From Candidatus Rifleibacterium amylolyticum (GTDB taxonomy: Bacteria; Muiribacteriota; Ozemobacteria; Ozemobacterales; Ozemobacteraceae): 64,000 nt of DNA. A program made the position numbers and the translations under genes. Each line of letters opens with the position of its first letter. Position 1 is the stretch's first letter. The DNA is taken from the NCBI GenBank assembly GCA_009917695.1, contig JAACJG010000001.1:331219-395218 (forward strand). Direction: 5' to 3'. Shown piece by piece: positions 1 through 64,000 of this stretch. The notes under the pieces were generated by a model. The model ran no database searches. It had not been told where the DNA came from and saw only the letters and a program-made list of their open reading frames with translations.

Positions 1-98
1 TGCCGGTCGATCTGGTTCAGACAGAAGGCGTGTTGGCCCCTCTTCCGGCGGTTCCGGCTCACACAAAAATTCTGAGCGCAAGAAGCGCTCATGAGTAA
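1..98 (+). CDS. C-terminal end of an upstream gene (partial)
   Basis: A reading frame already open at the window edge is read from base 3 and stops at TAA 96-98. About 31 residues are visible, with G/C-ending codons like those of the next gene but no recognisable motif. It would overlap the acetyltransferase start by eight bases, as in coupled genes. A second frame (from base 2 to TGA 92-94) is also open and gives an Arg/Ser/Gly-rich tail; I prefer the first on amino acid composition. No function can be given. Confidence 0.35.
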   Translation, partial: PVDLVQTEGVLAPLPAVPAHTKILSARSAHE

Positions 99-795
99 AT
101 ACGCGGATCTGCGACTGTTGCTGCTCGAAAATGAGCGCTGCTATGTCGATGAAATTCACCGTCTCGACCAAGACCCGAAAGTCATGCTGCTGCCGGAAAA
201 TGCGATAGAGCAGGGCGGTGGCTGGCTTTATCTGCCGGCCGAAGCGGGCAGTTGTGACTGGAGCCTGGCGCGCCTGCTGGGGCAGGGGAGCGTTGCAGTA
301 AAAGCACTGCCATTGCTGCCGGATGCTGAAATAAATCTGCTGGTGCCAGAGAAGTTTGCCGATCTTTTTGCCGGTGACCATGCCGCGCAGAGTTCGCTGC
401 TTTACTTTGAGGGGCGCACTGTGCCGGCGCCTGAGCGACAATCGGCTCAGGTCGATCTGTCATCGTTGCATCCCGAACTACAGCTGCAGAGCCGCCGTTC
501 TGGCGCCGATTTCGCTTTTTACCTGCTGCTCGAAGGTCAGATCCAGGGTTATATCAAGGCTATTCACCTGACGCCGAGCCATGTTGAGGTATACATCGAG
601 GTGCAGCCGGCCATGCGCCAGCGCGGCTTCGGCGAATACCTTCTGCGCGAGGCCTTGGCAGAGGCTGCCAATACGGGGCGTTCTCTGGTTTATACCGTCG
701 ATGCCGAAAATGCTGCCTCGCTGTCTCTGGCGCGCAAAGCCGGGTTGCAGCAGTTCATGCAGCTTGCCCGCTTCCTGCGGCAAGGTTCTCGGTAA
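91..795 (+). CDS. GNAT-family N-acetyltransferase
   Basis: A 234-residue protein with a GNAT fold in its C-terminal half (about residues 138-225). The acetyl-CoA pyrophosphate loop is visible as Val-x-Pro-x-x-Arg-x-Arg-Gly-Phe-Gly (residues 171-181), followed by an amphipathic helix and the NAASLSLARKAGL segment (residues 207-219) typical of the family's last helix-strand unit. The N-terminal ~130 residues have no motif I recognise and may hold a divergent second GNAT-like domain. GNAT enzymes transfer acetyl from acetyl-CoA to an amine; the substrate cannot be read from the sequence. The start overlaps the end of the upstream frame, suggesting translational coupling. The gene converges on the cupin gene, with only 18 bases between the stops. 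Confidence 0.85.
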   Translation: MSKYADLRLLLLENERCYVDEIHRLDQDPKVMLLPENAIEQGGGWLYLPAEAGSCDWSLARLLGQGSVAVKALPLLPDAEINLLVPEKFADLFAGDHAAQSSLLYFEGRTVPAPERQSAQVDLSSLHPELQLQSRRSGADFAFYLLLEGQIQGYIKAIHLTPSHVEVYIEVQPAMRQRGFGEYLLREALAEAANTGRSLVYTVDAENAASLSLARKAGLQQFMQLARFLRQGSR

Positions 796-813
796 CCGAG
801 GCTGATGTTATGG

Positions 814-1080
814 TTAGCCGAAGCGGTAGTGTTTGCGCACTGGTTCGAAGACTTCCCAGACGCAGGCGAGACCCTTGGGAAAAACCACGAGGTCGCCGGG
901 GCCGAAGCTGACTTTTTCGGTTTCTGTGGTTACCGTTACTTTGCCTTCAAGAATGTAGCAGGTTTCGCGGTCTGAATAGCTCCAGTCGAACTTGCTCGGG
1001 GCGCAGGTCCAGATATCCCATTCGGCTACGCCAAGTTTGTCGAGGCTGCTCTTGTCAGGTCGGCTGATTTCTATTTTCAT
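814..1080 (-). CDS. small cupin-domain protein
   Basis: An 88-residue single cupin. The stretch from Cys-Tyr-Ile-Leu-Glu-Gly to the PGDLVVFPKG motif is the usual cupin barrel of the DUF861/EutQ-like type, which also has a Trp-rich first strand (here WDIWTC). The protein has little beyond the barrel. The family includes ureidoglycine aminohydrolase-like enzymes and many uncharacterised members, so no substrate is assigned. A good ribosome binding site (GGAGG, six bases before ATG) supports the start. It lies downstream of trpB on the same strand with ~230 bases between them, so co-transcription is possible but not shown. Confidence 0.85.
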   Translation of the reverse strand: MKIEISRPDKSSLDKLGVAEWDIWTCAPSKFDWSYSDRETCYILEGKVTVTTETEKVSFGPGDLVVFPKGLACVWEVFEPVRKHYRFG

Positions 1081-1200
1081 GTTTCCCCTCCGTTGTCATG
1101 AGTTTGCACGTTCAAGATACTATCTTTTGCCGATTTCATGCAAACAGGTGAGAGTTGCCAAAGCAATTCTCGTTCAAAATCGACCGTGTTTTTAGCGCTT

Positions 1201-1242
1201 TTCTGGATCCTGCGACTGCGCTTCGCTCCGCGCAGGATGACG
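1201..1242. repeat. dispersed palindromic repeat (REP-like), copy 1
   Basis: A short imperfect inverted repeat of the form GGATCCTGCG...CGCAGGATGACG lies between the cupin and trpB genes. Related sequence occurs at 55310-55345 and 60380-60458. All copies are intergenic and share the GGATCCTGCGA/TCGCAGGATCC core, so this looks like a dispersed non-coding element and not a terminator; it lacks a T-run. Confidence 0.6.
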
Positions 1243-1311
1243 TTTTTGCGACCTTATGAATCTTGCAGCATTGTAGTCAGTGATTTAGTTCTTATGTCTG
1301 AGAATTGCCAG

Positions 1312-2556
1312 TCACAGGGGCTTATCTGTGGCAGTGTAGCGCTGTTTGAATTCTTCGAGAGAGAAGCCGTATTTCTGGGAGACGAAGTCGATGTCTTTGT
1401 CGCCGCGACCGCTGAGATTGACGAGTATTGACTGATACTTCTTTTCATTGGCGAGCTTGAGGGCATAAGCTACAGCGTGCGCGCTTTCGAGGGCTGGAAT
1501 GATGCCTTCGGTGCGGCTGAGTATGTAGAACGCTTCGAGACATTCGTAATCACTGGCAGTAACGTATTTGATCCGTCCGCTGTCTTTGAAATTACTGTGT
1601 TCTGGCCCGACGCCAGGATAGTCGAGGCCGCTTGCAATCGAATAGACCGGGGCGGGTTCGCCTTTGTCGTCCTGCAGCAGGTAGCATTTAAAACCGTGAA
1701 TTACGCCGGGTTTACCGAGAGTCATGGTGGCGGAATTCTCGCCGAGTTTGAGTGAGCGCCCGGAAGGCTCGACACCGTAAATCTCACAGGGATCATCGAG
1801 GAAGGCGGAAAACAGGCCGATGGCGTTGCTGCCGCCGCCAACGCAGGCGACGACGTTGTCTGGCAGTTCGCCGGTCATTTCAAAAAACTGCTCACGTGCT
1901 TCGATGCCGACTATGCGCTGAAACTCACGCACCAGCATCGGAAAAGGATGCGGCCCGACTACTGAACCTATACAATACATGCTGTTTATGGGGTCTTTCA
2001 GATATGCGACAAAAGCAGAGTCGACCGCTTCCTTGAGGGTGCGCAGGCCTTCTTTGACGGCAACAACGTTGGCTCCCAGCAATTTCATGCGCACGACGTT
2101 GGGGTGTTCTTTTTCGATGTCCACTTCTCCCATGTGAATCTCGCATTCGAGTCCGAAATAGGCGGCTGCTGTGGCGAGAGCGACGCCGTGCTGACCGGCA
2201 CCGGTCTCGGCGATGAGTTTCTTTTTGCCCATATAGCTGGCGAGCAGAGCTTCTCCCATGCAGTGATTCAGTTTATGGGCACCGGTGTGGTTGAGGTCTT
2301 CGCGCTTCAGATATATTCTGGCGCCGCCAAGGTTGTTCGAGAGACGTTCGGCAAAGTAGACCGGGGTGGGGCGCCCCTGGTAATGCCTGCGAATCGAGCG
2401 CAGCTCAGAAATAAAACGGTGTGATTTCGAGATGGTCAGATAAGCGTGGGTGATTTCTTTGAAATGCTCGATCAGTTGCGGCGGCAGGTAAGCTCCGCCA
2501 TACTCGCCAAAATAGCCTTTTTCATCAGGAAAGCTTTTGAAATAGTCTTTGTTCAC
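1312..2556 (-). CDS. trpB: tryptophan synthase beta chain (stand-alone TrpB)
   Basis: PLP enzyme of about 414 residues. TrpB joins indole and serine to make tryptophan, normally in complex with TrpA. The PLP lysine sits in HTGAHKLNH (Lys95), the catalytic Glu is in ETGAGQHG (Glu117), the phosphate-binding loop is CVGGGSNA, and the Ser that contacts the pyridine nitrogen is in [10 protein letters not shown] chose the GTG start at 2556 because it has a GAGGAGA ribosome site four bases upstream; a longer frame reaches 2613 but has no such site and adds a tail not seen in TrpB. The usual HKTNQ or HKINN motif is replaced by HKLNH. No trpA, trpC or trpF is nearby, so it may act alone or with a distant TrpA. 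Confidence 0.92.
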
Positions 2557-2669
2557 AACCGTCTCCTCTGTCGTTCGTGCATTATTCGACGCAACCGCGC
2601 CCGAAAATGTCATGAGTTAATAACATAATTCCGCCAGCAAAACAAATCATCTTTTTGGCGCTATGCGGT

Positions 2670-5600
2670 TCAGGTGAGGCGGTAGAGCCTGAGGGCAGCG
2701 GCTTTGCCTTTGAGCGCAGCCTCTGAGTGCATCTTGAACCTGGTGGTGTCGGAGAGGCCGCTGACGAAGTCGTGTGAGAACAGGCAGCGCTGTTCGGGCA
2801 GTTTTTCGGCTTCTTTTTCGATGCGGGCACTGACGTTAACTGCATCGCCGATGACGGTGAAGTCGCGCTTGGCGCCGAAGCCAAGCATGCCGCTGATGAC
2901 TGTGCCGGCATTGACTCCGATGGCGACAGGAAAATGCAGTTCGCCAGTCTGCTCGGTCTGCATGATTTTCTGCGCAGCCTCGATGGCAGCCTGCCGCGCG
3001 GCTTCGGCCTGTGGCGCCCCTTCGGCTTCGAAGATGCCGAGAATTTTATCTCCCATGAGTTTGTCGATGTCGCCGCCCTGTTCGATGATGCAGCGACAGA
3101 GTACAGCAGTTTGTTCCTTTAATCTGGCAAAAAGAGTTTCTGTGTTTTCGTTGCTCAGTCTTTCGGCAAAATTCAGACTGCCAATGAACACGAATACAAA
3201 GTCTTTTCTTTTGCCAAGAAGGTCTGGTGGGGAATTTTCACCTGCCATGGCTTTTTGTGCACTGCGCGAGAGCATTTTTCCCATAATCTGTTTTTCGGCG
3301 AGACCCTGAGCGAAGTGGTCAAATGATGCGCAAAGTTGTCCAAGCTCATCGCTTCGATCGAGTGCAATACGATAAAAATAGTTCTGCTGACCAATCTGGC
3401 GCATACCCATGGTCAGCAGTCTGACCGGCGTTATAATGTCGGCAGCAGTCTGATGACCAATCACAATAAATATCATTAAAGCCAGCAGTATGAAGTAAAG
3501 CAGATAGGTTTTGATGGCTTCAGTTTCTCGGTAAACAGGTGTTTGCGCGCCGGCACCGACAATGATGTTGCTGAGTTGTTTTATTCCTTGCCTGCCTTCG
3601 ATGCTGACTATTTCTTTGCCTACAGGCTGATCATAAGATACAGGAAGATGTGAACCGCTGATCCAGGTTGCAGCCTTCTCCAGATTCAATCCTTCCAGCG
3701 GTTTGAATGCCGGTGAAAGTTCCCCGTATGCCTGGTGTTCAACTGTAAAAATTGCAAAGGGCCCCTTATTTCTTTTGGCCATGATGGTAAAGTAGTTGCC
3801 GCGTCGTTGCTCTGTCAGCCATACTATCATGAATTCCGGGTGTTCTATCGAAGGCAGTGGTGTGGTAAGCATGCCGGCTGCACCTGTTGTTACTTCAAAC
3901 TCTACCATCTGGTTGATCGCATTGGTTGTCTTGATGTAGGCTTCATCACCAAAGTTGGATCTGATGCTTTGCATGGCGCTGTCGTAAAAGAGATCACTTT
4001 TGAGATCCTTCATTGTCAAATCATCTGATCTGCTGCTGGACATCTGAGACAATACATGTTTACCAATCTGGCTTAACACGTTGGCAAAGTCTTCCTTTTC
4101 TCTGCTTCTGCTATTGCTGAAATTCAGATCCCAGTTTTTGCGGCTGACCAAAACCGCTTCACGCAGGGTTGTGCCGAAACACCAGCTTTTGAATGCCGAA
4201 AGCTGATCCAGATGTTTGTGGAACAGATTTCTCAGCTGCTCTTTGACTTCTTCTGATTCGGGGTTCTGATCAAGCTGGCGCGCCAGTTTCAGCGTCTCGC
4301 TGTTTCTGGCAAAGCTGGTCAGCATATTGATAACCCTTACATTGTCGAAGCTGAGTTTATATTCGTAGGTATCGAGGAAATGCTTAATTTCCAACTTCTG
4401 CTGATGGAGCATTACTCGATGGTTTTCTCTGGAAAAGTAGTTGGATACAAACATTACGGTGAACATCGGAATAACTGCTGTAAGCAGAATAGAAGCAATC
4501 AGTTTGTGTTGAATCGAGCGTGCCAAACCTGTTGTTCCGAAAACGGTGAGATGGAAATATCGGATTCCGATTGCTGTGATGCAAGCAAGAAGCAGCGCTA
4601 AGATATTCAGGTCAACTTTGCCGGACCGCGGCAGTCGACGTACAATCGACATTTGCCAGATGTCGTTGCCGGCACAAATTGAAGCGCTGGCAATGGCATA
4701 GTTGCCATTCGTCAGCGTGCCGGTGGCATTGAGTGATGGTATAAGTTCCTGCGGAAACTGATGGCTTTTACATATAACCCCGTTATTGGAAACAGCGGCG
4801 ATCTGGTTGTATTCATCGCTGTATTCATGAACAAGCAGTTCAATGCTTTTTTGCGCCAGTTTTTCTGGTATCGCAAACATTACAAGCCCGGCTATTCTCG
4901 AATTGTCATTTTCCCAGCCAGCCATCAGGTGGTTTTCAGCAGGGAGTGCCTGGTTGGCAGAGCTTTCAGGCTTGGCAAGAACATATTTCCAGTAGAACAG
5001 CTCATTTAGCTCTCCGTTCTTGACAGGCGTGGAGATTGCGATTCTTTCTGTGCAGAGGTGCTGTGCTGGAATGGCCATGCCAAACAGTTCGCTTGTGAAA
5101 GGATCTAGCAACGGTGGCATGTGGTCGTGCGCGCGTTTTTGATAGTAGTTGCAGAAATAGTTTGCCAGCAGGAAAAAATGATCTTTGTGAGATTCGCCAA
5201 TTCCAAGCGAATAGACAATATCGGGGGGAGCGGTTGCATTTTCCGGCTTGCAGCTTACTGCAAACACACGTGATGGTTCTATTCCTCGACTGCGAATCTG
5301 GGCAATTGTCTGCTCGATGTTTTTCGAGAAATTTCTGCCTTCTGCTGGATTATACCTGTAGGAAAGGTCGCTCTCTATGTCTTTGATAAGTCGAAGCATT
5401 GCATTTTCGTAAGCAGCTGCAAATGCTTTTTCAGACTTGATTTGCCTGATCAACCTGAACAGCTGTTCTTGTGCCAGAGTTTTATTATATTCATTTTCTG
5501 AATGCTGACCGAACGCTAACCCGAGATAGACTCCAAATGCGACGCTTACAGCAAAAAATGCGATCAGTGAAACAGCCAGCCAGTTGTATCTGCTGTCAGA

Positions 5601-8600
5601 AGCAGCGGTGCTTTTACTGCCTGTGACTTCTGTACTTTTCACGCGGCTGTTGCATAACGCATCATGAGACATAAAAGAGAAGTCGGCGATAATCCTGTTA
5701 CTCCATTCGTCATTATCGCCGATCGTCATAGCAACATGATTTTGTTGTTCTGGAATCTTTTTTGCAGTCAGCTTGCTGACAAAGCCGGCAATCTTGTCGT
5801 CGAATGCAACAGGCAGGTGAGGATAATTTCTGGTCAATGCTTCAAGCTCTCCGGCCCGCCTGAACGCTTCGCTGGTAATGCAGTAGTCAAGTCTGGTGCT
5901 TTCGTTGCCAACAGAACCGGCATAAAGCTCGCCGTATGCAAGGCCAACACCAAATTTATAGGTGAATTCACCGTTGCTGGCTCTCTTTTGATTGATAAGC
6001 TTCATCGCCGCATGCATTTCCAGGGCGGCTTTAAGTGACTTGTCAGCAACTTCTTCGGCGTTGTCTCCATTGAAAACAGCTTCTATGGCATCGCCGATGA
6101 ATTTATAGATTTTGCCGTCATTGCTGGCAATAATGCTGGCCATTATGGCAAAATGATGGTTGAGCATAGCAGTAATCTGGTTTGTGTCGTATGTTTCGCA
6201 CAAAGTTGTAAAACTTCTGATGTCTGAAACCAGAGCGATGCCGGTGAACGCCCTGGCGTCGTTCGTGGCGCCTGTTCCTTTATGACCGGCAAGAGCTTCG
6301 ACGGCATGGTCTGAGAGCAATGAAGCAAGTCTTTCGCGTTCTTTAATTCCCTCAATCATGCTTGCAAACTCATGGGTAAGATTGCCTAACTCATCGGTAC
6401 GTACAGAATCGAGATGAACGTTGTAATTTCCGGCTGTTACTCCGGCAAGAGCTGATTTAAGTTCTGTTATTGGCGTCAAGAGAAAGGCGGCGGTAAAGTA
6501 GGCGCAGATAGCTACAACGAAGAGTGAGATCATAAGAAGCACAATTAAGATCGACTGTCGTCTGCTTCCTTCAGCTTCAATCGAGGAGTGACTGGAAACT
6601 CCGGCTATAACGACCTCAGAGTCATTTCCAAAAGGCATGGCTACCACTGAAAGGCCGGTAAGATGCTCTTTGATTGAACCGCCGCGTGCCACAGCACTTT
6701 CCGCTGTCTTTGTGATATCAGTCATATGCTTTTCCAGTGCAGTACTTTCTGGCTGAAAAAGTATTTTGAGACCCTGTGGCGTGCTCTTAAATGCTATAAA
6801 TGAAAACTCCGGAAAACTGGTTTTGAAGCTTTCAATTGTGTTACGAATAGACTTTTCAAACAATTCCCTGCCGTCCCAGGCAATGAATAATGCAGCCCTT
6901 TTGTGCCCTTGAACGTTCAGATAGTCGTAGATCAGGCTGGCAGTACCACCGCCGGAGCTCTGGCTGAGTACAAAATTTCGGCGCTTTTCAAGTTCGACCA
7001 GAAAGGGATTGCCGGTAACGGAGCTATAGGCTTTGGCTCCGAGTTTCTCTTCTTCTGACAGCTTGAACTCTGGCAATATTGCCGATGGGTTGCTTATGGC
7101 AAACTGATTACGAAGATTAATAATTATCTGCGCCCGATAAATGGCAAAGATATCTTTCAACCTGCCTGCAGCACCTGCTTCGGCAAACTCAATTCCTTTT
7201 CCGGTCAGATCCAGCAGATAAAATCCGAGAAGAGGCAGAGGCATGTCTCGGTTGCGAAAGCTGTCCAATATCCTGTCTTTAACCTCTAAGCCATCGATTC
7301 CATGCTGTTCTATCATCAGGCTGAGTTCGCTGTCAGTAAAGAGCAGGCGTGAAGTGTTCTGGTATTCTTCCTGAATCTGCGTTTTTCTGGTCTCGAACTG
7401 TCTCAGGCAGCCCTCAAGATTTTCGGCAATCTGATTCTGGGCGGACTTAGCTGTCTGATAGTGATATGCTATTGCTGTTACCGTCAGAATGCCAAGAGGA
7501 AAAGTTGCAGCCAGAAAATAGAGCATGAGAAAACGCCATTTAAGGCCGGGTTCAAACCATATGTTCAACAACAGGCCTCTGAGTGAGAGCAATAAAACTG
7601 CTGTTGCGAAAATCAGATTCAGCATGCGAATCCAGCGGGGAGTATTCCTGATTTTAGGGAGTGGTGAGAGAAAAACCGTTAGATGATCGGTGTCCTCGCC
7701 AAGATAGGAAAAAATTTTGAAGTTACCTATCTTTTCTGGCTGTGGCGCTCCGTATGCAAGCCAGTGGGCCAGATTGCTGTTCAATGGCCTGATTCTGGTT
7801 TTTCGCCAATGCTGAAACGTGGGCGACATTTCCAGTCTGCCCAGACATTGAGCCGGTCTTGTGTCACCGGCAATCAGAGGAATGAATGCAGCCAGCCCTG
7901 TGCCGCGCCTGCTGCATTCTTCCAATGCGATTCTTTTTACCAGGCTGTTGCTGTGATCATTGATTTTAGCTGCAATAAAGTAGCCCCAGATACTGCCATC
8001 TTTGCTGTAATGGTAGTCCCAGATAAACCAGTGTGGTTGTCTGTCGTGAAGGATGTAGCTGATTCTTCCCTTCTGACTGCTAGCATAAGCCTCACTGTGA
8101 ACGGTTTTGCCGAAGTAGCTTTGGGCCAGTTTATTACGTTGCTTCTTTATCTCAGGGGCAATGGCCCGTTCCTGGTGCAGGTCGAGCATGTAGTCAAAAA
8201 TCAGGGCCATAACCCTTTTGCTCTCTATCTTGCTGCTTCTTGTGAAAAATAATTCTGAGCCTTTGTCAGAATTGCTTTTCTTGAAAAAATGCAATTTGAA
8301 ATCAGGGATCAGAGCCGAAAAGCTATTTTGACTCAATTCACCAAGCCGCTGGAATGCTTCTGGGTCATCAATATTTTCTTGCAGCAGCTTTTCAACCTGA
8401 TCTACAAACTTTCCGGTCCGGCGGCTGAACTGATATTCAAAATTTGAGCTGCGCGTAAGAGCTTCCAGTTCCTGGCGCGCAGTTTCGTCCTGTCTGCGTT
8501 CATTCCAGTGCCGCTCGATGTTTGCCAGGAAATAAAATCCCAGGTTTAATACTAAGACTGGCAGGAGAAACATGAAGTAAGGCAGCAATCGCAGCCATTT

Positions 8601-8630
8601 GCTGTCATGTCCTGATCCGACAGTTTTCAT
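2670..8630 (-). CDS. tandem double class III adenylate cyclase receptor (paralogue 1)
   Basis: A 1986-residue membrane protein made of two similar halves. Each half is TM - large extracytoplasmic region (~300 residues) - TM-TM - second extracytoplasmic region - TM - HAMP - class III cyclase. Likely spans are near residues 12-34, 338-360, 370-394, 693-718, 1014-1040, 1335-1355, 1372-1395 and 1710-1733. Domain A (about 790-960) keeps metal-binding Asp803 and Asp847 but has Arg924 and Glu928 where the transition-state Asn and Arg belong. Domain B (about 1800-1986) has Gly1817 in place of the first metal Asp, but keeps Asp1861, Lys1857, Thr1925, Asn1932 and Arg1936. One complete ATP site is therefore expected at the A/B interface. 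The start has a GGAG site and overlaps the stop of the upstream paralogue by four bases (ATGA), so the two are co-translated. The ligand is unknown. Confidence 0.9.
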   Translation of the reverse strand: MKTVGSGHDSKWLRLLPYFMFLLPVLVLNLGFYFLANIERHWNERRQDETARQELEALTRSSNFEYQFSRRTGKFVDQVEKLLQENIDDPEAFQRLGELSQNSFSALIPDFKLHFFKKSNSDKGSELFFTRSSKIESKRVMALIFDYMLDLHQERAIAPEIKKQRNKLAQSYFGKTVHSEAYASSQKGRISYILHDRQPHWFIWDYHYSKDGSIWGYFIAAKINDHSNSLVKRIALEECSRRGTGLAAFIPLIAGDTRPAQCLGRLEMSPTFQHWRKTRIRPLNSNLAHWLAYGAPQPEKIGNFKIFSYLGEDTDHLTVFLSPLPKIRNTPRWIRMLNLIFATAVLLLSLRGLLLNIWFEPGLKWRFLMLYFLAATFPLGILTVTAIAYHYQTAKSAQNQIAENLEGCLRQFETRKTQIQEEYQNTSRLLFTDSELSLMIEQHGIDGLEVKDRILDSFRNRDMPLPLLGFYLLDLTGKGIEFAEAGAAGRLKDIFAIYRAQIIINLRNQFAISNPSAILPEFKLSEEEKLGAKAYSSVTGNPFLVELEKRRNFVLSQSSGGGTASLIYDYLNVQGHKRAALFIAWDGRELFEKSIRNTIESFKTSFPEFSFIAFKSTPQGLKILFQPESTALEKHMTDITKTAESAVARGGSIKEHLTGLSVVAMPFGNDSEVVIAGVSSHSSIEAEGSRRQSILIVLLMISLFVVAICAYFTAAFLLTPITELKSALAGVTAGNYNVHLDSVRTDELGNLTHEFASMIEGIKERERLASLLSDHAVEALAGHKGTGATNDARAFTGIALVSDIRSFTTLCETYDTNQITAMLNHHFAIMASIIASNDGKIYKFIGDAIEAVFNGDNAEEVADKSLKAALEMHAAMKLINQKRASNGEFTYKFGVGLAYGELYAGSVGNESTRLDYCITSEAFRRAGELEALTRNYPHLPVAFDDKIAGFVSKLTAKKIPEQQNHVAMTIGDNDEWSNRIIADFSFMSHDALCNSRVKSTEVTGSKSTAASDSRYNWLAVSLIAFFAVSVAFGVYLGLAFGQHSENEYNKTLAQEQLFRLIRQIKSEKAFAAAYENAMLRLIKDIESDLSYRYNPAEGRNFSKNIEQTIAQIRSRGIEPSRVFAVSCKPENATAPPDIVYSLGIGESHKDHFFLLANYFCNYYQKRAHDHMPPLLDPFTSELFGMAIPAQHLCTERIAISTPVKNGELNELFYWKYVLAKPESSANQALPAENHLMAGWENDNSRIAGLVMFAIPEKLAQKSIELLVHEYSDEYNQIAAVSNNGVICKSHQFPQELIPSLNATGTLTNGNYAIASASICAGNDIWQMSIVRRLPRSGKVDLNILALLLACITAIGIRYFHLTVFGTTGLARSIQHKLIASILLTAVIPMFTVMFVSNYFSRENHRVMLHQQKLEIKHFLDTYEYKLSFDNVRVINMLTSFARNSETLKLARQLDQNPESEEVKEQLRNLFHKHLDQLSAFKSWCFGTTLREAVLVSRKNWDLNFSNSRSREKEDFANVLSQIGKHVLSQMSSSRSDDLTMKDLKSDLFYDSAMQSIRSNFGDEAYIKTTNAINQMVEFEVTTGAAGMLTTPLPSIEHPEFMIVWLTEQRRGNYFTIMAKRNKGPFAIFTVEHQAYGELSPAFKPLEGLNLEKAATWISGSHLPVSYDQPVGKEIVSIEGRQGIKQLSNIIVGAGAQTPVYRETEAIKTYLLYFILLALMIFIVIGHQTAADIITPVRLLTMGMRQIGQQNYFYRIALDRSDELGQLCASFDHFAQGLAEKQIMGKMLSRSAQKAMAGENSPPDLLGKRKDFVFVFIGSLNFAERLSNENTETLFARLKEQTAVLCRCIIEQGGDIDKLMGDKILGIFEAEGAPQAEAARQAAIEAAQKIMQTEQTGELHFPVAIGVNAGTVISGMLGFGAKRDFTVIGDAVNVSARIEKEAEKLPEQRCLFSHDFVSGLSDTTRFKMHSEAALKGKAAALRLYRLT

Positions 8631-11600
8631 GCAAAACTCCTTCCAGAGCAGGTATTATCTGATTTTAAGACTGCGAAGCTGACTTGGAAAAGCTTTATAG
8701 TTTCTGTCTTGCCTTTGAGTGCAGCCTCTGAGTGCAGTTTGAATCTGGTGGTGTCGGAGAGGCCGCTGACGAAGTTATGTGAGAACAGGCAGCGCTGTTC
8801 GGGCAGTTTTTCGGCTTCTTTCTCGATACGGGCGCTGACATTAACGGCATCGCCGATGACAGTGAAGTCGCGCTTGGCGCCGAAGCCAAGCATGCCGCTG
8901 ATGACTGTGCCGGCATTGACTCCGATGGCAACAGGAAAGTGCAGTTCGCCAGCCTGCTCTGCCTGCATGATTTTCTGCGCCGCCTCGATAGCAGCCTGCC
9001 GAGCGGCTTCGGCCTGTGGTACTCCTTCGGCTTCGAATATGCCGAGAATCTTGTCGCCCATGAGTTTGTCAATGTCGCCGCCCTGTTCGATGATGATTCG
9101 GCAGAGCTTAGCTATCTGAATTTTGAGTTTTGCGAAAAGCTCTTCGCTGCTTTTGCTGACAAGGCGACTGGCAAAATCGACAATGCCGATGTAAATCAGC
9201 ACGTATTCCAGCTTTTTGCCGGCCAGCGTTTCACCCTGGCCGGCGCTTACTGTCATCGCCCGCTGAGCGCTGCGCGACAGCATTTTCCCCATCATTTCCT
9301 TCTCAGCAAGGCCTCGGGCAAAGCGGTCATACGAGGCACAGAGTTCGCCCAGTTCGTCGTTGCGGTCGAGATGTATACGGTAGAAATAATTCTGACGGCC
9401 AATCTGTTGCATGCCGTCGCTGAGCGCACGCACTGGTATCATAATGTCAGAAGCTGTTTGAAAGCCTATCAAAACGAACAGAAGTATTGCCAATGCCATG
9501 AAGTAACGCAGATAGCTCTTAATCGATGCAGTTGCCTGTTCTATTGGCGTTTGCATGGCGGCACCAATCAGGAAGCTGTTGAACTGGGATATACCCGGTC
9601 GGCCTTCGATACTTATCTTTGTCTGCCCGATCTGCCGCTCACTTGAAACCGGAAAATTCGAGTTTGCTATCCAGGCGGACTCCCGGAAAAAATTGAGCCC
9701 CGGTACAGGTCTGAATTTGCGCGTCAACTTGCCATAGCGCTGATATTCTATTGAGCATACGGCGAAGGCGCCCTGCTGATGCTCGGCAATTCTGGTTAAA
9801 TAACCACCTCGGCTGAATGATAATATCCACAAGCTCATGAATTCAGGATTATCAAGCGAAGGCATCGGGATAACAAATACCCCGGCGGCACCTGTGGTAA
9901 TTTCGAATTCGACCAGTTCGCCAACAGCATTGCTCAGCCGTATGTAAGTAATATCGCCAAAGTTCGATCTCAGGCTCTGCATGGCGCCGTCAAAATACAG
10001 CTCACTTTTCAGATTTTTCATCGAGAGATTGGCTGATCCGCTATTGCCTGTAATGCAATTGTAAAGGTGTCTGCCGATCTGACTCATGACGCTGACAAAG
10101 GTGTCTGACTCTTTTGGGGTTGAAGTGCTGTAGCGGAACTCAAGGCTTTGCCGGTTCTGCAACAGAAAGTTGCGGGCAGTTGCATTGTTTTCCCAGTGCT
10201 GATCAGCGTTAATTGCTTTGAAGCAGTCGGCCAGAAAATCGTGCATATCGTTCTTAGCTTTTTCTGAATCGGGATTTTGCTCAAGCTGGCGAGCCAGTTC
10301 AAGCATGCGTGGTTGTTCAGCAAACTTCTGAATCTGTCTGGTAACGACAGGGTTGATATAATATTGTCTGCCTTCGAACTCGTCGAGGGAGCGTTTTATT
10401 TCGAGTCGCTGTTGCTGTATGGCGGCCTGGTGGTTTTCAAAGATGAAATAACCGGCAATGAAAGCAACGGTAAGCATTGGAATCATTGCCGTCAGCAGAA
10501 CCGAAAACAATAGTTTGCCCTGGATGGATCTGGAAACAGCAGTAGCAGAATATTGTGATCGGTAGAAGTATGCGAGAGATAATAAAGATACAAGAAGAAG
10601 GGCCAGGCCGGTTTGCCCGAGGTCATGTCTGCCGGCATCTATTCGAGCGGCAGCCACGAGTTTGAATTTTTTGCCGTTTTTTATGATTTCATCAGTTTCA
10701 ATAAGATAGTTGCCTGCAATATTGTCTGTTTCAGAGGCTTTGGCGCTCAAAAGATCGACAGGAAAATCCCGGCGATGGAATACTTCTCCACCACTCGCAA
10801 TCAGCGCAATTTCACAGTCTGAGTCGCTGTAAGCATCTACCAGCAGGCTCGGGTTACCTGCTGCCTGATTGGGATCTATCGAAAACATGAGAATGCCGGC
10901 AACTCTCATGTCTCTGTCTTCTATTCCGAGCAGTTCACTGTTATTGGAAGGAGGCGGACGAGCAAGCACTTCATCTGAAAAGACCCGGTAAAAGTTCCAG
11001 TAAAACAGTTCAGTTCCGCTGTTTCCCTCGATTGGCATGCTGAAGCCTATTTTTTCGGCTGCAAGGTGATTTGCATCGAAGTCGGTATTGAAGAACTCAT
11101 GCATCTGTAAATCTAATGCATCTTCGATGGCATCGCGACCGAAGTCGTTGAAGTAGAGCAGTAGAAAATGTGCCAGTCGATGATAAAAATTCTGCTGGTA
11201 TTCGTTCAACCCAATGTTAACGGCAATTTCGGGTGGAGATGAGGCAGTATCAGTAAAGTCTGTTGTCGCAAATACCCGGCGAGGCTGCAAGCCAATGTTT
11301 TGCAGTTCCGCAATCATTTTCTCGATACTTGCGCTGATAATGCTGGCATCATCGGGCTTTCGTCTGAAGCTCAGCCTGTTTTCCGTGGTTTCAAGCAGCT
11401 TCTCCATTTTCAGTTCAAAGGCGATTTTTTCGGAATTTTCGGCGTTAATTTGCCTGATCAGGCGAAAAACTTTTTCTGAGGCGTTGTTCTGACTGAATCT
11501 CAACATCATCTGGTTATCGATAGCAAGACCATAATAGACGACAACGGCACACAAAACAGTGAAAGTCGCGAACAATGTCAGGCTCAAGGCCCGGTAACCG

Positions 11601-14600
11601 CTGGTGGAAACGTTCCTCGCACTTTTTTCAGCAGCAGGACAAGGCTGTAGATTGTCTGCATCGCAGCTTCTGTTCGGCTTCTGGTCAATGTTGAGCATGC
11701 GGTGGTATGCGCTGCTGGACTCATTGATTGTGTAAGCTTCTACAGTATCTGAAGCGGTTACGGCCTTTGAATCTTCAATCAGAGAAGCAATTTCATAGTC
11801 AAAGGCCAGGGGAATACCAGAAAATTGCCTGGTTGCAGCTTCAAGTTGTGCCGCTTTATGAAAGGCCTCGCTGATTATGCTGTAATCCAGCCTGGTGTCT
11901 TCGCTGCCGACCGAACCGGCGTAAAATATGCCTTTGGCCAGGCCAATTCCGAATGTGTAGGTGAAAACCCCGTGCTCTTCTCTTCTGGCGTTTATCTCGG
12001 AAAGTGCCGAATACATGCGTAAGGCGGTTTTTATGGCGTTTTCAGCTGTTACCTGGTCATCATTTCCGTCGAAAACGGCTTCAATAGCATCGCCGATGAA
12101 TTTGTATATGCGGCCGCCATTCTCAGAGATAATTTCTGACATGACTGCAAAATGATGGTTGAGCATATCGGTAATCTCATCAGATGGCCGGCATTCACAG
12201 AGAGTTGTAAAATTTCTGATATCAGAAACCAGTGCAATGCCGGTAAATGACTGTGCGCCGCTGTCGGCGCGGGTCTCTGGATCTTTAACCAGAGCTTCAA
12301 CAGCATGATCTGATAACAGCGTGGCGAGGCGTTCGCGCTCCTTAACGCCTTCGGCCATCTGTGCAAATTCGCGGGTCAGCCTGCCGAGTTCGTCGGCTCT
12401 TTCCGCATCGAGTCTGACATTATAATCGCCACTGGCGATACGATCGAGAGCCTGCTTGAGTTCTCTGATCGGGTCGAGCAGAAATCGCGCAGTAAAATAG
12501 GCACACAATGCCGCAATTACCAGTGAAAGCACGATCAGCATGGCAAACAGACGGCGGCGGCTGCTTTCTTCGACTGCAATTTGTTGATGTCCGGCCATGC
12601 CGGCTATGACGATTTCTGAATTCTGACCGTATGGCATGGCAACGACTGAGATGCCTGTCAGATGTTCGTTTACCGTTCCACCTCTGGCGACCGCAGTTTC
12701 TGCCACACGCGAAATATTTGAAAAATGCTGGCGAATCAGATCTTCATCTGGCCGGTAGATGGTTTTGAGACCCTGCGGTGTGTTTCGGAATGCGATGAAA
12801 GCATAGTCGGGAAAACTGGTTCTGAAGTTTTCTATTATTGTCTGTATCGATTTTTCGAAAAGTGTGGCTATGTCCCAGACAATGAACAGCACGGCCTGAG
12901 AGACTCCTCTGATCGAGATAAAATCATAGATGATGGTTGCGGCTCCGTCGCCGGTCTGCTGATTCAGGCAAAAGTTACGTCTTTTCTCGATTTCGACGTT
13001 GAGATCGTTACCTGAAACAGCCGAATAAGCCTGCGAACCAAATGTTTCCTGTTCAGAAACAGCAAATTCCGGGAGTTCTACCTCCGGGTGTTTGAGTGCA
13101 TAGCGTCGTCGCAGATTCTGGATGATCGCTGCCCGATAAACACTGAAAATATCTTGCAAGCGGCTTTTATTGGTCTCGTAGTTGTATTGAATGCCTTCGC
13201 CTTTAAGGTCGAGTAGATAAAATCCGAGCAGAGGCAGCGGCAGTTCCCGGTCAAGGAAATTTGCTATAACTCTTTCTTTAACCAGATCGGCTTCAATACC
13301 ATGCTGCTCGATAAGCTCGGCCAGGCGGGTGTCGGTGAACATTTGCCGGGCAGCCGTCTGGTAGTCTTCCTGAATCTGCATTTTGCGTGTTTCGATCTGA
13401 CGCAGGCAGCCTTCGAGATTTTCAGCGATCTGGTGCTGAGCAGATCGACTCGACTGGTAATGATAAGCGACTGCGCTGACAGCAAGCATGCCGAGTGGAA
13501 AGGTTGCCGCCAGAGAATATAGAATCATGAAGCGAAGTGTCAGGCCGGTTTCGAGCCAGCGCCCAAGCATAAGACCTCTAAGTGAAAGGAGCAGGCTCAG
13601 GGTTACGATAGCCAGGTTGACAAGTCGGAGCCACGCCGGGGTCTCAGCTTGATGTGTTGCCGGTGCCAGAAAGACGGTAAGATATTTGCTCTCCTTGCCC
13701 AGGTAAGTATAGAGGCTGTGTTCGCCCAGGCTGATTTTGGGCGGCGGTCCGTGCGTAACCCAGTAGGCGAGATCTTTAGCAGGCGAACTAACCTGACTTT
13801 TTCGCCAATCCTGGAAGAGAGCGGAATTTTCGAGCTCATGTGCGAGAATCGCAGGAGCTTCAGCGTCGATAACTGGTATAAATCCGGCCAAACCTTTGCG
13901 GCGCTGAAGGCATTCTGCCAATGCCAGCTTTTGTGCGGCCTGTTGACTGTTTTCGTCACTTTTGCAGGCAATAAACCAGCCCCAGGTGCCACTGCTTTTG
14001 AAATCGCGATAATCCCAGAGGAACCAGTGTGGCCTCCCGTCGCGCAGAATCTTACTGGTGCGCCCTTTCTGGCTACGGGCAAATGCTTCACTGCGTGCGG
14101 CACGGCCAAAATAGGTTTCGGCCAGCTTGTCGCGCTGCTTTCTGATTTCGCCGCTCATTGGCTCGTCGCGATGCTGATCGATCATGTAGTCGAAGATCAT
14201 CGCCATTGCCCGCCGACTTTCGACCCGGTCGCTTCTGACGAAAAACAATTCAGCTGCGGCAGAAGCGGTAGTTTTTCTAAAAATATGCAGAGCATAGTCT
14301 GGTGCCAGGGTTTGCAGACAACTCTGACTTTCAGCGGCGATCCGAGTCAGTAACAGTTCTTTACTCGTTTCGCCAGACGTTTCTTCGGCAGCTTGCAGCG
14401 CATTTTCAAGCTTCTCGGCAAGCTGACCTGCCGCCCGGTTAAGTCGGTATGAAAACGATGAACTACGCGTCAGCGCTTCGAGTTCCTGGAGCGCGATTTC
14501 GCCCTGTGCCTTCTCCTGCCAGTGCAGTTCGATTGTGGCCAGAAAGTGAAAACCGAGATTGAACACCGCCAACGGCAGCAGCAGCATGACATACGGCAAC

Positions 14601-14650
14601 AGCCGCAACCATGTCTGCCCCTGCTTCCCGCCAGCCACATCTCGCTTCAT
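8627..14650 (-). CDS. tandem double class III adenylate cyclase receptor (paralogue 2)
   Basis: About 2007 residues with the same 4TM-HAMP-cyclase A-4TM-HAMP-cyclase B layout as the gene that follows it. Domain A has metal Asp810 and Asp854, with His931 and Gln935 replacing the catalytic Asn and Arg. Domain B has Gly1822 at the first metal position, Asp1866, and intact Lys1862, Thr1930, Asn1937 and Arg1941. The frame is open to 14689, but I place the start at ATG 14650 because the N-terminus then matches both paralogues (about 15 residues before the first span); neither start has a strong ribosome site. The last ~140 codons are almost identical to those of paralogue 1, while earlier regions are clearly diverged, which suggests gene conversion. 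It is the first gene of a two-gene operon. Confidence 0.9.
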   Translation of the reverse strand: MKRDVAGGKQGQTWLRLLPYVMLLLPLAVFNLGFHFLATIELHWQEKAQGEIALQELEALTRSSSFSYRLNRAAGQLAEKLENALQAAEETSGETSKELLLTRIAAESQSCLQTLAPDYALHIFRKTTASAAAELFFVRSDRVESRRAMAMIFDYMIDQHRDEPMSGEIRKQRDKLAETYFGRAARSEAFARSQKGRTSKILRDGRPHWFLWDYRDFKSSGTWGWFIACKSDENSQQAAQKLALAECLQRRKGLAGFIPVIDAEAPAILAHELENSALFQDWRKSQVSSPAKDLAYWVTHGPPPKISLGEHSLYTYLGKESKYLTVFLAPATHQAETPAWLRLVNLAIVTLSLLLSLRGLMLGRWLETGLTLRFMILYSLAATFPLGMLAVSAVAYHYQSSRSAQHQIAENLEGCLRQIETRKMQIQEDYQTAARQMFTDTRLAELIEQHGIEADLVKERVIANFLDRELPLPLLGFYLLDLKGEGIQYNYETNKSRLQDIFSVYRAAIIQNLRRRYALKHPEVELPEFAVSEQETFGSQAYSAVSGNDLNVEIEKRRNFCLNQQTGDGAATIIYDFISIRGVSQAVLFIVWDIATLFEKSIQTIIENFRTSFPDYAFIAFRNTPQGLKTIYRPDEDLIRQHFSNISRVAETAVARGGTVNEHLTGISVVAMPYGQNSEIVIAGMAGHQQIAVEESSRRRLFAMLIVLSLVIAALCAYFTARFLLDPIRELKQALDRIASGDYNVRLDAERADELGRLTREFAQMAEGVKERERLATLLSDHAVEALVKDPETRADSGAQSFTGIALVSDIRNFTTLCECRPSDEITDMLNHHFAVMSEIISENGGRIYKFIGDAIEAVFDGNDDQVTAENAIKTALRMYSALSEINARREEHGVFTYTFGIGLAKGIFYAGSVGSEDTRLDYSIISEAFHKAAQLEAATRQFSGIPLAFDYEIASLIEDSKAVTASDTVEAYTINESSSAYHRMLNIDQKPNRSCDADNLQPCPAAEKSARNVSTSGYRALSLTLFATFTVLCAVVVYYGLAIDNQMMLRFSQNNASEKVFRLIRQINAENSEKIAFELKMEKLLETTENRLSFRRKPDDASIISASIEKMIAELQNIGLQPRRVFATTDFTDTASSPPEIAVNIGLNEYQQNFYHRLAHFLLLYFNDFGRDAIEDALDLQMHEFFNTDFDANHLAAEKIGFSMPIEGNSGTELFYWNFYRVFSDEVLARPPPSNNSELLGIEDRDMRVAGILMFSIDPNQAAGNPSLLVDAYSDSDCEIALIASGGEVFHRRDFPVDLLSAKASETDNIAGNYLIETDEIIKNGKKFKLVAAARIDAGRHDLGQTGLALLLVSLLSLAYFYRSQYSATAVSRSIQGKLLFSVLLTAMIPMLTVAFIAGYFIFENHQAAIQQQRLEIKRSLDEFEGRQYYINPVVTRQIQKFAEQPRMLELARQLEQNPDSEKAKNDMHDFLADCFKAINADQHWENNATARNFLLQNRQSLEFRYSTSTPKESDTFVSVMSQIGRHLYNCITGNSGSANLSMKNLKSELYFDGAMQSLRSNFGDITYIRLSNAVGELVEFEITTGAAGVFVIPMPSLDNPEFMSLWILSFSRGGYLTRIAEHQQGAFAVCSIEYQRYGKLTRKFRPVPGLNFFRESAWIANSNFPVSSERQIGQTKISIEGRPGISQFNSFLIGAAMQTPIEQATASIKSYLRYFMALAILLFVLIGFQTASDIMIPVRALSDGMQQIGRQNYFYRIHLDRNDELGELCASYDRFARGLAEKEMMGKMLSRSAQRAMTVSAGQGETLAGKKLEYVLIYIGIVDFASRLVSKSSEELFAKLKIQIAKLCRIIIEQGGDIDKLMGDKILGIFEAEGVPQAEAARQAAIEAAQKIMQAEQAGELHFPVAIGVNAGTVISGMLGFGAKRDFTVIGDAVNVSARIEKEAEKLPEQRCLFSHNFVSGLSDTTRFKLHSEAALKGKTETIKLFQVSFAVLKSDNTCSGRSFA

Positions 14651-14909
14651 GCCAGTGATGATATCACAACCCTGCCATTTTTCATTCACAGATTACATAG
14701 ATTTGCGCAGAATGGGGAAATAGGTCGGCTAAATGCCCTGACGGTCTGCTGGGCTGAGAGACTGTTATGCAAACGTAGGTTTAATCGCCGTGCCGTAACT
14801 GGTTTGTCGTCGATTCGAGATGAGTTTTCTTTTGAGGACAGAGTTTTTGTCTTTCGCTTTTCAGCTTTATCTGAAAAAAATCGGCGCAAACGTTGGATTT
14901 TCTTCGATT

Positions 14910-15794
14910 TTACTCTGTTGAAGCGGGTGACTGGAGATCGTTCATCAGCTGTTGCCAGTGTTTGAGCCAGGCGGGATCGTCCCAGACCGCGTCGTTGTGG
15001 CCGGCGGCTTCGATGGTGTACAGCGTTTTGTGCGGTGATGGACAGAAGTTGTAGAGCATCTCACTGTCTGAGTAGGGGATTATACCGTCTTTTCGGGAAT
15101 GAATGACAAGCAGGCGGCCCTGGTATTTTTTGATGGTTTCGCTGGTTGGCATGTCGCGCTTCAGTATAAAGCTGCCGACGAGCGGAATACGTCGGCCTGC
15201 CATGGCGCTGAGCGAGGCAAAACCCGATTCGTGAACCAATGCGGCGAACCGTAGACCGGATTCGCGCAGAAGTTCAGCCGCCACGCCGGTGCCAAGTGAC
15301 TCACCGTAAAGAACGATGTTTTCGCTGTTGGTTTTTTTATCGTCGAGCAGCCACTGCAGAGCAGTTTTGCCGTCGCTGATGGCTCCGGCTACCGTTGGTG
15401 ATCCTTCGCTTCTGCCGTAACCACGGTAGTCATAGATAAAGACATCGAAGCCGGCTTTACACATTTTTTCGATTTTGCCGAAGCGATGCAGCAGGTTCCC
15501 GGCGTTGCCGTGGCTGAACAAAACTGTTTTGCGCTGTCTGGCAGGTGTAATGGTTTCAGCAAAAACCGCATCTATCTTTATGCCATCCGGGGTTTTTAGA
15601 GTAATCGGCGTCAGTGTACAACTGTCGAGCTTATCGGGTAGCTCGAAGCCTGCCGGCCATGCTCCGGGGAAAAATATAAGCCGATCCTGCAACACTATTA
15701 CCAGCCCGATAAAAACAACTATAATAACGATAATATTCAAGATTTTTTTCGCTTTCATATCTGACAGTTTACCAGCATTGATTGTAACGTTCAT
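14910..15794 (-). CDS. membrane-anchored alpha/beta hydrolase (BEM46-like)
   Basis: A 294-residue serine hydrolase. One N-terminal membrane span (about 17-36) is followed by the LIFFPGAWP motif common in BEM46/FrsA-like proteins. The fold shows the oxyanion HGNAGN motif (95-100), the nucleophile elbow GESLG (Ser166), the acid in HSRKDGIIP (Asp236) and the base in AGHND (His266). Family members cleave ester, thioester or amide bonds, and the substrate is not predictable. ATG 15758 (Met13) is an alternative start that brings the protein directly to its membrane anchor; neither has a good ribosome site. It lies upstream of the double-cyclase operon on the same strand, separated by ~220-260 bases without other genes. 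Confidence 0.85.
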   Translation of the reverse strand: MNVTINAGKLSDMKAKKILNIIVIIVVFIGLVIVLQDRLIFFPGAWPAGFELPDKLDSCTLTPITLKTPDGIKIDAVFAETITPARQRKTVLFSHGNAGNLLHRFGKIEKMCKAGFDVFIYDYRGYGRSEGSPTVAGAISDGKTALQWLLDDKKTNSENIVLYGESLGTGVAAELLRESGLRFAALVHESGFASLSAMAGRRIPLVGSFILKRDMPTSETIKKYQGRLLVIHSRKDGIIPYSDSEMLYNFCPSPHKTLYTIEAAGHNDAVWDDPAWLKHWQQLMNDLQSPASTE

Positions 15795-16053
15795 GGTTTT
15801 TATCTGACGGTGTTGATGTTAAGCATGCAGGCTTCAATAATGAAAAGAGCCTCGACTGAAAGCCTGATGAGGCTCGTTCTGGTGATGAGCAAAATCTAAG
15901 TTTTTTAACTGTTGCTAATTTAACGTCGCAGGGCTCTAAGGCGCGTGGTTGAGAGATTCTTTACGTTAAAAAAGTTGCAAATAGCAAAATTATAAAGTAG
16001 ACTCGCTCGACGTTGTACATAAAAAGCAAGAATAAGGGAGTGCAAGAGAGTAA

Positions 16054-16752
16054 ATGTACAAAAGACACCTCGGTTTTTTGTTCGTGTTGTGTACATTGGT
16101 TCTGCTGGGAGGTTGTTCGAATACATCTTCTGAATCCAGAGCCAGTTCATGGCTTGGTGGTGGCGCTAATGACGATTCACCAACCATTTATCGCCTGACG
16201 ATTCAGACTGACAGTCAAGTTATCGGGATCGGCCAGACCCTGCCTCTGCTATTCAAATTAACCAGTTTTGGCGGAGTTCCGGTTAACTCTGGCACGATCA
16301 ATCTGATCAGTTCAAACGGTGGCAGCTTCGATGGAGACAGTGAGACCAATGCCAAGGGGCTGGCTCGCAAAATATTTACTGCCGGTAACACCGCTGGTAC
16401 AACTCTGATCAGTGCGTCTTACATGGATGCGGTGGCGACAGTATCGGTTCAGATACAGCCGGTAAGTGTCGGAGTTGCCAAGGTCACGGTGTTTGTGGCT
16501 TCCGAACAGATAAAACCGGAACAGACCATGCCGATACAGATCTACATTGCCGACGATACCGGGGCGCCTTTGAACGCCACAGATGTAAAGCTGTTTGCGG
16601 CTGAAGGTGGCTCTTTTGCATCTTCAGAGGGCACAACCAGTGAAGGCTGGTTCTCAACTGACTTTACAGCCGGTGCCGCAGTCGGTCAGGAAACCATAAC
16701 CGCCATGTCTCTTGGCCAGACGGGCAGCAAAACAATATCTGTGAGGAACTGA
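16054..16752 (+). CDS. lipoprotein with two bacterial Ig-like domains
   Basis: A 232-residue exported lipoprotein. The signal peptide ends in the lipobox LLGGC (Cys at about 21). It is followed by a Ser/Gly linker and two repeats of a beta-sandwich resembling Big_1 (invasin-type) Ig-like domains. The typical pattern is visible in both: a strand, a Gly-Gly-Ser-Phe turn, then an Asn/Ser-x-x-Gly-x-x-x-x-x-Phe-Thr-Ala-Gly unit (about residues 95-115 and 190-215). It is probably a surface or periplasmic structural protein. It is the first gene of a tightly spaced set: one base separates it from a second lipoprotein and that from a secretin, so a role at the secretin (pilotin-like or accessory) is a reasonable inference, but unproven. 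Confidence 0.8.
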   Translation: MYKRHLGFLFVLCTLVLLGGCSNTSSESRASSWLGGGANDDSPTIYRLTIQTDSQVIGIGQTLPLLFKLTSFGGVPVNSGTINLISSNGGSFDGDSETNAKGLARKIFTAGNTAGTTLISASYMDAVATVSVQIQPVSVGVAKVTVFVASEQIKPEQTMPIQIYIADDTGAPLNATDVKLFAAEGGSFASSEGTTSEGWFSTDFTAGAAVGQETITAMSLGQTGSKTISVRN

Positions 16753-16753
16753 G

Positions 16754-17200
16754 ATGCCTGGTTACAAGATTCTGATTGCTATGATGTTAGTCGGTCTCGT
16801 CTGTTTTATTCCTGGCTGCGGCGAAAGTGATGGCGTTGTCTCTTCGGTCATGCCTTCTGGCAGAGGCTATAAGATTGTGCTGGCAGCCAAACCTGACACG
16901 ATTTCGAGCGGCGGACAGGCGGTTTTGCTAGCCAACATTTTTGACCCACAGGGAAATCTGGTTGCAGATGAGGAAGCGGCAGTCGTCTTTTCATGTGCAG
17001 AAGCGGGAGCCACTGTTGAAGCCACGCCTGGTATCGAGGGGTTTTCTGCCATCAAAGATGGAACTGCTCATGCTATTCTGAAATGGAAAGACGAATCGTC
17101 CAGCGAAGTGCCACTGCCATCGAAACTGGCGACCATAACTGCGGTTTACCGCGGTGCCATGGCTTCTGTGCAGGTTATTCTAGTTTCGAAATCCTATTGA
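16754..17200 (+). CDS. small Ig-like lipoprotein
   Basis: A 148-residue lipoprotein. The signal peptide ends in IPGC (Cys at about 23), followed by one Ig-like beta-sandwich (about 38-145) with the SGGQAVLLANIFDPQGN segment (residues 54-70) typical of Big_1-like domains. The ATG lies one base after the stop of the previous gene, and the GAGG of its ribosome site is within that gene's last codons. The stop is likewise one base before the secretin start. The spacing implies translational coupling of the three. It may be an accessory lipoprotein for the secretin; nothing in the sequence identifies a partner directly. Confidence 0.78.
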   Translation: MPGYKILIAMMLVGLVCFIPGCGESDGVVSSVMPSGRGYKIVLAAKPDTISSGGQAVLLANIFDPQGNLVADEEAAVVFSCAEAGATVEATPGIEGFSAIKDGTAHAILKWKDESSSEVPLPSKLATITAVYRGAMASVQVILVSKSY

Positions 17201-17201
17201 T

Positions 17202-19040
17202 ATGAGGTTGCCAATGATTGCGCGAATTTTCCTTATCATGCTTTTGCTAGTGCTGGTTTTTTCGCCGGTATTCGCCAACGAAAATGGCAATGACGACGAA
17301 GTCGCTGTTTCAGAATTGGCTGATGATGTTGAAGAGTCTGTGTCACAGATTGAAACTGATAATGAAGTTGAAAAAGAAAAGGTAAAAGTCAGTAAGTCAC
17401 AGTCTTCTTCTGTCGATGCTGGCAGTAATGAAGAAGAAACGGATGATTTTGATGCTGAACTGCTGCAGTCTTCCCGCCGGGCTTCGAGCAAAAGCGGACT
17501 CTGCCGGATAATCTATCTTATGTATTCGCGCTCAGAGGATATTCTCGCGACCTTGAAAGAGGTGTTCGAAGCTGACATAAATGCAGGATCTCTTTCTTTA
17601 ACACAAAACACCGGAACAAACTCGATCATTGTTAAGCTCAATGAGTCTGATAATAAGATTATCGATGATGTTTACGACGTAATCGAGAGTCTTGATTTTC
17701 GTACCGGTCAGGTGCTGATAGATGTTCTGGTTGTTGAAATGTCGATAACCGACGATGAACGATTGAGTGCCGAATGGAAAGATCTGATCCGTAATCCGCT
17801 GAAGACGACGAACACCCTGGTGAATGTCGGTATCGACCATGGTCTGATCAACAATGATGATCCGACTGCTGCTGCAGAGGGTTTCAAGGCTTTCATCACT
17901 TCGAGCAACAAGATGAAACTTTTTTTGAATGCTCTCAATAAGAAGGGCAAAGTTCATGTTGTTTCCTCTCCTCACATTGTTACTGCCAACCATCGCGAGG
18001 CGATTTTCAAGATCGGCGAAAAGCTGCCTTTGATCGAATCGGTTCGTCCTGCCGAAAATGGACAGATTACTACTTTCGAAATTTTCGAAGTAGGTCTCGA
18101 ACTTACAGTTACGCCACATATAAATCGTGCCGGCGAGATCGATATGGAAATTCACAAAATGATCAACGCGGTAATGCAGGATACTTATGACGCCAAACAG
18201 GGCACTGCCCGCATGACCACGCGCGAGGCGAATACCAATCTGACTGTTAACGACAACGAAACGATCATTCTCGGTGGTTTTATCGAAGACAAAATAGATC
18301 GTGCCGAGCACCGGATTCCTTTGCTGAGCAATATCCCGATTGTGGGCAAGGTATTTACTTCGGTGAAGAAAACCGTGAAAAAAACCGAGCTGATGGTTTT
18401 CATAACCCCGAAAATTCTCAAGAATCGTGAAGATGTGCAGACCACGACCAAAACCATGGTTTCGCGCACCCACGAAAAAGACAAAACCATGGCACTGCTT
18501 GAGATGCGCAAAAGAGTTGAAACCATGCTTAAGCCTGATCAGCAGGTAATCATAGACAGACGTGCGCATGGATGGCAGTATGGCTTCAACACTCCGGAAA
18601 TAGATGACCTGGTCTGGAAAGTCCCGCAAAAACTCGATCCTGACAGTATGGATCTGCCAATGAAAGGTACAGCACCATTTGGGTTCGGGATTTCAAAAAG
18701 ACTGATCCCGGCCCCGGTAAGAACCTATCTGCAGCCATCTGAAGGTGTGGTGTTTAAAAGAACCTTTGAAATCGAAGATCCCGAGCAGTATCGTCGCATT
18801 GGCCTCAGAGTAGCTTGTGACAATTCAGCTTCGGTATATATCAACGGAGTTCTGGTCGATGAAGACCCGATGATGAAGATGAAAGACGGACATGATTTTG
18901 ATTACTGGAACCGGGAGCGCGATGATATTCCGGCTGGCCTGCTCAACAAAGGTGTTAACAATATCGTCGTTCTGCTTGGAAGTGACAAGGATACTTCAGA
19001 CGCTTATTTTGACATGATGCTGATAGGACATAAAAAATGA
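17202..19040 (+). CDS. secretin-family outer-membrane channel with added C-terminal beta domain
   Basis: A 612-residue exported protein. After a signal peptide (1-25) comes an acidic low-complexity linker (about 28-90), a secretin_N-like domain (about 103-165), and a secretin core (about 250-406). The core shows VVSSPHIVTANHREAIFKIGE (two halves of a conserved strand region), EVGLELTVTPHI and IPLLSNIPIVGKVF, the hallmark of the GspD/PilQ superfamily. The last ~110 residues (505-612) resemble a galactose-binding-type beta-sandwich (ASVYINGVLVDED, then a Trp-containing loop), which is not part of ordinary secretins. Secretins form gated outer-membrane pores for type II secretion or type IV pili, but no ATPase, inner-membrane platform or pseudopilin is in the window. 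ATG 17214, with AGG six bases before it, is an alternative start. The stop overlaps the next start by four bases. Confidence 0.88.
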   Translation: MRLPMIARIFLIMLLLVLVFSPVFANENGNDDEVAVSELADDVEESVSQIETDNEVEKEKVKVSKSQSSSVDAGSNEEETDDFDAELLQSSRRASSKSGLCRIIYLMYSRSEDILATLKEVFEADINAGSLSLTQNTGTNSIIVKLNESDNKIIDDVYDVIESLDFRTGQVLIDVLVVEMSITDDERLSAEWKDLIRNPLKTTNTLVNVGIDHGLINNDDPTAAAEGFKAFITSSNKMKLFLNALNKKGKVHVVSSPHIVTANHREAIFKIGEKLPLIESVRPAENGQITTFEIFEVGLELTVTPHINRAGEIDMEIHKMINAVMQDTYDAKQGTARMTTREANTNLTVNDNETIILGGFIEDKIDRAEHRIPLLSNIPIVGKVFTSVKKTVKKTELMVFITPKILKNREDVQTTTKTMVSRTHEKDKTMALLEMRKRVETMLKPDQQVIIDRRAHGWQYGFNTPEIDDLVWKVPQKLDPDSMDLPMKGTAPFGFGISKRLIPAPVRTYLQPSEGVVFKRTFEIEDPEQYRRIGLRVACDNSASVYINGVLVDEDPMMKMKDGHDFDYWNRERDDIPAGLLNKGVNNIVVLLGSDKDTSDAYFDMMLIGHKK

Positions 19041-20785
19041 TACGGCGTTTCAGCCGCCAGTTGATTCTGATGGCTTCCTGCTGCTTTTTGCTGCCGGCAG
19101 GACTGGCGCTAGGTTGGGGGGTCGATGCTGACTCGATTGTCGAAAAAGTTCAAGTTGGCGCGGGTAAAAATGCGCAGCAGTATGTGCTGATGAACAGTCG
19201 CTTGAATGAGCATCAGTGGTATTGCGCACGCCTTACTCCAAGTCTGGTCGAAACCGGGCAGGGCAAGAACATTGAGCCTGATCTCACTCTGATTCGTTTT
19301 CAAAAGACAGATCCAGATAACCCGGAAAAGCTGCGCGAGGGTGGAATTCTGCAGTTCAGTTTTTCTATCGGAGCTGATAATGCTGCCATGAATGCCTTAA
19401 AGAAAAAGTTACCCAGAGGTGTTGACAAGAAGCTGGCACGCGTCGCACCTCTTCCATTGAGCGGCATTGAAATGACGATATTTGATCCACACGGCAGAAA
19501 AATCGCCCTGGTGGCAACTTCTTCGCAGGGTATTGCCGCTGATTATGCCTCACAATATGCCCGGTTTTCGGCGGTGTTTTCGAAAGTCGACGCTGATCTC
19601 ATTGACACACTGCTTAATTCAAAAACCGGTGTAAAATACGAATTGACTTATCGCTATTCAACCTTGAGCAGACCGCTAACGAGCAATGTCAGAGTCGATC
19701 TCGACAAGATAGCCGGCAAAGCGCGCAAACTCGACGATTCACAGCTGGTTAGCGCTGAAAATGGTCAGGTCGATGTCGAAATGCTGCGCTATTTGCGGCG
19801 TCAGGTCAATAATCCACGGGCAGCTCAACGACTGCGTATAGCAGCTTCAAGTCGAATGCCGGCTGTGGTGGCTACGGCTTCTGCGCATATTGATGCGCGT
19901 GATCTTGACCGCAAGGTTCCGAAGACGACTTCCCGCAGCACGCATTCACCCCGGATATCTCAGTCTGTGCAGAATGTTACTCTTGTTCACCGCAGCCGGG
20001 CGCAGAAATATCTGGCGGCGCAAGGCTTTATCAGCCTTTCAGATTATTCGCCAGAAGTCCGCCAGAAGAAAATTATTGAAGATACCGGATATGAAAACTG
20101 GAAATATGCCTATCTGATAATGCCGACAATAGGTGATCTGCCAGATCTGAGAATAGATCGCATCAGCATGAAAGTCACACTGACAGATGGAAAACATAAA
20201 TATGAAATGCGTGATTATGAATGGACTCCAGAGCATCAATGGCTCGATATAACCAGAGCGCCGGCAGCCATCGCCCGCTTTTATCTCAATGATCTGATTT
20301 CAGCCGGCCCGAAGTATTATGAAAAAGCTTTCTTCAGGCTCGAATACAGTATAATTGCAGGCGATAGTCCACCGGTAACCGGTAGTGACGAGATTCCGGT
20401 TTTCACCGGAGATATGCCACTGGCTACGCCTCTCGAGCTGGCGGATGTCATGATGTTTGATTTTTCCAACCTATGCTGGGACGCTCCCGAAAGTGACAAA
20501 ACCAGACTGCTGAAGGCAGAAGTGATAATTCAGGATGGTAAACGCCGTATCAGACAATTTGTCGCACCTTTCAAAAGGGCTGACAAGATCACCATTTATC
20601 CCGAGCTGGTTCCGGTGTTGCTGACACGTGGCAGCTTCGACAAGCCGAACGGGGTGAAAGTGTCGGTGTTCTTTTCAACGGCAGATAATAAAAGGGTTTC
20701 ATGGGATTTTAACGGTATGGACTTACGCGAGGCATTTCCGAGTGCCTGGCTGAGTTTTTATGACAATGACTGGCAACAGAATTGA
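19037..20785 (+). CDS. secreted protein of unknown function, paralogue of the next gene
   Basis: A 582-residue protein with an N-terminal signal peptide (about 1-26). I do not recognise a family. The first third resembles the following gene: both have a Glu-Gln-Trp-Tyr or His-Gln-Trp-Tyr segment, a Pro-x-Leu-Val-Glu motif, then GKN, a Val/Leu-x-x-x-x-Phe/Tyr-Gln strand and NPE-x-L-x-EGG-x-LQ. The middle (about 240-320) is basic and Ser/Ala-rich and looks unstructured. The C-terminal half is beta-rich. The ATG overlaps the secretin stop (ATGA), so it is coupled to the secretin and probably acts in the periplasm or outside the cell with it. Confidence 0.75.
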   Translation: MIRRFSRQLILMASCCFLLPAGLALGWGVDADSIVEKVQVGAGKNAQQYVLMNSRLNEHQWYCARLTPSLVETGQGKNIEPDLTLIRFQKTDPDNPEKLREGGILQFSFSIGADNAAMNALKKKLPRGVDKKLARVAPLPLSGIEMTIFDPHGRKIALVATSSQGIAADYASQYARFSAVFSKVDADLIDTLLNSKTGVKYELTYRYSTLSRPLTSNVRVDLDKIAGKARKLDDSQLVSAENGQVDVEMLRYLRRQVNNPRAAQRLRIAASSRMPAVVATASAHIDARDLDRKVPKTTSRSTHSPRISQSVQNVTLVHRSRAQKYLAAQGFISLSDYSPEVRQKKIIEDTGYENWKYAYLIMPTIGDLPDLRIDRISMKVTLTDGKHKYEMRDYEWTPEHQWLDITRAPAAIARFYLNDLISAGPKYYEKAFFRLEYSIIAGDSPPVTGSDEIPVFTGDMPLATPLELADVMMFDFSNLCWDAPESDKTRLLKAEVIIQDGKRRIRQFVAPFKRADKITIYPELVPVLLTRGSFDKPNGVKVSVFFSTADNKRVSWDFNGMDLREAFPSAWLSFYDNDWQQN

Positions 20786-20870
20786 TTCACAGGAGGTTGT
20801 AGCAAACAGATCGTAGTGGAGTAGTAAGGGTTTCAGGTTGAACAAGTTCTAAATTATTATGGAGGATTCG

Positions 20871-22709
20871 ATGAAAAAACTGTTATTGATTACACTTTGT
20901 TTATTGCTGTTAAGTGTTTCGGGCGCATTTGCTCAGGCAAGTCTGGCTGATGGTGACCAGTTTGATGTATTGGTAAAGGTTGAAGGCCATCAGGAAAATG
21001 TTACGGTGATTCGTGATGCCGTTAAACCCGAGCAGTGGTATTACGTGCCGAACAAACCGCGTCTGGTCGAAAAAAAGGAAGGCAAGAACAATGTTCCGGT
21101 TTTTGCGCTGGTTAAATATCAGGCCAAAGATCCGACCAATCCGGAGAATCTTCTGGAAGGCGGCGTTTTGCAGGCCGCTGTAAGCCTGGCTCTTCCTGAT
21201 GATGTGCTTCCTCAGCTGCGCAAGGAAATTGCCAAGTTCGCCGAAATTGAAGAAAAGAAAGTTCTGCTTTCGCCGCTGAACATGAGCAACGCTCAGATCG
21301 CAGTTTATGGGCCGGGTGGTGAGATAATGGGCGAAGCGCCGATTGCTCCAGATATCGGCCCAAGTTTTGCCAATCAGGCAATTCCTCTTCAGATCAATCT
21401 TACCCGCCTGGGCGCCGATTTCAGCGATGCACTGGTAAAAACTGGTGGTGGGATTTTCATTTCCTATGTATTTGATTACAATGGCCTTACTCCGAAGTGC
21501 GGTTTCAAGATTACTGTAGACTGGGATCAGACCTACAAGCACTTCAGCACCAACACCAAGGCCAAGGCCAGTTATGGTGGCTGGTTCTGGGGTGGCAGCG
21601 CCCAGACCGACATTTCTACCGTCAGAGATGAGCTGATGACAAGCAAGTGCATCAATGTCGAAAGTATCGCCGGCGAAGCTTTCAAGCCCGAAGACATAGA
21701 CAAATATCTGATGCCTGTTCTTGAAGCGGTCAACAAGGAAATTTTCAATATCGAAGCCCCGGCCAAAGTCGAACCGGCCAAGGCTGCTGATCCTGCCGTG
21801 CCGAGCCGCAGATGGGGCTTCTCTGGTGGTGTAAGCTTCAGCCTCAAGAGTGTCTCGGATGTTAAGAAGGGTAAAACCACATACTCAATGAATCGCCAGT
21901 TTATCGTGCCCCGCAAGACTATAGCCGGTGGCTTCGTCGGAATTGGTGGTTATCCGAAGGAAGTCCAGGATAAACTCATCGTTCAGATGCCGCACGGTTT
22001 CTGGTCTTCAGCCTGGTACAGTCTGCCTGATGTCGGTTCAGCCGAAAGCGTGGGAGTTACTGAAGTTTCGATTACCGTTAAGGTTCTCGACGAAGCCGGC
22101 AAGGCTGCGGCCAAGGTTCCACAGCAGAACGCCAAATGGACTGCCAGCACCGGGGCCTGGAAAGACGCCAAGGGCAACGAACGCAACTCTCTGGTGTTCG
22201 CGCTTGCTGAACTTTTCTCGAAAACCAAAGACACGAGCAAGCTGAGCTATGAGCAGAAAATAGACGTTACTCAGAAAACTGGCAACAAAACCAGCAAGAC
22301 TACATTTATCAGCAAGCTGCCGATATTTGACGGTGAAGCTGCTGTCAGCACTCCAATGTCGAATATCGAATGCGTAGAATTAAACGGCAGTCTGCTGGCC
22401 TGGTATGGCGATGAATATGCCGCGCCGGCGCCGGACGCTTATGTTGGCAAAGCTTCTGATCTGACCAATGTTGCTGTAACTCTCAAGACCAGTAAGCCGA
22501 GCAAATCATATACCGGTACCATCACCAGCAAGAATCCGGAAATCTACCTGCTTCTTAATCGTGGTGATTCTGATGAAGCCCCTAAGACGACTGGTACTTT
22601 AGTTTTCAACTCCAAGAAAAACAAAAAGACCGTTACCTACAAAGACTTCTTCGAAGAAGCTGGAGATTCAATCTTTCTCGTTGATCTCGATTATCTTCCC
22701 GAGAAATAA
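20871..22709 (+). CDS. secreted protein of unknown function, paralogue of the previous gene
   Basis: A 612-residue protein with a classical signal peptide (MKK, hydrophobic core, Ala-x-Ala near residue 22). I chose ATG 20871 because GGAGG lies five bases before it; a longer frame from 20859 includes that ribosome site. The first 210 residues match the previous protein (the QWYYVPNKPRLVEKKEGKN region is the clearest). The rest is Lys/Thr/Ser-rich and mostly beta, with few Cys. The 85-base gap from the previous gene leaves room for a separate promoter, and the better ribosome site suggests it may be made in larger amounts. Function unknown. Confidence 0.78.
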   Translation: MKKLLLITLCLLLLSVSGAFAQASLADGDQFDVLVKVEGHQENVTVIRDAVKPEQWYYVPNKPRLVEKKEGKNNVPVFALVKYQAKDPTNPENLLEGGVLQAAVSLALPDDVLPQLRKEIAKFAEIEEKKVLLSPLNMSNAQIAVYGPGGEIMGEAPIAPDIGPSFANQAIPLQINLTRLGADFSDALVKTGGGIFISYVFDYNGLTPKCGFKITVDWDQTYKHFSTNTKAKASYGGWFWGGSAQTDISTVRDELMTSKCINVESIAGEAFKPEDIDKYLMPVLEAVNKEIFNIEAPAKVEPAKAADPAVPSRRWGFSGGVSFSLKSVSDVKKGKTTYSMNRQFIVPRKTIAGGFVGIGGYPKEVQDKLIVQMPHGFWSSAWYSLPDVGSAESVGVTEVSITVKVLDEAGKAAAKVPQQNAKWTASTGAWKDAKGNERNSLVFALAELFSKTKDTSKLSYEQKIDVTQKTGNKTSKTTFISKLPIFDGEAAVSTPMSNIECVELNGSLLAWYGDEYAAPAPDAYVGKASDLTNVAVTLKTSKPSKSYTGTITSKNPEIYLLLNRGDSDEAPKTTGTLVFNSKKNKKTVTYKDFFEEAGDSIFLVDLDYLPEK

Positions 22710-22731
22710 TCTCTGAACTGAATCTGGTTGT

Positions 22732-22754
22732 CCGCAGCAGCCTGTCTGCTGCGG
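22732..22754. terminator. possible intrinsic terminator or attenuator hairpin
   Basis: A perfect 9-bp stem (CCGCAGCAG / CTGCTGCGG) with a 5-base loop lies just after the stop at 22709. The following bases include only a short T-rich stretch, so it may be a weak terminator or a processing hairpin between two genes. Confidence 0.35.
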
Positions 22755-22785
22755 GCAGCCATGTTCTTTAATGACGGAGTTCAAA

Positions 22786-25700
22786 ATGCCAGTTCTGTTG
22801 CGGAAAATGCTGCCAGTATGCTTTATTGGCGCGTTGCTCGCTGCGCTGGCATTTTTTTGCGGTTGCGGCGGCGGTTCGGGTGGTTCATCTGGCTTTCCCG
22901 GCGCCGGCAGCACTGGTGCAATCGCCGGCCGGGTAGAACTTCCGGCCGGTGTCGATTTGCAGTTCCGCCGGGCCCTGGCATTTTCGATTACTGGCATCGA
23001 AGTCTGGATCGAGCAGCTTCCCGATAAAAGAAGTGTCTGCGACGCGCAGGGAAACTACTTAATCGGAGATATTCCGCCCGCAACGGCTTATAACGTGGTT
23101 GCCCGCTGGCACGACCAGACGCTGGACCGCACTTATATTCAGCGTGGCAGCTCTGTAGAAGTGGTTGCAGGGCAGACGTCACCAGCTGCTGTCACTCGGC
23201 TCGAACCTGGCGAAAATCGTCTGACAGCCACAGTGAGAGATCTTTTCGGTAATCCCGTTACCAGCGCGCGTTTTTCTGTCTGGGGTATCTCTGGCATAAC
23301 AGATTTGCAGGGGCGCTTCACGACCCCCGAACTGCCAAAGTCAGTAAAATCTGTAACAATAACTATCGAAGCTGGTGGCTTCACTCCATTTCACGCCGAA
23401 ATACCAGTCTTCACCGGCGACCTCGGGCCGGCGCTCGATATCAATCTGGCGATGGCTCAGGATGGGCGCAAAACTCCGCTGGTTTTATTCAACCCGATAG
23501 CGACAAATATTGCGCCAGGCAGTCAGATCGACATGACTCTTTCGCTGGTAGACCCTGATCAGCTGCTTCCGGCCGGATATAATGTCAGCTGGACAGCAAC
23601 CGACGGATTGCTCGATGTCGCCGCCAGCACCCGCACTGCTGCCTGGCTAGCTCCGGCCGAGCCTGGACTGGCAACTATAACTGTATCAGTCTCAGGCGCA
23701 GGCTTCACGTCACGCTCAAGCATCGGCATCACGGTTGGCGGCAGCTATCAGGTAAATACTCGTATTACTTCTTTTTCGCCGCTATCAGCTGCAGCCGGGC
23801 AAACAGTAACCATACGCGGTTACGGATTTGGTAATACAGCTGAGGCGGCCCGGGTGCTTTTTGGTGGCGCCGCCGGCAACATCAGCTTCTGGTCGTCTGA
23901 AGAAATTCGCGCTGTCGTACCGGTTCCGGCCGAATCTGGCTCTTTGCTCGTTGAAATCGGCAATAAGACGCTCGAAGCCGGTAATTTTACGGTCATCGAC
24001 TATGAAGCAACTTTAACTCCTCTATATGGGCCGCCAGAAGCGGTAGTTACCATACAGGGTTACGGATTCGGTGATGAACAGGGAGACAGCCTGGTTACTC
24101 TGCGTGGCGATTCCCTGCCGGTTATGAAGTGGACAAACACAAAAATCGAGGCGCAGATATTGCGCAGTTCACATTCGGGAACTCTCGCCCTGACTATCCG
24201 CGGGCGTCTGCGGCCGGTGGCTGATTTTGTCGTGACTCGCATAGATTCTGTAGACCCACAGCGAACAACAAGAATCACCGAGGGCAGTCCGGCCGTGGTA
24301 ACCATCTCTGGAACAGGTTTCGGAGAAGACCAGGGCGAAAACCTGGTTTACTTATACGACCAGAAGCCTGCCGACGTCATGTCCTGGAGCGACGGCGAAA
24401 TTGTGGTTGAGGTGCCCTTCGAGTCGGAATCCGGCGAGCTGATTCTCCAGATAAGTGGCGCAACGCTTCTTGGACCACGATTAAATATAGTTTATCACGA
24501 TACCTACACGCTTGAGTTCAGCTGGAGCGGTCAGCGCTTCGAATCGCACCCGGATCTTCCTGGGATTGCTCTTGCCGGCAATGGCGATCTGCTGTTCACC
24601 GATTTCAATAATTGCTGGATATGGCGTTATACGAGGGCGGGCGATTTTGTTGAGCGTATCGGTACGCCGGGCTCAGGTAACGGGCAGTTCGATCTACCAT
24701 GGGGTATCGCAGTCGATGCAGATGACAACATATTTGTCACCGATTTTCGCAACAGCGGCAGTCGTCTGCAGAAACTCGACGCTGCTGGAAATTTTATCGC
24801 GTCGCTGAGTGCTGACGGAGCCGGAGCCGGTGAGCTGAGCGAGCCGCAGGGAATCTGCGTCGATACTGCCGGCAATGTTTATGTTGCTGACTCAGGCAAT
24901 CATCGCATACAGAAGTTCGACAACAATCTGCAGTATGTTGGCCAGTTCGGCTCTTTCGGCATCGGTGACGGCATGTTCAAAAGCCCGGCTGGAGTCGCAG
25001 TCGCGCCGGACGGCAAAATCTACGTGGCCGATCGCGCAAATCACCGGATTCAGGAATTCGATGCCAGTTTTAATTTTTTGCGATGGTATGGCAGATACCG
25101 TGAAAGCGAGAACCTTGCCGGATGGCAACTGCCGCTAAGCGGTGAAAGCAGTTATGCCGGATCTTTTGTTGGCGCTTTGGATGAGCCTTACAACCTATTT
25201 GTTGCAGATGACGGCAGCTTATACGTTGCAGATACAGGTAATGGCAGAATTCAAAAAATCGACCGCAACACCGGTAATGCTGTTGTTACCGGAAGTCAGG
25301 GCAGCGGCGACGGTCAGTTCACTGATCCGCTCGCGCTGATTGTGTCTGATGAAGACTTTTTTGTTGCCGACAGCGGCAATTCAAGAATACAGGTGATCGG
25401 GCTCGATGGCGTTTTCAAACAGAAAATTGTTCCGGATACTGATGAACTGAACACCTTTTTTACCCGTCTCGCAGTCGATCGCGAGAATGAACTGATTTAT
25501 GCTCTCGACAGTGAAGACTGCAGTATAGCAGTTTTTGACCTGTTCGGTAATTTCCGGCAACGCATCGGGTCACGCGGGTCCGGCAGCGGTCAGCTGCTCG
25601 ATCCATCAGGTATGGCCATAGACGATGAGGGCAATATCGCCGTTGTCGATACCGGCAATGCCAGGGTTGTGGTGTTCTCACCAGAAGGTCAGCAGTTGCT

Positions 25701-26313
25701 TGTTTTTGGCGCTTATGGCACTGGCCCGGGGCAGTTCAGGTCGCCACAGCGCATCGCTATTGACGATGCCGGCAAATTCTGGATAAGCGATTTTGAGAAT
25801 CATCGTGTTGTCGTCTTTTCACCGACAGGAGATTACCTGCTTTCTCTCGGCAGTTACGGCACTGGCAACGGACAGTTTGATGGCCCGAATGGCCTGGGTT
25901 TCACAGCTGACGGCAGCCTTTATGTCGGTGATTCAGGCAATTCCCGCGTTCAGAAGTTTTCGCCGGACGGCGTGTTTGTTGGCTGGTTCGGTGCCGATGA
26001 AACCGGAAACGCCGGCTGGCATGGGGTCGGAACTACCAACCGTGGCGTGTCTGATACTGGCCCATCGCGGTTCAAGATTCCGACCGATCTGGCTGTCGAT
26101 CGCGAGGATTGTGTGTATGTTCTCGATGGTCTTGCGGGCGAGATTCAGAAATTTGGCCCGAATCACATCGGCGAAAGCAATGCACATCATGTGACAACTT
26201 TGACGTCGGTAAATGGATTTGTCGGTCTGAGTCTCGATAACGTCGGCAATCTTTATACTACAGAGCGCAACGAGCAGTTGATCAGAAGATTCAACCCCTC
26301 GCTGGCGCCTTAA
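22786..26313 (+). CDS. lipoprotein with TIG repeats and NHL beta-propeller
   Basis: A protein of about 1175 residues. The signal peptide ends in a Cys-rich lipobox (FFCGC) followed by a Gly/Ser tether. Then come carboxypeptidase-regulatory-like and Ig-like beta domains (to about 320), three IPT/TIG domains (about 325-580) with the repeated GYGFG / GTGFGED turn, and a long NHL-type beta-propeller (about 590-1170). The propeller's repeating unit is a Gly-x-Gly-x-Gly-Gln-Phe/Leu turn followed by Pro-x-Gly-(Ile/Val)-Ala-Val-Asp and then (Val/Ile)-x-Asp-x-x-Asn-x-Arg-(Ile/Val)-Gln. It should be anchored at the outer membrane or periplasm and bind a ligand or surface polymer. ATG 22786 has GGAG six bases upstream; the frame extends to 22771 without a good site. 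It is followed after 22 bases by the channel-like gene. Confidence 0.88.
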   Translation: MPVLLRKMLPVCFIGALLAALAFFCGCGGGSGGSSGFPGAGSTGAIAGRVELPAGVDLQFRRALAFSITGIEVWIEQLPDKRSVCDAQGNYLIGDIPPATAYNVVARWHDQTLDRTYIQRGSSVEVVAGQTSPAAVTRLEPGENRLTATVRDLFGNPVTSARFSVWGISGITDLQGRFTTPELPKSVKSVTITIEAGGFTPFHAEIPVFTGDLGPALDINLAMAQDGRKTPLVLFNPIATNIAPGSQIDMTLSLVDPDQLLPAGYNVSWTATDGLLDVAASTRTAAWLAPAEPGLATITVSVSGAGFTSRSSIGITVGGSYQVNTRITSFSPLSAAAGQTVTIRGYGFGNTAEAARVLFGGAAGNISFWSSEEIRAVVPVPAESGSLLVEIGNKTLEAGNFTVIDYEATLTPLYGPPEAVVTIQGYGFGDEQGDSLVTLRGDSLPVMKWTNTKIEAQILRSSHSGTLALTIRGRLRPVADFVVTRIDSVDPQRTTRITEGSPAVVTISGTGFGEDQGENLVYLYDQKPADVMSWSDGEIVVEVPFESESGELILQISGATLLGPRLNIVYHDTYTLEFSWSGQRFESHPDLPGIALAGNGDLLFTDFNNCWIWRYTRAGDFVERIGTPGSGNGQFDLPWGIAVDADDNIFVTDFRNSGSRLQKLDAAGNFIASLSADGAGAGELSEPQGICVDTAGNVYVADSGNHRIQKFDNNLQYVGQFGSFGIGDGMFKSPAGVAVAPDGKIYVADRANHRIQEFDASFNFLRWYGRYRESENLAGWQLPLSGESSYAGSFVGALDEPYNLFVADDGSLYVADTGNGRIQKIDRNTGNAVVTGSQGSGDGQFTDPLALIVSDEDFFVADSGNSRIQVIGLDGVFKQKIVPDTDELNTFFTRLAVDRENELIYALDSEDCSIAVFDLFGNFRQRIGSRGSGSGQLLDPSGMAIDDEGNIAVVDTGNARVVVFSPEGQQLLVFGAYGTGPGQFRSPQRIAIDDAGKFWISDFENHRVVVFSPTGDYLLSLGSYGTGNGQFDGPNGLGFTADGSLYVGDSGNSRVQKFSPDGVFVGWFGADETGNAGWHGVGTTNRGVSDTGPSRFKIPTDLAVDREDCVYVLDGLAGEIQKFGPNHIGESNAHHVTTLTSVNGFVGLSLDNVGNLYTTERNEQLIRRFNPSLAP

Positions 26314-26335
26314 AAACTAATACGGAGCGTAACTG

Positions 26336-28342
26336 GTGAAAAAGCTTACTATCGCACTCATGGTTATGGCTGTTCTGCTTTTTGCATGCGGCATTTACAA
26401 TTATTATCGCTATCACTCGTCTATCGATGCATTCAGCGAGCAAACACTGGCTGAGGCCAGGACTCGCATGCAGGATTCGGCTGAGAATATCGACAGGCAG
26501 ATTTCCGATCTGCAGAAACAGGCAGCTGGACTGGCAGAAGAATTTGCGCGAGATTTTGAACTTAAAGCGTCTTCTACAGCCAGATTTCAGGAAATTCTCG
26601 CGTCTTCGCCTGTTTTGCTGGGGGCGGGCCTGCTGAAACGCAGCGAACTGGCCAGTGCCGATTCTCGTCGCCGCTCACCCGGGTATGTTGCAAAAGGAGA
26701 AAAGGCAAGCCTGAACCTGGCCGACCTGCTTCAGTTATGCGTTTATTCAGCTGGCGTCACATCAGATGGTGATGAAGATGAAGTGGTCGTTTTCGACCTG
26801 TCGCGGCAGCAGTTGCAGAATTATCTCTATTCTTTGCATGTCGGCAAGCAGGGGTATGCCTTTATAATCGCTTCTAACGGCGAATTTATCTGCCATCCGA
26901 GCGAGAGTCTCATGCACGGTGGCAAAACCATATACGATCATGCCAACGAAGAAAAAGTGGCTTCTCTGGCAGACCTAGGCAAAGCCGCAGCATCAGGGCA
27001 GTCCGGCAAATTTGATCTGCTTGCCGATGTGTCTGGAAATCCCATGTGGGGACTGCTGTTACCAATGAAAACAACTGGCTGGTCGCTGGTAAAAATTATT
27101 CTTAAAGAACCGGTATTACAGCCTACGGTCGAGCAACAGAAGCAGCGCTATGCTGCGGTAACGCTCATCGTCGTTTCCATCTCGATGCTGCTTCTGCTTG
27201 CTGGTCTTGCGTTGAGCAAAGATACCAACATCAGATGGTGGGCCGCCTCGGTTCTGCTCAGCGCTGGTCTTTGCGTTGGCATTGCGGTGCTCTGGCAACT
27301 CAATCTTTCCAATGTGCGATACAGCCATCGGGGTGAGGTTCCAGTCGCGGACGAAGGCGTGCTCGAACAATATCTCGATAACCTCAGTTATCGAATGATT
27401 CTTGATGGACATGATGTCCCGAAACGCATTAAAACAGGTGTTTTTCTGCAGTCGGTAGATTTTCAATCGGCGGTAAGTCTCAAAATTACCGGATATGTCT
27501 GGCAGAAGTTTCGCACTGATTTGCCGATGGAAGTCGAAGAAGGTGTGATTTTCCCGGACGCTCAGGAAGTAGAAATGGAAAAAGCTTATGAGCGCACTAT
27601 CGGAAACATACGAACGGTAGGCTGGCATTTCAGTCTGCTGTTGCGCGAAAGCTTCGATTATCAGACCTATCCGTTCGATCTCGAAAGCGTATGGTTACGC
27701 ATGTGGCCAGTAGAGTTCGACAAAAACATCGTGCTGGTGCCGGATTTTGACAGTTATGTCCTGATGACGCCCGAGTTTTTGCCGGGTATAGAGGCAAGTC
27801 TGCTTCTGCCAGGCTGGAAATTGCTGCAGAGCAATTTCAGTTATCTTGCAGCTTCATATAATACTAATTTTGGCATAGCTCGTTATGCCGGTCTCGAAGA
27901 CTTCCCCGAACTGCATTTTAACCTGATCATCCGTCGCAATTTCATGGATCCTTTCATTTCGAGCATTCTTCCGCTCATAGTTGTGCTGATACTGCTGTTT
28001 ATCATGCAGATGACCTGTTCGCGTGAAGAAAACCTCAAAGACCTTTTTGGTTTTTCGGCCGGCGCCATTCTTGCTGGTGTTGCCGCTCTCTTTTTTGTCG
28101 TGATTTTTGCTCATATTGACCTGCGCAAAGGTCTCGAAGTCGCAAAAATCATGTACATGGATTTTTATTATTTCGTTATTTATCTGTTATTCATGCTGGT
28201 ATCGGTCAATTCTGTGCTTTTCTGCTGGCCGCGCGAATTTTCGCTTATTCACTATCGGGATAACCTGATACCCAAATTGCTTTACTGGCCTTTTGTACTA
28301 AGTGTTCTTTTTGTTACCACCGCTTTTTACTTTTCACCTTGA
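26336..28342 (+). CDS. Cache sensor fused to a pentameric ligand-gated ion channel-like module
   Basis: A 668-residue membrane protein with a GTG start (GGAG eight bases before). Order: TM (6-22); extracytoplasmic Cache-type sensor (about 25-262; the GKQGYAFIIASNGEFICHP segment is characteristic); TM (273-293); short loop; TM (301-322); a second extracytoplasmic beta-rich region (323-537); then four spans (541-560, 570-595, 607-630, 648-665). The last part resembles prokaryotic pentameric channels: WQKFRTDL near 389, a Tyr-Pro-Phe-Asp loop at 445-448, and a pre-M1 Arg-Arg leading into a Pro-containing first span (ILPL). The predicted in/out order fits. If so, a small extracellular molecule gates ion flow. 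The pore-lining helix would be 570-595. The channel assignment rests on motif and topology and is moderate. Confidence 0.7.
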   Translation: MKKLTIALMVMAVLLFACGIYNYYRYHSSIDAFSEQTLAEARTRMQDSAENIDRQISDLQKQAAGLAEEFARDFELKASSTARFQEILASSPVLLGAGLLKRSELASADSRRRSPGYVAKGEKASLNLADLLQLCVYSAGVTSDGDEDEVVVFDLSRQQLQNYLYSLHVGKQGYAFIIASNGEFICHPSESLMHGGKTIYDHANEEKVASLADLGKAAASGQSGKFDLLADVSGNPMWGLLLPMKTTGWSLVKIILKEPVLQPTVEQQKQRYAAVTLIVVSISMLLLLAGLALSKDTNIRWWAASVLLSAGLCVGIAVLWQLNLSNVRYSHRGEVPVADEGVLEQYLDNLSYRMILDGHDVPKRIKTGVFLQSVDFQSAVSLKITGYVWQKFRTDLPMEVEEGVIFPDAQEVEMEKAYERTIGNIRTVGWHFSLLLRESFDYQTYPFDLESVWLRMWPVEFDKNIVLVPDFDSYVLMTPEFLPGIEASLLLPGWKLLQSNFSYLAASYNTNFGIARYAGLEDFPELHFNLIIRRNFMDPFISSILPLIVVLILLFIMQMTCSREENLKDLFGFSAGAILAGVAALFFVVIFAHIDLRKGLEVAKIMYMDFYYFVIYLLFMLVSVNSVLFCWPREFSLIHYRDNLIPKLLYWPFVLSVLFVTTAFYFSP

Positions 28343-28589
28343 ATCTGCTCAAACACAAGCTTTTAGCGTTGTGACGGATGGTTATATCTGCACGGCATAA
28401 TCTTCTGCGTAACATATAAAAAGCATTCTCTGCTTTCGTTTTTTTACGATTGCATGAGCATCTGCAGTGGTTTGACAGATCTCTGTTCGTTTAATGTCGG
28501 CTGCTTTGCGCAACAAAACCGGTCATGTGTCACTCGCGTGCTTTGTCTTCAAATATAATCAGCATACAGACCAGGCGAGGAGTGATTTT

Positions 28590-29063
28590 ATGAAAATCAG
28601 ACCGGGTATCTTATTGTGTTTTTTCTTCTGTCTCTTGCAAATGGCTGCCGTGGCGAAGCCGGTGCAGCTTACCAGTTTCGGCGATCTGATGAGCGCCCTC
28701 AGACAGGGCTACCATGTGCGCGCAATTGTGCATTATGGTGACTGCAAGCTGCTGGTTGACGGCAAGGAGACCAAGGCTCCCGATGCGGTTGGCGGCATGG
28801 ATATCGATGTGTTCGAATATTTTGCGAAGAACTCGGTCAGAAACGCCGAAGCCTTTCTCGCCTTTTCGCACACCAGCATGATCAACCTCAAAGGCTACCT
28901 CTACAATTACGTCAAATTCAAGATTTACGAAGACAATCGCGTCGAAGTCACCGCGCAGTATGCCAAAACCATTTCATACCGCAAGATCATGGATGAAACC
29001 TTCTACACGACGATCAACGACAAGTCGGGAAAAGGCGCGCTCTACCTGTTCTGCGACATGTGA
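28590..29063 (+). CDS. VirK-family secreted protein
   Basis: A 157-residue protein with a signal peptide (cleavage near residue 22). It matches the VirK family (named after the Agrobacterium Ti-plasmid gene) along its length: L-x-x-A-L-x-x-G-x-x-V-R at the start of the mature part, a Tyr-x-x-Cys-x-L strand, GG-x-x-I-D-x-F-E-Y-F, AFSHTSMI, YNYVKFKIYEDNRVEV and a C-terminal MDETFYTTIND segment. The molecular function of VirK proteins is not established. AGGAG seven bases before ATG 28590 sets the start; a longer open frame from 28494 is rejected because it would bury this ribosome site and signal peptide. The flanks carry no partner gene. Confidence 0.82.
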   Translation: MKIRPGILLCFFFCLLQMAAVAKPVQLTSFGDLMSALRQGYHVRAIVHYGDCKLLVDGKETKAPDAVGGMDIDVFEYFAKNSVRNAEAFLAFSHTSMINLKGYLYNYVKFKIYEDNRVEVTAQYAKTISYRKIMDETFYTTINDKSGKGALYLFCDM

Positions 29064-29154
29064 TTACCTGATGAGCCCTTAGTTTTTTGATAATGACTGA
29101 TACCCAATAATCATGAACAGTAACAATTGAACTAAGTGAAGGCGAACGGTCTGA

Positions 29155-29233
29155 ACAATACCCGTACCCGTGCTCGTGCTCGTAATCGTAATCGTAATCG
29201 ATTGTGTTTTCAATTACGATTACAAGCGCCGCT
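29155..29233. repeat. hexanucleotide tandem tract with adjoining inverted repeat
   Basis: From about 29155 the sequence runs in six-base steps built on a CGT core (CCCGTA, CCCGTG, CTCGTG, CTCGTA, then ATCGTA repeated). The last units (GTAATCGTAATCG...) can pair with CAATTACGATTAC at 29211-29223, giving an AT-rich hairpin. The tract is intergenic, before the metallopeptidase gene. It is a simple-sequence repeat with no visible coding value. Confidence 0.7.
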
Positions 29234-29302
29234 TCGCTGAGCACGAATAAATGTCGGGTATAGTTCAGTTTAAATTGAATTAAATCGTATGGAGTAAGCA
29301 TT

Positions 29303-30934
29303 ATGACCAGATTTATGCAGTTGATTGTCTTTGTCGCACTATGTTGCAGCCTTTCGGCAGCTCAAGCATTTGTCGCACCGGAAGAAAAGCATAATGTATT
29401 GCGTAGTGACGACAATGGCAGACCGGCGTCAACGCGTGCAATCGAAGGTGTTATGAGTTCAGCAGATATACTGGAAAAAGCTGAGCAGGTAATTTTTACA
29501 GCAGACGGCAGCCGTGTTTCAAGTGTACGCGGGCGTTTTGCTTTCGAACGCCGCGAAAGCAGCGAAGCCGCGGTGCGCGCTTTTCTGCTTGCTCATCGGT
29601 CACTTTTCAATCTGCCCGACGACCGAAGCATGCTGGAGTTTTCCGGTGATCGCAGTGGCGGCGGCAGCCGTCAGTTCAACTATCAGATGAGAATCTGTGA
29701 CATTCCGGTCGAAGCTTCAGAAATTGCGGTATATGTAGGCAATGATAACGAAATAGTCCTTATAAATGGCTCGTTTCCGATTGTCGGCGAGATCGCCAAC
29801 AGCATCAGTCTGGATGCCGCTGCAGCCATCGCGATTGCCGAAAAGCAGCTGGGCCTGCAGAAAAGGCGCGTTAACAGCAGCGCAGAGCGTTTGATTCATG
29901 TCGAAGAGAATGTCGGCCGGGTCTGCTATCGCGTTCATGTGGCCGCCGCGCAACCTCTCGGCGACTGGGAACTCCTGATCGACGCAGAAAGCGGCGCCGA
30001 GGTTTCCCGTCGCAATCTCATGCGTTTCTACGACGGCAAAGGAAGCACCTATGTCAGCCACCCGCTGAAGTGCGAGCCGACCGTCGAAACTCTGCCCGAT
30101 CTCATCGATGGCACGCTCAAGGGCAGATACGCCGACATTCATAATGACGAGACTGCCAATGCCGTCAGCGAAGATGGTACCTTTGTCTACCCGACCCATA
30201 ACCTGCATTTCAACGAGGCGATGATGTATTATCTGGTCAACCGGGTGCATGCCTATTTTTCGGGGCTCGGCTTCGACCGCCTCGATTCGCCGATGAAAGC
30301 GGTGGTCAGATACGATGTTCTCTATGACAACGCTTTTTTCAGCGTTCTCGAAAATGCGCTGTATTTCGGCGACGGCTACAAGTTCAACGATCTCGCCCGC
30401 GAAGAGAGCGTGTGTTTCCATGAATACGCCCATGCGGCGCGGCACCAGATCGTCAAGCTCAAATATGAGGGCGAAGCCGGCGCGATCGATGAGGGAGTCG
30501 CCGATTACTTTTCTGCCAGCCTCTCTGACGATCCGATCGTTGGCGAATTTATCGTCGCCAAAATGAATAAGCCTTGGTTGCGCAATCTCAGCGAAGCTCA
30601 GCATCATTATCCCGAAAGCATTGTCGGCCAGGTGCACGAAGACGGCAAAATCTGGGGGTGTACCCTCTGGGATCTGCGCGTTCGCCTTGGCGCCGCGACG
30701 GCTGATCGGCTAGTTCTCAACAGCCTATATTATCTCAGCCCCGATGCCACTTTTCTGCACGGCTTGAATGCTCTGCTGCTCGCCGACGAAAACACATCTG
30801 CCGGCAAAAACAGCGCCGTTATCAGAGAAGTTCTTGCCGCGCGGGGCATCTGCGAGGAAAATTCCCGACGCTATATTTTTTCAGGCAGGCAGATTCGGCA
30901 GATCATACACTTCGAGTCGCTGCATAATAATTAG
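29303..30934 (+). CDS. thermolysin-like secreted zinc metallopeptidase with FTP propeptide
   Basis: A 543-residue precursor with a signal peptide (about 1-22). An FTP/PepSY-type propeptide region (about 65-240; Gly-Arg-Phe-Ala-Phe-Glu and a repeated beta hairpin) is followed by a peptidase domain with the zinc motif HEYAH (His373, Glu374, His377). The third ligand is probably Glu397 in DEGVADYF. The 20-residue gap from the second His to this Glu equals that of thermolysin, placing it among the gluzincins (M4/M36-like). It should be secreted and self-activating by propeptide removal. The ATG has GGAG eight bases upstream. It is followed closely by an M23 peptidase on the same strand, suggesting an extracellular or wall-active pair. 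Confidence 0.85.
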   Translation: MTRFMQLIVFVALCCSLSAAQAFVAPEEKHNVLRSDDNGRPASTRAIEGVMSSADILEKAEQVIFTADGSRVSSVRGRFAFERRESSEAAVRAFLLAHRSLFNLPDDRSMLEFSGDRSGGGSRQFNYQMRICDIPVEASEIAVYVGNDNEIVLINGSFPIVGEIANSISLDAAAAIAIAEKQLGLQKRRVNSSAERLIHVEENVGRVCYRVHVAAAQPLGDWELLIDAESGAEVSRRNLMRFYDGKGSTYVSHPLKCEPTVETLPDLIDGTLKGRYADIHNDETANAVSEDGTFVYPTHNLHFNEAMMYYLVNRVHAYFSGLGFDRLDSPMKAVVRYDVLYDNAFFSVLENALYFGDGYKFNDLAREESVCFHEYAHAARHQIVKLKYEGEAGAIDEGVADYFSASLSDDPIVGEFIVAKMNKPWLRNLSEAQHHYPESIVGQVHEDGKIWGCTLWDLRVRLGAATADRLVLNSLYYLSPDATFLHGLNALLLADENTSAGKNSAVIREVLAARGICEENSRRYIFSGRQIRQIIHFESLHNN

Positions 30935-30967
30935 TGTGTAATGAGACAAACCTTTCGGAGGTATAAA

Positions 30968-31642
30968 ATGACAAGTCGCAGGTTTCTGACGGTAAAATTT
31001 ATTGTGTTATTCGCATTTGTTTCATTCTGTCTGCCGGTTTTAAGTTCGGATTACTATGCGCAGAATCCCGCGCCAGCGTTTCATTCGACAATTCTTCAGG
31101 AAAGCGCGCCGGTACAGACTGCCGCTTCCGCTTTTCCGGGCAATCTCAGTTGGCGAATGCAGGAAACTCCAAGCATTATGACTTACAAGGTGGCTTTTGC
31201 CGGGACTCCCGGCAAACCGGCATCACACGAAGGCATGGATTTCGTGCATAATATATCTTCAGTTCCACATGTTCCGGTTATAGCAGCTGCGGCAGGAACC
31301 GTTGCCTATGTACGCACCGGGTGCCCGCAGAGCTCGATGTTCTCGCACAATACTGCACTGCGTGAAGCCGGAGCCGGATGGGGAAACCACGTGGTGCTCT
31401 ATCATGGCAACGGAATTTACACCCGCTACGCACATCTCGCCCCGGGATCGGTCAAGGCAGAAGTCGGCGAAAAGATGGTTGCCGGTGACGTCATCGGCGA
31501 AATGGGCAACAGCGGCCGCAGTGAAACCCGCCATCTGCATTTTGAAGTCGGCTACAAAAAAACATACTTTGTCGCCAGCAAGCCATCTCAGAGCTTCGAC
31601 CTCGTTCTCAATCCTGAAAAATTCATGCCGATAAAACCTTGA
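30968..31642 (+). CDS. M23 (LytM-type) metallopeptidase
   Basis: A 224-residue exported protein. After the signal peptide and a ~50-residue linker, the M23 domain shows the first zinc ligands in His-Glu-Gly-Met-Asp (His87, Asp91), a YAHLAPGS strand and the catalytic HLHFEV near the C-terminus. Members cut peptide cross-links of peptidoglycan. ATG 30968 is chosen because GGAGG lies six bases before it; the frame is open to 30941 within what would be the leader. No LysM or SH3 targeting domain is present. It ends 17 bases from the convergent histidine kinase gene with no clear terminator between. Confidence 0.85.
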   Translation: MTSRRFLTVKFIVLFAFVSFCLPVLSSDYYAQNPAPAFHSTILQESAPVQTAASAFPGNLSWRMQETPSIMTYKVAFAGTPGKPASHEGMDFVHNISSVPHVPVIAAAAGTVAYVRTGCPQSSMFSHNTALREAGAGWGNHVVLYHGNGIYTRYAHLAPGSVKAEVGEKMVAGDVIGEMGNSGRSETRHLHFEVGYKKTYFVASKPSQSFDLVLNPEKFMPIKP

Positions 31643-31659
31643 TCGGCAGCACTGTCTCA

Positions 31660-33912
31660 TCAGGACTTGAGAATTTCGTGAAGTTTCTGTGAGAGTTCTT
31701 CGATCTGGTAGGGTTTTTGCAGGAAGCCGGCGGCGCCTGCTTTGAGCAGGCGGCTGGCAGCACCGTTGATGCTGAAGCCGGAGGCGAGTAGAATCTTGAC
31801 GTTGGGGTTGATCGCCCGCATGGCTTCAAACGTCTCGGGGCCGGCAAGTCTGGGCATGACCATGTCAAGAACGACGGCATCGACATCCTGGCTGATGGCA
31901 CGGAACAGATCGACGGCCTCTTCGCCGTCGCGGCACTCGAGAACTTTATAACCAAGATCTTCGAGCATTCTTGCGGTGGCTTCGCGCACTACCGTTTCGT
32001 CGTCAACAAGCAGAATATTGCCTTTGCCGGGTATGCGTCCGGTGGTCTGACTGACTTGAATTTGTGCCTGCCCGCCTTGGTTTCCAGCGGGCAAAAGCAC
32101 CCTGAAGGTTGTGCCTTTGTTTATTTCACTGTATACCGATATCGCGCCGCCATGATTTTTTATCGCGCCATAAGTGGCGGCCAGACCGAGTCCGGTCCCT
32201 TTTCCCTGCTGCTTTGTTGTAAAAAAAGGTTCGAAGAGACGATTTTTGATCTCTTCACTGATGCCTGTTCCGGTGTCGGTTACATTTATCTGAAGATAGC
32301 TGCCGGGCGGAAGGTCGTGCCCCCTGACTTTTTCACGAAACTCGACGTTTGCTGTCGAAAAACTGAGCTCACCACCGTCCGGCATCGCGTCACGGGCGTT
32401 GAGAGCCAGATTCAACAAGGCACTTTGGAGTTGTCCAGGATCACCCATGGCAATGGGTGCTGTTGCGCTGAGCTGCTGCCTGATTGTTATGCGGCGATCG
32501 ATGCTGTGTTGCAGCAGGCTTACTACTTCGGCGATAAGGTGATGTACATCGACAGGGCGGCTGACGAATTTGCCTTTGCGTGCAAAGGCCAGCAGTTGCC
32601 GGGTCAGATCGGCTGAATGCAGAACCGCAGATCTTATGCTCTCTGCCATCTTTTTCAGCTGCGGTTCATGTTCAAGCTTTTTGGCCAGAAGTTCGGAAAA
32701 GCCCAGCATGCCGCTGAGCTGGTTGTTGAAGTCATGCGCAATTCCGCCGGCGAGCTGGCCGATTGCTTCCATCTTTTCGCCCTGGCGCAGGCGATCTTCG
32801 AGCATGATGCGTTCGGTGACGTCGATGTGCGTGCCGATAGTTATCAGTGTCGGCTTGCCTTCGCTGTCACGCAGGGTTTTACCGCGCGACCAGATCCAGA
32901 TCCAGCGTCCGTCGTGGTGCTGCATGCGAAAGTTCTGCTGATACATTCCTTCAGGGTTTTTCATGTAAGAGTTAAAACTTTCATTCGCCTTGTCACGATC
33001 TTCCGGGTGCAACAGCGAGAGCCAGGTCTGGTCGAGATTCGCACTGCCCGACTGGTCGAAATCCTTTATGTCATAACCCAGCATCGAAAAATATTGCGGG
33101 CTGCACCATAAAAAGCCAGTGTCGGCATGGTATTCCCAGGCGCCGGTATTCGATGCTCCTATCAGCGCTTCATAGCGCGCGGCTGCTTCCTGATCTTTGC
33201 GTATCCGCGCTTCAAGCGCAGCGGCCATTGCGTTGACGTTATGGCACAGAGAGGCGATTTCGCCACCGGTTGTCTGGGTCACGACACGACTGGACAGATT
33301 GCCGCCGGCCATTTCCTGTACCTTCTCAATTATATGGCTGATCGGGCCCGATATCCAGCTTTGAATGGCGCGAGCCAGCAGAATCGAGAGAATCAGAACC
33401 ACCCCGAGGCTTATCAACATAGTTCTCAGACGCGATGCGAAGTAGTCTTGAAACGTGGCTGTTGATACAATAAGTCGCAGGGTGCCGTGGCGAGTTTCCT
33501 TGAAGGTCATCGGCTGCACTATTTCAAGACGTGCACCGCAGAGTTTTTGCATTGGCTGTGTGATATCGCCTATGTTTTTGGGGGCCGAGGCAATAAATCC
33601 CGGTCTGGTTCGCTCTGCAAAAAGATTTCCGCTCGCGTCGTAGATTTGTGCTTCTTCAATATCAGGAAGCAGAAAAAGTTTCTCGAGATTTTCTTCAGCT
33701 TCCTTCTGGTAGCCAAATATCAGCTCGCTGACGCTATATTCAGCTGCCAGCCTGGCCAGCATGCCTGACTGCGTCGCTACCGTATCACGGTAATAAATAC
33801 TGTCGAAATACGAGGCAACCGAGAAAAAGCTCGCCAGAGCTATGAAAGTGACCACCATGATGGAAAATGTCAGCATGGTGCTGATCGACATGTTTTTGAT
33901 CAGCGCTTTCAT
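31660..33912 (-). CDS. hybrid sensor histidine kinase (HAMP-PAS-HisKA-HATPase-REC)
   Basis: A 750-residue membrane kinase. Two spans (about 12-35 and 165-185) flank a periplasmic sensor of ~130 residues. Then come HAMP (186-240), PAS (245-370), the dimerisation helix with the phosphoacceptor His393 (GGIAHDFNN), an ATPase with N box [11 protein letters not shown]1 DTGTG and G2 GKGTGLGL, and a C-terminal receiver with Asp683 (VLDMVMP) plus DD at 637-638. The His motif is of the HDFNN class that often pairs with receiver domains. Its start overlaps the YfiR gene's stop by four bases, after the TonB receptor gene, so the three form an operon. Output is probably phosphorelay to an unlinked regulator, as no DNA-binding response regulator is adjacent. 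Confidence 0.92.
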
Positions 33913-34505
33913 TCTTTGAGTTCTCCGTAGATTCGTGAGGCCAGACGAAGAAGGGCAGCAGGAATTTGCAGCCGGCTTTTTTCAGCCGAATCTAAATTGA
34001 CATTGAAGCGCATGCGCCCTTCAATGATCTGAAAGTCAATGTGGGTGCCATTTTTAGCGAATTCTTCCGAGTCGCCGACGGTGAGAACTGGTTGCCCGTT
34101 AACTTCTGAAAGAAGCTCGTCTAAGTGCATCTGCTCGCTTTTTTCGATGAAAACGAGATGATACTCGTGGTGCTTTTTTGCTTCATACTGTACGACAGCA
34201 ACTTTTCGATCGTGAATTTTTTCTGCTCCAGCGCGGTTCAGCAGATATGAATCGAAGGGATCGCGGCCGGCAATGGCGATCACAAAGGGCTGGTCGGGGC
34301 TCGAGAATGCTTCAGCCGGCCAGCTGACGAACTCGGCGATACGAAACAACATCTCGGCTTTGACCTGATATTCCGGAAACCCGGGCTTACTCTGCGCCCA
34401 CAGGGTTGAGCCAAGTGTCAGCAGAAATACCAGAACCAGCGACACCGGTATTTTGTATGCATTTAATCTCCTGTCAGGCCATCTGTCACTGCGACTGCGA
34501 AGCAT
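33909..34505 (-). CDS. YfiR-family periplasmic protein
   Basis: About 198 residues from ATG 34505, comprising a basic N-terminus, a signal/anchor segment and the YfiR (DUF4154) domain. The pattern of the family is clear: the Lys-Ala-x-x-Leu-x-x-Ile-x-x-Phe-Val-x-Trp-Pro opening, an (F/V)-x-I-x-(I/V)-x-G-x-D-P-F strand, the FIEKSE segment, and the end motif MRFNVNLDSAEKSRLQIPAALLRLA (given in outline). In Pseudomonas YfiR is a periplasmic repressor of a cyclase; here the downstream partner is a histidine kinase. Starts at 34529 or a TTG at 34628 are possible; none has a strong ribosome site. The gene is followed with overlap by the kinase and preceded by a TonB receptor. Confidence 0.85.
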   Translation of the reverse strand: MLRSRSDRWPDRRLNAYKIPVSLVLVFLLTLGSTLWAQSKPGFPEYQVKAEMLFRIAEFVSWPAEAFSSPDQPFVIAIAGRDPFDSYLLNRAGAEKIHDRKVAVVQYEAKKHHEYHLVFIEKSEQMHLDELLSEVNGQPVLTVGDSEEFAKNGTHIDFQIIEGRMRFNVNLDSAEKSRLQIPAALLRLASRIYGELKE

Positions 34506-34617
34506 AGCTGAAGCAGGAAGCAATCTCATTGCATTCTCATAAAGCATCGGCAGCGATCGTGGCAATTGTCTATGTCCTGACGCTTTGCTTTCTGCAATGA
34601 CGGAAAAAGAATGCTTC

Positions 34618-36870
34618 TTAGAACTCAAAGGTCATGCCTCCGGTAATCAGGCGCGGTGCCTGTGGCGCCGCCGAAAAGCCGACCCCACCTTCGGCGAAGC
34701 CTGGGTGGTAGTAGCGCCGATCGGTAAGATTGCTGATGTTGATGAAGATGGCTCGCATCATGTTTTCGCGACGACAGCAGCGATACTGCAGATAGAGGTT
34801 GGCGACGATGAAGGGATCACTGCTCAGGCGGTTGCCTTGTGCGTCTTTAAGTTGATTGTAGCTGCGGCCCCGATAAATCAGGCGCGGTGATACGGTAAAA
34901 CGACAGTTCTTGAAGGTCAGGCCGGCTTTTACCGAATGCTTTGCCGAGTAGGGCAGGGGCTCGCCGGCGATATCGCCGTTCGAATAAGTGAAAGCTCCGT
35001 AATAGCTCAACGTATAGTTCTCATAGTTTTTTACCGCATCGAGACGGGCTGTGCCACCATAGGCCCTTGCTTCGCCAAGGTTGCTCCAGTGCGCGAGCGT
35101 ATCGACAGGCTTGCCTTTGAAGGTTCCGGCACCAATGATGACGCCGCCCCTCTGCATGTCACTTATGTGCGAGTCATAGGCGCTGACGGTTGCGCGCAGG
35201 TTATCGGTAAAACTGTAGGTGAATTCAGACTGCAATGAACTTATCTTCTCGGGCTTGAGATCAGGATTGGCGATGTTCATATAATAGCTTTTGATGTCGC
35301 CGGGAACATCTGGATCGGCTGCAAAAGCGCCGAAGTGTGCATAGCTTTTGTCTGTCGGCGGCGCCAGAAAGGCTGTGCCATACATCAGTTTGATGTTGGT
35401 CTTTTCGCCGGGCCGATGAACTATGCCAACACGGGGATTGAAAGAGCTGCCATACAGGCTGTTGTTGTCATATCGCGCGCCGAAGATGTATTGAGTGGCC
35501 GAGTCGCGATTGAGATGCAACTGTGCATAGCCGCCAAGGTTGGTATACCTGGTCTTGTAAAATTCCTGAGGAATACCCTGCGGCTCGGTAATGCTGAGAT
35601 CAGAGCCCGGGTAAATGTAACCCTGAGAACCGGCCGGGCGGTCGGGGTCGAAGGGCCAGGCCAGATCGGCAGTTCGCGGCAGGCTCGAATGTTCCTGCCA
35701 GGTCAATCCAACCATCAGTAGCCGGTCGTCGCGTAAGTTGAAGCTTAGACGCTCTTCGATGGCAGTGCTTTCGTCGCGGGCATATTTGTAGGCCGCCCGA
35801 TAACTCGAAAAATTGTTGTAAAAGCGCGAGCGCGGGTCGAGTTCGTAAAAGTGGTGCGAAATCTGACTCAGTAATTGCCAGCGCCCATTGGTGTGGGTAT
35901 GCCGGCCGTAGACTGTGTTATAATGAGTGTTAAAGATGGCATCTTTATAATACAGCGTGTACTCAGGGCGCACGCCTGTCGATGACGAGTGCGACTCGGT
36001 CATACGGATAACGCCGATCTCAAGATTTTCAATGTTCAGGCGGAAATGCATGAAGTCAGCTTCTTCATCGGCCCGGTAAGGCTGAAACGCTACTGCCGTT
36101 TCGGCAAGGCTGCCCGGCCCATTGAGCACGCGCCCGGCTTGAAACTGATTATCGTACCATGCATACTCTTCTGGGTAGTATTTCGGCATGAAATGTCCGC
36201 GCGACCTGAACTGATGCGCGGTGAATGCGACAGCCGATTCATTATGCAGGAAACGGCCAGACCGCTCGCCCTGGTTAATGATGGCGCCGGCGGTAACCGA
36301 GACATCGTGTGTCGAATTTTCGGCAAAGCCCAGGTCTAAGCGATCGTTGGGCATCTCGTCGCCTCTTCTGGTGACAATATTGATGACGCCACTGAACACG
36401 TCGGCACCGTAGAGGGCCGACATCGGCCCGAGAATGATTTCGACCTGCCGCGCATTGCGCAGCGAAAACTGGCGCCCCATGGCATACAGATTGCCGGTTA
36501 CCGGCGTTACCCTGACGCCGTCGATCATGATCTGAAAGCGCTCGACCCCGTTCATTCCCTGCATGGTTACAGTATTGCCGTGCCCGGACTCGCTGCTGCG
36601 GGTAATCTGTATCTGCGGCACATCTTCGAGCAGGTCGAGAAGGTTGCTGTATCCGCGGTCGAGTATGGTTTCGCCAGAGATGACATAGGCATTCGTTGGT
36701 GAATCAGAGGGCTTTTCCTTAACTGCGCTGGCGGTAACGATCGGTACGTTGAGAAGATCTTCGAGGCTAAGTTTGTCGAGCATGGCGCCGCTCGCCATAC
36801 GAGCAGTCAAGGCCATAGATCCAGAGATTACTATGAGAGCGAGGCAGGTCAAAACTTTCAGGTTTTTCAT
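34618..36870 (-). CDS. TonB-dependent outer-membrane receptor
   Basis: A 750-residue beta-barrel receptor. A signal peptide (about 1-28) is followed by a LSLEDLLNVPIVTAS segment (34-48) and a plug domain (about 50-170: NAYVISGETILDRGYSNLLD, VEIILGPMSALYGADVFSGVINIVTRR in outline). The 22-strand barrel ends in an aromatic residue (Phe). Plug motifs match the FecA/CirA-like group. Such proteins import siderophores, vitamins or oligomers using TonB energy; the substrate is not identifiable. The plug-YfiR-kinase gene order suggests the receptor or its ligand is sensed by the operon's kinase. No cobalamin or other riboswitch was seen upstream. Confidence 0.92.
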   Translation of the reverse strand: MKNLKVLTCLALIVISGSMALTARMASGAMLDKLSLEDLLNVPIVTASAVKEKPSDSPTNAYVISGETILDRGYSNLLDLLEDVPQIQITRSSESGHGNTVTMQGMNGVERFQIMIDGVRVTPVTGNLYAMGRQFSLRNARQVEIILGPMSALYGADVFSGVINIVTRRGDEMPNDRLDLGFAENSTHDVSVTAGAIINQGERSGRFLHNESAVAFTAHQFRSRGHFMPKYYPEEYAWYDNQFQAGRVLNGPGSLAETAVAFQPYRADEEADFMHFRLNIENLEIGVIRMTESHSSSTGVRPEYTLYYKDAIFNTHYNTVYGRHTHTNGRWQLLSQISHHFYELDPRSRFYNNFSSYRAAYKYARDESTAIEERLSFNLRDDRLLMVGLTWQEHSSLPRTADLAWPFDPDRPAGSQGYIYPGSDLSITEPQGIPQEFYKTRYTNLGGYAQLHLNRDSATQYIFGARYDNNSLYGSSFNPRVGIVHRPGEKTNIKLMYGTAFLAPPTDKSYAHFGAFAADPDVPGDIKSYYMNIANPDLKPEKISSLQSEFTYSFTDNLRATVSAYDSHISDMQRGGVIIGAGTFKGKPVDTLAHWSNLGEARAYGGTARLDAVKNYENYTLSYYGAFTYSNGDIAGEPLPYSAKHSVKAGLTFKNCRFTVSPRLIYRGRSYNQLKDAQGNRLSSDPFIVANLYLQYRCCRRENMMRAIFINISNLTDRRYYHPGFAEGGVGFSAAPQAPRLITGGMTFEF

Positions 36871-37240
36871 ATTTTCAGCCTGTTTGTGCGGGATTCCTTC
36901 TCAACTTTTCTGGGCCTCTCTCATCATTTTCTTTATTTTCTTAGAGTTATTCAGAAGCAAATATCTCCTCCCCAAAAGCTCCGGTAGTCGCCGGTTTTTC
37001 TTCTATATAAGTGTTTTCGATGTTATTTAGCTTACTATAGCCGAAAGCATTTCTAAAGTGAAATATCCTGGCTGATAAATTTAATATCTGATTCAATGGA
37101 TGCTGAGCGTCGGCGATGTCGGTTGGTCATTACTTTTTATTAAGAAACTGCTGAAATTGAAACTATTTGCCTCTATAGTGATAAGATGATAAGATCTTGT
37201 CTCATTATTGATTAAACAACAACAATACAGGAGAGCTAGT
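36871..37240. other. divergent intergenic region between TonB receptor and etfB
   Basis: An AT-rich stretch of 370 bases separating divergently transcribed genes; both promoters must lie here. No riboswitch or protein-binding site could be named. A short CCGG-cgacta-CCGG hairpin is the only clear structure on the receptor side. Confidence 0.5.
37151..37179 (+). promoter_or_regulatory. candidate sigma-70-type promoter for the etf operon
   Basis: CTGAAA (37151-37156, four of six matching the -35 consensus) and TATAGT (37174-37179, five of six matching the -10) are 17 bases apart and about 60 bases before the etfB start. This is a pattern match only; AT-rich sequence gives such matches by chance. 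Confidence 0.35.
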
Positions 37241-38137
37241 GTGAAACGCCAATTAATGGTTTTCGTAAAGCAGGTACCTGACACCAAGAACGTTTCAGGC
37301 GAGGCCATGACGCCGGAGGGAACAGTAAACAGATCTGCTCTGCCGGCAATATTCAACCCGGAAGATCTGAACGCCCTGGAGCTGGGTCTGCAATTGAAAG
37401 AAAGATATAACTTCAAAGTCACAGTTGCTACAATGGGCCCTCCGAATGCGGCAGAAGTTCTTAGAGAATGCCTTTATAGAGGCGCTGATGAAGCAATCCT
37501 CATTACCGACAGGGCATTTGCCGGAGCAGATACGCTCGCTACCAGCTATGCGCTGAGCTGTTGCGCAAAAACGGTTGGAAATGTCGAACTCATTCTCTGC
37601 GGCAGACAGGCTATTGACGGCGATACTGCTCAGGTAGGTCCGCAGATCGCAGAAAAGCTCAACATACCGCAAATCGCGTATGTAGAAGAAGTGATCAGTC
37701 TGTCCGATAAAGTAATCAAGGCTAAACGCGCCATCGAAGGCGGTTACGAGATTCTCGAATCTCCTCTTCCGACACTTCTCACGGTCATTGACGCGAACGA
37801 GCCAAGATCTGCCTCGGCAAAAGGCATAATGAAATACAAAAAAGCAAAAACCCGTTCCGAAATACACAAACTCATGAGAGATGCGGATTACACAGATGCG
37901 CAGGCTCTGGCTGACAAGGAAAACGAAATGATGGCTAAAAACCTCTGGATTCATGAGTGGGATGCCGCAAAAATCCAGGCTGATGTAAACAGAATCGGAT
38001 TAAAAGGTTCGCCGACCAAGGTAAAGAAAATAGAAAACGTTGTCCTCAAGGCCGGCAAAGTCGTTTCCATTGAGCCGACAGAAGCAGGCATAAATGGGCT
38101 GATCCGCGAACTTATCGAAGACCATACTTTAGGGTGA
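37241..38137 (+). CDS. etfB: electron transfer flavoprotein beta subunit
   Basis: A 298-residue protein with a GTG start and AGGAG seven bases before it. The EtfB fold is clear: the N-terminal FVKQVPDTKNV, the (D)GDTAQVGPQIAE nucleotide-binding segment (about 128-140) and the GxKGSPTKVKKIE element near residues 255-268. EtfB together with EtfA passes electrons from acyl-CoA dehydrogenases to the respiratory chain, or bifurcates them in some anaerobes. The order etfB-etfA-acyl-CoA dehydrogenase supports a beta-oxidation-linked unit. The codons (many AGA/AGG for Arg) differ from the flanking genes. Whether it bifurcates cannot be decided by eye. Confidence 0.95.
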   Translation: MKRQLMVFVKQVPDTKNVSGEAMTPEGTVNRSALPAIFNPEDLNALELGLQLKERYNFKVTVATMGPPNAAEVLRECLYRGADEAILITDRAFAGADTLATSYALSCCAKTVGNVELILCGRQAIDGDTAQVGPQIAEKLNIPQIAYVEEVISLSDKVIKAKRAIEGGYEILESPLPTLLTVIDANEPRSASAKGIMKYKKAKTRSEIHKLMRDADYTDAQALADKENEMMAKNLWIHEWDAAKIQADVNRIGLKGSPTKVKKIENVVLKAGKVVSIEPTEAGINGLIRELIEDHTLG

Positions 38138-38142
38138 TAAAT

Positions 38143-39162
38143 ATGAATACCAAAGGAAATGTCTGGATTTTTATCGAACAGGAAGGCGGCAAGATTGCCG
38201 AAGTCAGTCTTGAACTCGTATGCAAGGGAACTGAGCTGGCAAAGCGACTCGGAGTAGCCAGCGAAGCAGTAATACTCGGAGACAAACTCGACGGAAAATT
38301 TGATTCGCTCTTCCATTACGGATGCGAAACCGTCTATCAGGTCGAAGACCAGGCTCTCGAACCTTTTACCGTTCTTCCATACGCTCAGGCTCTTGTAAAA
38401 CTTTTAAAAAAGCACAAGCCCAACATTCTACTGTTCGGTGCAACGCTTAAGGGCAGAGAACTTGCGCCAAGAGTAGCCTCAGAAATGATGTGTGGACTCA
38501 CAGCTGACTGCACGGATCTGCAAATCGATGATTTCGAAGATAAGGTCAACAAGGTCGGCTACAAAGACAAACTCATGCAGATAAGGCCTGCTTTCGGCGG
38601 AAACATCATAGCCACGATCGTCAACACCTGGGAAGATCCGCAAATGGTTACAGTCAGAGAGGGCGTAATGAAACTTACGGCTCCTGACACTTCGAAAAAA
38701 GGCAAAGTTGTAAAAGTTACTCCTGAACTTTCAGATGAAACAAAAGTAATGAAAGTAATCAAAAGAGTAAGAAAGCCGAAAACCGTTGACCTCAAAAAAG
38801 CATCAGTAATCGTTGCGGGCGGATACGGAGTCGGCACCAAAGAAAACTTCAAACTCATCGAACAGCTCGCTGAAGCCCTCGGTGGGCAGGTCGCAGCATC
38901 CCGTGCGGCAGTAGATGCAGGCTGGATCAGCCATGATTATCAGGTAGGTCAGACAGGCGTTACCGTCAGGCCGAAACTCTACATCGCATGCGGCATAAGC
39001 GGTTCAGTTCAGCACGTCGCCGGAATGAACGAGAGCGCAAAGATTATTGCTATCAACAATGATCCGGGCGCTCCAATATTCTCTGTAGCACATTACGGAA
39101 TCGTCGGTGAACTGAATGACGTCGTTCCAAAACTGATCAAAGCCTTCAAGGCTAAAGTCTAA
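38143..39162 (+). CDS. etfA: electron transfer flavoprotein alpha subunit
   Basis: A 339-residue partner of EtfB. The C-terminal FAD domain is well conserved: SRAAVDAGW, QVGQTG, LYIACGISGSVQH, GM(N)ESAKIIAIN and DPGAPIF followed by a Tyr-Gly-Ile-Val strand. The N-terminal domain carries a GRELAPRVA motif typical of EtfA. I chose ATG 38143 with AGGG eight bases before; a GTG at 38134, overlapping the etfB stop, is the alternative. Five bases separate it from etfB and eleven from the dehydrogenase, so the three are one operon. Confidence 0.95.
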   Translation: MNTKGNVWIFIEQEGGKIAEVSLELVCKGTELAKRLGVASEAVILGDKLDGKFDSLFHYGCETVYQVEDQALEPFTVLPYAQALVKLLKKHKPNILLFGATLKGRELAPRVASEMMCGLTADCTDLQIDDFEDKVNKVGYKDKLMQIRPAFGGNIIATIVNTWEDPQMVTVREGVMKLTAPDTSKKGKVVKVTPELSDETKVMKVIKRVRKPKTVDLKKASVIVAGGYGVGTKENFKLIEQLAEALGGQVAASRAAVDAGWISHDYQVGQTGVTVRPKLYIACGISGSVQHVAGMNESAKIIAINNDPGAPIFSVAHYGIVGELNDVVPKLIKAFKAKV

Positions 39163-39173
39163 GGAGGTTTAAA

Positions 39174-40898
39174 ATGTCTAACTATTTTACTGATAATAAG
39201 GATCTCCAGTTCACTCTGGCTAATCTAGAACTCGAAGAAGTAGTAAGTCTTCGCGAGAATAATTATAAACAGGCTGAAGAATTCGATTATGCTCCTGAAA
39301 ATTACGCTGATGCCAAAGACAACTACAAAAGAGTTCTCGAACTGGTCGGCGAAATCTCAGGTGAAAGAATTGCTCCCAGGGCAAGAGTTGTCGATGAGGA
39401 AGGCCCTCATTTCGAAAATAATAAGGTTACCTACCATCCGCTTACTGTTAAAAATCTGGAAGAACTCAGAAATGCCGAAGTTTTCGGCGTTATGCTCCCA
39501 AGAAGATACGGCGGGCTGAATTTTCCTGTAACGATCTATACTATGATGACAGAAATGGTTTCCAGAGCTGATGCCAGCCTGCAAAACCTCTTTGGCCTCC
39601 AGGACATAGCTGAAACTATCAACGAATTCGGTACAGAAGAACAAAAGCAAAAATATCTGCCAAGATTCGCAAGCGGCGAAGCTGACGGTTCAATGGACCT
39701 TACAGAACCAGACTCAGGTTCAGACCTACAGTCGGTAAGGCTTAAAGCTACTCTCGATCCGAAAACAAATCAGTGGTATCTAGACGGGATGAAACGCTTC
39801 ATCACCAACGGATGCGCAAAAGTCCACCTCGTTCTTGCCAGATCGGAAGAAGGCACATCAGACGGCCGCGGACTTTCAATGTTTATCTGCGAAGCAGGCC
39901 CTGAGCTTGTTGTAAGAAGAATCGAGCATAAACTGGGCATACATGGTGTGGCGACTGCAGAATTGCAGTATAACCGTGTACCGGCTGAACTCTGCGGACA
40001 AAGAAAACGCGGCTTGATAAAATATGTAATGAGCCTCATGAATGGCGCACGCGTCGGAATCAGCGCGCAAGCACTGGGTATAGCTGAAGCAGCTTACAGG
40101 GAAGCAAGAAAATACGCGGCGGAAAGAAAACAGTTCAAAACTGCTATCGAGGAATTCCCTCCGGTATTTTCAATGCTGGCAAGCATGAAGATGGAGATTA
40201 TGGCCGCCAGAGCCCTCCTCTATGAAACAACCAAAATGGTTGACCTCAGAAATGTTTACAACAGCATAGTTGAACATGGCAAAGCTGAAGAAGTTACTCC
40301 TGAACACAAACAGAAAGACAAACTCTATACCAGAATTGCGGCAGTGCTCACCCCGATGAGCAAAGCTTTTGCTACAGAAATGTCGAATAGAGTCTGCTAC
40401 CAGGGGATACAGATTCACGGCGGAACAGGCTACATGAAGGACTTCAATGCTGAAAGGTTCTACAGGGACGCCAGAATCACAAATATCTACGAAGGAACGA
40501 CTCAACTCCAGCATGTCGCTGCAATAGGTGGCATCATGCAGAGAGTTCTCGATCCTCTTATGGATGAAATTGCCGGTCTTCCTTTCCATGGAAAGCTCAA
40601 GAGGCTCTCGACTTATGTAGACGAAATGCGCAAAAAACAACAGACTGCCGTTCAATATGTTGCAGAAAAGAAAGACTCAACCTATTATGATTTAGTCACA
40701 AAGCATCTTGTTGATATGGAAACCTATGTTTTCGTAGGTTACCTGATGCTGAGAGATGCTCTCAAAGACTCCGAAAGAGAACTCTTTGCGGAAAGATATA
40801 TACTGGATGCCGTTCCGGAATTCGACAGATCTTATGCAGTAGTGATGAGCGGCGATGTGACATTGATCGATAATTATCGAGAACTTATCGATTACTGA
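39174..40898 (+). CDS. acyl-CoA dehydrogenase (long form)
   Basis: A 574-residue FAD enzyme that forms the 2,3 double bond in acyl-CoA. The sequence shows MDLTEPDSGSDLQ (FAD/substrate loop), the KRFITNG strand, RVGISAQALG, a YAAERKQF helix, CYQGIQIHGGTGY (FAD adenine) and the catalytic-base region IYEGTTQLQ with its Glu. It is longer than the ~380-residue typical enzymes, with an N-terminal extension (~70) and a C-terminal helical domain (~100) like the AidB/very-long-chain and some anaerobe groups. A perfect AAGGAGG ribosome site precedes the ATG. The etfBA genes immediately upstream supply its electron acceptor. A strong terminator follows. Confidence 0.93.
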   Translation: MSNYFTDNKDLQFTLANLELEEVVSLRENNYKQAEEFDYAPENYADAKDNYKRVLELVGEISGERIAPRARVVDEEGPHFENNKVTYHPLTVKNLEELRNAEVFGVMLPRRYGGLNFPVTIYTMMTEMVSRADASLQNLFGLQDIAETINEFGTEEQKQKYLPRFASGEADGSMDLTEPDSGSDLQSVRLKATLDPKTNQWYLDGMKRFITNGCAKVHLVLARSEEGTSDGRGLSMFICEAGPELVVRRIEHKLGIHGVATAELQYNRVPAELCGQRKRGLIKYVMSLMNGARVGISAQALGIAEAAYREARKYAAERKQFKTAIEEFPPVFSMLASMKMEIMAARALLYETTKMVDLRNVYNSIVEHGKAEEVTPEHKQKDKLYTRIAAVLTPMSKAFATEMSNRVCYQGIQIHGGTGYMKDFNAERFYRDARITNIYEGTTQLQHVAAIGGIMQRVLDPLMDEIAGLPFHGKLKRLSTYVDEMRKKQQTAVQYVAEKKDSTYYDLVTKHLVDMETYVFVGYLMLRDALKDSERELFAERYILDAVPEFDRSYAVVMSGDVTLIDNYRELIDY

Positions 40899-40950
40899 TC
40901 CGTAATGAGGAAAACGGATTCAACCGATTTCCTCGACCAGTAAGACTAAC

Positions 40951-40984
40951 AAAAAGGAGCGGGTTGTCATCCGCTCCTTTTTTG
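40951..40984 (+). terminator. intrinsic terminator of the etf-dehydrogenase operon
   Basis: An A-run, then GGAGCGG, an 8-base loop, CCGCTCC and a run of seven T. The stem with flanking A/T pairing is long and stable and lies about 50 bases past the stop. Confidence 0.92.
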
Positions 40985-41072
40985 TACGCCCGCACTAAGT
41001 AAAACACATTTTCAAATTGAATACTGAATATGTAATTCTTCTGTCATTATCTTCTCCAGGAGAATCACGTTT

Positions 41073-41186
41073 ATGAAAAACGTTCACCCGGATCGTTGCG
41101 GACCGCTTTGCTTGACTATGATTGCCTGGCGGGTTATCGTAAGGTTCGAGATTGCAGCTGCCGCAATTTTAACGCCTGAAGAGTAA
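41073..41186 (+). CDS. 37-codon reading frame just before the TPR regulator
   Basis: A short frame ATG 41073 to TAA 41184-41186, with an AGGAGA ribosome site nine bases upstream. It encodes MKNVHPDRCGPLCLTMIAWR and then VIVRFEIAAAAILTPEE. The stop is four bases before the next gene's ATG. The middle is hydrophobic enough to be a leader or small membrane peptide. I know of no relative. It could be a real coupled small protein, a leader peptide, or chance; the ribosome site and tight spacing argue against chance. Confidence 0.4.
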   Translation: MKNVHPDRCGPLCLTMIAWRVIVRFEIAAAAILTPEE

Positions 41187-41190
41187 AGAA

Positions 41191-43890
41191 ATGAACAGCA
41201 TATTCAGGGCCCTCGAGCAGATTTTAAAGGACAGCGAAGATTATCTCTCGCACGAAGCCGGCCTTTTCTGTCAAGGGCTGATAGCTGATCTGCCGCAGAA
41301 AATCGTCATCGTCACCTCGAGTCGCCGTCGGGACCGGGTCTGCGAAGGTCATCAGATCGAATTTGCCTTTCACCACCCGAAGCGGCCGCGTGAAACCTGT
41401 TTCATAAATTTTCAGGGCGCTGAAATTCGCGTTGCGAAGCTGTCACAGGCGCTGGTCGATATTGTCGCCGACAGCCGTCAGGCTGAGTCGATCGAGGCTC
41501 TCGCCGCCCTGTTCTGGCGGCTTCCCTACAATGTCGGCGAAACCGTCATACTGGCCGGGAATACCAGCAACACAGCCCACAAGCGCATCTTGTTCTGGGC
41601 TCTCTGGGCCGGTCGCATCAGTTTTGCCGGTTTGCCGCAGAAACTCGAGCGCACTCCGGTCAACCTTTTTCAGATCGACGATGACAATACGTTATGGGAA
41701 GGGGCTATTCAGGTTTTCTACCCTAAACGCCTGCTCGGCCTCGTTTTTGCCAGGCCCGACGTCAGCCTGGCTGCTGACCTTGCCGACTGGATGCGCCTGC
41801 GTTGCAACCGGCGCTTCGCCGCTTACGCCATGCGTTGTGAATGGCTGCCGATCGCCGGCGACACCCGAAAAAAGCCGCTCGAACTGATCGAAGCCTTTTT
41901 TGTCGAAGAACTGTCGCTGCTGGTCGCTGACGATCTGACCGGCCTGTTCGAACAGATATACCGGCAGCCTTCCGACCCGGAGCCGATCATGTCGCAGCAG
42001 TTCATCAACTGGGTACAGGCTTCTTCGCACTTCGCTGACAGCGCGGGCAAAAAACTGAAGACCTGGGTGCGCGATAAACTGCGGGCCAAGGAACCGCGTC
42101 ACTGGGAGATAGCCTTCATCTACGCGCCGATGACTGGCAGCGTCGACGAAGCCTTCTCGCGCATCGTCGCATCAGCCCCGGAAATCTTCAATTCCGGGCG
42201 TTTTCGCGGCCTTATGGCACTTTGCCGTTATGCCGAGGAAAATCGCATCGATGTCCCGCGGTCGGTCAGAATCTTGCTGAGCCGCATTCTCGCGCGCCTC
42301 AATCGCTGCGACGAAGCTCTTGCCGAGCTCAACACGGCTTCTGCCGGTGTCATGACCGAACGTGAAGCGGTCGATGTCGCGTTCACCGCCGGAATAGTCA
42401 ACCGGCAGGCCGGTCGCCTCGACGAAGCGGTTCGTCTGCTGAACGAGGCAGCGTCTCTCGCCGCGCAGGCTGCGATGCGCGACAGCGCTGCTGCCATTTT
42501 GAGCGCGCTTGGCAACGTACATCTGGCCAGAGGGGAGCTGACGCAGGCCCGCAAAAGCTATCTCAAGGCCGCCGCGCATTCGCCACGTGACCGTCAGGCA
42601 ACGATCATCGCCAATATTCAGACAAATCTCGGGTTTGTCGAATTCAGAAGCGGCAACCTCAAAAAAGCAGACTGCTGCTTTTCGCTGGCCGCGAAAAACC
42701 AGAAGCTGCGGAACAACCTGCAGGGCGAGATTACTTCCGGAATCATGCTCGGCCGCATCAGACTCGCGCGTGGCCAGATCCTGCAGTCGATCGAAAAACT
42801 GCTTGAGGTTGAGCAGCTGTTGTCGCAACTGGCGTCCAGCCCCGACCGCCGTGAGATTCAGGCGGTTATAGCCTGGGCCTACGAGCTTCTCGGTCGGTCT
42901 GTCGTTTCTGACCAATACTGGAAAAAGGTCGAAGATGGCGAAGCTGCATCGGTTACTCCGCCGGCTGAGTTCATGATAAGGCTGCTCAAGGCATTGCACA
43001 CACTGATTCGCGGCGAACTGCCGGCAGCCGAAAATCAATTTGCCGAGACGGTTGGGTTCGGCAGAAAGTCGAATCTGCAGCCTGCTGATGTCGCGGTGGC
43101 AGAGTTCTATCAGGCGATGACCATGCATCTGCAGAATAAATCTGAGGCATTGCAGCTTTTCAGGCAGCTGCCGGCGATGTTCTTCGAAAGCAGCGACCAT
43201 CCTTTTCATCTGTTTGTTAAAATTTTTCTCGGGCTGACTTTTCCCTTGGCATTTTCGGAGGTAGATCTCGACGCGTCTCTGGCCCGTTTCAATCTCACCG
43301 ACTACTATGAGCCCGTCTGGATGTTCGCTGCCGACCAGGTCTACAGCTACGGCTCGGCCGCTGCCCTCGAGCTGATTCGGTCGCACATCGACAAGCTGCC
43401 GCCTGACCTGAAGGCGCTTCTCGAACTGCGCTTTCCGGCAGTCAGAAAGTTATTCAAAAAGCTGCGCGGAACGAAATATGCCCGCAAGAGTTACACGCTG
43501 ATCAGAAACGGTCGTCATTCTATCGTCAATGAACAGCAGTATCAGGACTTCATTGCCGGATCGCACCGGGGAACGCTTGTTTTCAACGGGGTAACCGGGA
43601 AGCTCGCCTTTTCGACCCGTGCGACCGGCATCAAGCCTGGTTCGATTCTGCATCGCATTCTGGTCTGTCTGCTATCAGCATTTCCGGAGGCGGTTCCGCT
43701 GGAAACCCTTTACGAAACAGTATGGGGTGGCAAATACGAGCCGGAATACGCCCGCATGGCGGTGAAGGCCGCGATGTTGCGACTGCGCAAAACTCTTCAG
43801 CAGGTCTGCCCGACCTCGCGCGTCGAGGGCTTCGGCGCGGAAGGCCAGGTTCGCATCTTTCTCGAATCCCCATTCGAAGCAATTTTTTGA
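41191..43890 (+). CDS. large TPR regulator with C-terminal winged-helix domain
   Basis: An 899-residue cytosolic protein with no signal peptide. The N-terminal ~270 residues have no family I recognise. Residues about 330-720 are TPR-like helical repeats; the clearest contain Ala-Gly-x-x-Asn-Arg-Gln-Ala-Gly-Arg-Leu-Asp-Glu-Ala and Leu-Gly-Asn-Val-x-x-Ala-Arg-Gly. The C-terminal ~100 residues (about 795-895) look like an OmpR-type winged helix: a GSILHRILVCLL helix, a LETLYETVWGGKYEPEYARMAV segment (recognition-helix region, in two parts) and a KTLQQV...GAEGQVRIF wing. This combination suggests a transcription regulator that senses through the TPR region, as in SARP/BTAD-like proteins but with reversed order. 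A 37-codon frame precedes it by four bases. Confidence 0.75.
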   Translation: MNSIFRALEQILKDSEDYLSHEAGLFCQGLIADLPQKIVIVTSSRRRDRVCEGHQIEFAFHHPKRPRETCFINFQGAEIRVAKLSQALVDIVADSRQAESIEALAALFWRLPYNVGETVILAGNTSNTAHKRILFWALWAGRISFAGLPQKLERTPVNLFQIDDDNTLWEGAIQVFYPKRLLGLVFARPDVSLAADLADWMRLRCNRRFAAYAMRCEWLPIAGDTRKKPLELIEAFFVEELSLLVADDLTGLFEQIYRQPSDPEPIMSQQFINWVQASSHFADSAGKKLKTWVRDKLRAKEPRHWEIAFIYAPMTGSVDEAFSRIVASAPEIFNSGRFRGLMALCRYAEENRIDVPRSVRILLSRILARLNRCDEALAELNTASAGVMTEREAVDVAFTAGIVNRQAGRLDEAVRLLNEAASLAAQAAMRDSAAAILSALGNVHLARGELTQARKSYLKAAAHSPRDRQATIIANIQTNLGFVEFRSGNLKKADCCFSLAAKNQKLRNNLQGEITSGIMLGRIRLARGQILQSIEKLLEVEQLLSQLASSPDRREIQAVIAWAYELLGRSVVSDQYWKKVEDGEAASVTPPAEFMIRLLKALHTLIRGELPAAENQFAETVGFGRKSNLQPADVAVAEFYQAMTMHLQNKSEALQLFRQLPAMFFESSDHPFHLFVKIFLGLTFPLAFSEVDLDASLARFNLTDYYEPVWMFAADQVYSYGSAAALELIRSHIDKLPPDLKALLELRFPAVRKLFKKLRGTKYARKSYTLIRNGRHSIVNEQQYQDFIAGSHRGTLVFNGVTGKLAFSTRATGIKPGSILHRILVCLLSAFPEAVPLETLYETVWGGKYEPEYARMAVKAAMLRLRKTLQQVCPTSRVEGFGAEGQVRIFLESPFEAIF

Positions 43891-43897
43891 TGTTGTG

Positions 43898-44391
43898 TTA
43901 GTCGCCCAGTTTTGAATTTTTCTCGGTTATCTGTGGCCGATCAGAGACGTTGGTCTCTGCGGAATCAGGCCGGGTATCTCGCCGCCGATGGCAGGTCAGT
44001 ATTGATTTTTTTCCCGGGCTGTCAAATTTGCGGGTCGCCGGGTTGAAGTTGACGTTCGCGGATAGTTCGTAAAACCATTTTTCATCTTTGTTTGAACGGT
44101 TCCATGCGAGCTTGATGATGCGACCGATCAGCTCTTTTTGAGGGCTCGAAAAAACCAGCATGGGCACTGCGCACCCGGTGAGGTGTTTGGCACGATTTGG
44201 CAGAATGATCTGACCGCCCATTCCCCAATCGGATTATAAAATTTGTCGAAGCTGGCGAGATTCTGCGTGTTGAGCTGTTGAAAAAGTTCGGCGTGCAGAG
44301 AGCCACATATAGACAGCAATAAAACAAATATGAATGCTTCTCTGATCGAAATGATAATCTCCAGCTGTTTATTTTCTCGGAAAGCTCTCAA
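43898..44391 (-). pseudogene. internally deleted, frameshifted paralogue of the 46971-48884 gene
   Basis: The 5' part encodes a signal-like segment and FDKFYNPIGEW, then a one-base loss at about 44216-44217 shifts the frame. In the shifted frame it continues GGQIILPN...GRIIKLAWNRS...EKWFYEL. This runs in step with the RYYRPIGEWTGQLLHP...GKTVWLRW...EKWFYAR region of the gene at 46971-48884. About 40 codons later the DNA jumps to a match with that gene's last codons (CTGACCTGCCA...CGGCGGCGAGATACCC). So the N-terminus and C-terminus of the paralogue are joined by an internal deletion. It overlaps the end of the preceding gene (44369-45646) and is the last member of this minus-strand cluster. Confidence 0.75.
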
Positions 44392-45646
44392 AAGACTTCA
44401 GATCGGCCAGATAATCGGCTTTGTCTCTGTTGTTGGCGTGATTCATTTCAAACTGCACTACCAGAAAAAGAGCCTTGTTGAGGGGGGCATACCGGTTGTC
44501 GCGGGTAAGCTTATGCTGTTTGAGTCCCTGAACATAAAATTTTAGCGATTCTTCAGGCGCCTTTCGCACCAGTCTGACAATGGTGTCGATAGAATCGTTG
44601 ATCTCATCGGTAACTTTCTGTCTGGCTTTGAGAACTCTGAAAAAATCTTCTCCAGCCGGGCTGAGGAGTTCGTTGAGTCGCGCCAGATCTATTTCGGCGT
44701 TTCTCAGTTGAACGTAGTTCTCGAGCTGCAATACGAGCGGCACAAGATTGGACGGCGCGCGCTGATACCCCGGGAGTTTCGTCAGGTCAATAGTTTTGAT
44801 GCCCATGGCGGTCGGAATTTTTACAACCCTCTGGTTGGCATCAAGAACTACTCGTTCGCCTGCATTGAGGCCCTTTTTGGAAAGATAGCCCGGCGAGAAT
44901 TTCGGCAGAGAAACGTTGTGGCTGACTACTTTGTTGGGCAGCACCCAGAAATCTTTGAAGAACTGGTCGCCAAGTCCCTGCATGAGAATGCGATAAGCCC
45001 AGACCACGCAGTTGTTGCCGAGAACATGGTAATAATCGCGACTTCGATCTACCAGCGACTGTTGAATACCTGCCCGCAAAATGCTTTCGACCTGGTCCTG
45101 TTTAAGCCGCAATGGAAACATCTTGATTGTCTGGCGAAAGATCGTCAGGCTGTTCTGAGCGCGATCGGTCAATGTTCCAACCTCGAAAACCAGAGGCCAT
45201 GGATCTTTGGAAAAAGCCGGGAAGAAAGCCTTGGTAAATGAAGTCGGTGTTTCGTTTTCGCGCAGGCGGTTGGTAACCGAAATCACCAGGCCGAAATCGC
45301 TTTTGCTGCCATCTGGGCTGGTCACGCCATTCATCGACTTAAAGGTGAAAGCAAGGGAAACATGTGCTGCCACAGCTTTTGGCGGGAAGTCTTCGCTGCA
45401 CAGATATACTTTATCGACTTCTGAAAACCTGATGCGGGCACGCCCGTAAATGGCTTGAAAATTTCTGCCATCGAAGGTTGAACCCCAGCGAAAGTTGTCG
45501 ATTAAGACTTCGTTGGCGTTTTTGCTTACGAGTTTTATCGGTGTCAGGTTTGGATTCCATCTTGGGTTTGCACTTGCCATGCATAGCGGTAAAAGCACCA
45601 GCAGGCAGATTAGAAGTGCTGTGAGTCTGAGATTATTGCTTGCCAT
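44369..45646 (-). CDS. secreted protein with DUF4105-like NNC motif
   Basis: A 425-residue protein with a signal peptide (about 1-26). A central segment, DYYHVLGNNCVVWAYRIL, resembles the Asn-Asn-Cys motif of DUF4105/papain-like proteins, where Cys and a His upstream could form a catalytic pair; this is suggestive only. The C-terminal ~150 residues are helical. GGGAG nine bases before ATG supports the start. It is the third gene of a minus-strand run of secreted proteins, 25 bases after the 45672-46886 gene. The stop overlaps the start of the decayed paralogue. Function unknown. Confidence 0.7.
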   Translation of the reverse strand: MASNNLRLTALLICLLVLLPLCMASANPRWNPNLTPIKLVSKNANEVLIDNFRWGSTFDGRNFQAIYGRARIRFSEVDKVYLCSEDFPPKAVAAHVSLAFTFKSMNGVTSPDGSKSDFGLVISVTNRLRENETPTSFTKAFFPAFSKDPWPLVFEVGTLTDRAQNSLTIFRQTIKMFPLRLKQDQVESILRAGIQQSLVDRSRDYYHVLGNNCVVWAYRILMQGLGDQFFKDFWVLPNKVVSHNVSLPKFSPGYLSKKGLNAGERVVLDANQRVVKIPTAMGIKTIDLTKLPGYQRAPSNLVPLVLQLENYVQLRNAEIDLARLNELLSPAGEDFFRVLKARQKVTDEINDSIDTIVRLVRKAPEESLKFYVQGLKQHKLTRDNRYAPLNKALFLVVQFEMNHANNRDKADYLADLKSFESFPRK

Positions 45647-45671
45647 GGTATTGAACTCCCTTATTGATCGC

Positions 45672-46886
45672 TCATTCGTTAAGCAGATAATTTAATATTG
45701 AAAGGTAGCGTTCGGCCTTGAACGATTGTTTTTGTTCGGCCTGTCTGGCTACCGGCGGCACATAAAATTTGATTGCCTGCTTCCAGGGCTTTCTGACATC
45801 GAGAGGCTGCAGTCTGAGGAAAAAGAGTATGCGGTGCAGGGTCGAATAATCGTCTTTGCCCGCTTCTGCCTTGACCTGATTATCGAACCAGCTGACCTGC
45901 GCTTTGCCGGGCGGGTATTTGCCCATGAGATACATGGTCGCCTTACCCAGGCGATCTCGGAAAACGCCTTTTCGGAATTCCTCGACGCTCCAGTTGATGA
46001 GGCCCGGAGCATTGGTGATCGCCAGATTTACCAGCATGGCGCCGACGGCCACCTGACCTATCACCGGTATGGGTAGTGTAACTGCGCTCAGGGCCGCGCC
46101 GGCCGAGCCCATTGCCATGGTTTTTACCTGCTGTGCGGCAATATGTTTGCAGATTTCGATGCCGATGTAAGCGGCAAAAGGCCCCAGTTCGGCTATTCCG
46201 GCAAATCTCAGAACATTCTGGCCGTTTCCGGCTGACAGCAAATCGTTGAGGATATTGGATGTGCCTTTGTTGACGACCAGCTGCACGAGCTTCGGGAAAA
46301 ACCGTTCGAGGATGGCGCGAAGTTTCTCGTTGCTGATCTTTTTTATCGGGATCAGAAGTTTTTCGGATTCAAGAATGCCGCTTTCTGCGATGGCGAAATT
46401 GACTCCGGCTTTGGCGGCGATGAACACGCATTCCTGCAGGTTGATCTCGAGGTCGAGGCGGTATACCAGGCTGACCGGCGACCCGGCCGGCAGCTGTTCA
46501 AGATTTTCGGGCGGAAAAAGCCGGAAGAAACCGACACATTCCTTGCGTGGCGGCAGTGGCGTCTCGGCAAAGAAGAAGCGGGGGACTTTGTGTTTTACCG
46601 CCTCGACCGGCATTCTCTGCATGCCGGTAATTTTCAGACGCATTTTCCGGTAGTCGCGCGAAAATTTAGGCTTTTCAACGCCTGCCGTAAAATTGCCCTT
46701 TCCGGCACTTATGCCTGCCTGGCTGAGGCGCTCGAAAACGCAGGTAATAGCCTGTCCAAGTCTTTCAAAAGCCTTGTCGGAAAGTTTGGGCGTATCCTGT
46801 GCCGGCAGATGAGCCGAATGGCATATGAAAACAAGGCACAGCACAATTGCCGCAGCGGCAGGTCGACTTCGACCTTCAGTTTTCAT
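45672..46886 (-). CDS. secreted protein of unknown function
   Basis: A 404-residue protein starting at ATG 46886, with GGAGG four bases upstream. A signal peptide (about 1-30) is followed by a beta-rich region and then a markedly hydrophobic Gly/Ala-rich segment (about 245-300: MGSAGAALSAVTLPIPVIGQ and the following NAPGLINW) that may insert in a membrane. No family recognised. It sits between the two other secreted genes of the cluster (84 bases after the first, 25 before the next) and is likely co-transcribed. Confidence 0.7.
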   Translation of the reverse strand: MKTEGRSRPAAAAIVLCLVFICHSAHLPAQDTPKLSDKAFERLGQAITCVFERLSQAGISAGKGNFTAGVEKPKFSRDYRKMRLKITGMQRMPVEAVKHKVPRFFFAETPLPPRKECVGFFRLFPPENLEQLPAGSPVSLVYRLDLEINLQECVFIAAKAGVNFAIAESGILESEKLLIPIKKISNEKLRAILERFFPKLVQLVVNKGTSNILNDLLSAGNGQNVLRFAGIAELGPFAAYIGIEICKHIAAQQVKTMAMGSAGAALSAVTLPIPVIGQVAVGAMLVNLAITNAPGLINWSVEEFRKGVFRDRLGKATMYLMGKYPPGKAQVSWFDNQVKAEAGKDDYSTLHRILFFLRLQPLDVRKPWKQAIKFYVPPVARQAEQKQSFKAERYLSILNYLLNE

Positions 46887-46970
46887 AACGCCTCCTGTAT
46901 AAGCACAGCTCATTCTATCATAACTTATGGCTGACTATTTGTTTAATACCACCTGCTCACCCCTGCCTTA

Positions 46971-48884
46971 TCAGTGCGCAGTAGGTGAAGTCGGTGCGAG
47001 CGGTATGAGTTTGGGTATCTCGCCGCCGATCTGGCAGGTCAGCAAACTCCACATCGGGTAGCCTTTTTCGGCGGCAAGGCGCAGCAGGTTGTCGTTGCCC
47101 TTGCGCGGAAAGATCGAACGTTTCGACAGCAGAATATTGATCAATCCGACAACCTTGTTCGGGTTGCGGGTGCCGAGCGGCTGATTGAAGAATTCGCGCC
47201 AGTTACTCTGGGCGATGCCGAAAGTTGTGATGCTTTTCTTGATGTCACGCACCAGCAGGAGCAGGCGCAGATAACGTTTGACTTCGGCTGCGTCGGGGCC
47301 TTTGCCGGAAATCCATTCCTTGACCTTGCCGGTTTTGGCGATTGTCTCTTCAAAGGTGCGCAGTGCGCTGTACAGTGCCGCGTGCGAGTCCTGGACACAT
47401 GAGATATCCTGCTTCACCGATGAAATGCCGCTGCCGGCACCGACGCGATAAAGCGACTGCATCTGTTCGAGCTGTCGGTTGAGGCCGCTCCAGGGTTTGA
47501 CCTCCCAGCCGTTGAAATTATAGGGCTCGAGCTCGGGAATGCGAATGATCGTATCGGAGATCGGAATCGTATACATCCAGCCGCGTTTGAGACTGCCTGA
47601 ATAAGCATGCCATTTCATCGAACCTGAAACAACGCCTTCGCGATTATGCGCGTATATCTGGCGATATTCAAGATCCCAGCGCAGTTCGCGGGTAAACGGG
47701 CAGCGCACGACCTGCGCCATGCCGAAGGCGAAGTGGCCGGTAACCAGTCCCATCATTTTACTCGGGCCATCTTCATCTGGATGCTCGCGCCAGCCAAACA
47801 GGTGAATCAGCAGCCCGTGGTCGCCTTCATCCCAGTCTGGCGCATTAGCCGGTAACAATTCGGTGCGGCGAAGCAATCCAGGTTGCAGATCATCGAAGTG
47901 ATCGCGTGAAATGTAGCTTTTTACTTCCTGTTTGCCCTGAACTGTGATGTCGGCCGTCAACATGAAGGCGGCGCGGGGTTCGATTGCTTCAGCGACGAAA
48001 CGGCCTTCTACGTGTCGGCCATAGACATACCAGCCCTGTTCGTTGAGCGGCGAGTTTTCGATGCCGACGGTCGATGAGCGGGCTACAGGGGTATTGGACC
48101 TGCTGAAACAGGTCAGGGGGATTTCGATGACATCGGCTGGACCTGAAAAATTGCTGGAGGAGGAGTCGTAATGCACGACGATACGGCGGTTGCCGCCAAT
48201 ATCTTCTTTGAAACGCACGAGCGCCATCGATTTGCCGCAGATCTGCACTGGTTCCTCGACAACTTTCAGAACATTGCCATCCCAGACCGGGTTGCGAAGC
48301 ATAACTGTCATATCGCCAGGTCGCGCGCCAGAGAGCGATTCGAGCGGGCTGACCTGTTTCCAGCCGTCAATGGCTACCGGAGGGTTCAGGCCGTCTTTTA
48401 TCGCTTTTTGTAGACGTCCGCCGTCGATGTGTACATCGTAACGTCTTGCGTAGAACCATTTTTCCCAGGGTTCGCTGGTGTCCCAGCGCAACCAGACTGT
48501 TTTACCGATCATGCTGCGGTCGGGGCTCTGTTCTATTTTGAACGGCACGCCGCCGGCAGGGTCGCGGCGGTCGACATCTGGATGAAGCAGTTGTCCTGTC
48601 CATTCGCCAATTGGGCGGTAGTAGCGGCTGCCTTCGAGCGCAGAATTAACAATCGCTCGCATGCCTGATGATTTGATCGCAGTTGTAACCTGCGATTTAC
48701 CGGTCTTTGTTGCATTGCCTACCTGAACCGGTTTTTCAGAAAACGGCGTCGCAGCCAGGCCCATGCCGGCAAGCTTCACCATGAATGCCAGCAGCAGAGT
48801 CAGTCTGATGTTCTTGGGGCTAATTGATCCAATCATGTACATATTTCTTGTCAGCCTTTCATTTTTTGTTACTTCATTTAACAT
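46971..48884 (-). CDS. large secreted protein of unknown function, head of a four-gene cluster
   Basis: A 637-residue protein with a signal/anchor near residues 25-45. Conserved-looking blocks are YYRPIGEWTGQLLHP (89-103), IGKTVWLRW, FRHP-like loops, TGHFAFGMAQV, YAHNREGVVSGSMKWHAYSG (about 425-445), LKRGWMYTIPISDTIIRIPE and SCVQDSHAALYSAL. These blocks remind me of a group of cyanobacterial proteins annotated as Abi/CAAX-type proteases, but I see no CAAX motif and do not transfer that function. Met15 or Met17 are alternative starts. It leads a run of three intact secreted genes and one decayed copy of itself. Confidence 0.7.
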   Translation of the reverse strand: MLNEVTKNERLTRNMYMIGSISPKNIRLTLLLAFMVKLAGMGLAATPFSEKPVQVGNATKTGKSQVTTAIKSSGMRAIVNSALEGSRYYRPIGEWTGQLLHPDVDRRDPAGGVPFKIEQSPDRSMIGKTVWLRWDTSEPWEKWFYARRYDVHIDGGRLQKAIKDGLNPPVAIDGWKQVSPLESLSGARPGDMTVMLRNPVWDGNVLKVVEEPVQICGKSMALVRFKEDIGGNRRIVVHYDSSSSNFSGPADVIEIPLTCFSRSNTPVARSSTVGIENSPLNEQGWYVYGRHVEGRFVAEAIEPRAAFMLTADITVQGKQEVKSYISRDHFDDLQPGLLRRTELLPANAPDWDEGDHGLLIHLFGWREHPDEDGPSKMMGLVTGHFAFGMAQVVRCPFTRELRWDLEYRQIYAHNREGVVSGSMKWHAYSGSLKRGWMYTIPISDTIIRIPELEPYNFNGWEVKPWSGLNRQLEQMQSLYRVGAGSGISSVKQDISCVQDSHAALYSALRTFEETIAKTGKVKEWISGKGPDAAEVKRYLRLLLLVRDIKKSITTFGIAQSNWREFFNQPLGTRNPNKVVGLINILLSKRSIFPRKGNDNLLRLAAEKGYPMWSLLTCQIGGEIPKLIPLAPTSPTAH

Positions 48885-49306
48885 ACAGCCAAATCACGGC
48901 TCTTGATCAGTATGTCGAATATACGGGTCTGAACGGCAAAAAGTAATCGACATTATCCTTTTCAAACATCATGATCTTTTTTATGGCCGCTATTGTATCA
49001 GGTACTTCATACTTGAATACATCATACTCATACATGTGTGATTGCGGTATCCCAGCATAGGTTATGTTACGATATTACCTGACAGTCGTGATGATTTTGG
49101 CAGGAAGCCTTTGAGCAGATGATTTGAGCCAGAATTTATTTTCGCATGCAGCTTTTTTTATGTAACCTGTGAAGTATAACCCTCAGACAGATGAATATAA
49201 TCGTAGATATTGCAGCAAGAATGAATACAGTTTGTGAGTTTTGTTGTATCATGTATCGCCTGAATCAGCCAAGGAATGCAATTCAAATAATGCAATCGGT
49301 CAGCAG
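48885..49306. other. divergent intergenic region upstream of the third cyclase gene
   Basis: About 420 AT-rich bases between divergent genes. I found no terminator, RNA or named operator. TATAAT at 49196-49201 lacks a matching -35 box. Short near-repeats of CATACT/CATACA occur at about 49007-49035. Confidence 0.4.
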
Positions 49307-52300
49307 ATGAATACAAGCAACGCTCAGCGACAAGGCCAGAAGCAGTCTGGCTTCCTTTTGATCATTCTTTGCTTTCTGCCATTGATTGCGCTGAATATTG
49401 GTTGGTCTTTTCTCGACAACATAGATTATTATTGGAAGACGCGCGAACAGCATGAAATAGCCAACCAGGAAATCGAGTCGCTGGCGGCCGGCTCAGAATT
49501 TTCCTACCAGTTCGCCAGACTTGCCGGCCAGTTTGCCAAAACTTTCAAAGCTGCTGCCGAATCAGGTATCGAAGCTGACAGGCTTGCCCAGTATGTCGAT
49601 GAGAAGGCTCGTCGCGTTTTTCGCTGGCCATTTCCTGAATATGAGCTGTTTGCCTTTCATATTCCAGCAGATGGAAATGGCGGCGATATTCTGTTCATGC
49701 ACTCAGATCTGCGGCCGTCGCGGCGGATGTATGTGCGGGTTTTTGAGCATCTGGTGAGAGTAAGCCGGGGCGAAGACGTCTCGGGCGCAATAGGTCGCCA
49801 GAACGAAAAACTTCTGGCCAGAATTATTCAGAATGAGGCAAAGTCTGAGATAATGGCCAGGACTCAACGGGGCCGCGCTTCATTTGCTTTCTACCGTTTT
49901 TTTCCGCACTGGTTTCTCTGGGACTTTTTCGAGGTGCCTGGCCAGGGTTGTTATGGCTATTTTTTGTTCAGCCATAATGACGAAAAGCGAAGAACTGCCG
50001 CAAAACTGCTGGCATTGCGCGACCTGCGCGAACGCAGCAGCTCAAAAGGAGCTTTTATCCCTCTTTATTCGGGATACGGTGGCGCGGTTATGCAGGAGCC
50101 TCTTAACCGGTCAAAGCTTTTTACCGGCTGGGCGAAAAACTTCATATCGCCGGTAGAAAAAGATCTGGCCAGATGGTTGCAGGATGGCACGCCGTCAGTC
50201 TCGCGGCTTGGAAGATATGACGTGTTCTCTTATCTTGGCAAAAGTCATACACATCTGACAACTCTGGTGATGCCTGTAGTCGAGAAGCGTGGACGCCCTC
50301 TGTGGCTTAACTGGATCAGTATTTTCGTCTCGTCATTTTTGATGCTCTTGCTGGTGCGGGGTATTTTGCTTGGGCAGTGGCCAGAAACAGGCATCAGGCT
50401 ACGCTTTATCTGCACCTATCTGCTGGTAGCGTCGTTGCCGGTAAGCCTTTTGATTATCACAGCCTACAGCTATGTCACCCAATATCGACGGGCAATTCAC
50501 TTTCAGTCCGCGACAGGCCTGCAGTCCTGTCTCAGACAGTTTGATGCGCGCAAAGCCCAGGTGAATGACCAGTATCGCGCGGCCTTTGCAGAAATGGCCG
50601 AAGATCAGGTGTTACAGAAAATCCTGACAGACAATGGTGCTGAGAGTGTGGAAGCACGTGACCGAATTCTCAGCCATTTTGAGGGCCGTTCCGAGCCGTT
50701 GCCACTTCTCAGTTTCGCAATTTTTGATGAAAACGGCAAGGGTTCAAGGTATTACTTTGGGCAGAGTCAAAGTGAGTCTGATCCAGCTATTGAAGCTTTT
50801 CGTTACCCGATCGTTCAGATGCTGCGCCGGAAAATGGAAGTATACGAGCCTGGCCGCGCGTTCGCACCACTGAAGATGTCGAGTATACAGGAGACTTCTC
50901 TCGAAGCCTATAAATCAATGACGGAAAACGATCTTGTCGAAGAAATGGATAAGCGCAGGTCTTTTCCGATTTCTCGGCAGATTGGTGCAAAAATAGCCAC
51001 TCAGATTCACGAACTGATCAAGATCAACGGACGTGAACGTTTTGCCGTATTTCTGGTCTGGGATGACCAGGCTCTCGATGAAAAAATCTTCCAACAGTCG
51101 GTAAATCACTTTGGCTTGAATTCACCTGAATACATGTTTCTCGCATACCGGGTTAAACCGCAGGGGCTCGAGCCCATAGGCATACCAGGCCGCGATGCTG
51201 ACGCCGAAGTTGTTGGTCGCGCTTACCATATTGCCGAGCAGGCTTACTTCAGAGGCAGTTATGTCGGCAGTCGCGCCGAAAACCTGTCGATTGTGGCTAT
51301 TCCGTCAAAAAAATATGCCCATACCGTTCTGGTAGGCGCAACCCGCCATCATGATCTCGAACAATCCGTTGCCTGGCGGTTGTTTTTGCTTGCCGGGCTG
51401 TTGTTGCTTGCTTCTTTTATCGTACTGTTCTGTGCCTATCTGTCAGCACGGATTATTCTCGACCCGATTACTGGTCTCAGGTCAGCTTTAAACCGAGTGG
51501 CGGCCGGAAATCTCAATATTGAAATCACCAGCCGGAGCCTGGATGAACTGGGCAGACTCTGTCATGAGTTTTCAACCATGACTCGTGGCCTGCGCGAACG
51601 CCAAAAGCTCGCGTCGCTGCTGTCTGATCAGGCGGTCGAAGCTATTTCACGCTCCGATGAAACAGGAAAGCTTGTTGGCGAATCTTTTAATGGCGTGGCA
51701 CTGGTTTCTGATATTCGCAATTTCACCGGACTCTGCGAAGAACATTCGCCCGATAAAATTACCGAAATGCTCAACGAGCATTTCGCCCAGATGACAGAGA
51801 TAATTTCAGGGCAGGGCGGTTGCATTTACAAGTTTATCGGTGACGCTATTGAAGCGGTTTTTCCCGAAGACGACGCTCTTGAGGAAACCGCTTCAGAACG
51901 AGCCTTTCGCGCAGCAAGCCTGATGTTGCTTCGTCTCAGAAGCATCGATGCCCGCCGCGCCGCACAGCAGCTGTTCAGCTATCGTATCGGTGTCGGACTG
52001 GCTTATGGACAGATGCATTCTGGCTCGATCGGAAGCCTCGAAACCCGTCTTGACTATGCTATTCTTGGCGAGCCTTTAAAAACTGCTGCCAGACTGGAAG
52101 CTTTGTCGCCGATCAACCCTGCTTTCCCTCTGATCATCGATGAGACGGTCATGAAGAATCTTCCTGAATCAGGACTGAATTTTATTCGCCTCGAGAACAG
52201 CAGCCATCAGATTGCTTACAGCTTATCGGCGATTGGCGAAATACAGCCGGCAAAAATTTCTCAGGTTGAAAAGGTTCTTCCTGCAGACGTCGCAGCAAAA

Positions 52301-55291
52301 TTGCCAGAAAGCGTTGCCAGTTCTCAGGTGATTGCTGTAGAGGCCGGCGGTGACAGCGGTTTGTCTGCTGGCTGGGTTTTTGCACTTGGTGCTTTGCTCG
52401 TAGCACTGCTGGCTGTAGGAGTTGTATCAGGCTGGCGAACCGTTGTTGAAGCGAAATATGATGCCGAAAAAGTGCGTGCGGTGGCAGAAAATCTTCGCCT
52501 GATCGAACAGCTTAAGTGTGACAGCGCGGTCAGAGTAGGTTTTGAAACTAACTGTTTCAGAATTACCGAATCTGTCGAAAGCCTGATGCAGAAGGCACAA
52601 AACCTTTCTCAATCAGAACTGGCAACAGCTGTCAGGGCTGCAATACTGTCGCAGGCTAATCCTGAAAGCCGGCCGACCAGATTCGCGGTATTTCTTTTCG
52701 ATCCTGATACGGCTGACAGCGACAAAGCAATCGTTGAGAAAATTCTCGTGGCAGAAGGCTGGAAAAGTGAGCAGCTACAGGCACTGCGTGATGAAGTGGA
52801 ATTTCGGCGTCGTCTCGATTTCAGGCCATGGAGCTATTGGATTCAGAACTCGGCATCTCCAGTTCTGAAGGAAATTTTTGGCAATCAGATATCTCAGGTC
52901 GTTCTACAGCGCGAACTGTTTTGTCGGGCGACCGAACTGCCATGCAACGGTAATCCGCAGTATTTTTACTGGGATTATCTAACGGTTGCAGAAGATGATG
53001 TGGCCGGCAATACTGATACAAACAGCGGCAAAGAAAAGCTTCGCAGGGTGCGGGGCATGGTAATGCTGGCGGTTGAGGCCGAGAAGATGAAAGACTCTGC
53101 GTCAGCTCTTGTAACCAGCTACCAGCAGGAGCAAAAGGCAATAGCACTTGTCTCCGGCAGCGGCACCATGCACTTTTCTTCTAATTTCCCACCGCTTCTG
53201 GCGGCAAGGCTGAAAGCTGGCAAAGCTTTGTCCGAGTCTGATTACCATCTCATAAACGAAGATGAGCTTAAAATTGGCAGACAGCAGTATCGTTTGCTGG
53301 TATGCCATCTTGCATCAAAGACGCCGCAGGTTGACACCGGATTTTTGATGGCTGGCGTGGCCTTTCTGGCTGGCATTCTTCTCTGGTACTGGTTCAAGAC
53401 GGTGCGTGGCGATACTCGCGCCAGTCGCTCGCTCGCGGCGCGCCTATGGCTTTTGTTGCTGTTGTCGGCGGTGGTGCCTCTGATCACTGTGTTTTTTGTT
53501 TTCAGCCTGTATCTTAACGAAGATTACAATGTCAGAATCTCGCAGACAAGGGCCGACCTCAATCGAACCAACGATTTGTTTGAGTTGCGCGAGAGTTTTG
53601 TTGATCCGCTTGCCTGGAAATTTGTGCGTGAGCACACGTTTTCGCCTGAAATGAGAGAAATTGCTGCCGAACTGGAGGTTGCTTCGGGATCTGCTTTAAC
53701 TGACCGCCTGGATCGGCTGGTTCGTTCCTGGTATAGTGATCACGAAAAAAGTGACCCGATGATCATCAATTATAATCCGCGAGATATCGCTGTGGCTGGA
53801 CGAAATGGCTGGGAATACGCGACTTCCGGTGGGGCGCAATCAGATACCAATACATTTGGTGTAATGCTCAAGCAGATTGCCAGAACCATAATGAAGAATC
53901 GAATTCAGACGCCAGTTGACAATGAAGGCATCGATGCGGCAGCAATTCAGGGAGAAATGGTTGTTGAAACCGGACTGCAGACTGTCAGATCACTGTTCGG
54001 CGATGATGTGTTTGTAAAACTGGCGAATGGTGTTGGTTTACCGGTGCTGATGAATGTTGTTGCCGGAACCGCCGGGCTGGTTATTCATGCCGTTCCAGAT
54101 ATCGAGACACCGAAATATGTCATGATCTGGCTTATAATGTTTGATTATGAAGGTTATATGGCCAGGATCGCAGCAGGATATCGCGGCGACTATCTGCTTA
54201 TGCCGGTCGAGGCACATCGTTACGGCAATGTTTTCAGACAGCAATACTACCGGGCACGGCATGAAATTGTGCAGATGGCTTCCTGGATCGCGTCGGCAAA
54301 TCTGCCGGTTTCCGGGCGTATCAACTACCAGGGTGCCTGGCATCTGGCCGAAGGGCGTCCAGGCGTTTCTCAGATAACTTCTTTGATGATCGGCCTGGCG
54401 CCAGAAGCGCCAATTGATCAGGCTATTTTCACAACCAAAATCGCATTTGTTCTGCTTATGGCCGGAATTCTTCTTTGCGTTCTACTTATTGCCCGAAGCG
54501 TCGCTGATGACATTCTGGTGCCAATAAGAAGTCTGATTTCTGGCATGCAGCAGGTTGTGAGAGAGAGTTACTCATTCCGCATCGAGAGCGCCAGAACCGA
54601 TGAGCTGGGTTCGCTGTGTTCTTCCTTTGACAGCATGATCAGAGGACTCGAAGAAAAGATGCTTATGGGGCGAATGTTGTCAAAAAGTGCGCAGAAGTTT
54701 TCGTTGCAGGAAGTTGATGTGGAAGGCAGCAGAAAAGACTTTGCGCTTCTATATGTCGGAATTCCCTCTTTTGAAGCCTGGATGACAGGTGCAGCCAAAG
54801 AATCACTGTTTGCCGATCTCAGAGAACAGGTGGCACTTGTTGCCAAAATTATCATCGCTGCCGGCGGTGACATCGACAAGGTTATTGGCGAAAAAATACT
54901 GGCAGTCTTTCATAGCGAGGGTAACCCGGCCGAAGCGGTGACCTCCGCCTGTCGGGCTGCTCTTCAGATCAACGCGGCCGAAGGGCGCGGCGCCCTGCCT
55001 TTTCCGACGGCGACGGCAGTCAATTATGGCACAGTCATTGCCGGCTTTCTCGGTGTCGGTGGCAAGCGCGATTTTACCGTGATCGGTGATGCTGTAAATG
55101 TTACTGCCCGCATCGAGGCTCAGGCCGAAGTTATGCGCTATCAGCGCTGTCTTGCTTCTGAGCTGGTTCTCGATCTTTTGCCGGCCGACGTTCTTGCCCG
55201 CGAACATGGCGAAGTTGAATTGAAAGGCAAGGCAAAGCCGATGAAGCTCTATCAGCTCACCACCAACAGCCCCAGCATCCTCGGCTATTGA
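49307..55291 (+). CDS. tandem double class III adenylate cyclase receptor (paralogue 3)
   Basis: About 1994 residues with the same double 4TM-HAMP-cyclase plan as the two genes at 2.7-14.7 kb but well diverged. Domain A has metal Asp802 and Asp846; the catalytic Asn is Lys925, while Arg929 is kept. Domain B has Gly1818 and Glu1862 in place of both metal Asp residues, and intact Lys1858, Thr1924, Asn1931 and Arg1935. Domain B therefore cannot bind the two metals and must act with domain A. ATG 49307 gives an N-terminus aligned with the paralogues; the frame opens at 49241. Unlike the other two it is monocistronic, transcribed divergently from the secreted cluster. The two extracytoplasmic regions per half differ most, suggesting a different ligand. 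Confidence 0.9.
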   Translation: MNTSNAQRQGQKQSGFLLIILCFLPLIALNIGWSFLDNIDYYWKTREQHEIANQEIESLAAGSEFSYQFARLAGQFAKTFKAAAESGIEADRLAQYVDEKARRVFRWPFPEYELFAFHIPADGNGGDILFMHSDLRPSRRMYVRVFEHLVRVSRGEDVSGAIGRQNEKLLARIIQNEAKSEIMARTQRGRASFAFYRFFPHWFLWDFFEVPGQGCYGYFLFSHNDEKRRTAAKLLALRDLRERSSSKGAFIPLYSGYGGAVMQEPLNRSKLFTGWAKNFISPVEKDLARWLQDGTPSVSRLGRYDVFSYLGKSHTHLTTLVMPVVEKRGRPLWLNWISIFVSSFLMLLLVRGILLGQWPETGIRLRFICTYLLVASLPVSLLIITAYSYVTQYRRAIHFQSATGLQSCLRQFDARKAQVNDQYRAAFAEMAEDQVLQKILTDNGAESVEARDRILSHFEGRSEPLPLLSFAIFDENGKGSRYYFGQSQSESDPAIEAFRYPIVQMLRRKMEVYEPGRAFAPLKMSSIQETSLEAYKSMTENDLVEEMDKRRSFPISRQIGAKIATQIHELIKINGRERFAVFLVWDDQALDEKIFQQSVNHFGLNSPEYMFLAYRVKPQGLEPIGIPGRDADAEVVGRAYHIAEQAYFRGSYVGSRAENLSIVAIPSKKYAHTVLVGATRHHDLEQSVAWRLFLLAGLLLLASFIVLFCAYLSARIILDPITGLRSALNRVAAGNLNIEITSRSLDELGRLCHEFSTMTRGLRERQKLASLLSDQAVEAISRSDETGKLVGESFNGVALVSDIRNFTGLCEEHSPDKITEMLNEHFAQMTEIISGQGGCIYKFIGDAIEAVFPEDDALEETASERAFRAASLMLLRLRSIDARRAAQQLFSYRIGVGLAYGQMHSGSIGSLETRLDYAILGEPLKTAARLEALSPINPAFPLIIDETVMKNLPESGLNFIRLENSSHQIAYSLSAIGEIQPAKISQVEKVLPADVAAKLPESVASSQVIAVEAGGDSGLSAGWVFALGALLVALLAVGVVSGWRTVVEAKYDAEKVRAVAENLRLIEQLKCDSAVRVGFETNCFRITESVESLMQKAQNLSQSELATAVRAAILSQANPESRPTRFAVFLFDPDTADSDKAIVEKILVAEGWKSEQLQALRDEVEFRRRLDFRPWSYWIQNSASPVLKEIFGNQISQVVLQRELFCRATELPCNGNPQYFYWDYLTVAEDDVAGNTDTNSGKEKLRRVRGMVMLAVEAEKMKDSASALVTSYQQEQKAIALVSGSGTMHFSSNFPPLLAARLKAGKALSESDYHLINEDELKIGRQQYRLLVCHLASKTPQVDTGFLMAGVAFLAGILLWYWFKTVRGDTRASRSLAARLWLLLLLSAVVPLITVFFVFSLYLNEDYNVRISQTRADLNRTNDLFELRESFVDPLAWKFVREHTFSPEMREIAAELEVASGSALTDRLDRLVRSWYSDHEKSDPMIINYNPRDIAVAGRNGWEYATSGGAQSDTNTFGVMLKQIARTIMKNRIQTPVDNEGIDAAAIQGEMVVETGLQTVRSLFGDDVFVKLANGVGLPVLMNVVAGTAGLVIHAVPDIETPKYVMIWLIMFDYEGYMARIAAGYRGDYLLMPVEAHRYGNVFRQQYYRARHEIVQMASWIASANLPVSGRINYQGAWHLAEGRPGVSQITSLMIGLAPEAPIDQAIFTTKIAFVLLMAGILLCVLLIARSVADDILVPIRSLISGMQQVVRESYSFRIESARTDELGSLCSSFDSMIRGLEEKMLMGRMLSKSAQKFSLQEVDVEGSRKDFALLYVGIPSFEAWMTGAAKESLFADLREQVALVAKIIIAAGGDIDKVIGEKILAVFHSEGNPAEAVTSACRAALQINAAEGRGALPFPTATAVNYGTVIAGFLGVGGKRDFTVIGDAVNVTARIEAQAEVMRYQRCLASELVLDLLPADVLAREHGEVELKGKAKPMKLYQLTTNSPSILGY

Positions 55292-55309
55292 TAAAGGTTC
55301 CTATTGTTT

Positions 55310-55420
55310 GTCATCCTGCCCGCTGCGAGGTCGCAGGATCCAGAAGATCCCTAGACGCTTGTTTTAAACCAGTCATTGCGAGGAGTTCTGCTCAGCAGAA
55401 CGACGAAGCAATCTCAATGT
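55310..55420. repeat. two dispersed palindromic repeats (REP-like), copies 2 and 3
   Basis: The first (55310-55345) carries TCATCCTGCCCGCTGCGAGGTCGCAGGATCC, whose GCAGGATCC half matches the repeat at 1201-1242 (given in outline as two halves). The second (55372-55419) is GTCATTGCGAGGAG, an inverted TTCTGCTcAGCAGAA, then ACGAAGCAATCTCA. Both are intergenic, in the 490-base space before the helicase gene. Confidence 0.6.
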
Positions 55421-55491
55421 TCATGGCAACAGCCTGTTTAAAACAGTGAGATTAGCTCAGAGCTGGCTTTTTGGCCATGGATGGCCTTATA

Positions 55492-55540
55492 CATTTGCGC
55501 CACAGGAATGGCGCGCAAATGTGATGCCTTCGGCATTCAC
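55492..55540. other. pair of hairpins in the leader region of the helicase gene
   Basis: CATTTGCGC (55492-55500) pairs perfectly with GCGCAAATG (55513-55521), loop 12. Immediately after, GTGATGCC (55521-55528) pairs with GGCATTCAC (55532-55540), loop 3 with one bulge. The rest of 55292-55779 holds the repeats listed and no gene. Possible 5'-leader structure or 3'-end structure; no T-run follows. Confidence 0.4.
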
Positions 55541-55779
55541 GCTGTTAGCAGCATCGGATCATGGAAAAGTAGGCGTTTGCCATGCGGTCGGATTTTAATT
55601 GTTGCTTTAAATCGGTGTTTGCTGTATCATCATTTTCAGTTGCAGCGAATTCTGTGATTTTGCAGATTTATCGCTGTTGATCCGGGCGGTTTTTCACCGG
55701 CTAAAAAACCAGGCCCTTTCGCTCAGCCGGCATAATCGGTTTGAGCTCATACTTCCACCGAACAGAAACGGATATTTTA

Positions 55780-57252
55780 ATGACCACGTCAACGCATTTT
55801 AGACATTCAACCAAACACACTTCTCGTAACCAGACTTCTCGCACCGCGATACAGCCTCGCGAAACTGCCCGGGTCAGCCCGGAAAAAAATGCGACTCCTG
55901 CTGAAATCACCAGGCCAGCGGATAGTCACGGTATCGCACCGATATTTACAGCTCTTCACCCCGATCTTCAGCGCGCAATTGCCCGGGTCGGCTTTACCTC
56001 GCCAACACCGATTCAGCAGAGCGCTATTCCTCTGGTTATCAATGGCCGGGACATTCTCGCCAGTTCGATGACCGGAAGCGGCAAAACCGCAGCTTTTCTG
56101 CTGCCGATAATGCATCGCATCATCGCCAGTCGTGAAAACGAAAAGAAAACCACCGGCCGCATCACGCCAAAGATTCGGGCACTGGTTCTCACCCCGACCC
56201 GCGAACTGGCTGCCCAGATCTGCCAGCATTTCAACGATCTCGCACAGTGCAGTGACCTCAGTTGCGCCGCGATATTTGGCGGAGTCAGCATGCTGCCGCA
56301 GGAGCGCGCATTCAGGCATCCGGTCGATATAATGGTGGCAACACCAGGTCGTCTGCTCGACCATTTTACCCGCGAATACGGCAAAATGCCGCATCTTGAA
56401 TACCTCGTGCTCGACGAAGCCGATCGTATGCTCGATATGGGCTTCCTGCCTGACATCAGGCGCGTTCTCAAAGCTCTGCCGACACGCCAGCGCCAGACCC
56501 TGCTGTTCTCAGCCACCCTGCCTGAACCGATCGTTGTGCTCGCCAAAGATATGCTCAACAACCCGGCTTCAGTTGATATTGAACGACCTCAGATCACCGC
56601 TACCGGTATCGAACACAAGGCGTTCAAGGTAAGAGACGAATTGAAGCAGGAACTGCTGATCAACATCATCGATCAGCACCAGATTCGCAGCGCCATCATC
56701 TTTACCCGCACCAAGCATCGCGCCAAGCGTCTGGCACAGTTTCTCGACCGCAAAAATGTTGCGACCGACTGCATTCATGGCAATCGTAGTCAGCTGCAGC
56801 GCACCAAAGCCCTCGAAGATTTCCGTAATGGCAAGATCAGAGTGCTTGTCGCCACTGATATCGCATCACGCGGCATCGACGTCGAAGCCGTATCACATGT
56901 CGTCAATTTCGATGTTCCGCATGTCGTCGAAGATTACGTGCATCGTGCCGGCCGCACTGCCCGCGCTAACATGACCGGCTACTCATACACTCTGATCTCT
57001 GCTGATGAAATGTATGATTTCAGCCAGATCGAACGCACGATCAAGACACGCATCGAGCAGGTCAGACTCGAGAACTTCGATTACAACTCGAAGCCGGCCG
57101 AAGCTCTCGAAATCCCGATCGCACAGCGTATCGCCGAAATTCGTGCCTACAAAGCCGCCTGCCGTGCCCGCGCCGCCGCCAAACAGCAGCGCAAGGGCCA
57201 GCAGCCGCCTCCACCAGCTCCCAAACAGAGCCGCGCCTATCGCAAATATTGA
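55780..57252 (+). CDS. DEAD-box RNA helicase (RhlE-like)
   Basis: A 490-residue ATP-dependent RNA helicase. A basic Ser/Thr-rich N-terminus (~55) is followed by the Q motif (PTPIQ), motif I ASSMTGSGKTAAF, Ia PTRELA, Ib TPGR, motif II LDEADRMLDMGF, motif III SAT, and the C-terminal RecA domain with IIFTRTK, ATDIASRGIDV and HRAGRTAR. A Lys/Gln/Pro-rich tail (~40) may bind RNA. It is closest in type to RhlE. ATG 55780 is used; a TTG at 55741 is upstream in frame but unsupported. The long leader with hairpins might allow cold or post-transcriptional control, as for other helicases, but nothing proves it. Confidence 0.92.
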   Translation: MTTSTHFRHSTKHTSRNQTSRTAIQPRETARVSPEKNATPAEITRPADSHGIAPIFTALHPDLQRAIARVGFTSPTPIQQSAIPLVINGRDILASSMTGSGKTAAFLLPIMHRIIASRENEKKTTGRITPKIRALVLTPTRELAAQICQHFNDLAQCSDLSCAAIFGGVSMLPQERAFRHPVDIMVATPGRLLDHFTREYGKMPHLEYLVLDEADRMLDMGFLPDIRRVLKALPTRQRQTLLFSATLPEPIVVLAKDMLNNPASVDIERPQITATGIEHKAFKVRDELKQELLINIIDQHQIRSAIIFTRTKHRAKRLAQFLDRKNVATDCIHGNRSQLQRTKALEDFRNGKIRVLVATDIASRGIDVEAVSHVVNFDVPHVVEDYVHRAGRTARANMTGYSYTLISADEMYDFSQIERTIKTRIEQVRLENFDYNSKPAEALEIPIAQRIAEIRAYKAACRARAAAKQQRKGQQPPPPAPKQSRAYRKY

Positions 57253-57266
57253 TTTGACCTGACAAG

Positions 57267-57304
57267 CCGGGCTGTCGCACAAAACGTGTAACAGCCCGGT
57301 TTTT
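57267..57304. terminator. bidirectional intrinsic terminator
   Basis: CCGGGCTGT pairs with ACAGCCCGG across a 15-base loop, followed by five T (plus strand), 14 bases past the helicase stop. It lies between convergent genes; on the other strand the T-run is weaker. Confidence 0.85.
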
Positions 57305-57318
57305 GCACAGATTTGAAT

Positions 57319-58739
57319 TTATCTTTTGCCGAAGATTTTGAGGCAGTTTTTTGATTTGAGTTCGCTGGCAGTTTGTCTTGGGGTTTTGTCGGCTCTGGTT
57401 CTGATGTCGGGGTTGCCGCCCTTGTGAATGCAGACCCTGGCAAGCGCTTCGTTGTCATTGAAGGCGGCCTGGTGCAGCAGGGTGTGTCCCTGTTTGTCCG
57501 AGGCGTCAATTCGGCACCTTCGTCGATCAGCAGCGAAATGAGCGACGTGCCCCATGCTGGCGCGATATTCTCGGTGAACAGCAGGCCGGCGAGGCGCAGT
57601 GGAGTTTCGCCATCATTGTTGCGGTGATGAATATCGGCACCGGCCTTGATCAACCTGAGTACCAGCCTGCCGTCAGCTTTGCGGGTGGCCAGATGGTGCA
57701 AAACCGTCCAGCCTCTGGCGTCGGCGCGGGTGACATCAGCGCCGGCTGCAAGCAGCAGATCGGCAATGTCAATGTTGGCGGCCTGCATCAGCAGAGTTAT
57801 GCCAGAATCATCGATAACCGAGTTGGCATCGAGTCCTTTGCTCAGCAAATCCTTGACGGTTTCGGCATCGCCACTGGAAGCAGCAGCTGACAGCTGCATC
57901 AGATCATTCATGTAGTTGTCAAAACTCATGTTTTGTTTATGCCTGTCGAAATCGTCGGCAGGTATATTGAAAATATTGCTGTCGGGGGTTCTGGGAGAAG
58001 CCAGTGCCGGTTCGCCCTTGTCGGCGACCTTTACTCCGGAAGCTCCTTTAAGTTCGGCAGCTATGGCAGAGCCAGCCGGAGCATAGCTCATTGCTGACTT
58101 CGTGTCTTTGTTCTGCAGGCTGGGATTGGCGCCTTTCGCCAGCAACAGCCTTACCAGAGCCATATCATTCCGGCGACACGCTATCATCAGCGGCGTCTCC
58201 ATTGATTCGTCGAAACTGTCGATATGGGCGCCGCAGTCGAGAAGGGCTCGAACGGTAGCCAGCGTCTGATCAGATTCATTCTGATTGCCGGCATTAATCA
58301 TAACGACACGGTTCAGGGCGTAGTTCATGCGGTATTCATAATTCGGATCGGCTCCGTAAGTCAGCAACAGTGGCATAACTTCAGCAAAACTGTCGTTGTC
58401 GGCCGCTTCAACCAGCGCCTCGCTGAGCGCACGTTTTTCACCTTGCAAGGCGCATCCCTCAATCACCTGTCTGACAATTTCAGCCGCACCGTATCTTGCC
58501 ACATGCCTGACATAATGTGTAGCGTTGTTTCTTATCGCCTCACGCAGTTTTGCGCCACCTCTTTTGAGAACTCTGGCAACCTCTGCAGACTGGTTGTTCT
58601 TAATAGCATCATTGAGATTTTTTTCCAGGTCATTCGCAAAGCAGTTTGCAGTTGTACTGAGAATTAAGAGTAAAAGCGCTGGAATAGCTAACGCAAGTTT
58701 TACAAGATGGACTTTTCTGGCTAACGGGGTGTTTTTCAT
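57319..58739 (-). CDS. secreted ankyrin-repeat protein, frameshifted near the C-terminus
   Basis: A signal peptide (about 1-33) is followed by ankyrin repeats over most of the protein; the clearest read as LVRLLLAKGANPSLQNKDT and VTRADARGWTVLHHLA. ATG 58739 has GGAGG six bases upstream. At 57511-57512 the frame breaks: ...LLIDEGA should run into IDASDKQGHTLLHQAAFNDN, which lies in another frame and continues through two more repeats to TAA 57319-57321. One missing base between GCC and ATT explains it. Without correction the frame reads a Pro/Thr-rich nonsense tail to 57237, through the terminator. The intact protein would be about 473 residues. It may be a periplasmic protein-binding protein; the break is a recent mutation or an assembly error. 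Confidence 0.75.
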
Positions 58740-59212
58740 CTGGTTCCTCCAAGATCTTTTCAACTCTGATTATACAAAAGCCAGCTGGCAGGATTCCAAT
58801 AATTTGTTTCTCAACAACTTTCCATTTGATTGCCAGGACAGTTTTCCACAGTCGCCCTCAGGATGGGGGTGATACGTGGTCTCGTCAGAATTGAATTACC
58901 CGGGTAATTTGCTCAGATTACTCAGATAATTCTCGGAAAAATGCAGGAACAGGAAAATGAAAACCTCTTAATAATCTGCGGTAATCCTGTAATCTACGGG
59001 ATAAAGTCTTTCCAGTTTCTAAACAGCATTTACACAAATTTTGTAACGTTGTCGCCGGGTTACGCTTGATATGCCGGTATGGCAAAGTCTTTATACTGCC
59101 TGACAAAAAAAGTGACAGCCGAATGAAATGTTACTTATTTGGTGATGGATTCAAAATACTGCGATGTGATAGATTAATAGAGTAGAGTTTTAATTCCTTG
59201 TCGGAGGTTGCC
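58740..59212. other. intergenic region with a 16-bp perfect palindrome
   Basis: About 470 bases between divergent genes. AATTACCCGGGTAATT at 58895-58910 is a perfect palindrome, followed by near-repeats CTCAGATTA and CTCAGATAA (58913-58930 approx). It may be an operator for one or both genes; no promoter could be fixed. Confidence 0.4.
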
Positions 59213-60301
59213 GTGTATATGCGCAAAGCGTTGTTCGTGATGGCGATAATCCTTTGTTTGAGCTCGTCTTTGCTGGCTCAGACCCCAACGGTCTGGAAGG
59301 AACTTTTTCCTCTCGGGCTTATTAACAGCGATGGCAAAGAAGTCACGCTCGACACCTTGAACGGAAAATACATTGGAATTTACTTTGCCGGCCAATGGTG
59401 TAGCGGCTGTCGAGCTTTTTCGCCGCAGCTTGTACCATTTCGCAACGACCACGCCGACCAGTTTGAAGTTGTTTATGTCAGCTCAGACAAAAGTAAAACG
59501 GCCCAGTTCGCATATATGAAAGAAGCTGGCATGCCATGGCCGACTCTCGAGTTTCGTTCAAAACCCGCATTGGCGCTGAAGTCAAGATTTGAAGTCACTA
59601 CTATTCCGACGCTGATAGTTCTTTCACCGACAGGCGAGCTGATCACCCGCGATGGTCGGGCCGATGTTCAGAATTCACCGGCTGATGCAATGGCTAAATG
59701 GCAGGGCACAACACCTTCGCCGCTGCCATATTCATTTGCAGCAGTTTCAAATGCTGGAGCTTCAGATCGGCTTGTACATCTTGACCGCCAGATTATCGAT
59801 GAAGTGAATACTCTGCGCGCGATTCCCAAACAGGGCTGGATCAAAGGAACGGTCGGCGGTAAAGAGTATTTTGTCGCTTTCGATCGCACCGCCTGGACAA
59901 TTAAGGGAAATGTCGGCGATAAACCAATTGATATTAAGATAGATCATGACAAGAAGACGATTCAGGGCTATTCGCATGATTCCGGAGTAGATCTGGCTTT
60001 TACCTGGTCTGCTGAGGAATATGGTCTTGAAGGCGATGTATATGGCTACCCATACTGGCTGACCATTAACTGGCCCAGCAAAAATGCCATGGGTGGCCTC
60101 AGTTGCTCGATGCTCGAGTTCAATTGGGATATGGATGCCGGCGTTATCACAGGTTTTCTTGCTGACCGCAAGGCTGACTTGAAATATGATAAAGTTACCG
60201 GTCGGCTGAGCGGCGATTTCTTTAACCGCAAACTCGATCTGCAGATCACCAATCTTGACCTGCACGATTTCATTCAACACGCCTACCTGTTCCTGAAATA
60301 A
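59213..60301 (+). CDS. exported thioredoxin-like protein with a C-terminal beta domain
   Basis: A 362-residue protein. A GTG at 59213, five bases after GGAGG, is preferred over ATG 59219. A signal peptide is followed by a thioredoxin fold of the nucleoredoxin/TlpA type (about 27-160): the active site is Trp-Cys-Ser-Gly-Cys in FAGQWCSGCRAFSP, with the cis-Pro in VTTIPTLIV. It should reduce or exchange disulfides in the periplasm. The C-terminal ~180 residues are Gly/Asp-rich beta strands with no family I know. No cytochrome-maturation or DsbD gene is adjacent, so the partner is unknown. A strong terminator follows. Confidence 0.82.
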   Translation: MYMRKALFVMAIILCLSSSLLAQTPTVWKELFPLGLINSDGKEVTLDTLNGKYIGIYFAGQWCSGCRAFSPQLVPFRNDHADQFEVVYVSSDKSKTAQFAYMKEAGMPWPTLEFRSKPALALKSRFEVTTIPTLIVLSPTGELITRDGRADVQNSPADAMAKWQGTTPSPLPYSFAAVSNAGASDRLVHLDRQIIDEVNTLRAIPKQGWIKGTVGGKEYFVAFDRTAWTIKGNVGDKPIDIKIDHDKKTIQGYSHDSGVDLAFTWSAEEYGLEGDVYGYPYWLTINWPSKNAMGGLSCSMLEFNWDMDAGVITGFLADRKADLKYDKVTGRLSGDFFNRKLDLQITNLDLHDFIQHAYLFLK

Positions 60302-60328
60302 CCTTTTCGACACAGCAGAACACTAAAA

Positions 60329-60364
60329 CTGGCGCCGGCAGCGAATGCCGGCGCCAGCTTTTTA
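60329..60364 (+). terminator. intrinsic terminator
   Basis: CTGGCGCCGGCA / TGCCGGCGCCAG (12-bp perfect stem, 5-base loop) followed by CTTTTT, about 30 bases after the thioredoxin-like gene. Confidence 0.92.
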
Positions 60365-60379
60365 AAGCCGAATCAAGTC

Positions 60380-60458
60380 ATCATCCTTCGCGTAGTCGCA
60401 GGATCCAGAATGGCTATGAAAAATGGATTCTGTGGCTTTGCTCCGCGCAGAGTGACAG
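60380..60458. repeat. dispersed palindromic repeat (REP-like), copy 4
   Basis: TCATCCTTCGCGTAGTCGCA with GGATCCAGAA at 60380-60410, then a second related half GGATTCTGTGGCTTTGCTCC with GCGCAGAGTGACAG to 60458. It matches the repeat cores at 1201-1242 and 55310-55345 and again lies between genes. Confidence 0.6.
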
Positions 60459-60561
60459 CGAGGATTCTGTATATCTTTGTTGGTTGGCAAAGAGTGCTGG
60501 TGATGCTATTATCTTAGCAAAGTACGCAGGTGCGCAAAAATTTGTCGATCCGGAGGACGTT

Positions 60562-63213
60562 TTGAGCGAAGCATTGCCAACGCTGAGCCGCATCATCTTT
60601 ATTGATATCGTCGGGTTCAGCAAAAAGCCATCTCATAACCAGAAGCTTCTGATTCAGGAACTCACCCGCCTGGTTCAGAACACCTCTGCCATCAATAAGC
60701 TCGACAAACAGCAGCGCGTCGATCTGCCGACCGGCGACGGCATCGCCATGGCCCTGTGGGGCCCGCCGCAACTACCTCTGCAGGCTGCTCTCGAGCTGGC
60801 AACACTGGTGCGTCAGTATAACGCCAGCTGCCCGCCATCGCTCAAAATCGAGATCAGAACCGGCATAAACAGCGGTGAGATTTTTACCGTTACCGACATC
60901 AACGACCGGCGCAATGTTGTGGGTGAGGGAATCAACAACACGCAGCGTGTCATGGATTTCGGCGACAGCACACATATTCTGGCGGCAAAGGTTATCGCTG
61001 ATGAACTTCTCGACGCCGTGCCAGCTTATGCGCCGTTGTTGCACGATGCCGGACTGTTTTACGACAAACATAAGGTTGCGCATCATATCTATAACATTTT
61101 CGACTGGCAGAACGGCAACCCGACTACTCCGACGCGCAATCGATCCGCCGATGAGGCTTTGCCCCCACCGCACCTCTGGAAGGTAATGTTTGACCACCTG
61201 AACTGGGAAGCCGATTTTCTGCGGCATCAGCTGGCCGAACCCGCGCATCTGCTGCTCGCCCTGACTAAAATCGAAGGCGGCATTTTCAGCAGAGCTCTGA
61301 CTGCGGCCGGACACGACCCGACGACGATACGTCGTACAATGCGAAAGCAGCTGGGAAAAGGCAGTGCCGCAGTTGCTCGCGAAATCGCATTTTCAGCGCC
61401 GTTGCAGCAGGTTCTGGCTCATGTCTGGCAGACAGCTGCCGAACGGCTTCGCGATATTGTCGAAGAAGATTTTGTAACCGCGCTGCTCACAGGAGCAGAC
61501 AAAGATGCTGTCTGTGGTCTTCTGGCTGCCGCCGGAGTCGAACCTGAATCTGTGATGCCGCGTGAATCGGTTCTCGATGGCTTTGCCAGCCGTATCGATT
61601 CAGTCGATGTCGCCAGCATCGCTTCGTCATTTTCGCAGGCGGGTGCGGCAAGATCGGGCGCAGACTATCAGTCTGGCGGCTCGGCGATTACCGAAAAGCC
61701 TGATCTGGTAGATGATCTCGCCGGAGTTGCGGTAACCTGCCCGGTGGGCCGGCCGGCCTCTACTGCCATAAAAGTGGCTCTGATCGTCGAAAATGGCGCG
61801 CAGCAGGGGCGGCGCTACGATTTTACTGAACCCGAACTCTTTATTGTCGGGCGTTCGCCTGATGCCAACTTTGTTCTCGACAAATCTGATCCCTGCGTGT
61901 CGCGCAAGCATTTTATGATCGAGATAGTGCCGCCGCGCTGTTACATTCGAGATTTCGGCTCACTCAACGGCACATTTGTCAACGACGAAAAATGCGATCA
62001 GGGCGAACTCAAAGATGGCGACATCATTGCTGCTGGTCAGACGCGCTTTCGCGTCAGTATCAGCGCAAACGAAAGCCAGAACCTGTCGACCTGCCGACGC
62101 TGTGGCAACCGGTTTGCCAGGCCGGGCCAGATGTCGGCATCTTCAACGGTATGCCCGGCCTGTCAGGCCGAAATTGCGCTCGAAGAACAGGATAAATTCG
62201 CGAAAACCAGGGTTCCGGTGCTGGCCAGCTGTTGCGAATGTGGCGCCGATGTCGGCAGTTATGCGGCTTCTGATGGAAAAGGTCTGATTCTGGCTGAAGT
62301 CGCGAGTTATCTGTGCCGCAGCTGTTACGGCAAAAAAACAGGTGCCGGTTCTTTTGCGCGTGTCGACCATCATCAGCTTATACAGGAACTTGGCAAAGGC
62401 GGCATGGGAGCCGTCTATCTTGCCTGGAACCCTGACACCTGCCGCCTTGGTGCTCTTAAACGGATTTTGTTGCCCGAGCCTGATGCTCAGATTGCGCGAC
62501 GTTTTGTGCGTGAAATGAGAATTATGAGCGGGTTGTCGCACCCTAATCTGGTGCGGCTTTATGAGGACGGTGTGCATGAAGGTTCGCCATATTTTGTGTC
62601 TGAATACCTTGCCGGCGGGTGTCTGAGCCGATATCTTGCCAAAAAAGGCGGTCGACTTGTGGTTAAGGAGGCTGTCAATCTTGCCTGTGACATGCTCGAT
62701 GGTCTCGAGTTCTTTCATGCTTCAGGTCATATTCATCGTGATATCAAGCCGTCGAACATTCTACTGGCAGACACAGATGGCAAGACTAAGATGGTTGCCA
62801 AAATCGCCGATTTCGGGCTGGCAAAAAGTTTTGTTAACGTCGGCGGAACCCGTCTTACCCGCGCCAGTGAGTTTGCCGGTTCGCTGTATTTTACGCCCCC
62901 CGAGCAGATACTCAATTTTGCCCGCACCGGCCCGGCGGCTGACATATATTCTGCCGGCGTGACGCTTTATCAGCTGTTGACCGGCTGTCTGCCCTACGAC
63001 TTCGGCGGCGGCGCAAGTTCAAAAAGCCTGAAAGATTCCATGTTGACAGTGCTTGAAGAACCGGTAATTCCGTTAAGGCAGCGATGTGCCGAAATCGAGC
63101 CGAAACTTGCAGGCATTGTCGAAACGGCTATCGCCAAAAAGGCCGAAGAACGTTATGCTTCGGCGAAGTCTTTTAAAGATGAACTGCAGAAATATCTGGG
63201 AGCCCGGTCATGA
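60562..63213 (+). CDS. cyclase - Clp-N - FHA - zinc-ribbon - Ser/Thr kinase fusion
   Basis: An 883-residue cytosolic protein. TTG 60562, five bases after GGAGG, is chosen; the frame is open to 60484. Order: class III cyclase domain (about 8-185) with metal Asp15 and Asp59 (44 apart, as in the other cyclases), Asn125 and Arg129 kept, but Leu55 and Asn118 where the purine-selecting Lys and Thr/Asp normally lie; a Clp-N-like helical domain (about 205-335; AEPAHLLLALTKIEGG); FHA (426-499; GRSPDANF, SRKH, DFGSLNGTFVND); two Cys4 zinc ribbons (about 511-590); and a Hanks kinase (606 onward; Lys633, HRDIKPSN, DFG, APE-like PPEQ). It probably links nucleotide signalling to Ser/Thr phosphorylation. 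Its stop overlaps the next kinase's ATG (ATGA). Confidence 0.88.
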   Translation: MSEALPTLSRIIFIDIVGFSKKPSHNQKLLIQELTRLVQNTSAINKLDKQQRVDLPTGDGIAMALWGPPQLPLQAALELATLVRQYNASCPPSLKIEIRTGINSGEIFTVTDINDRRNVVGEGINNTQRVMDFGDSTHILAAKVIADELLDAVPAYAPLLHDAGLFYDKHKVAHHIYNIFDWQNGNPTTPTRNRSADEALPPPHLWKVMFDHLNWEADFLRHQLAEPAHLLLALTKIEGGIFSRALTAAGHDPTTIRRTMRKQLGKGSAAVAREIAFSAPLQQVLAHVWQTAAERLRDIVEEDFVTALLTGADKDAVCGLLAAAGVEPESVMPRESVLDGFASRIDSVDVASIASSFSQAGAARSGADYQSGGSAITEKPDLVDDLAGVAVTCPVGRPASTAIKVALIVENGAQQGRRYDFTEPELFIVGRSPDANFVLDKSDPCVSRKHFMIEIVPPRCYIRDFGSLNGTFVNDEKCDQGELKDGDIIAAGQTRFRVSISANESQNLSTCRRCGNRFARPGQMSASSTVCPACQAEIALEEQDKFAKTRVPVLASCCECGADVGSYAASDGKGLILAEVASYLCRSCYGKKTGAGSFARVDHHQLIQELGKGGMGAVYLAWNPDTCRLGALKRILLPEPDAQIARRFVREMRIMSGLSHPNLVRLYEDGVHEGSPYFVSEYLAGGCLSRYLAKKGGRLVVKEAVNLACDMLDGLEFFHASGHIHRDIKPSNILLADTDGKTKMVAKIADFGLAKSFVNVGGTRLTRASEFAGSLYFTPPEQILNFARTGPAADIYSAGVTLYQLLTGCLPYDFGGGASSKSLKDSMLTVLEEPVIPLRQRCAEIEPKLAGIVETAIAKKAEERYASAKSFKDELQKYLGARS

Positions 63214-64000
63214 AAAAATGCCGGTTCTGCGCAGAAGAGATTCAGGACGATGCGATAAAGTGTCGTTTCTGCGGAGAATTCGTCAGCCAGAGCAATGTCT
63301 TTAACGGCATCGGCCCCGGTGACACGGTCGATGGCTTCAAGATCGAAAAAGAGATCGGGCGCGGCGGCATGGCCATTGTTTATCTGGCCGCTGACAGTCG
63401 TCTCGACCGGCATGTTGCGCTAAAAGTACTGCCGCCGAATCTGATTCATGACGAGCAGCTTTGTCGCCGCTTTCAGAAAGAAGCACGTCTGGCCGCCAGT
63501 ATGACGCATCCGAACATTGTTCCGATCTATTCGGTCGGTGAGTCTTCTCTTAAACAGCCGTACATTGCGATGGCATTCATGCAGGGCGGAACCCTGACCG
63601 GCCGCATCAAATCCGGTCCTCTGCCGGTCAGACAGGCGGTCTCCATTGTTTCCGGTGTTCTTGGCGGTCTCGGTTACGCCCATGAAAAGGGCGTTATTCA
63701 CCGCGACATCAAGCCTGACAACATTCTGTTTTCCGACGCCGGTCAGCCGGTAATCGCTGATTTTGGTATCGCAGCGGCGGCGCAGGGCAGCAAGACTGCA
63801 ACGAATCTGAGTATAAGCATCGGCACGCCGCTTTACATGAGCCCCGAGCAGTTCAAGGGCGAAACAGTAGACTGTCGCAGTGATATTTATTCAACCGGTG
63901 CGCTGCTGTATCAGATTCTTACCGGCGAACCTCCATTCAGGCGAGCAGACCTGCCGGGCTTGATGTACGAGCACATGACGGTAGCACCAACGCCGCCGGC
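63210..64000 (+). CDS. Ser/Thr protein kinase with N-terminal zinc ribbon (3' end outside the window)
   Basis: The first 263 residues are visible. A Cys4 ribbon (CRFCAEEIQDDAIKCRFC, residues 4-21) precedes a Hanks-type kinase: Gly loop GRGGMAIVYLA, catalytic Lys in VALKVL, HRDIKPDN, DFG and a TPLYMSPEQ activation/substrate segment. The ATG overlaps the upstream kinase's stop by four bases, so the two kinases are co-translated, and may phosphorylate a common target or each other. C-terminal domains cannot be seen. Confidence 0.9.
   Translation, partial: MKKCRFCAEEIQDDAIKCRFCGEFVSQSNVFNGIGPGDTVDGFKIEKEIGRGGMAIVYLAADSRLDRHVALKVLPPNLIHDEQLCRRFQKEARLAASMTHPNIVPIYSVGESSLKQPYIAMAFMQGGTLTGRIKSGPLPVRQAVSIVSGVLGGLGYAHEKGVIHRDIKPDNILFSDAGQPVIADFGIAAAAQGSKTATNLSISIGTPLYMSPEQFKGETVDCRSDIYSTGALLYQILTGEPPFRRADLPGLMYEHMTVAPTPP

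Follow-up and report, generated by a model that had tools for sequence, protein, structure and literature searches.

In class III nucleotide cyclases, the active sites lie at the dimer interface, where one protomer provides the metals and the other provides the residues for the base and the transition state. In bacterial homodimeric receptor cyclases, such as class IIIb enzymes with HAMP and the classical membrane homodimer Rv1625c, a membrane part and a helical transducer precede a class III domain; each protomer carries all six residues, and two equal sites are formed. In animal membrane adenylyl cyclases (ADCY1-9), one chain contains two repeats of a membrane part and a cyclase domain. The first cyclase domain gives the metals and the second gives the lysine, the base selector, the asparagine and the arginine, resulting in one live site and one dead site. 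In soluble guanylate cyclase, alpha and beta form an obligate pair in which one subunit supplies the metals and the other supplies Asn and Arg. ADCY10 (sAC) has two complementary cyclase domains per chain with the class IIIb selector; they lie side by side at the N-terminus and are followed by ATPase/TPR regions, with no membrane parts. A perspective published in 2022 on the evolution of cyclases describes fused dimeric enzymes of class III as unknown among bacteria and asks what advantage the fused form has over the bacterial monomer-dimer equilibrium (PMC9552081). In the open-access literature, we found no paper on Riflebacteria cyclases and none on bacterial obligate heterodimeric class III cyclases. 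A Physarum paper (PMC4758236) concerns a eukaryote.

The window, a stretch of 64,000 nucleotides from the genome of Candidatus Rifleibacterium amylolyticum, holds three fused receptor cyclases (Table 1). The plan of each is a membrane half of four helices, a HAMP domain and a class III cyclase domain, all present in duplicate. The Pfam model Guanylate_cyc (PF00211) matched each chain twice above its cut-off (E-values of 1e-20 to 1e-21), and HAMP also matched twice per chain, while no AAA or TPR match was obtained with Pfam in the fused chains. Hydropathy of P0001 gave exactly eight membrane segments, four per half. The two cyclase domains of one chain are about 1000 amino acids apart, with four membrane segments and a HAMP domain between them. 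P0002 and the start of P0001 overlap by 4 nt.

Table 1. Fused receptor cyclases in the window and their domains (positions in the window).
Feature	Position	Strand	Evidence or residues
P0001, fused receptor cyclase, 1986 aa, 4TM-HAMP-cyclase A-4TM-HAMP-cyclase B	2670..8630	-	ORF, Pfam, hydropathy
P0001 cyclase domain A (aa 800-953)	5772..6233	-	D803, D847 kept; Thr->Cys917, Asn->Arg924, Arg->Glu928
P0001 second HAMP domain (aa 1732-1777)	3300..3437	-	Pfam
P0001 cyclase domain B (aa 1814-1963)	2742..3191	-	first metal Asp->Gly1817; K1857, D1861, T1925, N1932, R1936 present
P0002, fused receptor cyclase, up to 2020 aa	8627..14689	-	ORF, Pfam; later start possible at codon 14
P0002 first HAMP domain (aa 732-782)	12344..12496	-	Pfam
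P0002 cyclase domain A (aa 820-974)	11768..12232	-	D823, D867 kept; Thr->S937, Asn->H944, Arg->Q948
P0002 cyclase domain B (aa 1832-1981)	8747..9196	-	Asp->G1835; K1875, D1879, T1943, N1950, R1954 present
P0003, third fused receptor cyclase, 2016 aa	49241..55291	+	ORF, Pfam, residues
P0003 first HAMP domain (aa 735-786)	51443..51598	+	Pfam
P0003 cyclase domain A (aa 821-976)	51701..52168	+	D824, D868 kept; Thr->A940, Asn->K947; Arg951 kept
P0003 cyclase domain B (aa 1837-1984)	54749..55192	+	both metal Asp lost (G1840, E1884); K1880, T1946, N1953, R1957 kept

The original prediction had described P0001 and P0002 as two proteins with this plan. Both ORFs are where it placed them, with the predicted domain order, and all the residues that it named were correct; its numbers for P0002 are lower by 13 because its start was set 13 codons later. 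The spacing of the two metal positions is indeed 44 residues in domains A and B of both proteins. In the alignment, no metal Asp was found elsewhere in the B domains, and no Asn or Arg elsewhere in the A domains.

The fused chains share with ADCY1-9 the repeated membrane part and the division of catalytic residues, but several features are different. The animal enzymes have six membrane segments per half, whereas P0001 has four, with large extracytoplasmic regions; they have the Asp selector of class IIIa, whereas the B domains here have the Thr of class IIIb; and they have no HAMP and are controlled by G proteins and forskolin, whereas the chains here have HAMP and their closest relatives are bacterial. 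The unfused A and B genes described below are comparable to the subunits of soluble guanylate cyclase. That enzyme, however, is soluble, senses NO and makes cGMP, whereas these are membrane receptors with HAMP and the Lys/Thr pair. The side-by-side cyclase domains of ADCY10 are likewise unlike the fused chains. The six residues found together in a bacterial homodimeric protomer are split here, although the intact singles of about 970-1020 amino acids in the same genome (L043, L046) resemble those homodimeric enzymes.

A profile search of the genome (a 5.39 Mb assembly of a relative of Candidatus Riflebacteria) detected 61 Guanylate_cyc domains, and the six catalytic positions (D1, K, D2, T, N, R) were read from the HMM alignment for all but one of them. 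Domains with both Asp kept and N and/or R lost were defined as A-type, and those with D1 or D2 lost and T-N-R kept as B-type. The split cyclases of the genome were five fused chains and 13 adjacent A+B gene pairs, in which each unfused gene encodes 929-1016 amino acids. For example, DKDIEA was paired with xKHTNR (x = no aligned residue), DKDAQK with HKDTNR, and DRDSQE with QKDTNR. Every pair, fused or unfused, consisted of one A and one B (18 of 18), an arrangement that random dealing of 18 A and 18 B labels into 18 pairs would give with a probability of 2.9e-5. The B domain of L035 has an Asp at the first metal position but a Glu at the second, so it is still B-type. The two genes of most unfused pairs overlap, by 1 to about 40 nt; because they are adjacent and mostly overlapping, they are probably co-translated. 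No orphan A-type or B-type half was present among the cyclase domains read in this genome. The remaining cyclases read were intact singles, including genes of 968-1018 amino acids, similar in length to one half, except for two degenerate domains (L015, L048). The two proteins originally noticed are thus joined by a third chain in the window and by two more fused chains and the 13 unfused pairs elsewhere in the genome, and they belong to a family-wide series rather than being a two-protein oddity.

The genome also has 19 cNMP-binding domains, which are possible candidates for cAMP readers. The neighbors of the unfused pairs (gamma-glutamyltranspeptidase, DNA polymerase, ankyrin and others) gave no clue to a ligand. 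The number of class III cyclase domains, 61 in 5.4 Mb, exceeds the figure of up to 30 per bacterial strain quoted in the perspective (PMC9552081). Elsewhere in the window, an FHA/protein kinase protein (60484-63213) has a weak cyclase-like stretch in its N-terminal part (aa 37-175, DLDNNR), with an E-value of about 1e-6 with our own HMM and no Pfam cyclase match. There is also a cluster of a hybrid histidine kinase (CHASE8, PAS, receiver), a YfiR/HmsC-like protein and a TonB-dependent receptor (31660-36870).

The six positions were tabulated for 36 fused and 18 unfused pairs (54 in all), taken from this genome and its relatives. Both metal Asp were kept in the A domain of all 54 pairs, and Lys, Asn and Arg were kept in all 54 B domains. 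The base selector in B was Thr in 53 pairs and Ser in the remaining one. Asn or Arg was lost from A in 53 pairs, and a metal residue was lost from B in every pair, so that the second site was always broken. A complete set of two Asp, Lys, base selector, Asn and Arg was therefore available to an A:B dimer in every one of the 54 pairs, the selector being Ser instead of Thr in one of them. The split residues, the duplicated membrane half, the one live and one dead site, and the Lys/Thr pair of class IIIb, all of which had been predicted for P0001 and P0002, thus extend to the whole set.

The Lys position behaved differently in the two domains: 14 A domains had Arg or Gln there, whereas every B domain kept the Lys. 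Drift confined to A is expected if only the Lys of B is used and if one composite site is under selection while the other is not constrained. At the dead site, 14 of the 36 fused chains had Lys-Lys in A, often with B carrying Glu in place of the second metal Asp. The dead site of many fused chains is therefore not drifting freely. The Lys-Lys and Glu could possibly form a salt bridge or belong to a regulatory pocket; a regulatory role for the dead site is speculation.

A single fused chain in a related genome, L070:7530-13544, kept both Asn and Arg in A (DKDSNR) and lacked the first Asp in B. Its A domain is an argument against the obligate A:B reading given below. It looks like either a late intermediate or a reversal.

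P0001 and P0002 were about 92-98% identical in DNA sequence over about 120 codons of cyclase B (2730-3089 and 8735-9094), whereas identity outside this stretch was only about 45-65%. In the relative G002 (L070), the two B domains were each other's closest in the tree while the A domains were not. From the sequences, both cases look like gene conversion that affected only the catalytic B domain.

We consider it highly probable that these receptor adenylate cyclases are obligate A:B pseudoheterodimers with one active site and cAMP as the product. The basis of this reading is the residues, the architecture, the one-to-one pairing of A and B genes, their conservation and their phylogeny. We infer from these the dimer geometry, the product, the fold and ligands of the sensors, and pairing within the chain, as follows. 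Each half would sense through two extracytoplasmic, probably dCache-like regions and relay the signal to its cyclase domain via HAMP and a short helix. A and B would pair head-to-tail, with A giving the two metal aspartates and B contributing the residues for the adenine (Lys, Thr) and for the transition state (Asn, Arg). Since the residue content leaves A:A and B:B without a complete site, only A:B should work, with a single complete site making cAMP and the other site dead. As A:A and B:B dimers would be inactive, output would require both sensor halves together. The class IIIb assignment comes from the Thr base selector in the residue-donating B domain (53 of 54), and the Lys/Thr pair predicts ATP as substrate and thus probably cAMP as product, a preference read from two residues only.

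In the unfused pairs, the site would form between two proteins; in the fused chains, it would form most simply within one chain. HAMP domains usually act as dimers, and the two HAMP domains of a fused chain could pair either way. As the unfused pairs must build their site from two proteins, fused chains might do the same, giving a dimer of chains with two A:B active sites. We regard this as unlikely, because the two HAMP and two cyclase domains of one chain can satisfy each other, and animal enzymes of the same plan pair such domains within the chain. Much less probable still is that the fused chains are no longer enzymes and that both domains are regulatory relics, binding nucleotide or signaling by contact. 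The residue content certainly leaves one site dead, and cyclase activity is predicted from sequence alone, but relics would lose both sites, whereas the residues of exactly one composite site were kept in all 54 pairs while the second site decayed.

Structure models were made for parts of P0001. An AlphaFold model of aa 789-1986 from five sequences had a mean pLDDT of 48, with most of cyclase B below 50, so that its A-B interface was unreadable. The model of the first sensor half (pLDDT 66) showed the order TM, sensor domain, TM, TM, sensor domain, TM, HAMP. No Pfam dCache match was found in the extracytoplasmic regions of the window chains. Foldseek searches from the models with pLDDT 66 and 48 gave weak matches to dCache domains; for the first half, most top PDB matches were ligand-binding domains of the dCache kind from chemoreceptors or kinases, which are hints only.

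Relatives were sought by tblastn over 57 genomes and with a profile in 40 genomes of the phylum. Both searches found fused chains, about 2000 amino acids long, across genera of the window's own family, and none outside it among the matches listed. About 45 fused chains were recovered from the relatives' DNA, all with the split. An assembly artefact or read-through was ruled out, because these are about 45 stop-free chains of such length in many genera. Among the best 80 loci of a genome-contig scan, the complementary pattern was seen in Riflebacteria only (L109 and L110 fused; L113 and L156 unfused), and in a sample of 198 genomes of another phylum there was no fused chain among the matches listed. 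A second family (G025, G032) had unfused pairs in B-A order, with the second Asp also lost in B (L189-L194). In a third family, two adjacent dCache receptor cyclases (L195:2291-6620) showed the same split: one gene lacked the first metal Asp (KKDTNR) and the other lacked Asn (DKDSSR). No HAMP match was found in this pair.

Another family of Riflebacteria had soluble tandem cyclases followed by AAA_16 and a weak TPR (L200, L201), with complementary residues (DKDLRA with xKQTNR in L201; DLDVDR with xSDSNR). In sequence they are putative sAC-like pseudoheterodimers in bacteria. With such tandems in a related genome, the membrane receptors are not the sole fused bacterial form.

A maximum-likelihood tree of the HAMP and cyclase domains, with the catalytic columns removed, placed the fused chains with the unfused pairs L032, L035, L036 and L106, and a second set of unfused pairs (L031, L034, L037-L041) elsewhere. 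A grouping of all A domains in one clade and all B domains in another was absent from the free tree. For the two larger families, however, one common A/B split was not rejected (AU 0.22 and 0.32), so the two large groups of pairs need not have arisen separately. A tree in which the L195 pair shared the A/B split of either larger family was rejected (7e-9, 5e-12). This pair thus has a separate origin of the complementary split, seen in one pair in one genome. A clade of all the fused chains and nothing else was rejected (5e-57), while a clade that also included the unfused pair L106 was not (0.22). When the halves were concatenated, the tree separated five fused chains (L088, L103, L104, L107, L108) from the main fused clade. 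These trees may fit one fusion with a later split or two fusions. The sensors of the A and B halves matched each other weakly, as would be expected if a whole half had been duplicated, which is also inferred for animals.

When compared with the PDB, the A and B profiles matched best with bacterial class IIIb structures (OaPAC, bPAC, CyaB; about 1e-25 to 1e-28), and mammalian membrane cyclases were far poorer matches for both. Among the mammalian membrane cyclases and soluble guanylate cyclase, A aligned with AC5 C1 and the alpha subunit, and B with C2 of AC2, AC5 and AC8 and the beta subunit. Descent of the fused chains from a eukaryotic tandem cyclase (membrane adenylyl cyclase or sAC) by gene transfer would explain this alignment of A with C1 and B with C2 and the identical order of the metal half and the Asn/Arg half, but it is hardly credible given the far better bacterial class IIIb matches of both domains, the Thr where class IIIa has Asp, the HAMP domains and four-helix halves, the occurrence in the phylum of unfused pairs and intact singles, the several pairs in B-A order and the one pair that arose separately. 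The animal-like division of labor was likely reached from different ancestors by convergence, as originally proposed, because the nearest relatives are bacterial class IIIb enzymes and because plausible single-gene and gene-pair intermediates are present in the same genome.

The likely route, independent of animals, is from an intact single gene to a coupled A+B gene pair and then to a fused chain. It is quite likely that the way in which animal adenylyl cyclases arose has been replayed in this phylum: receptor cyclases acting as homodimers were duplicated, the copies lost opposite half-sites and were coupled as obligate heterodimers, some of which fused, joining two different sensor halves at one active site. 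Complementary loss would have occurred at least twice, the L195 pair being apart.

While class III cyclases themselves are known, what appears to be new in these sequences is a bacterial receptor with HAMP that follows the C1/C2 logic of animals and is accompanied by unfused and intact forms. A single bacterial genome contains fused chains, obligate pairs of separate genes and intact singles, which opens the question of the advantage of fusion to experiment without the G-protein control of animals. The series suggests that split-site pseudoheterodimers evolved outside eukaryotes through intermediates that can be observed.
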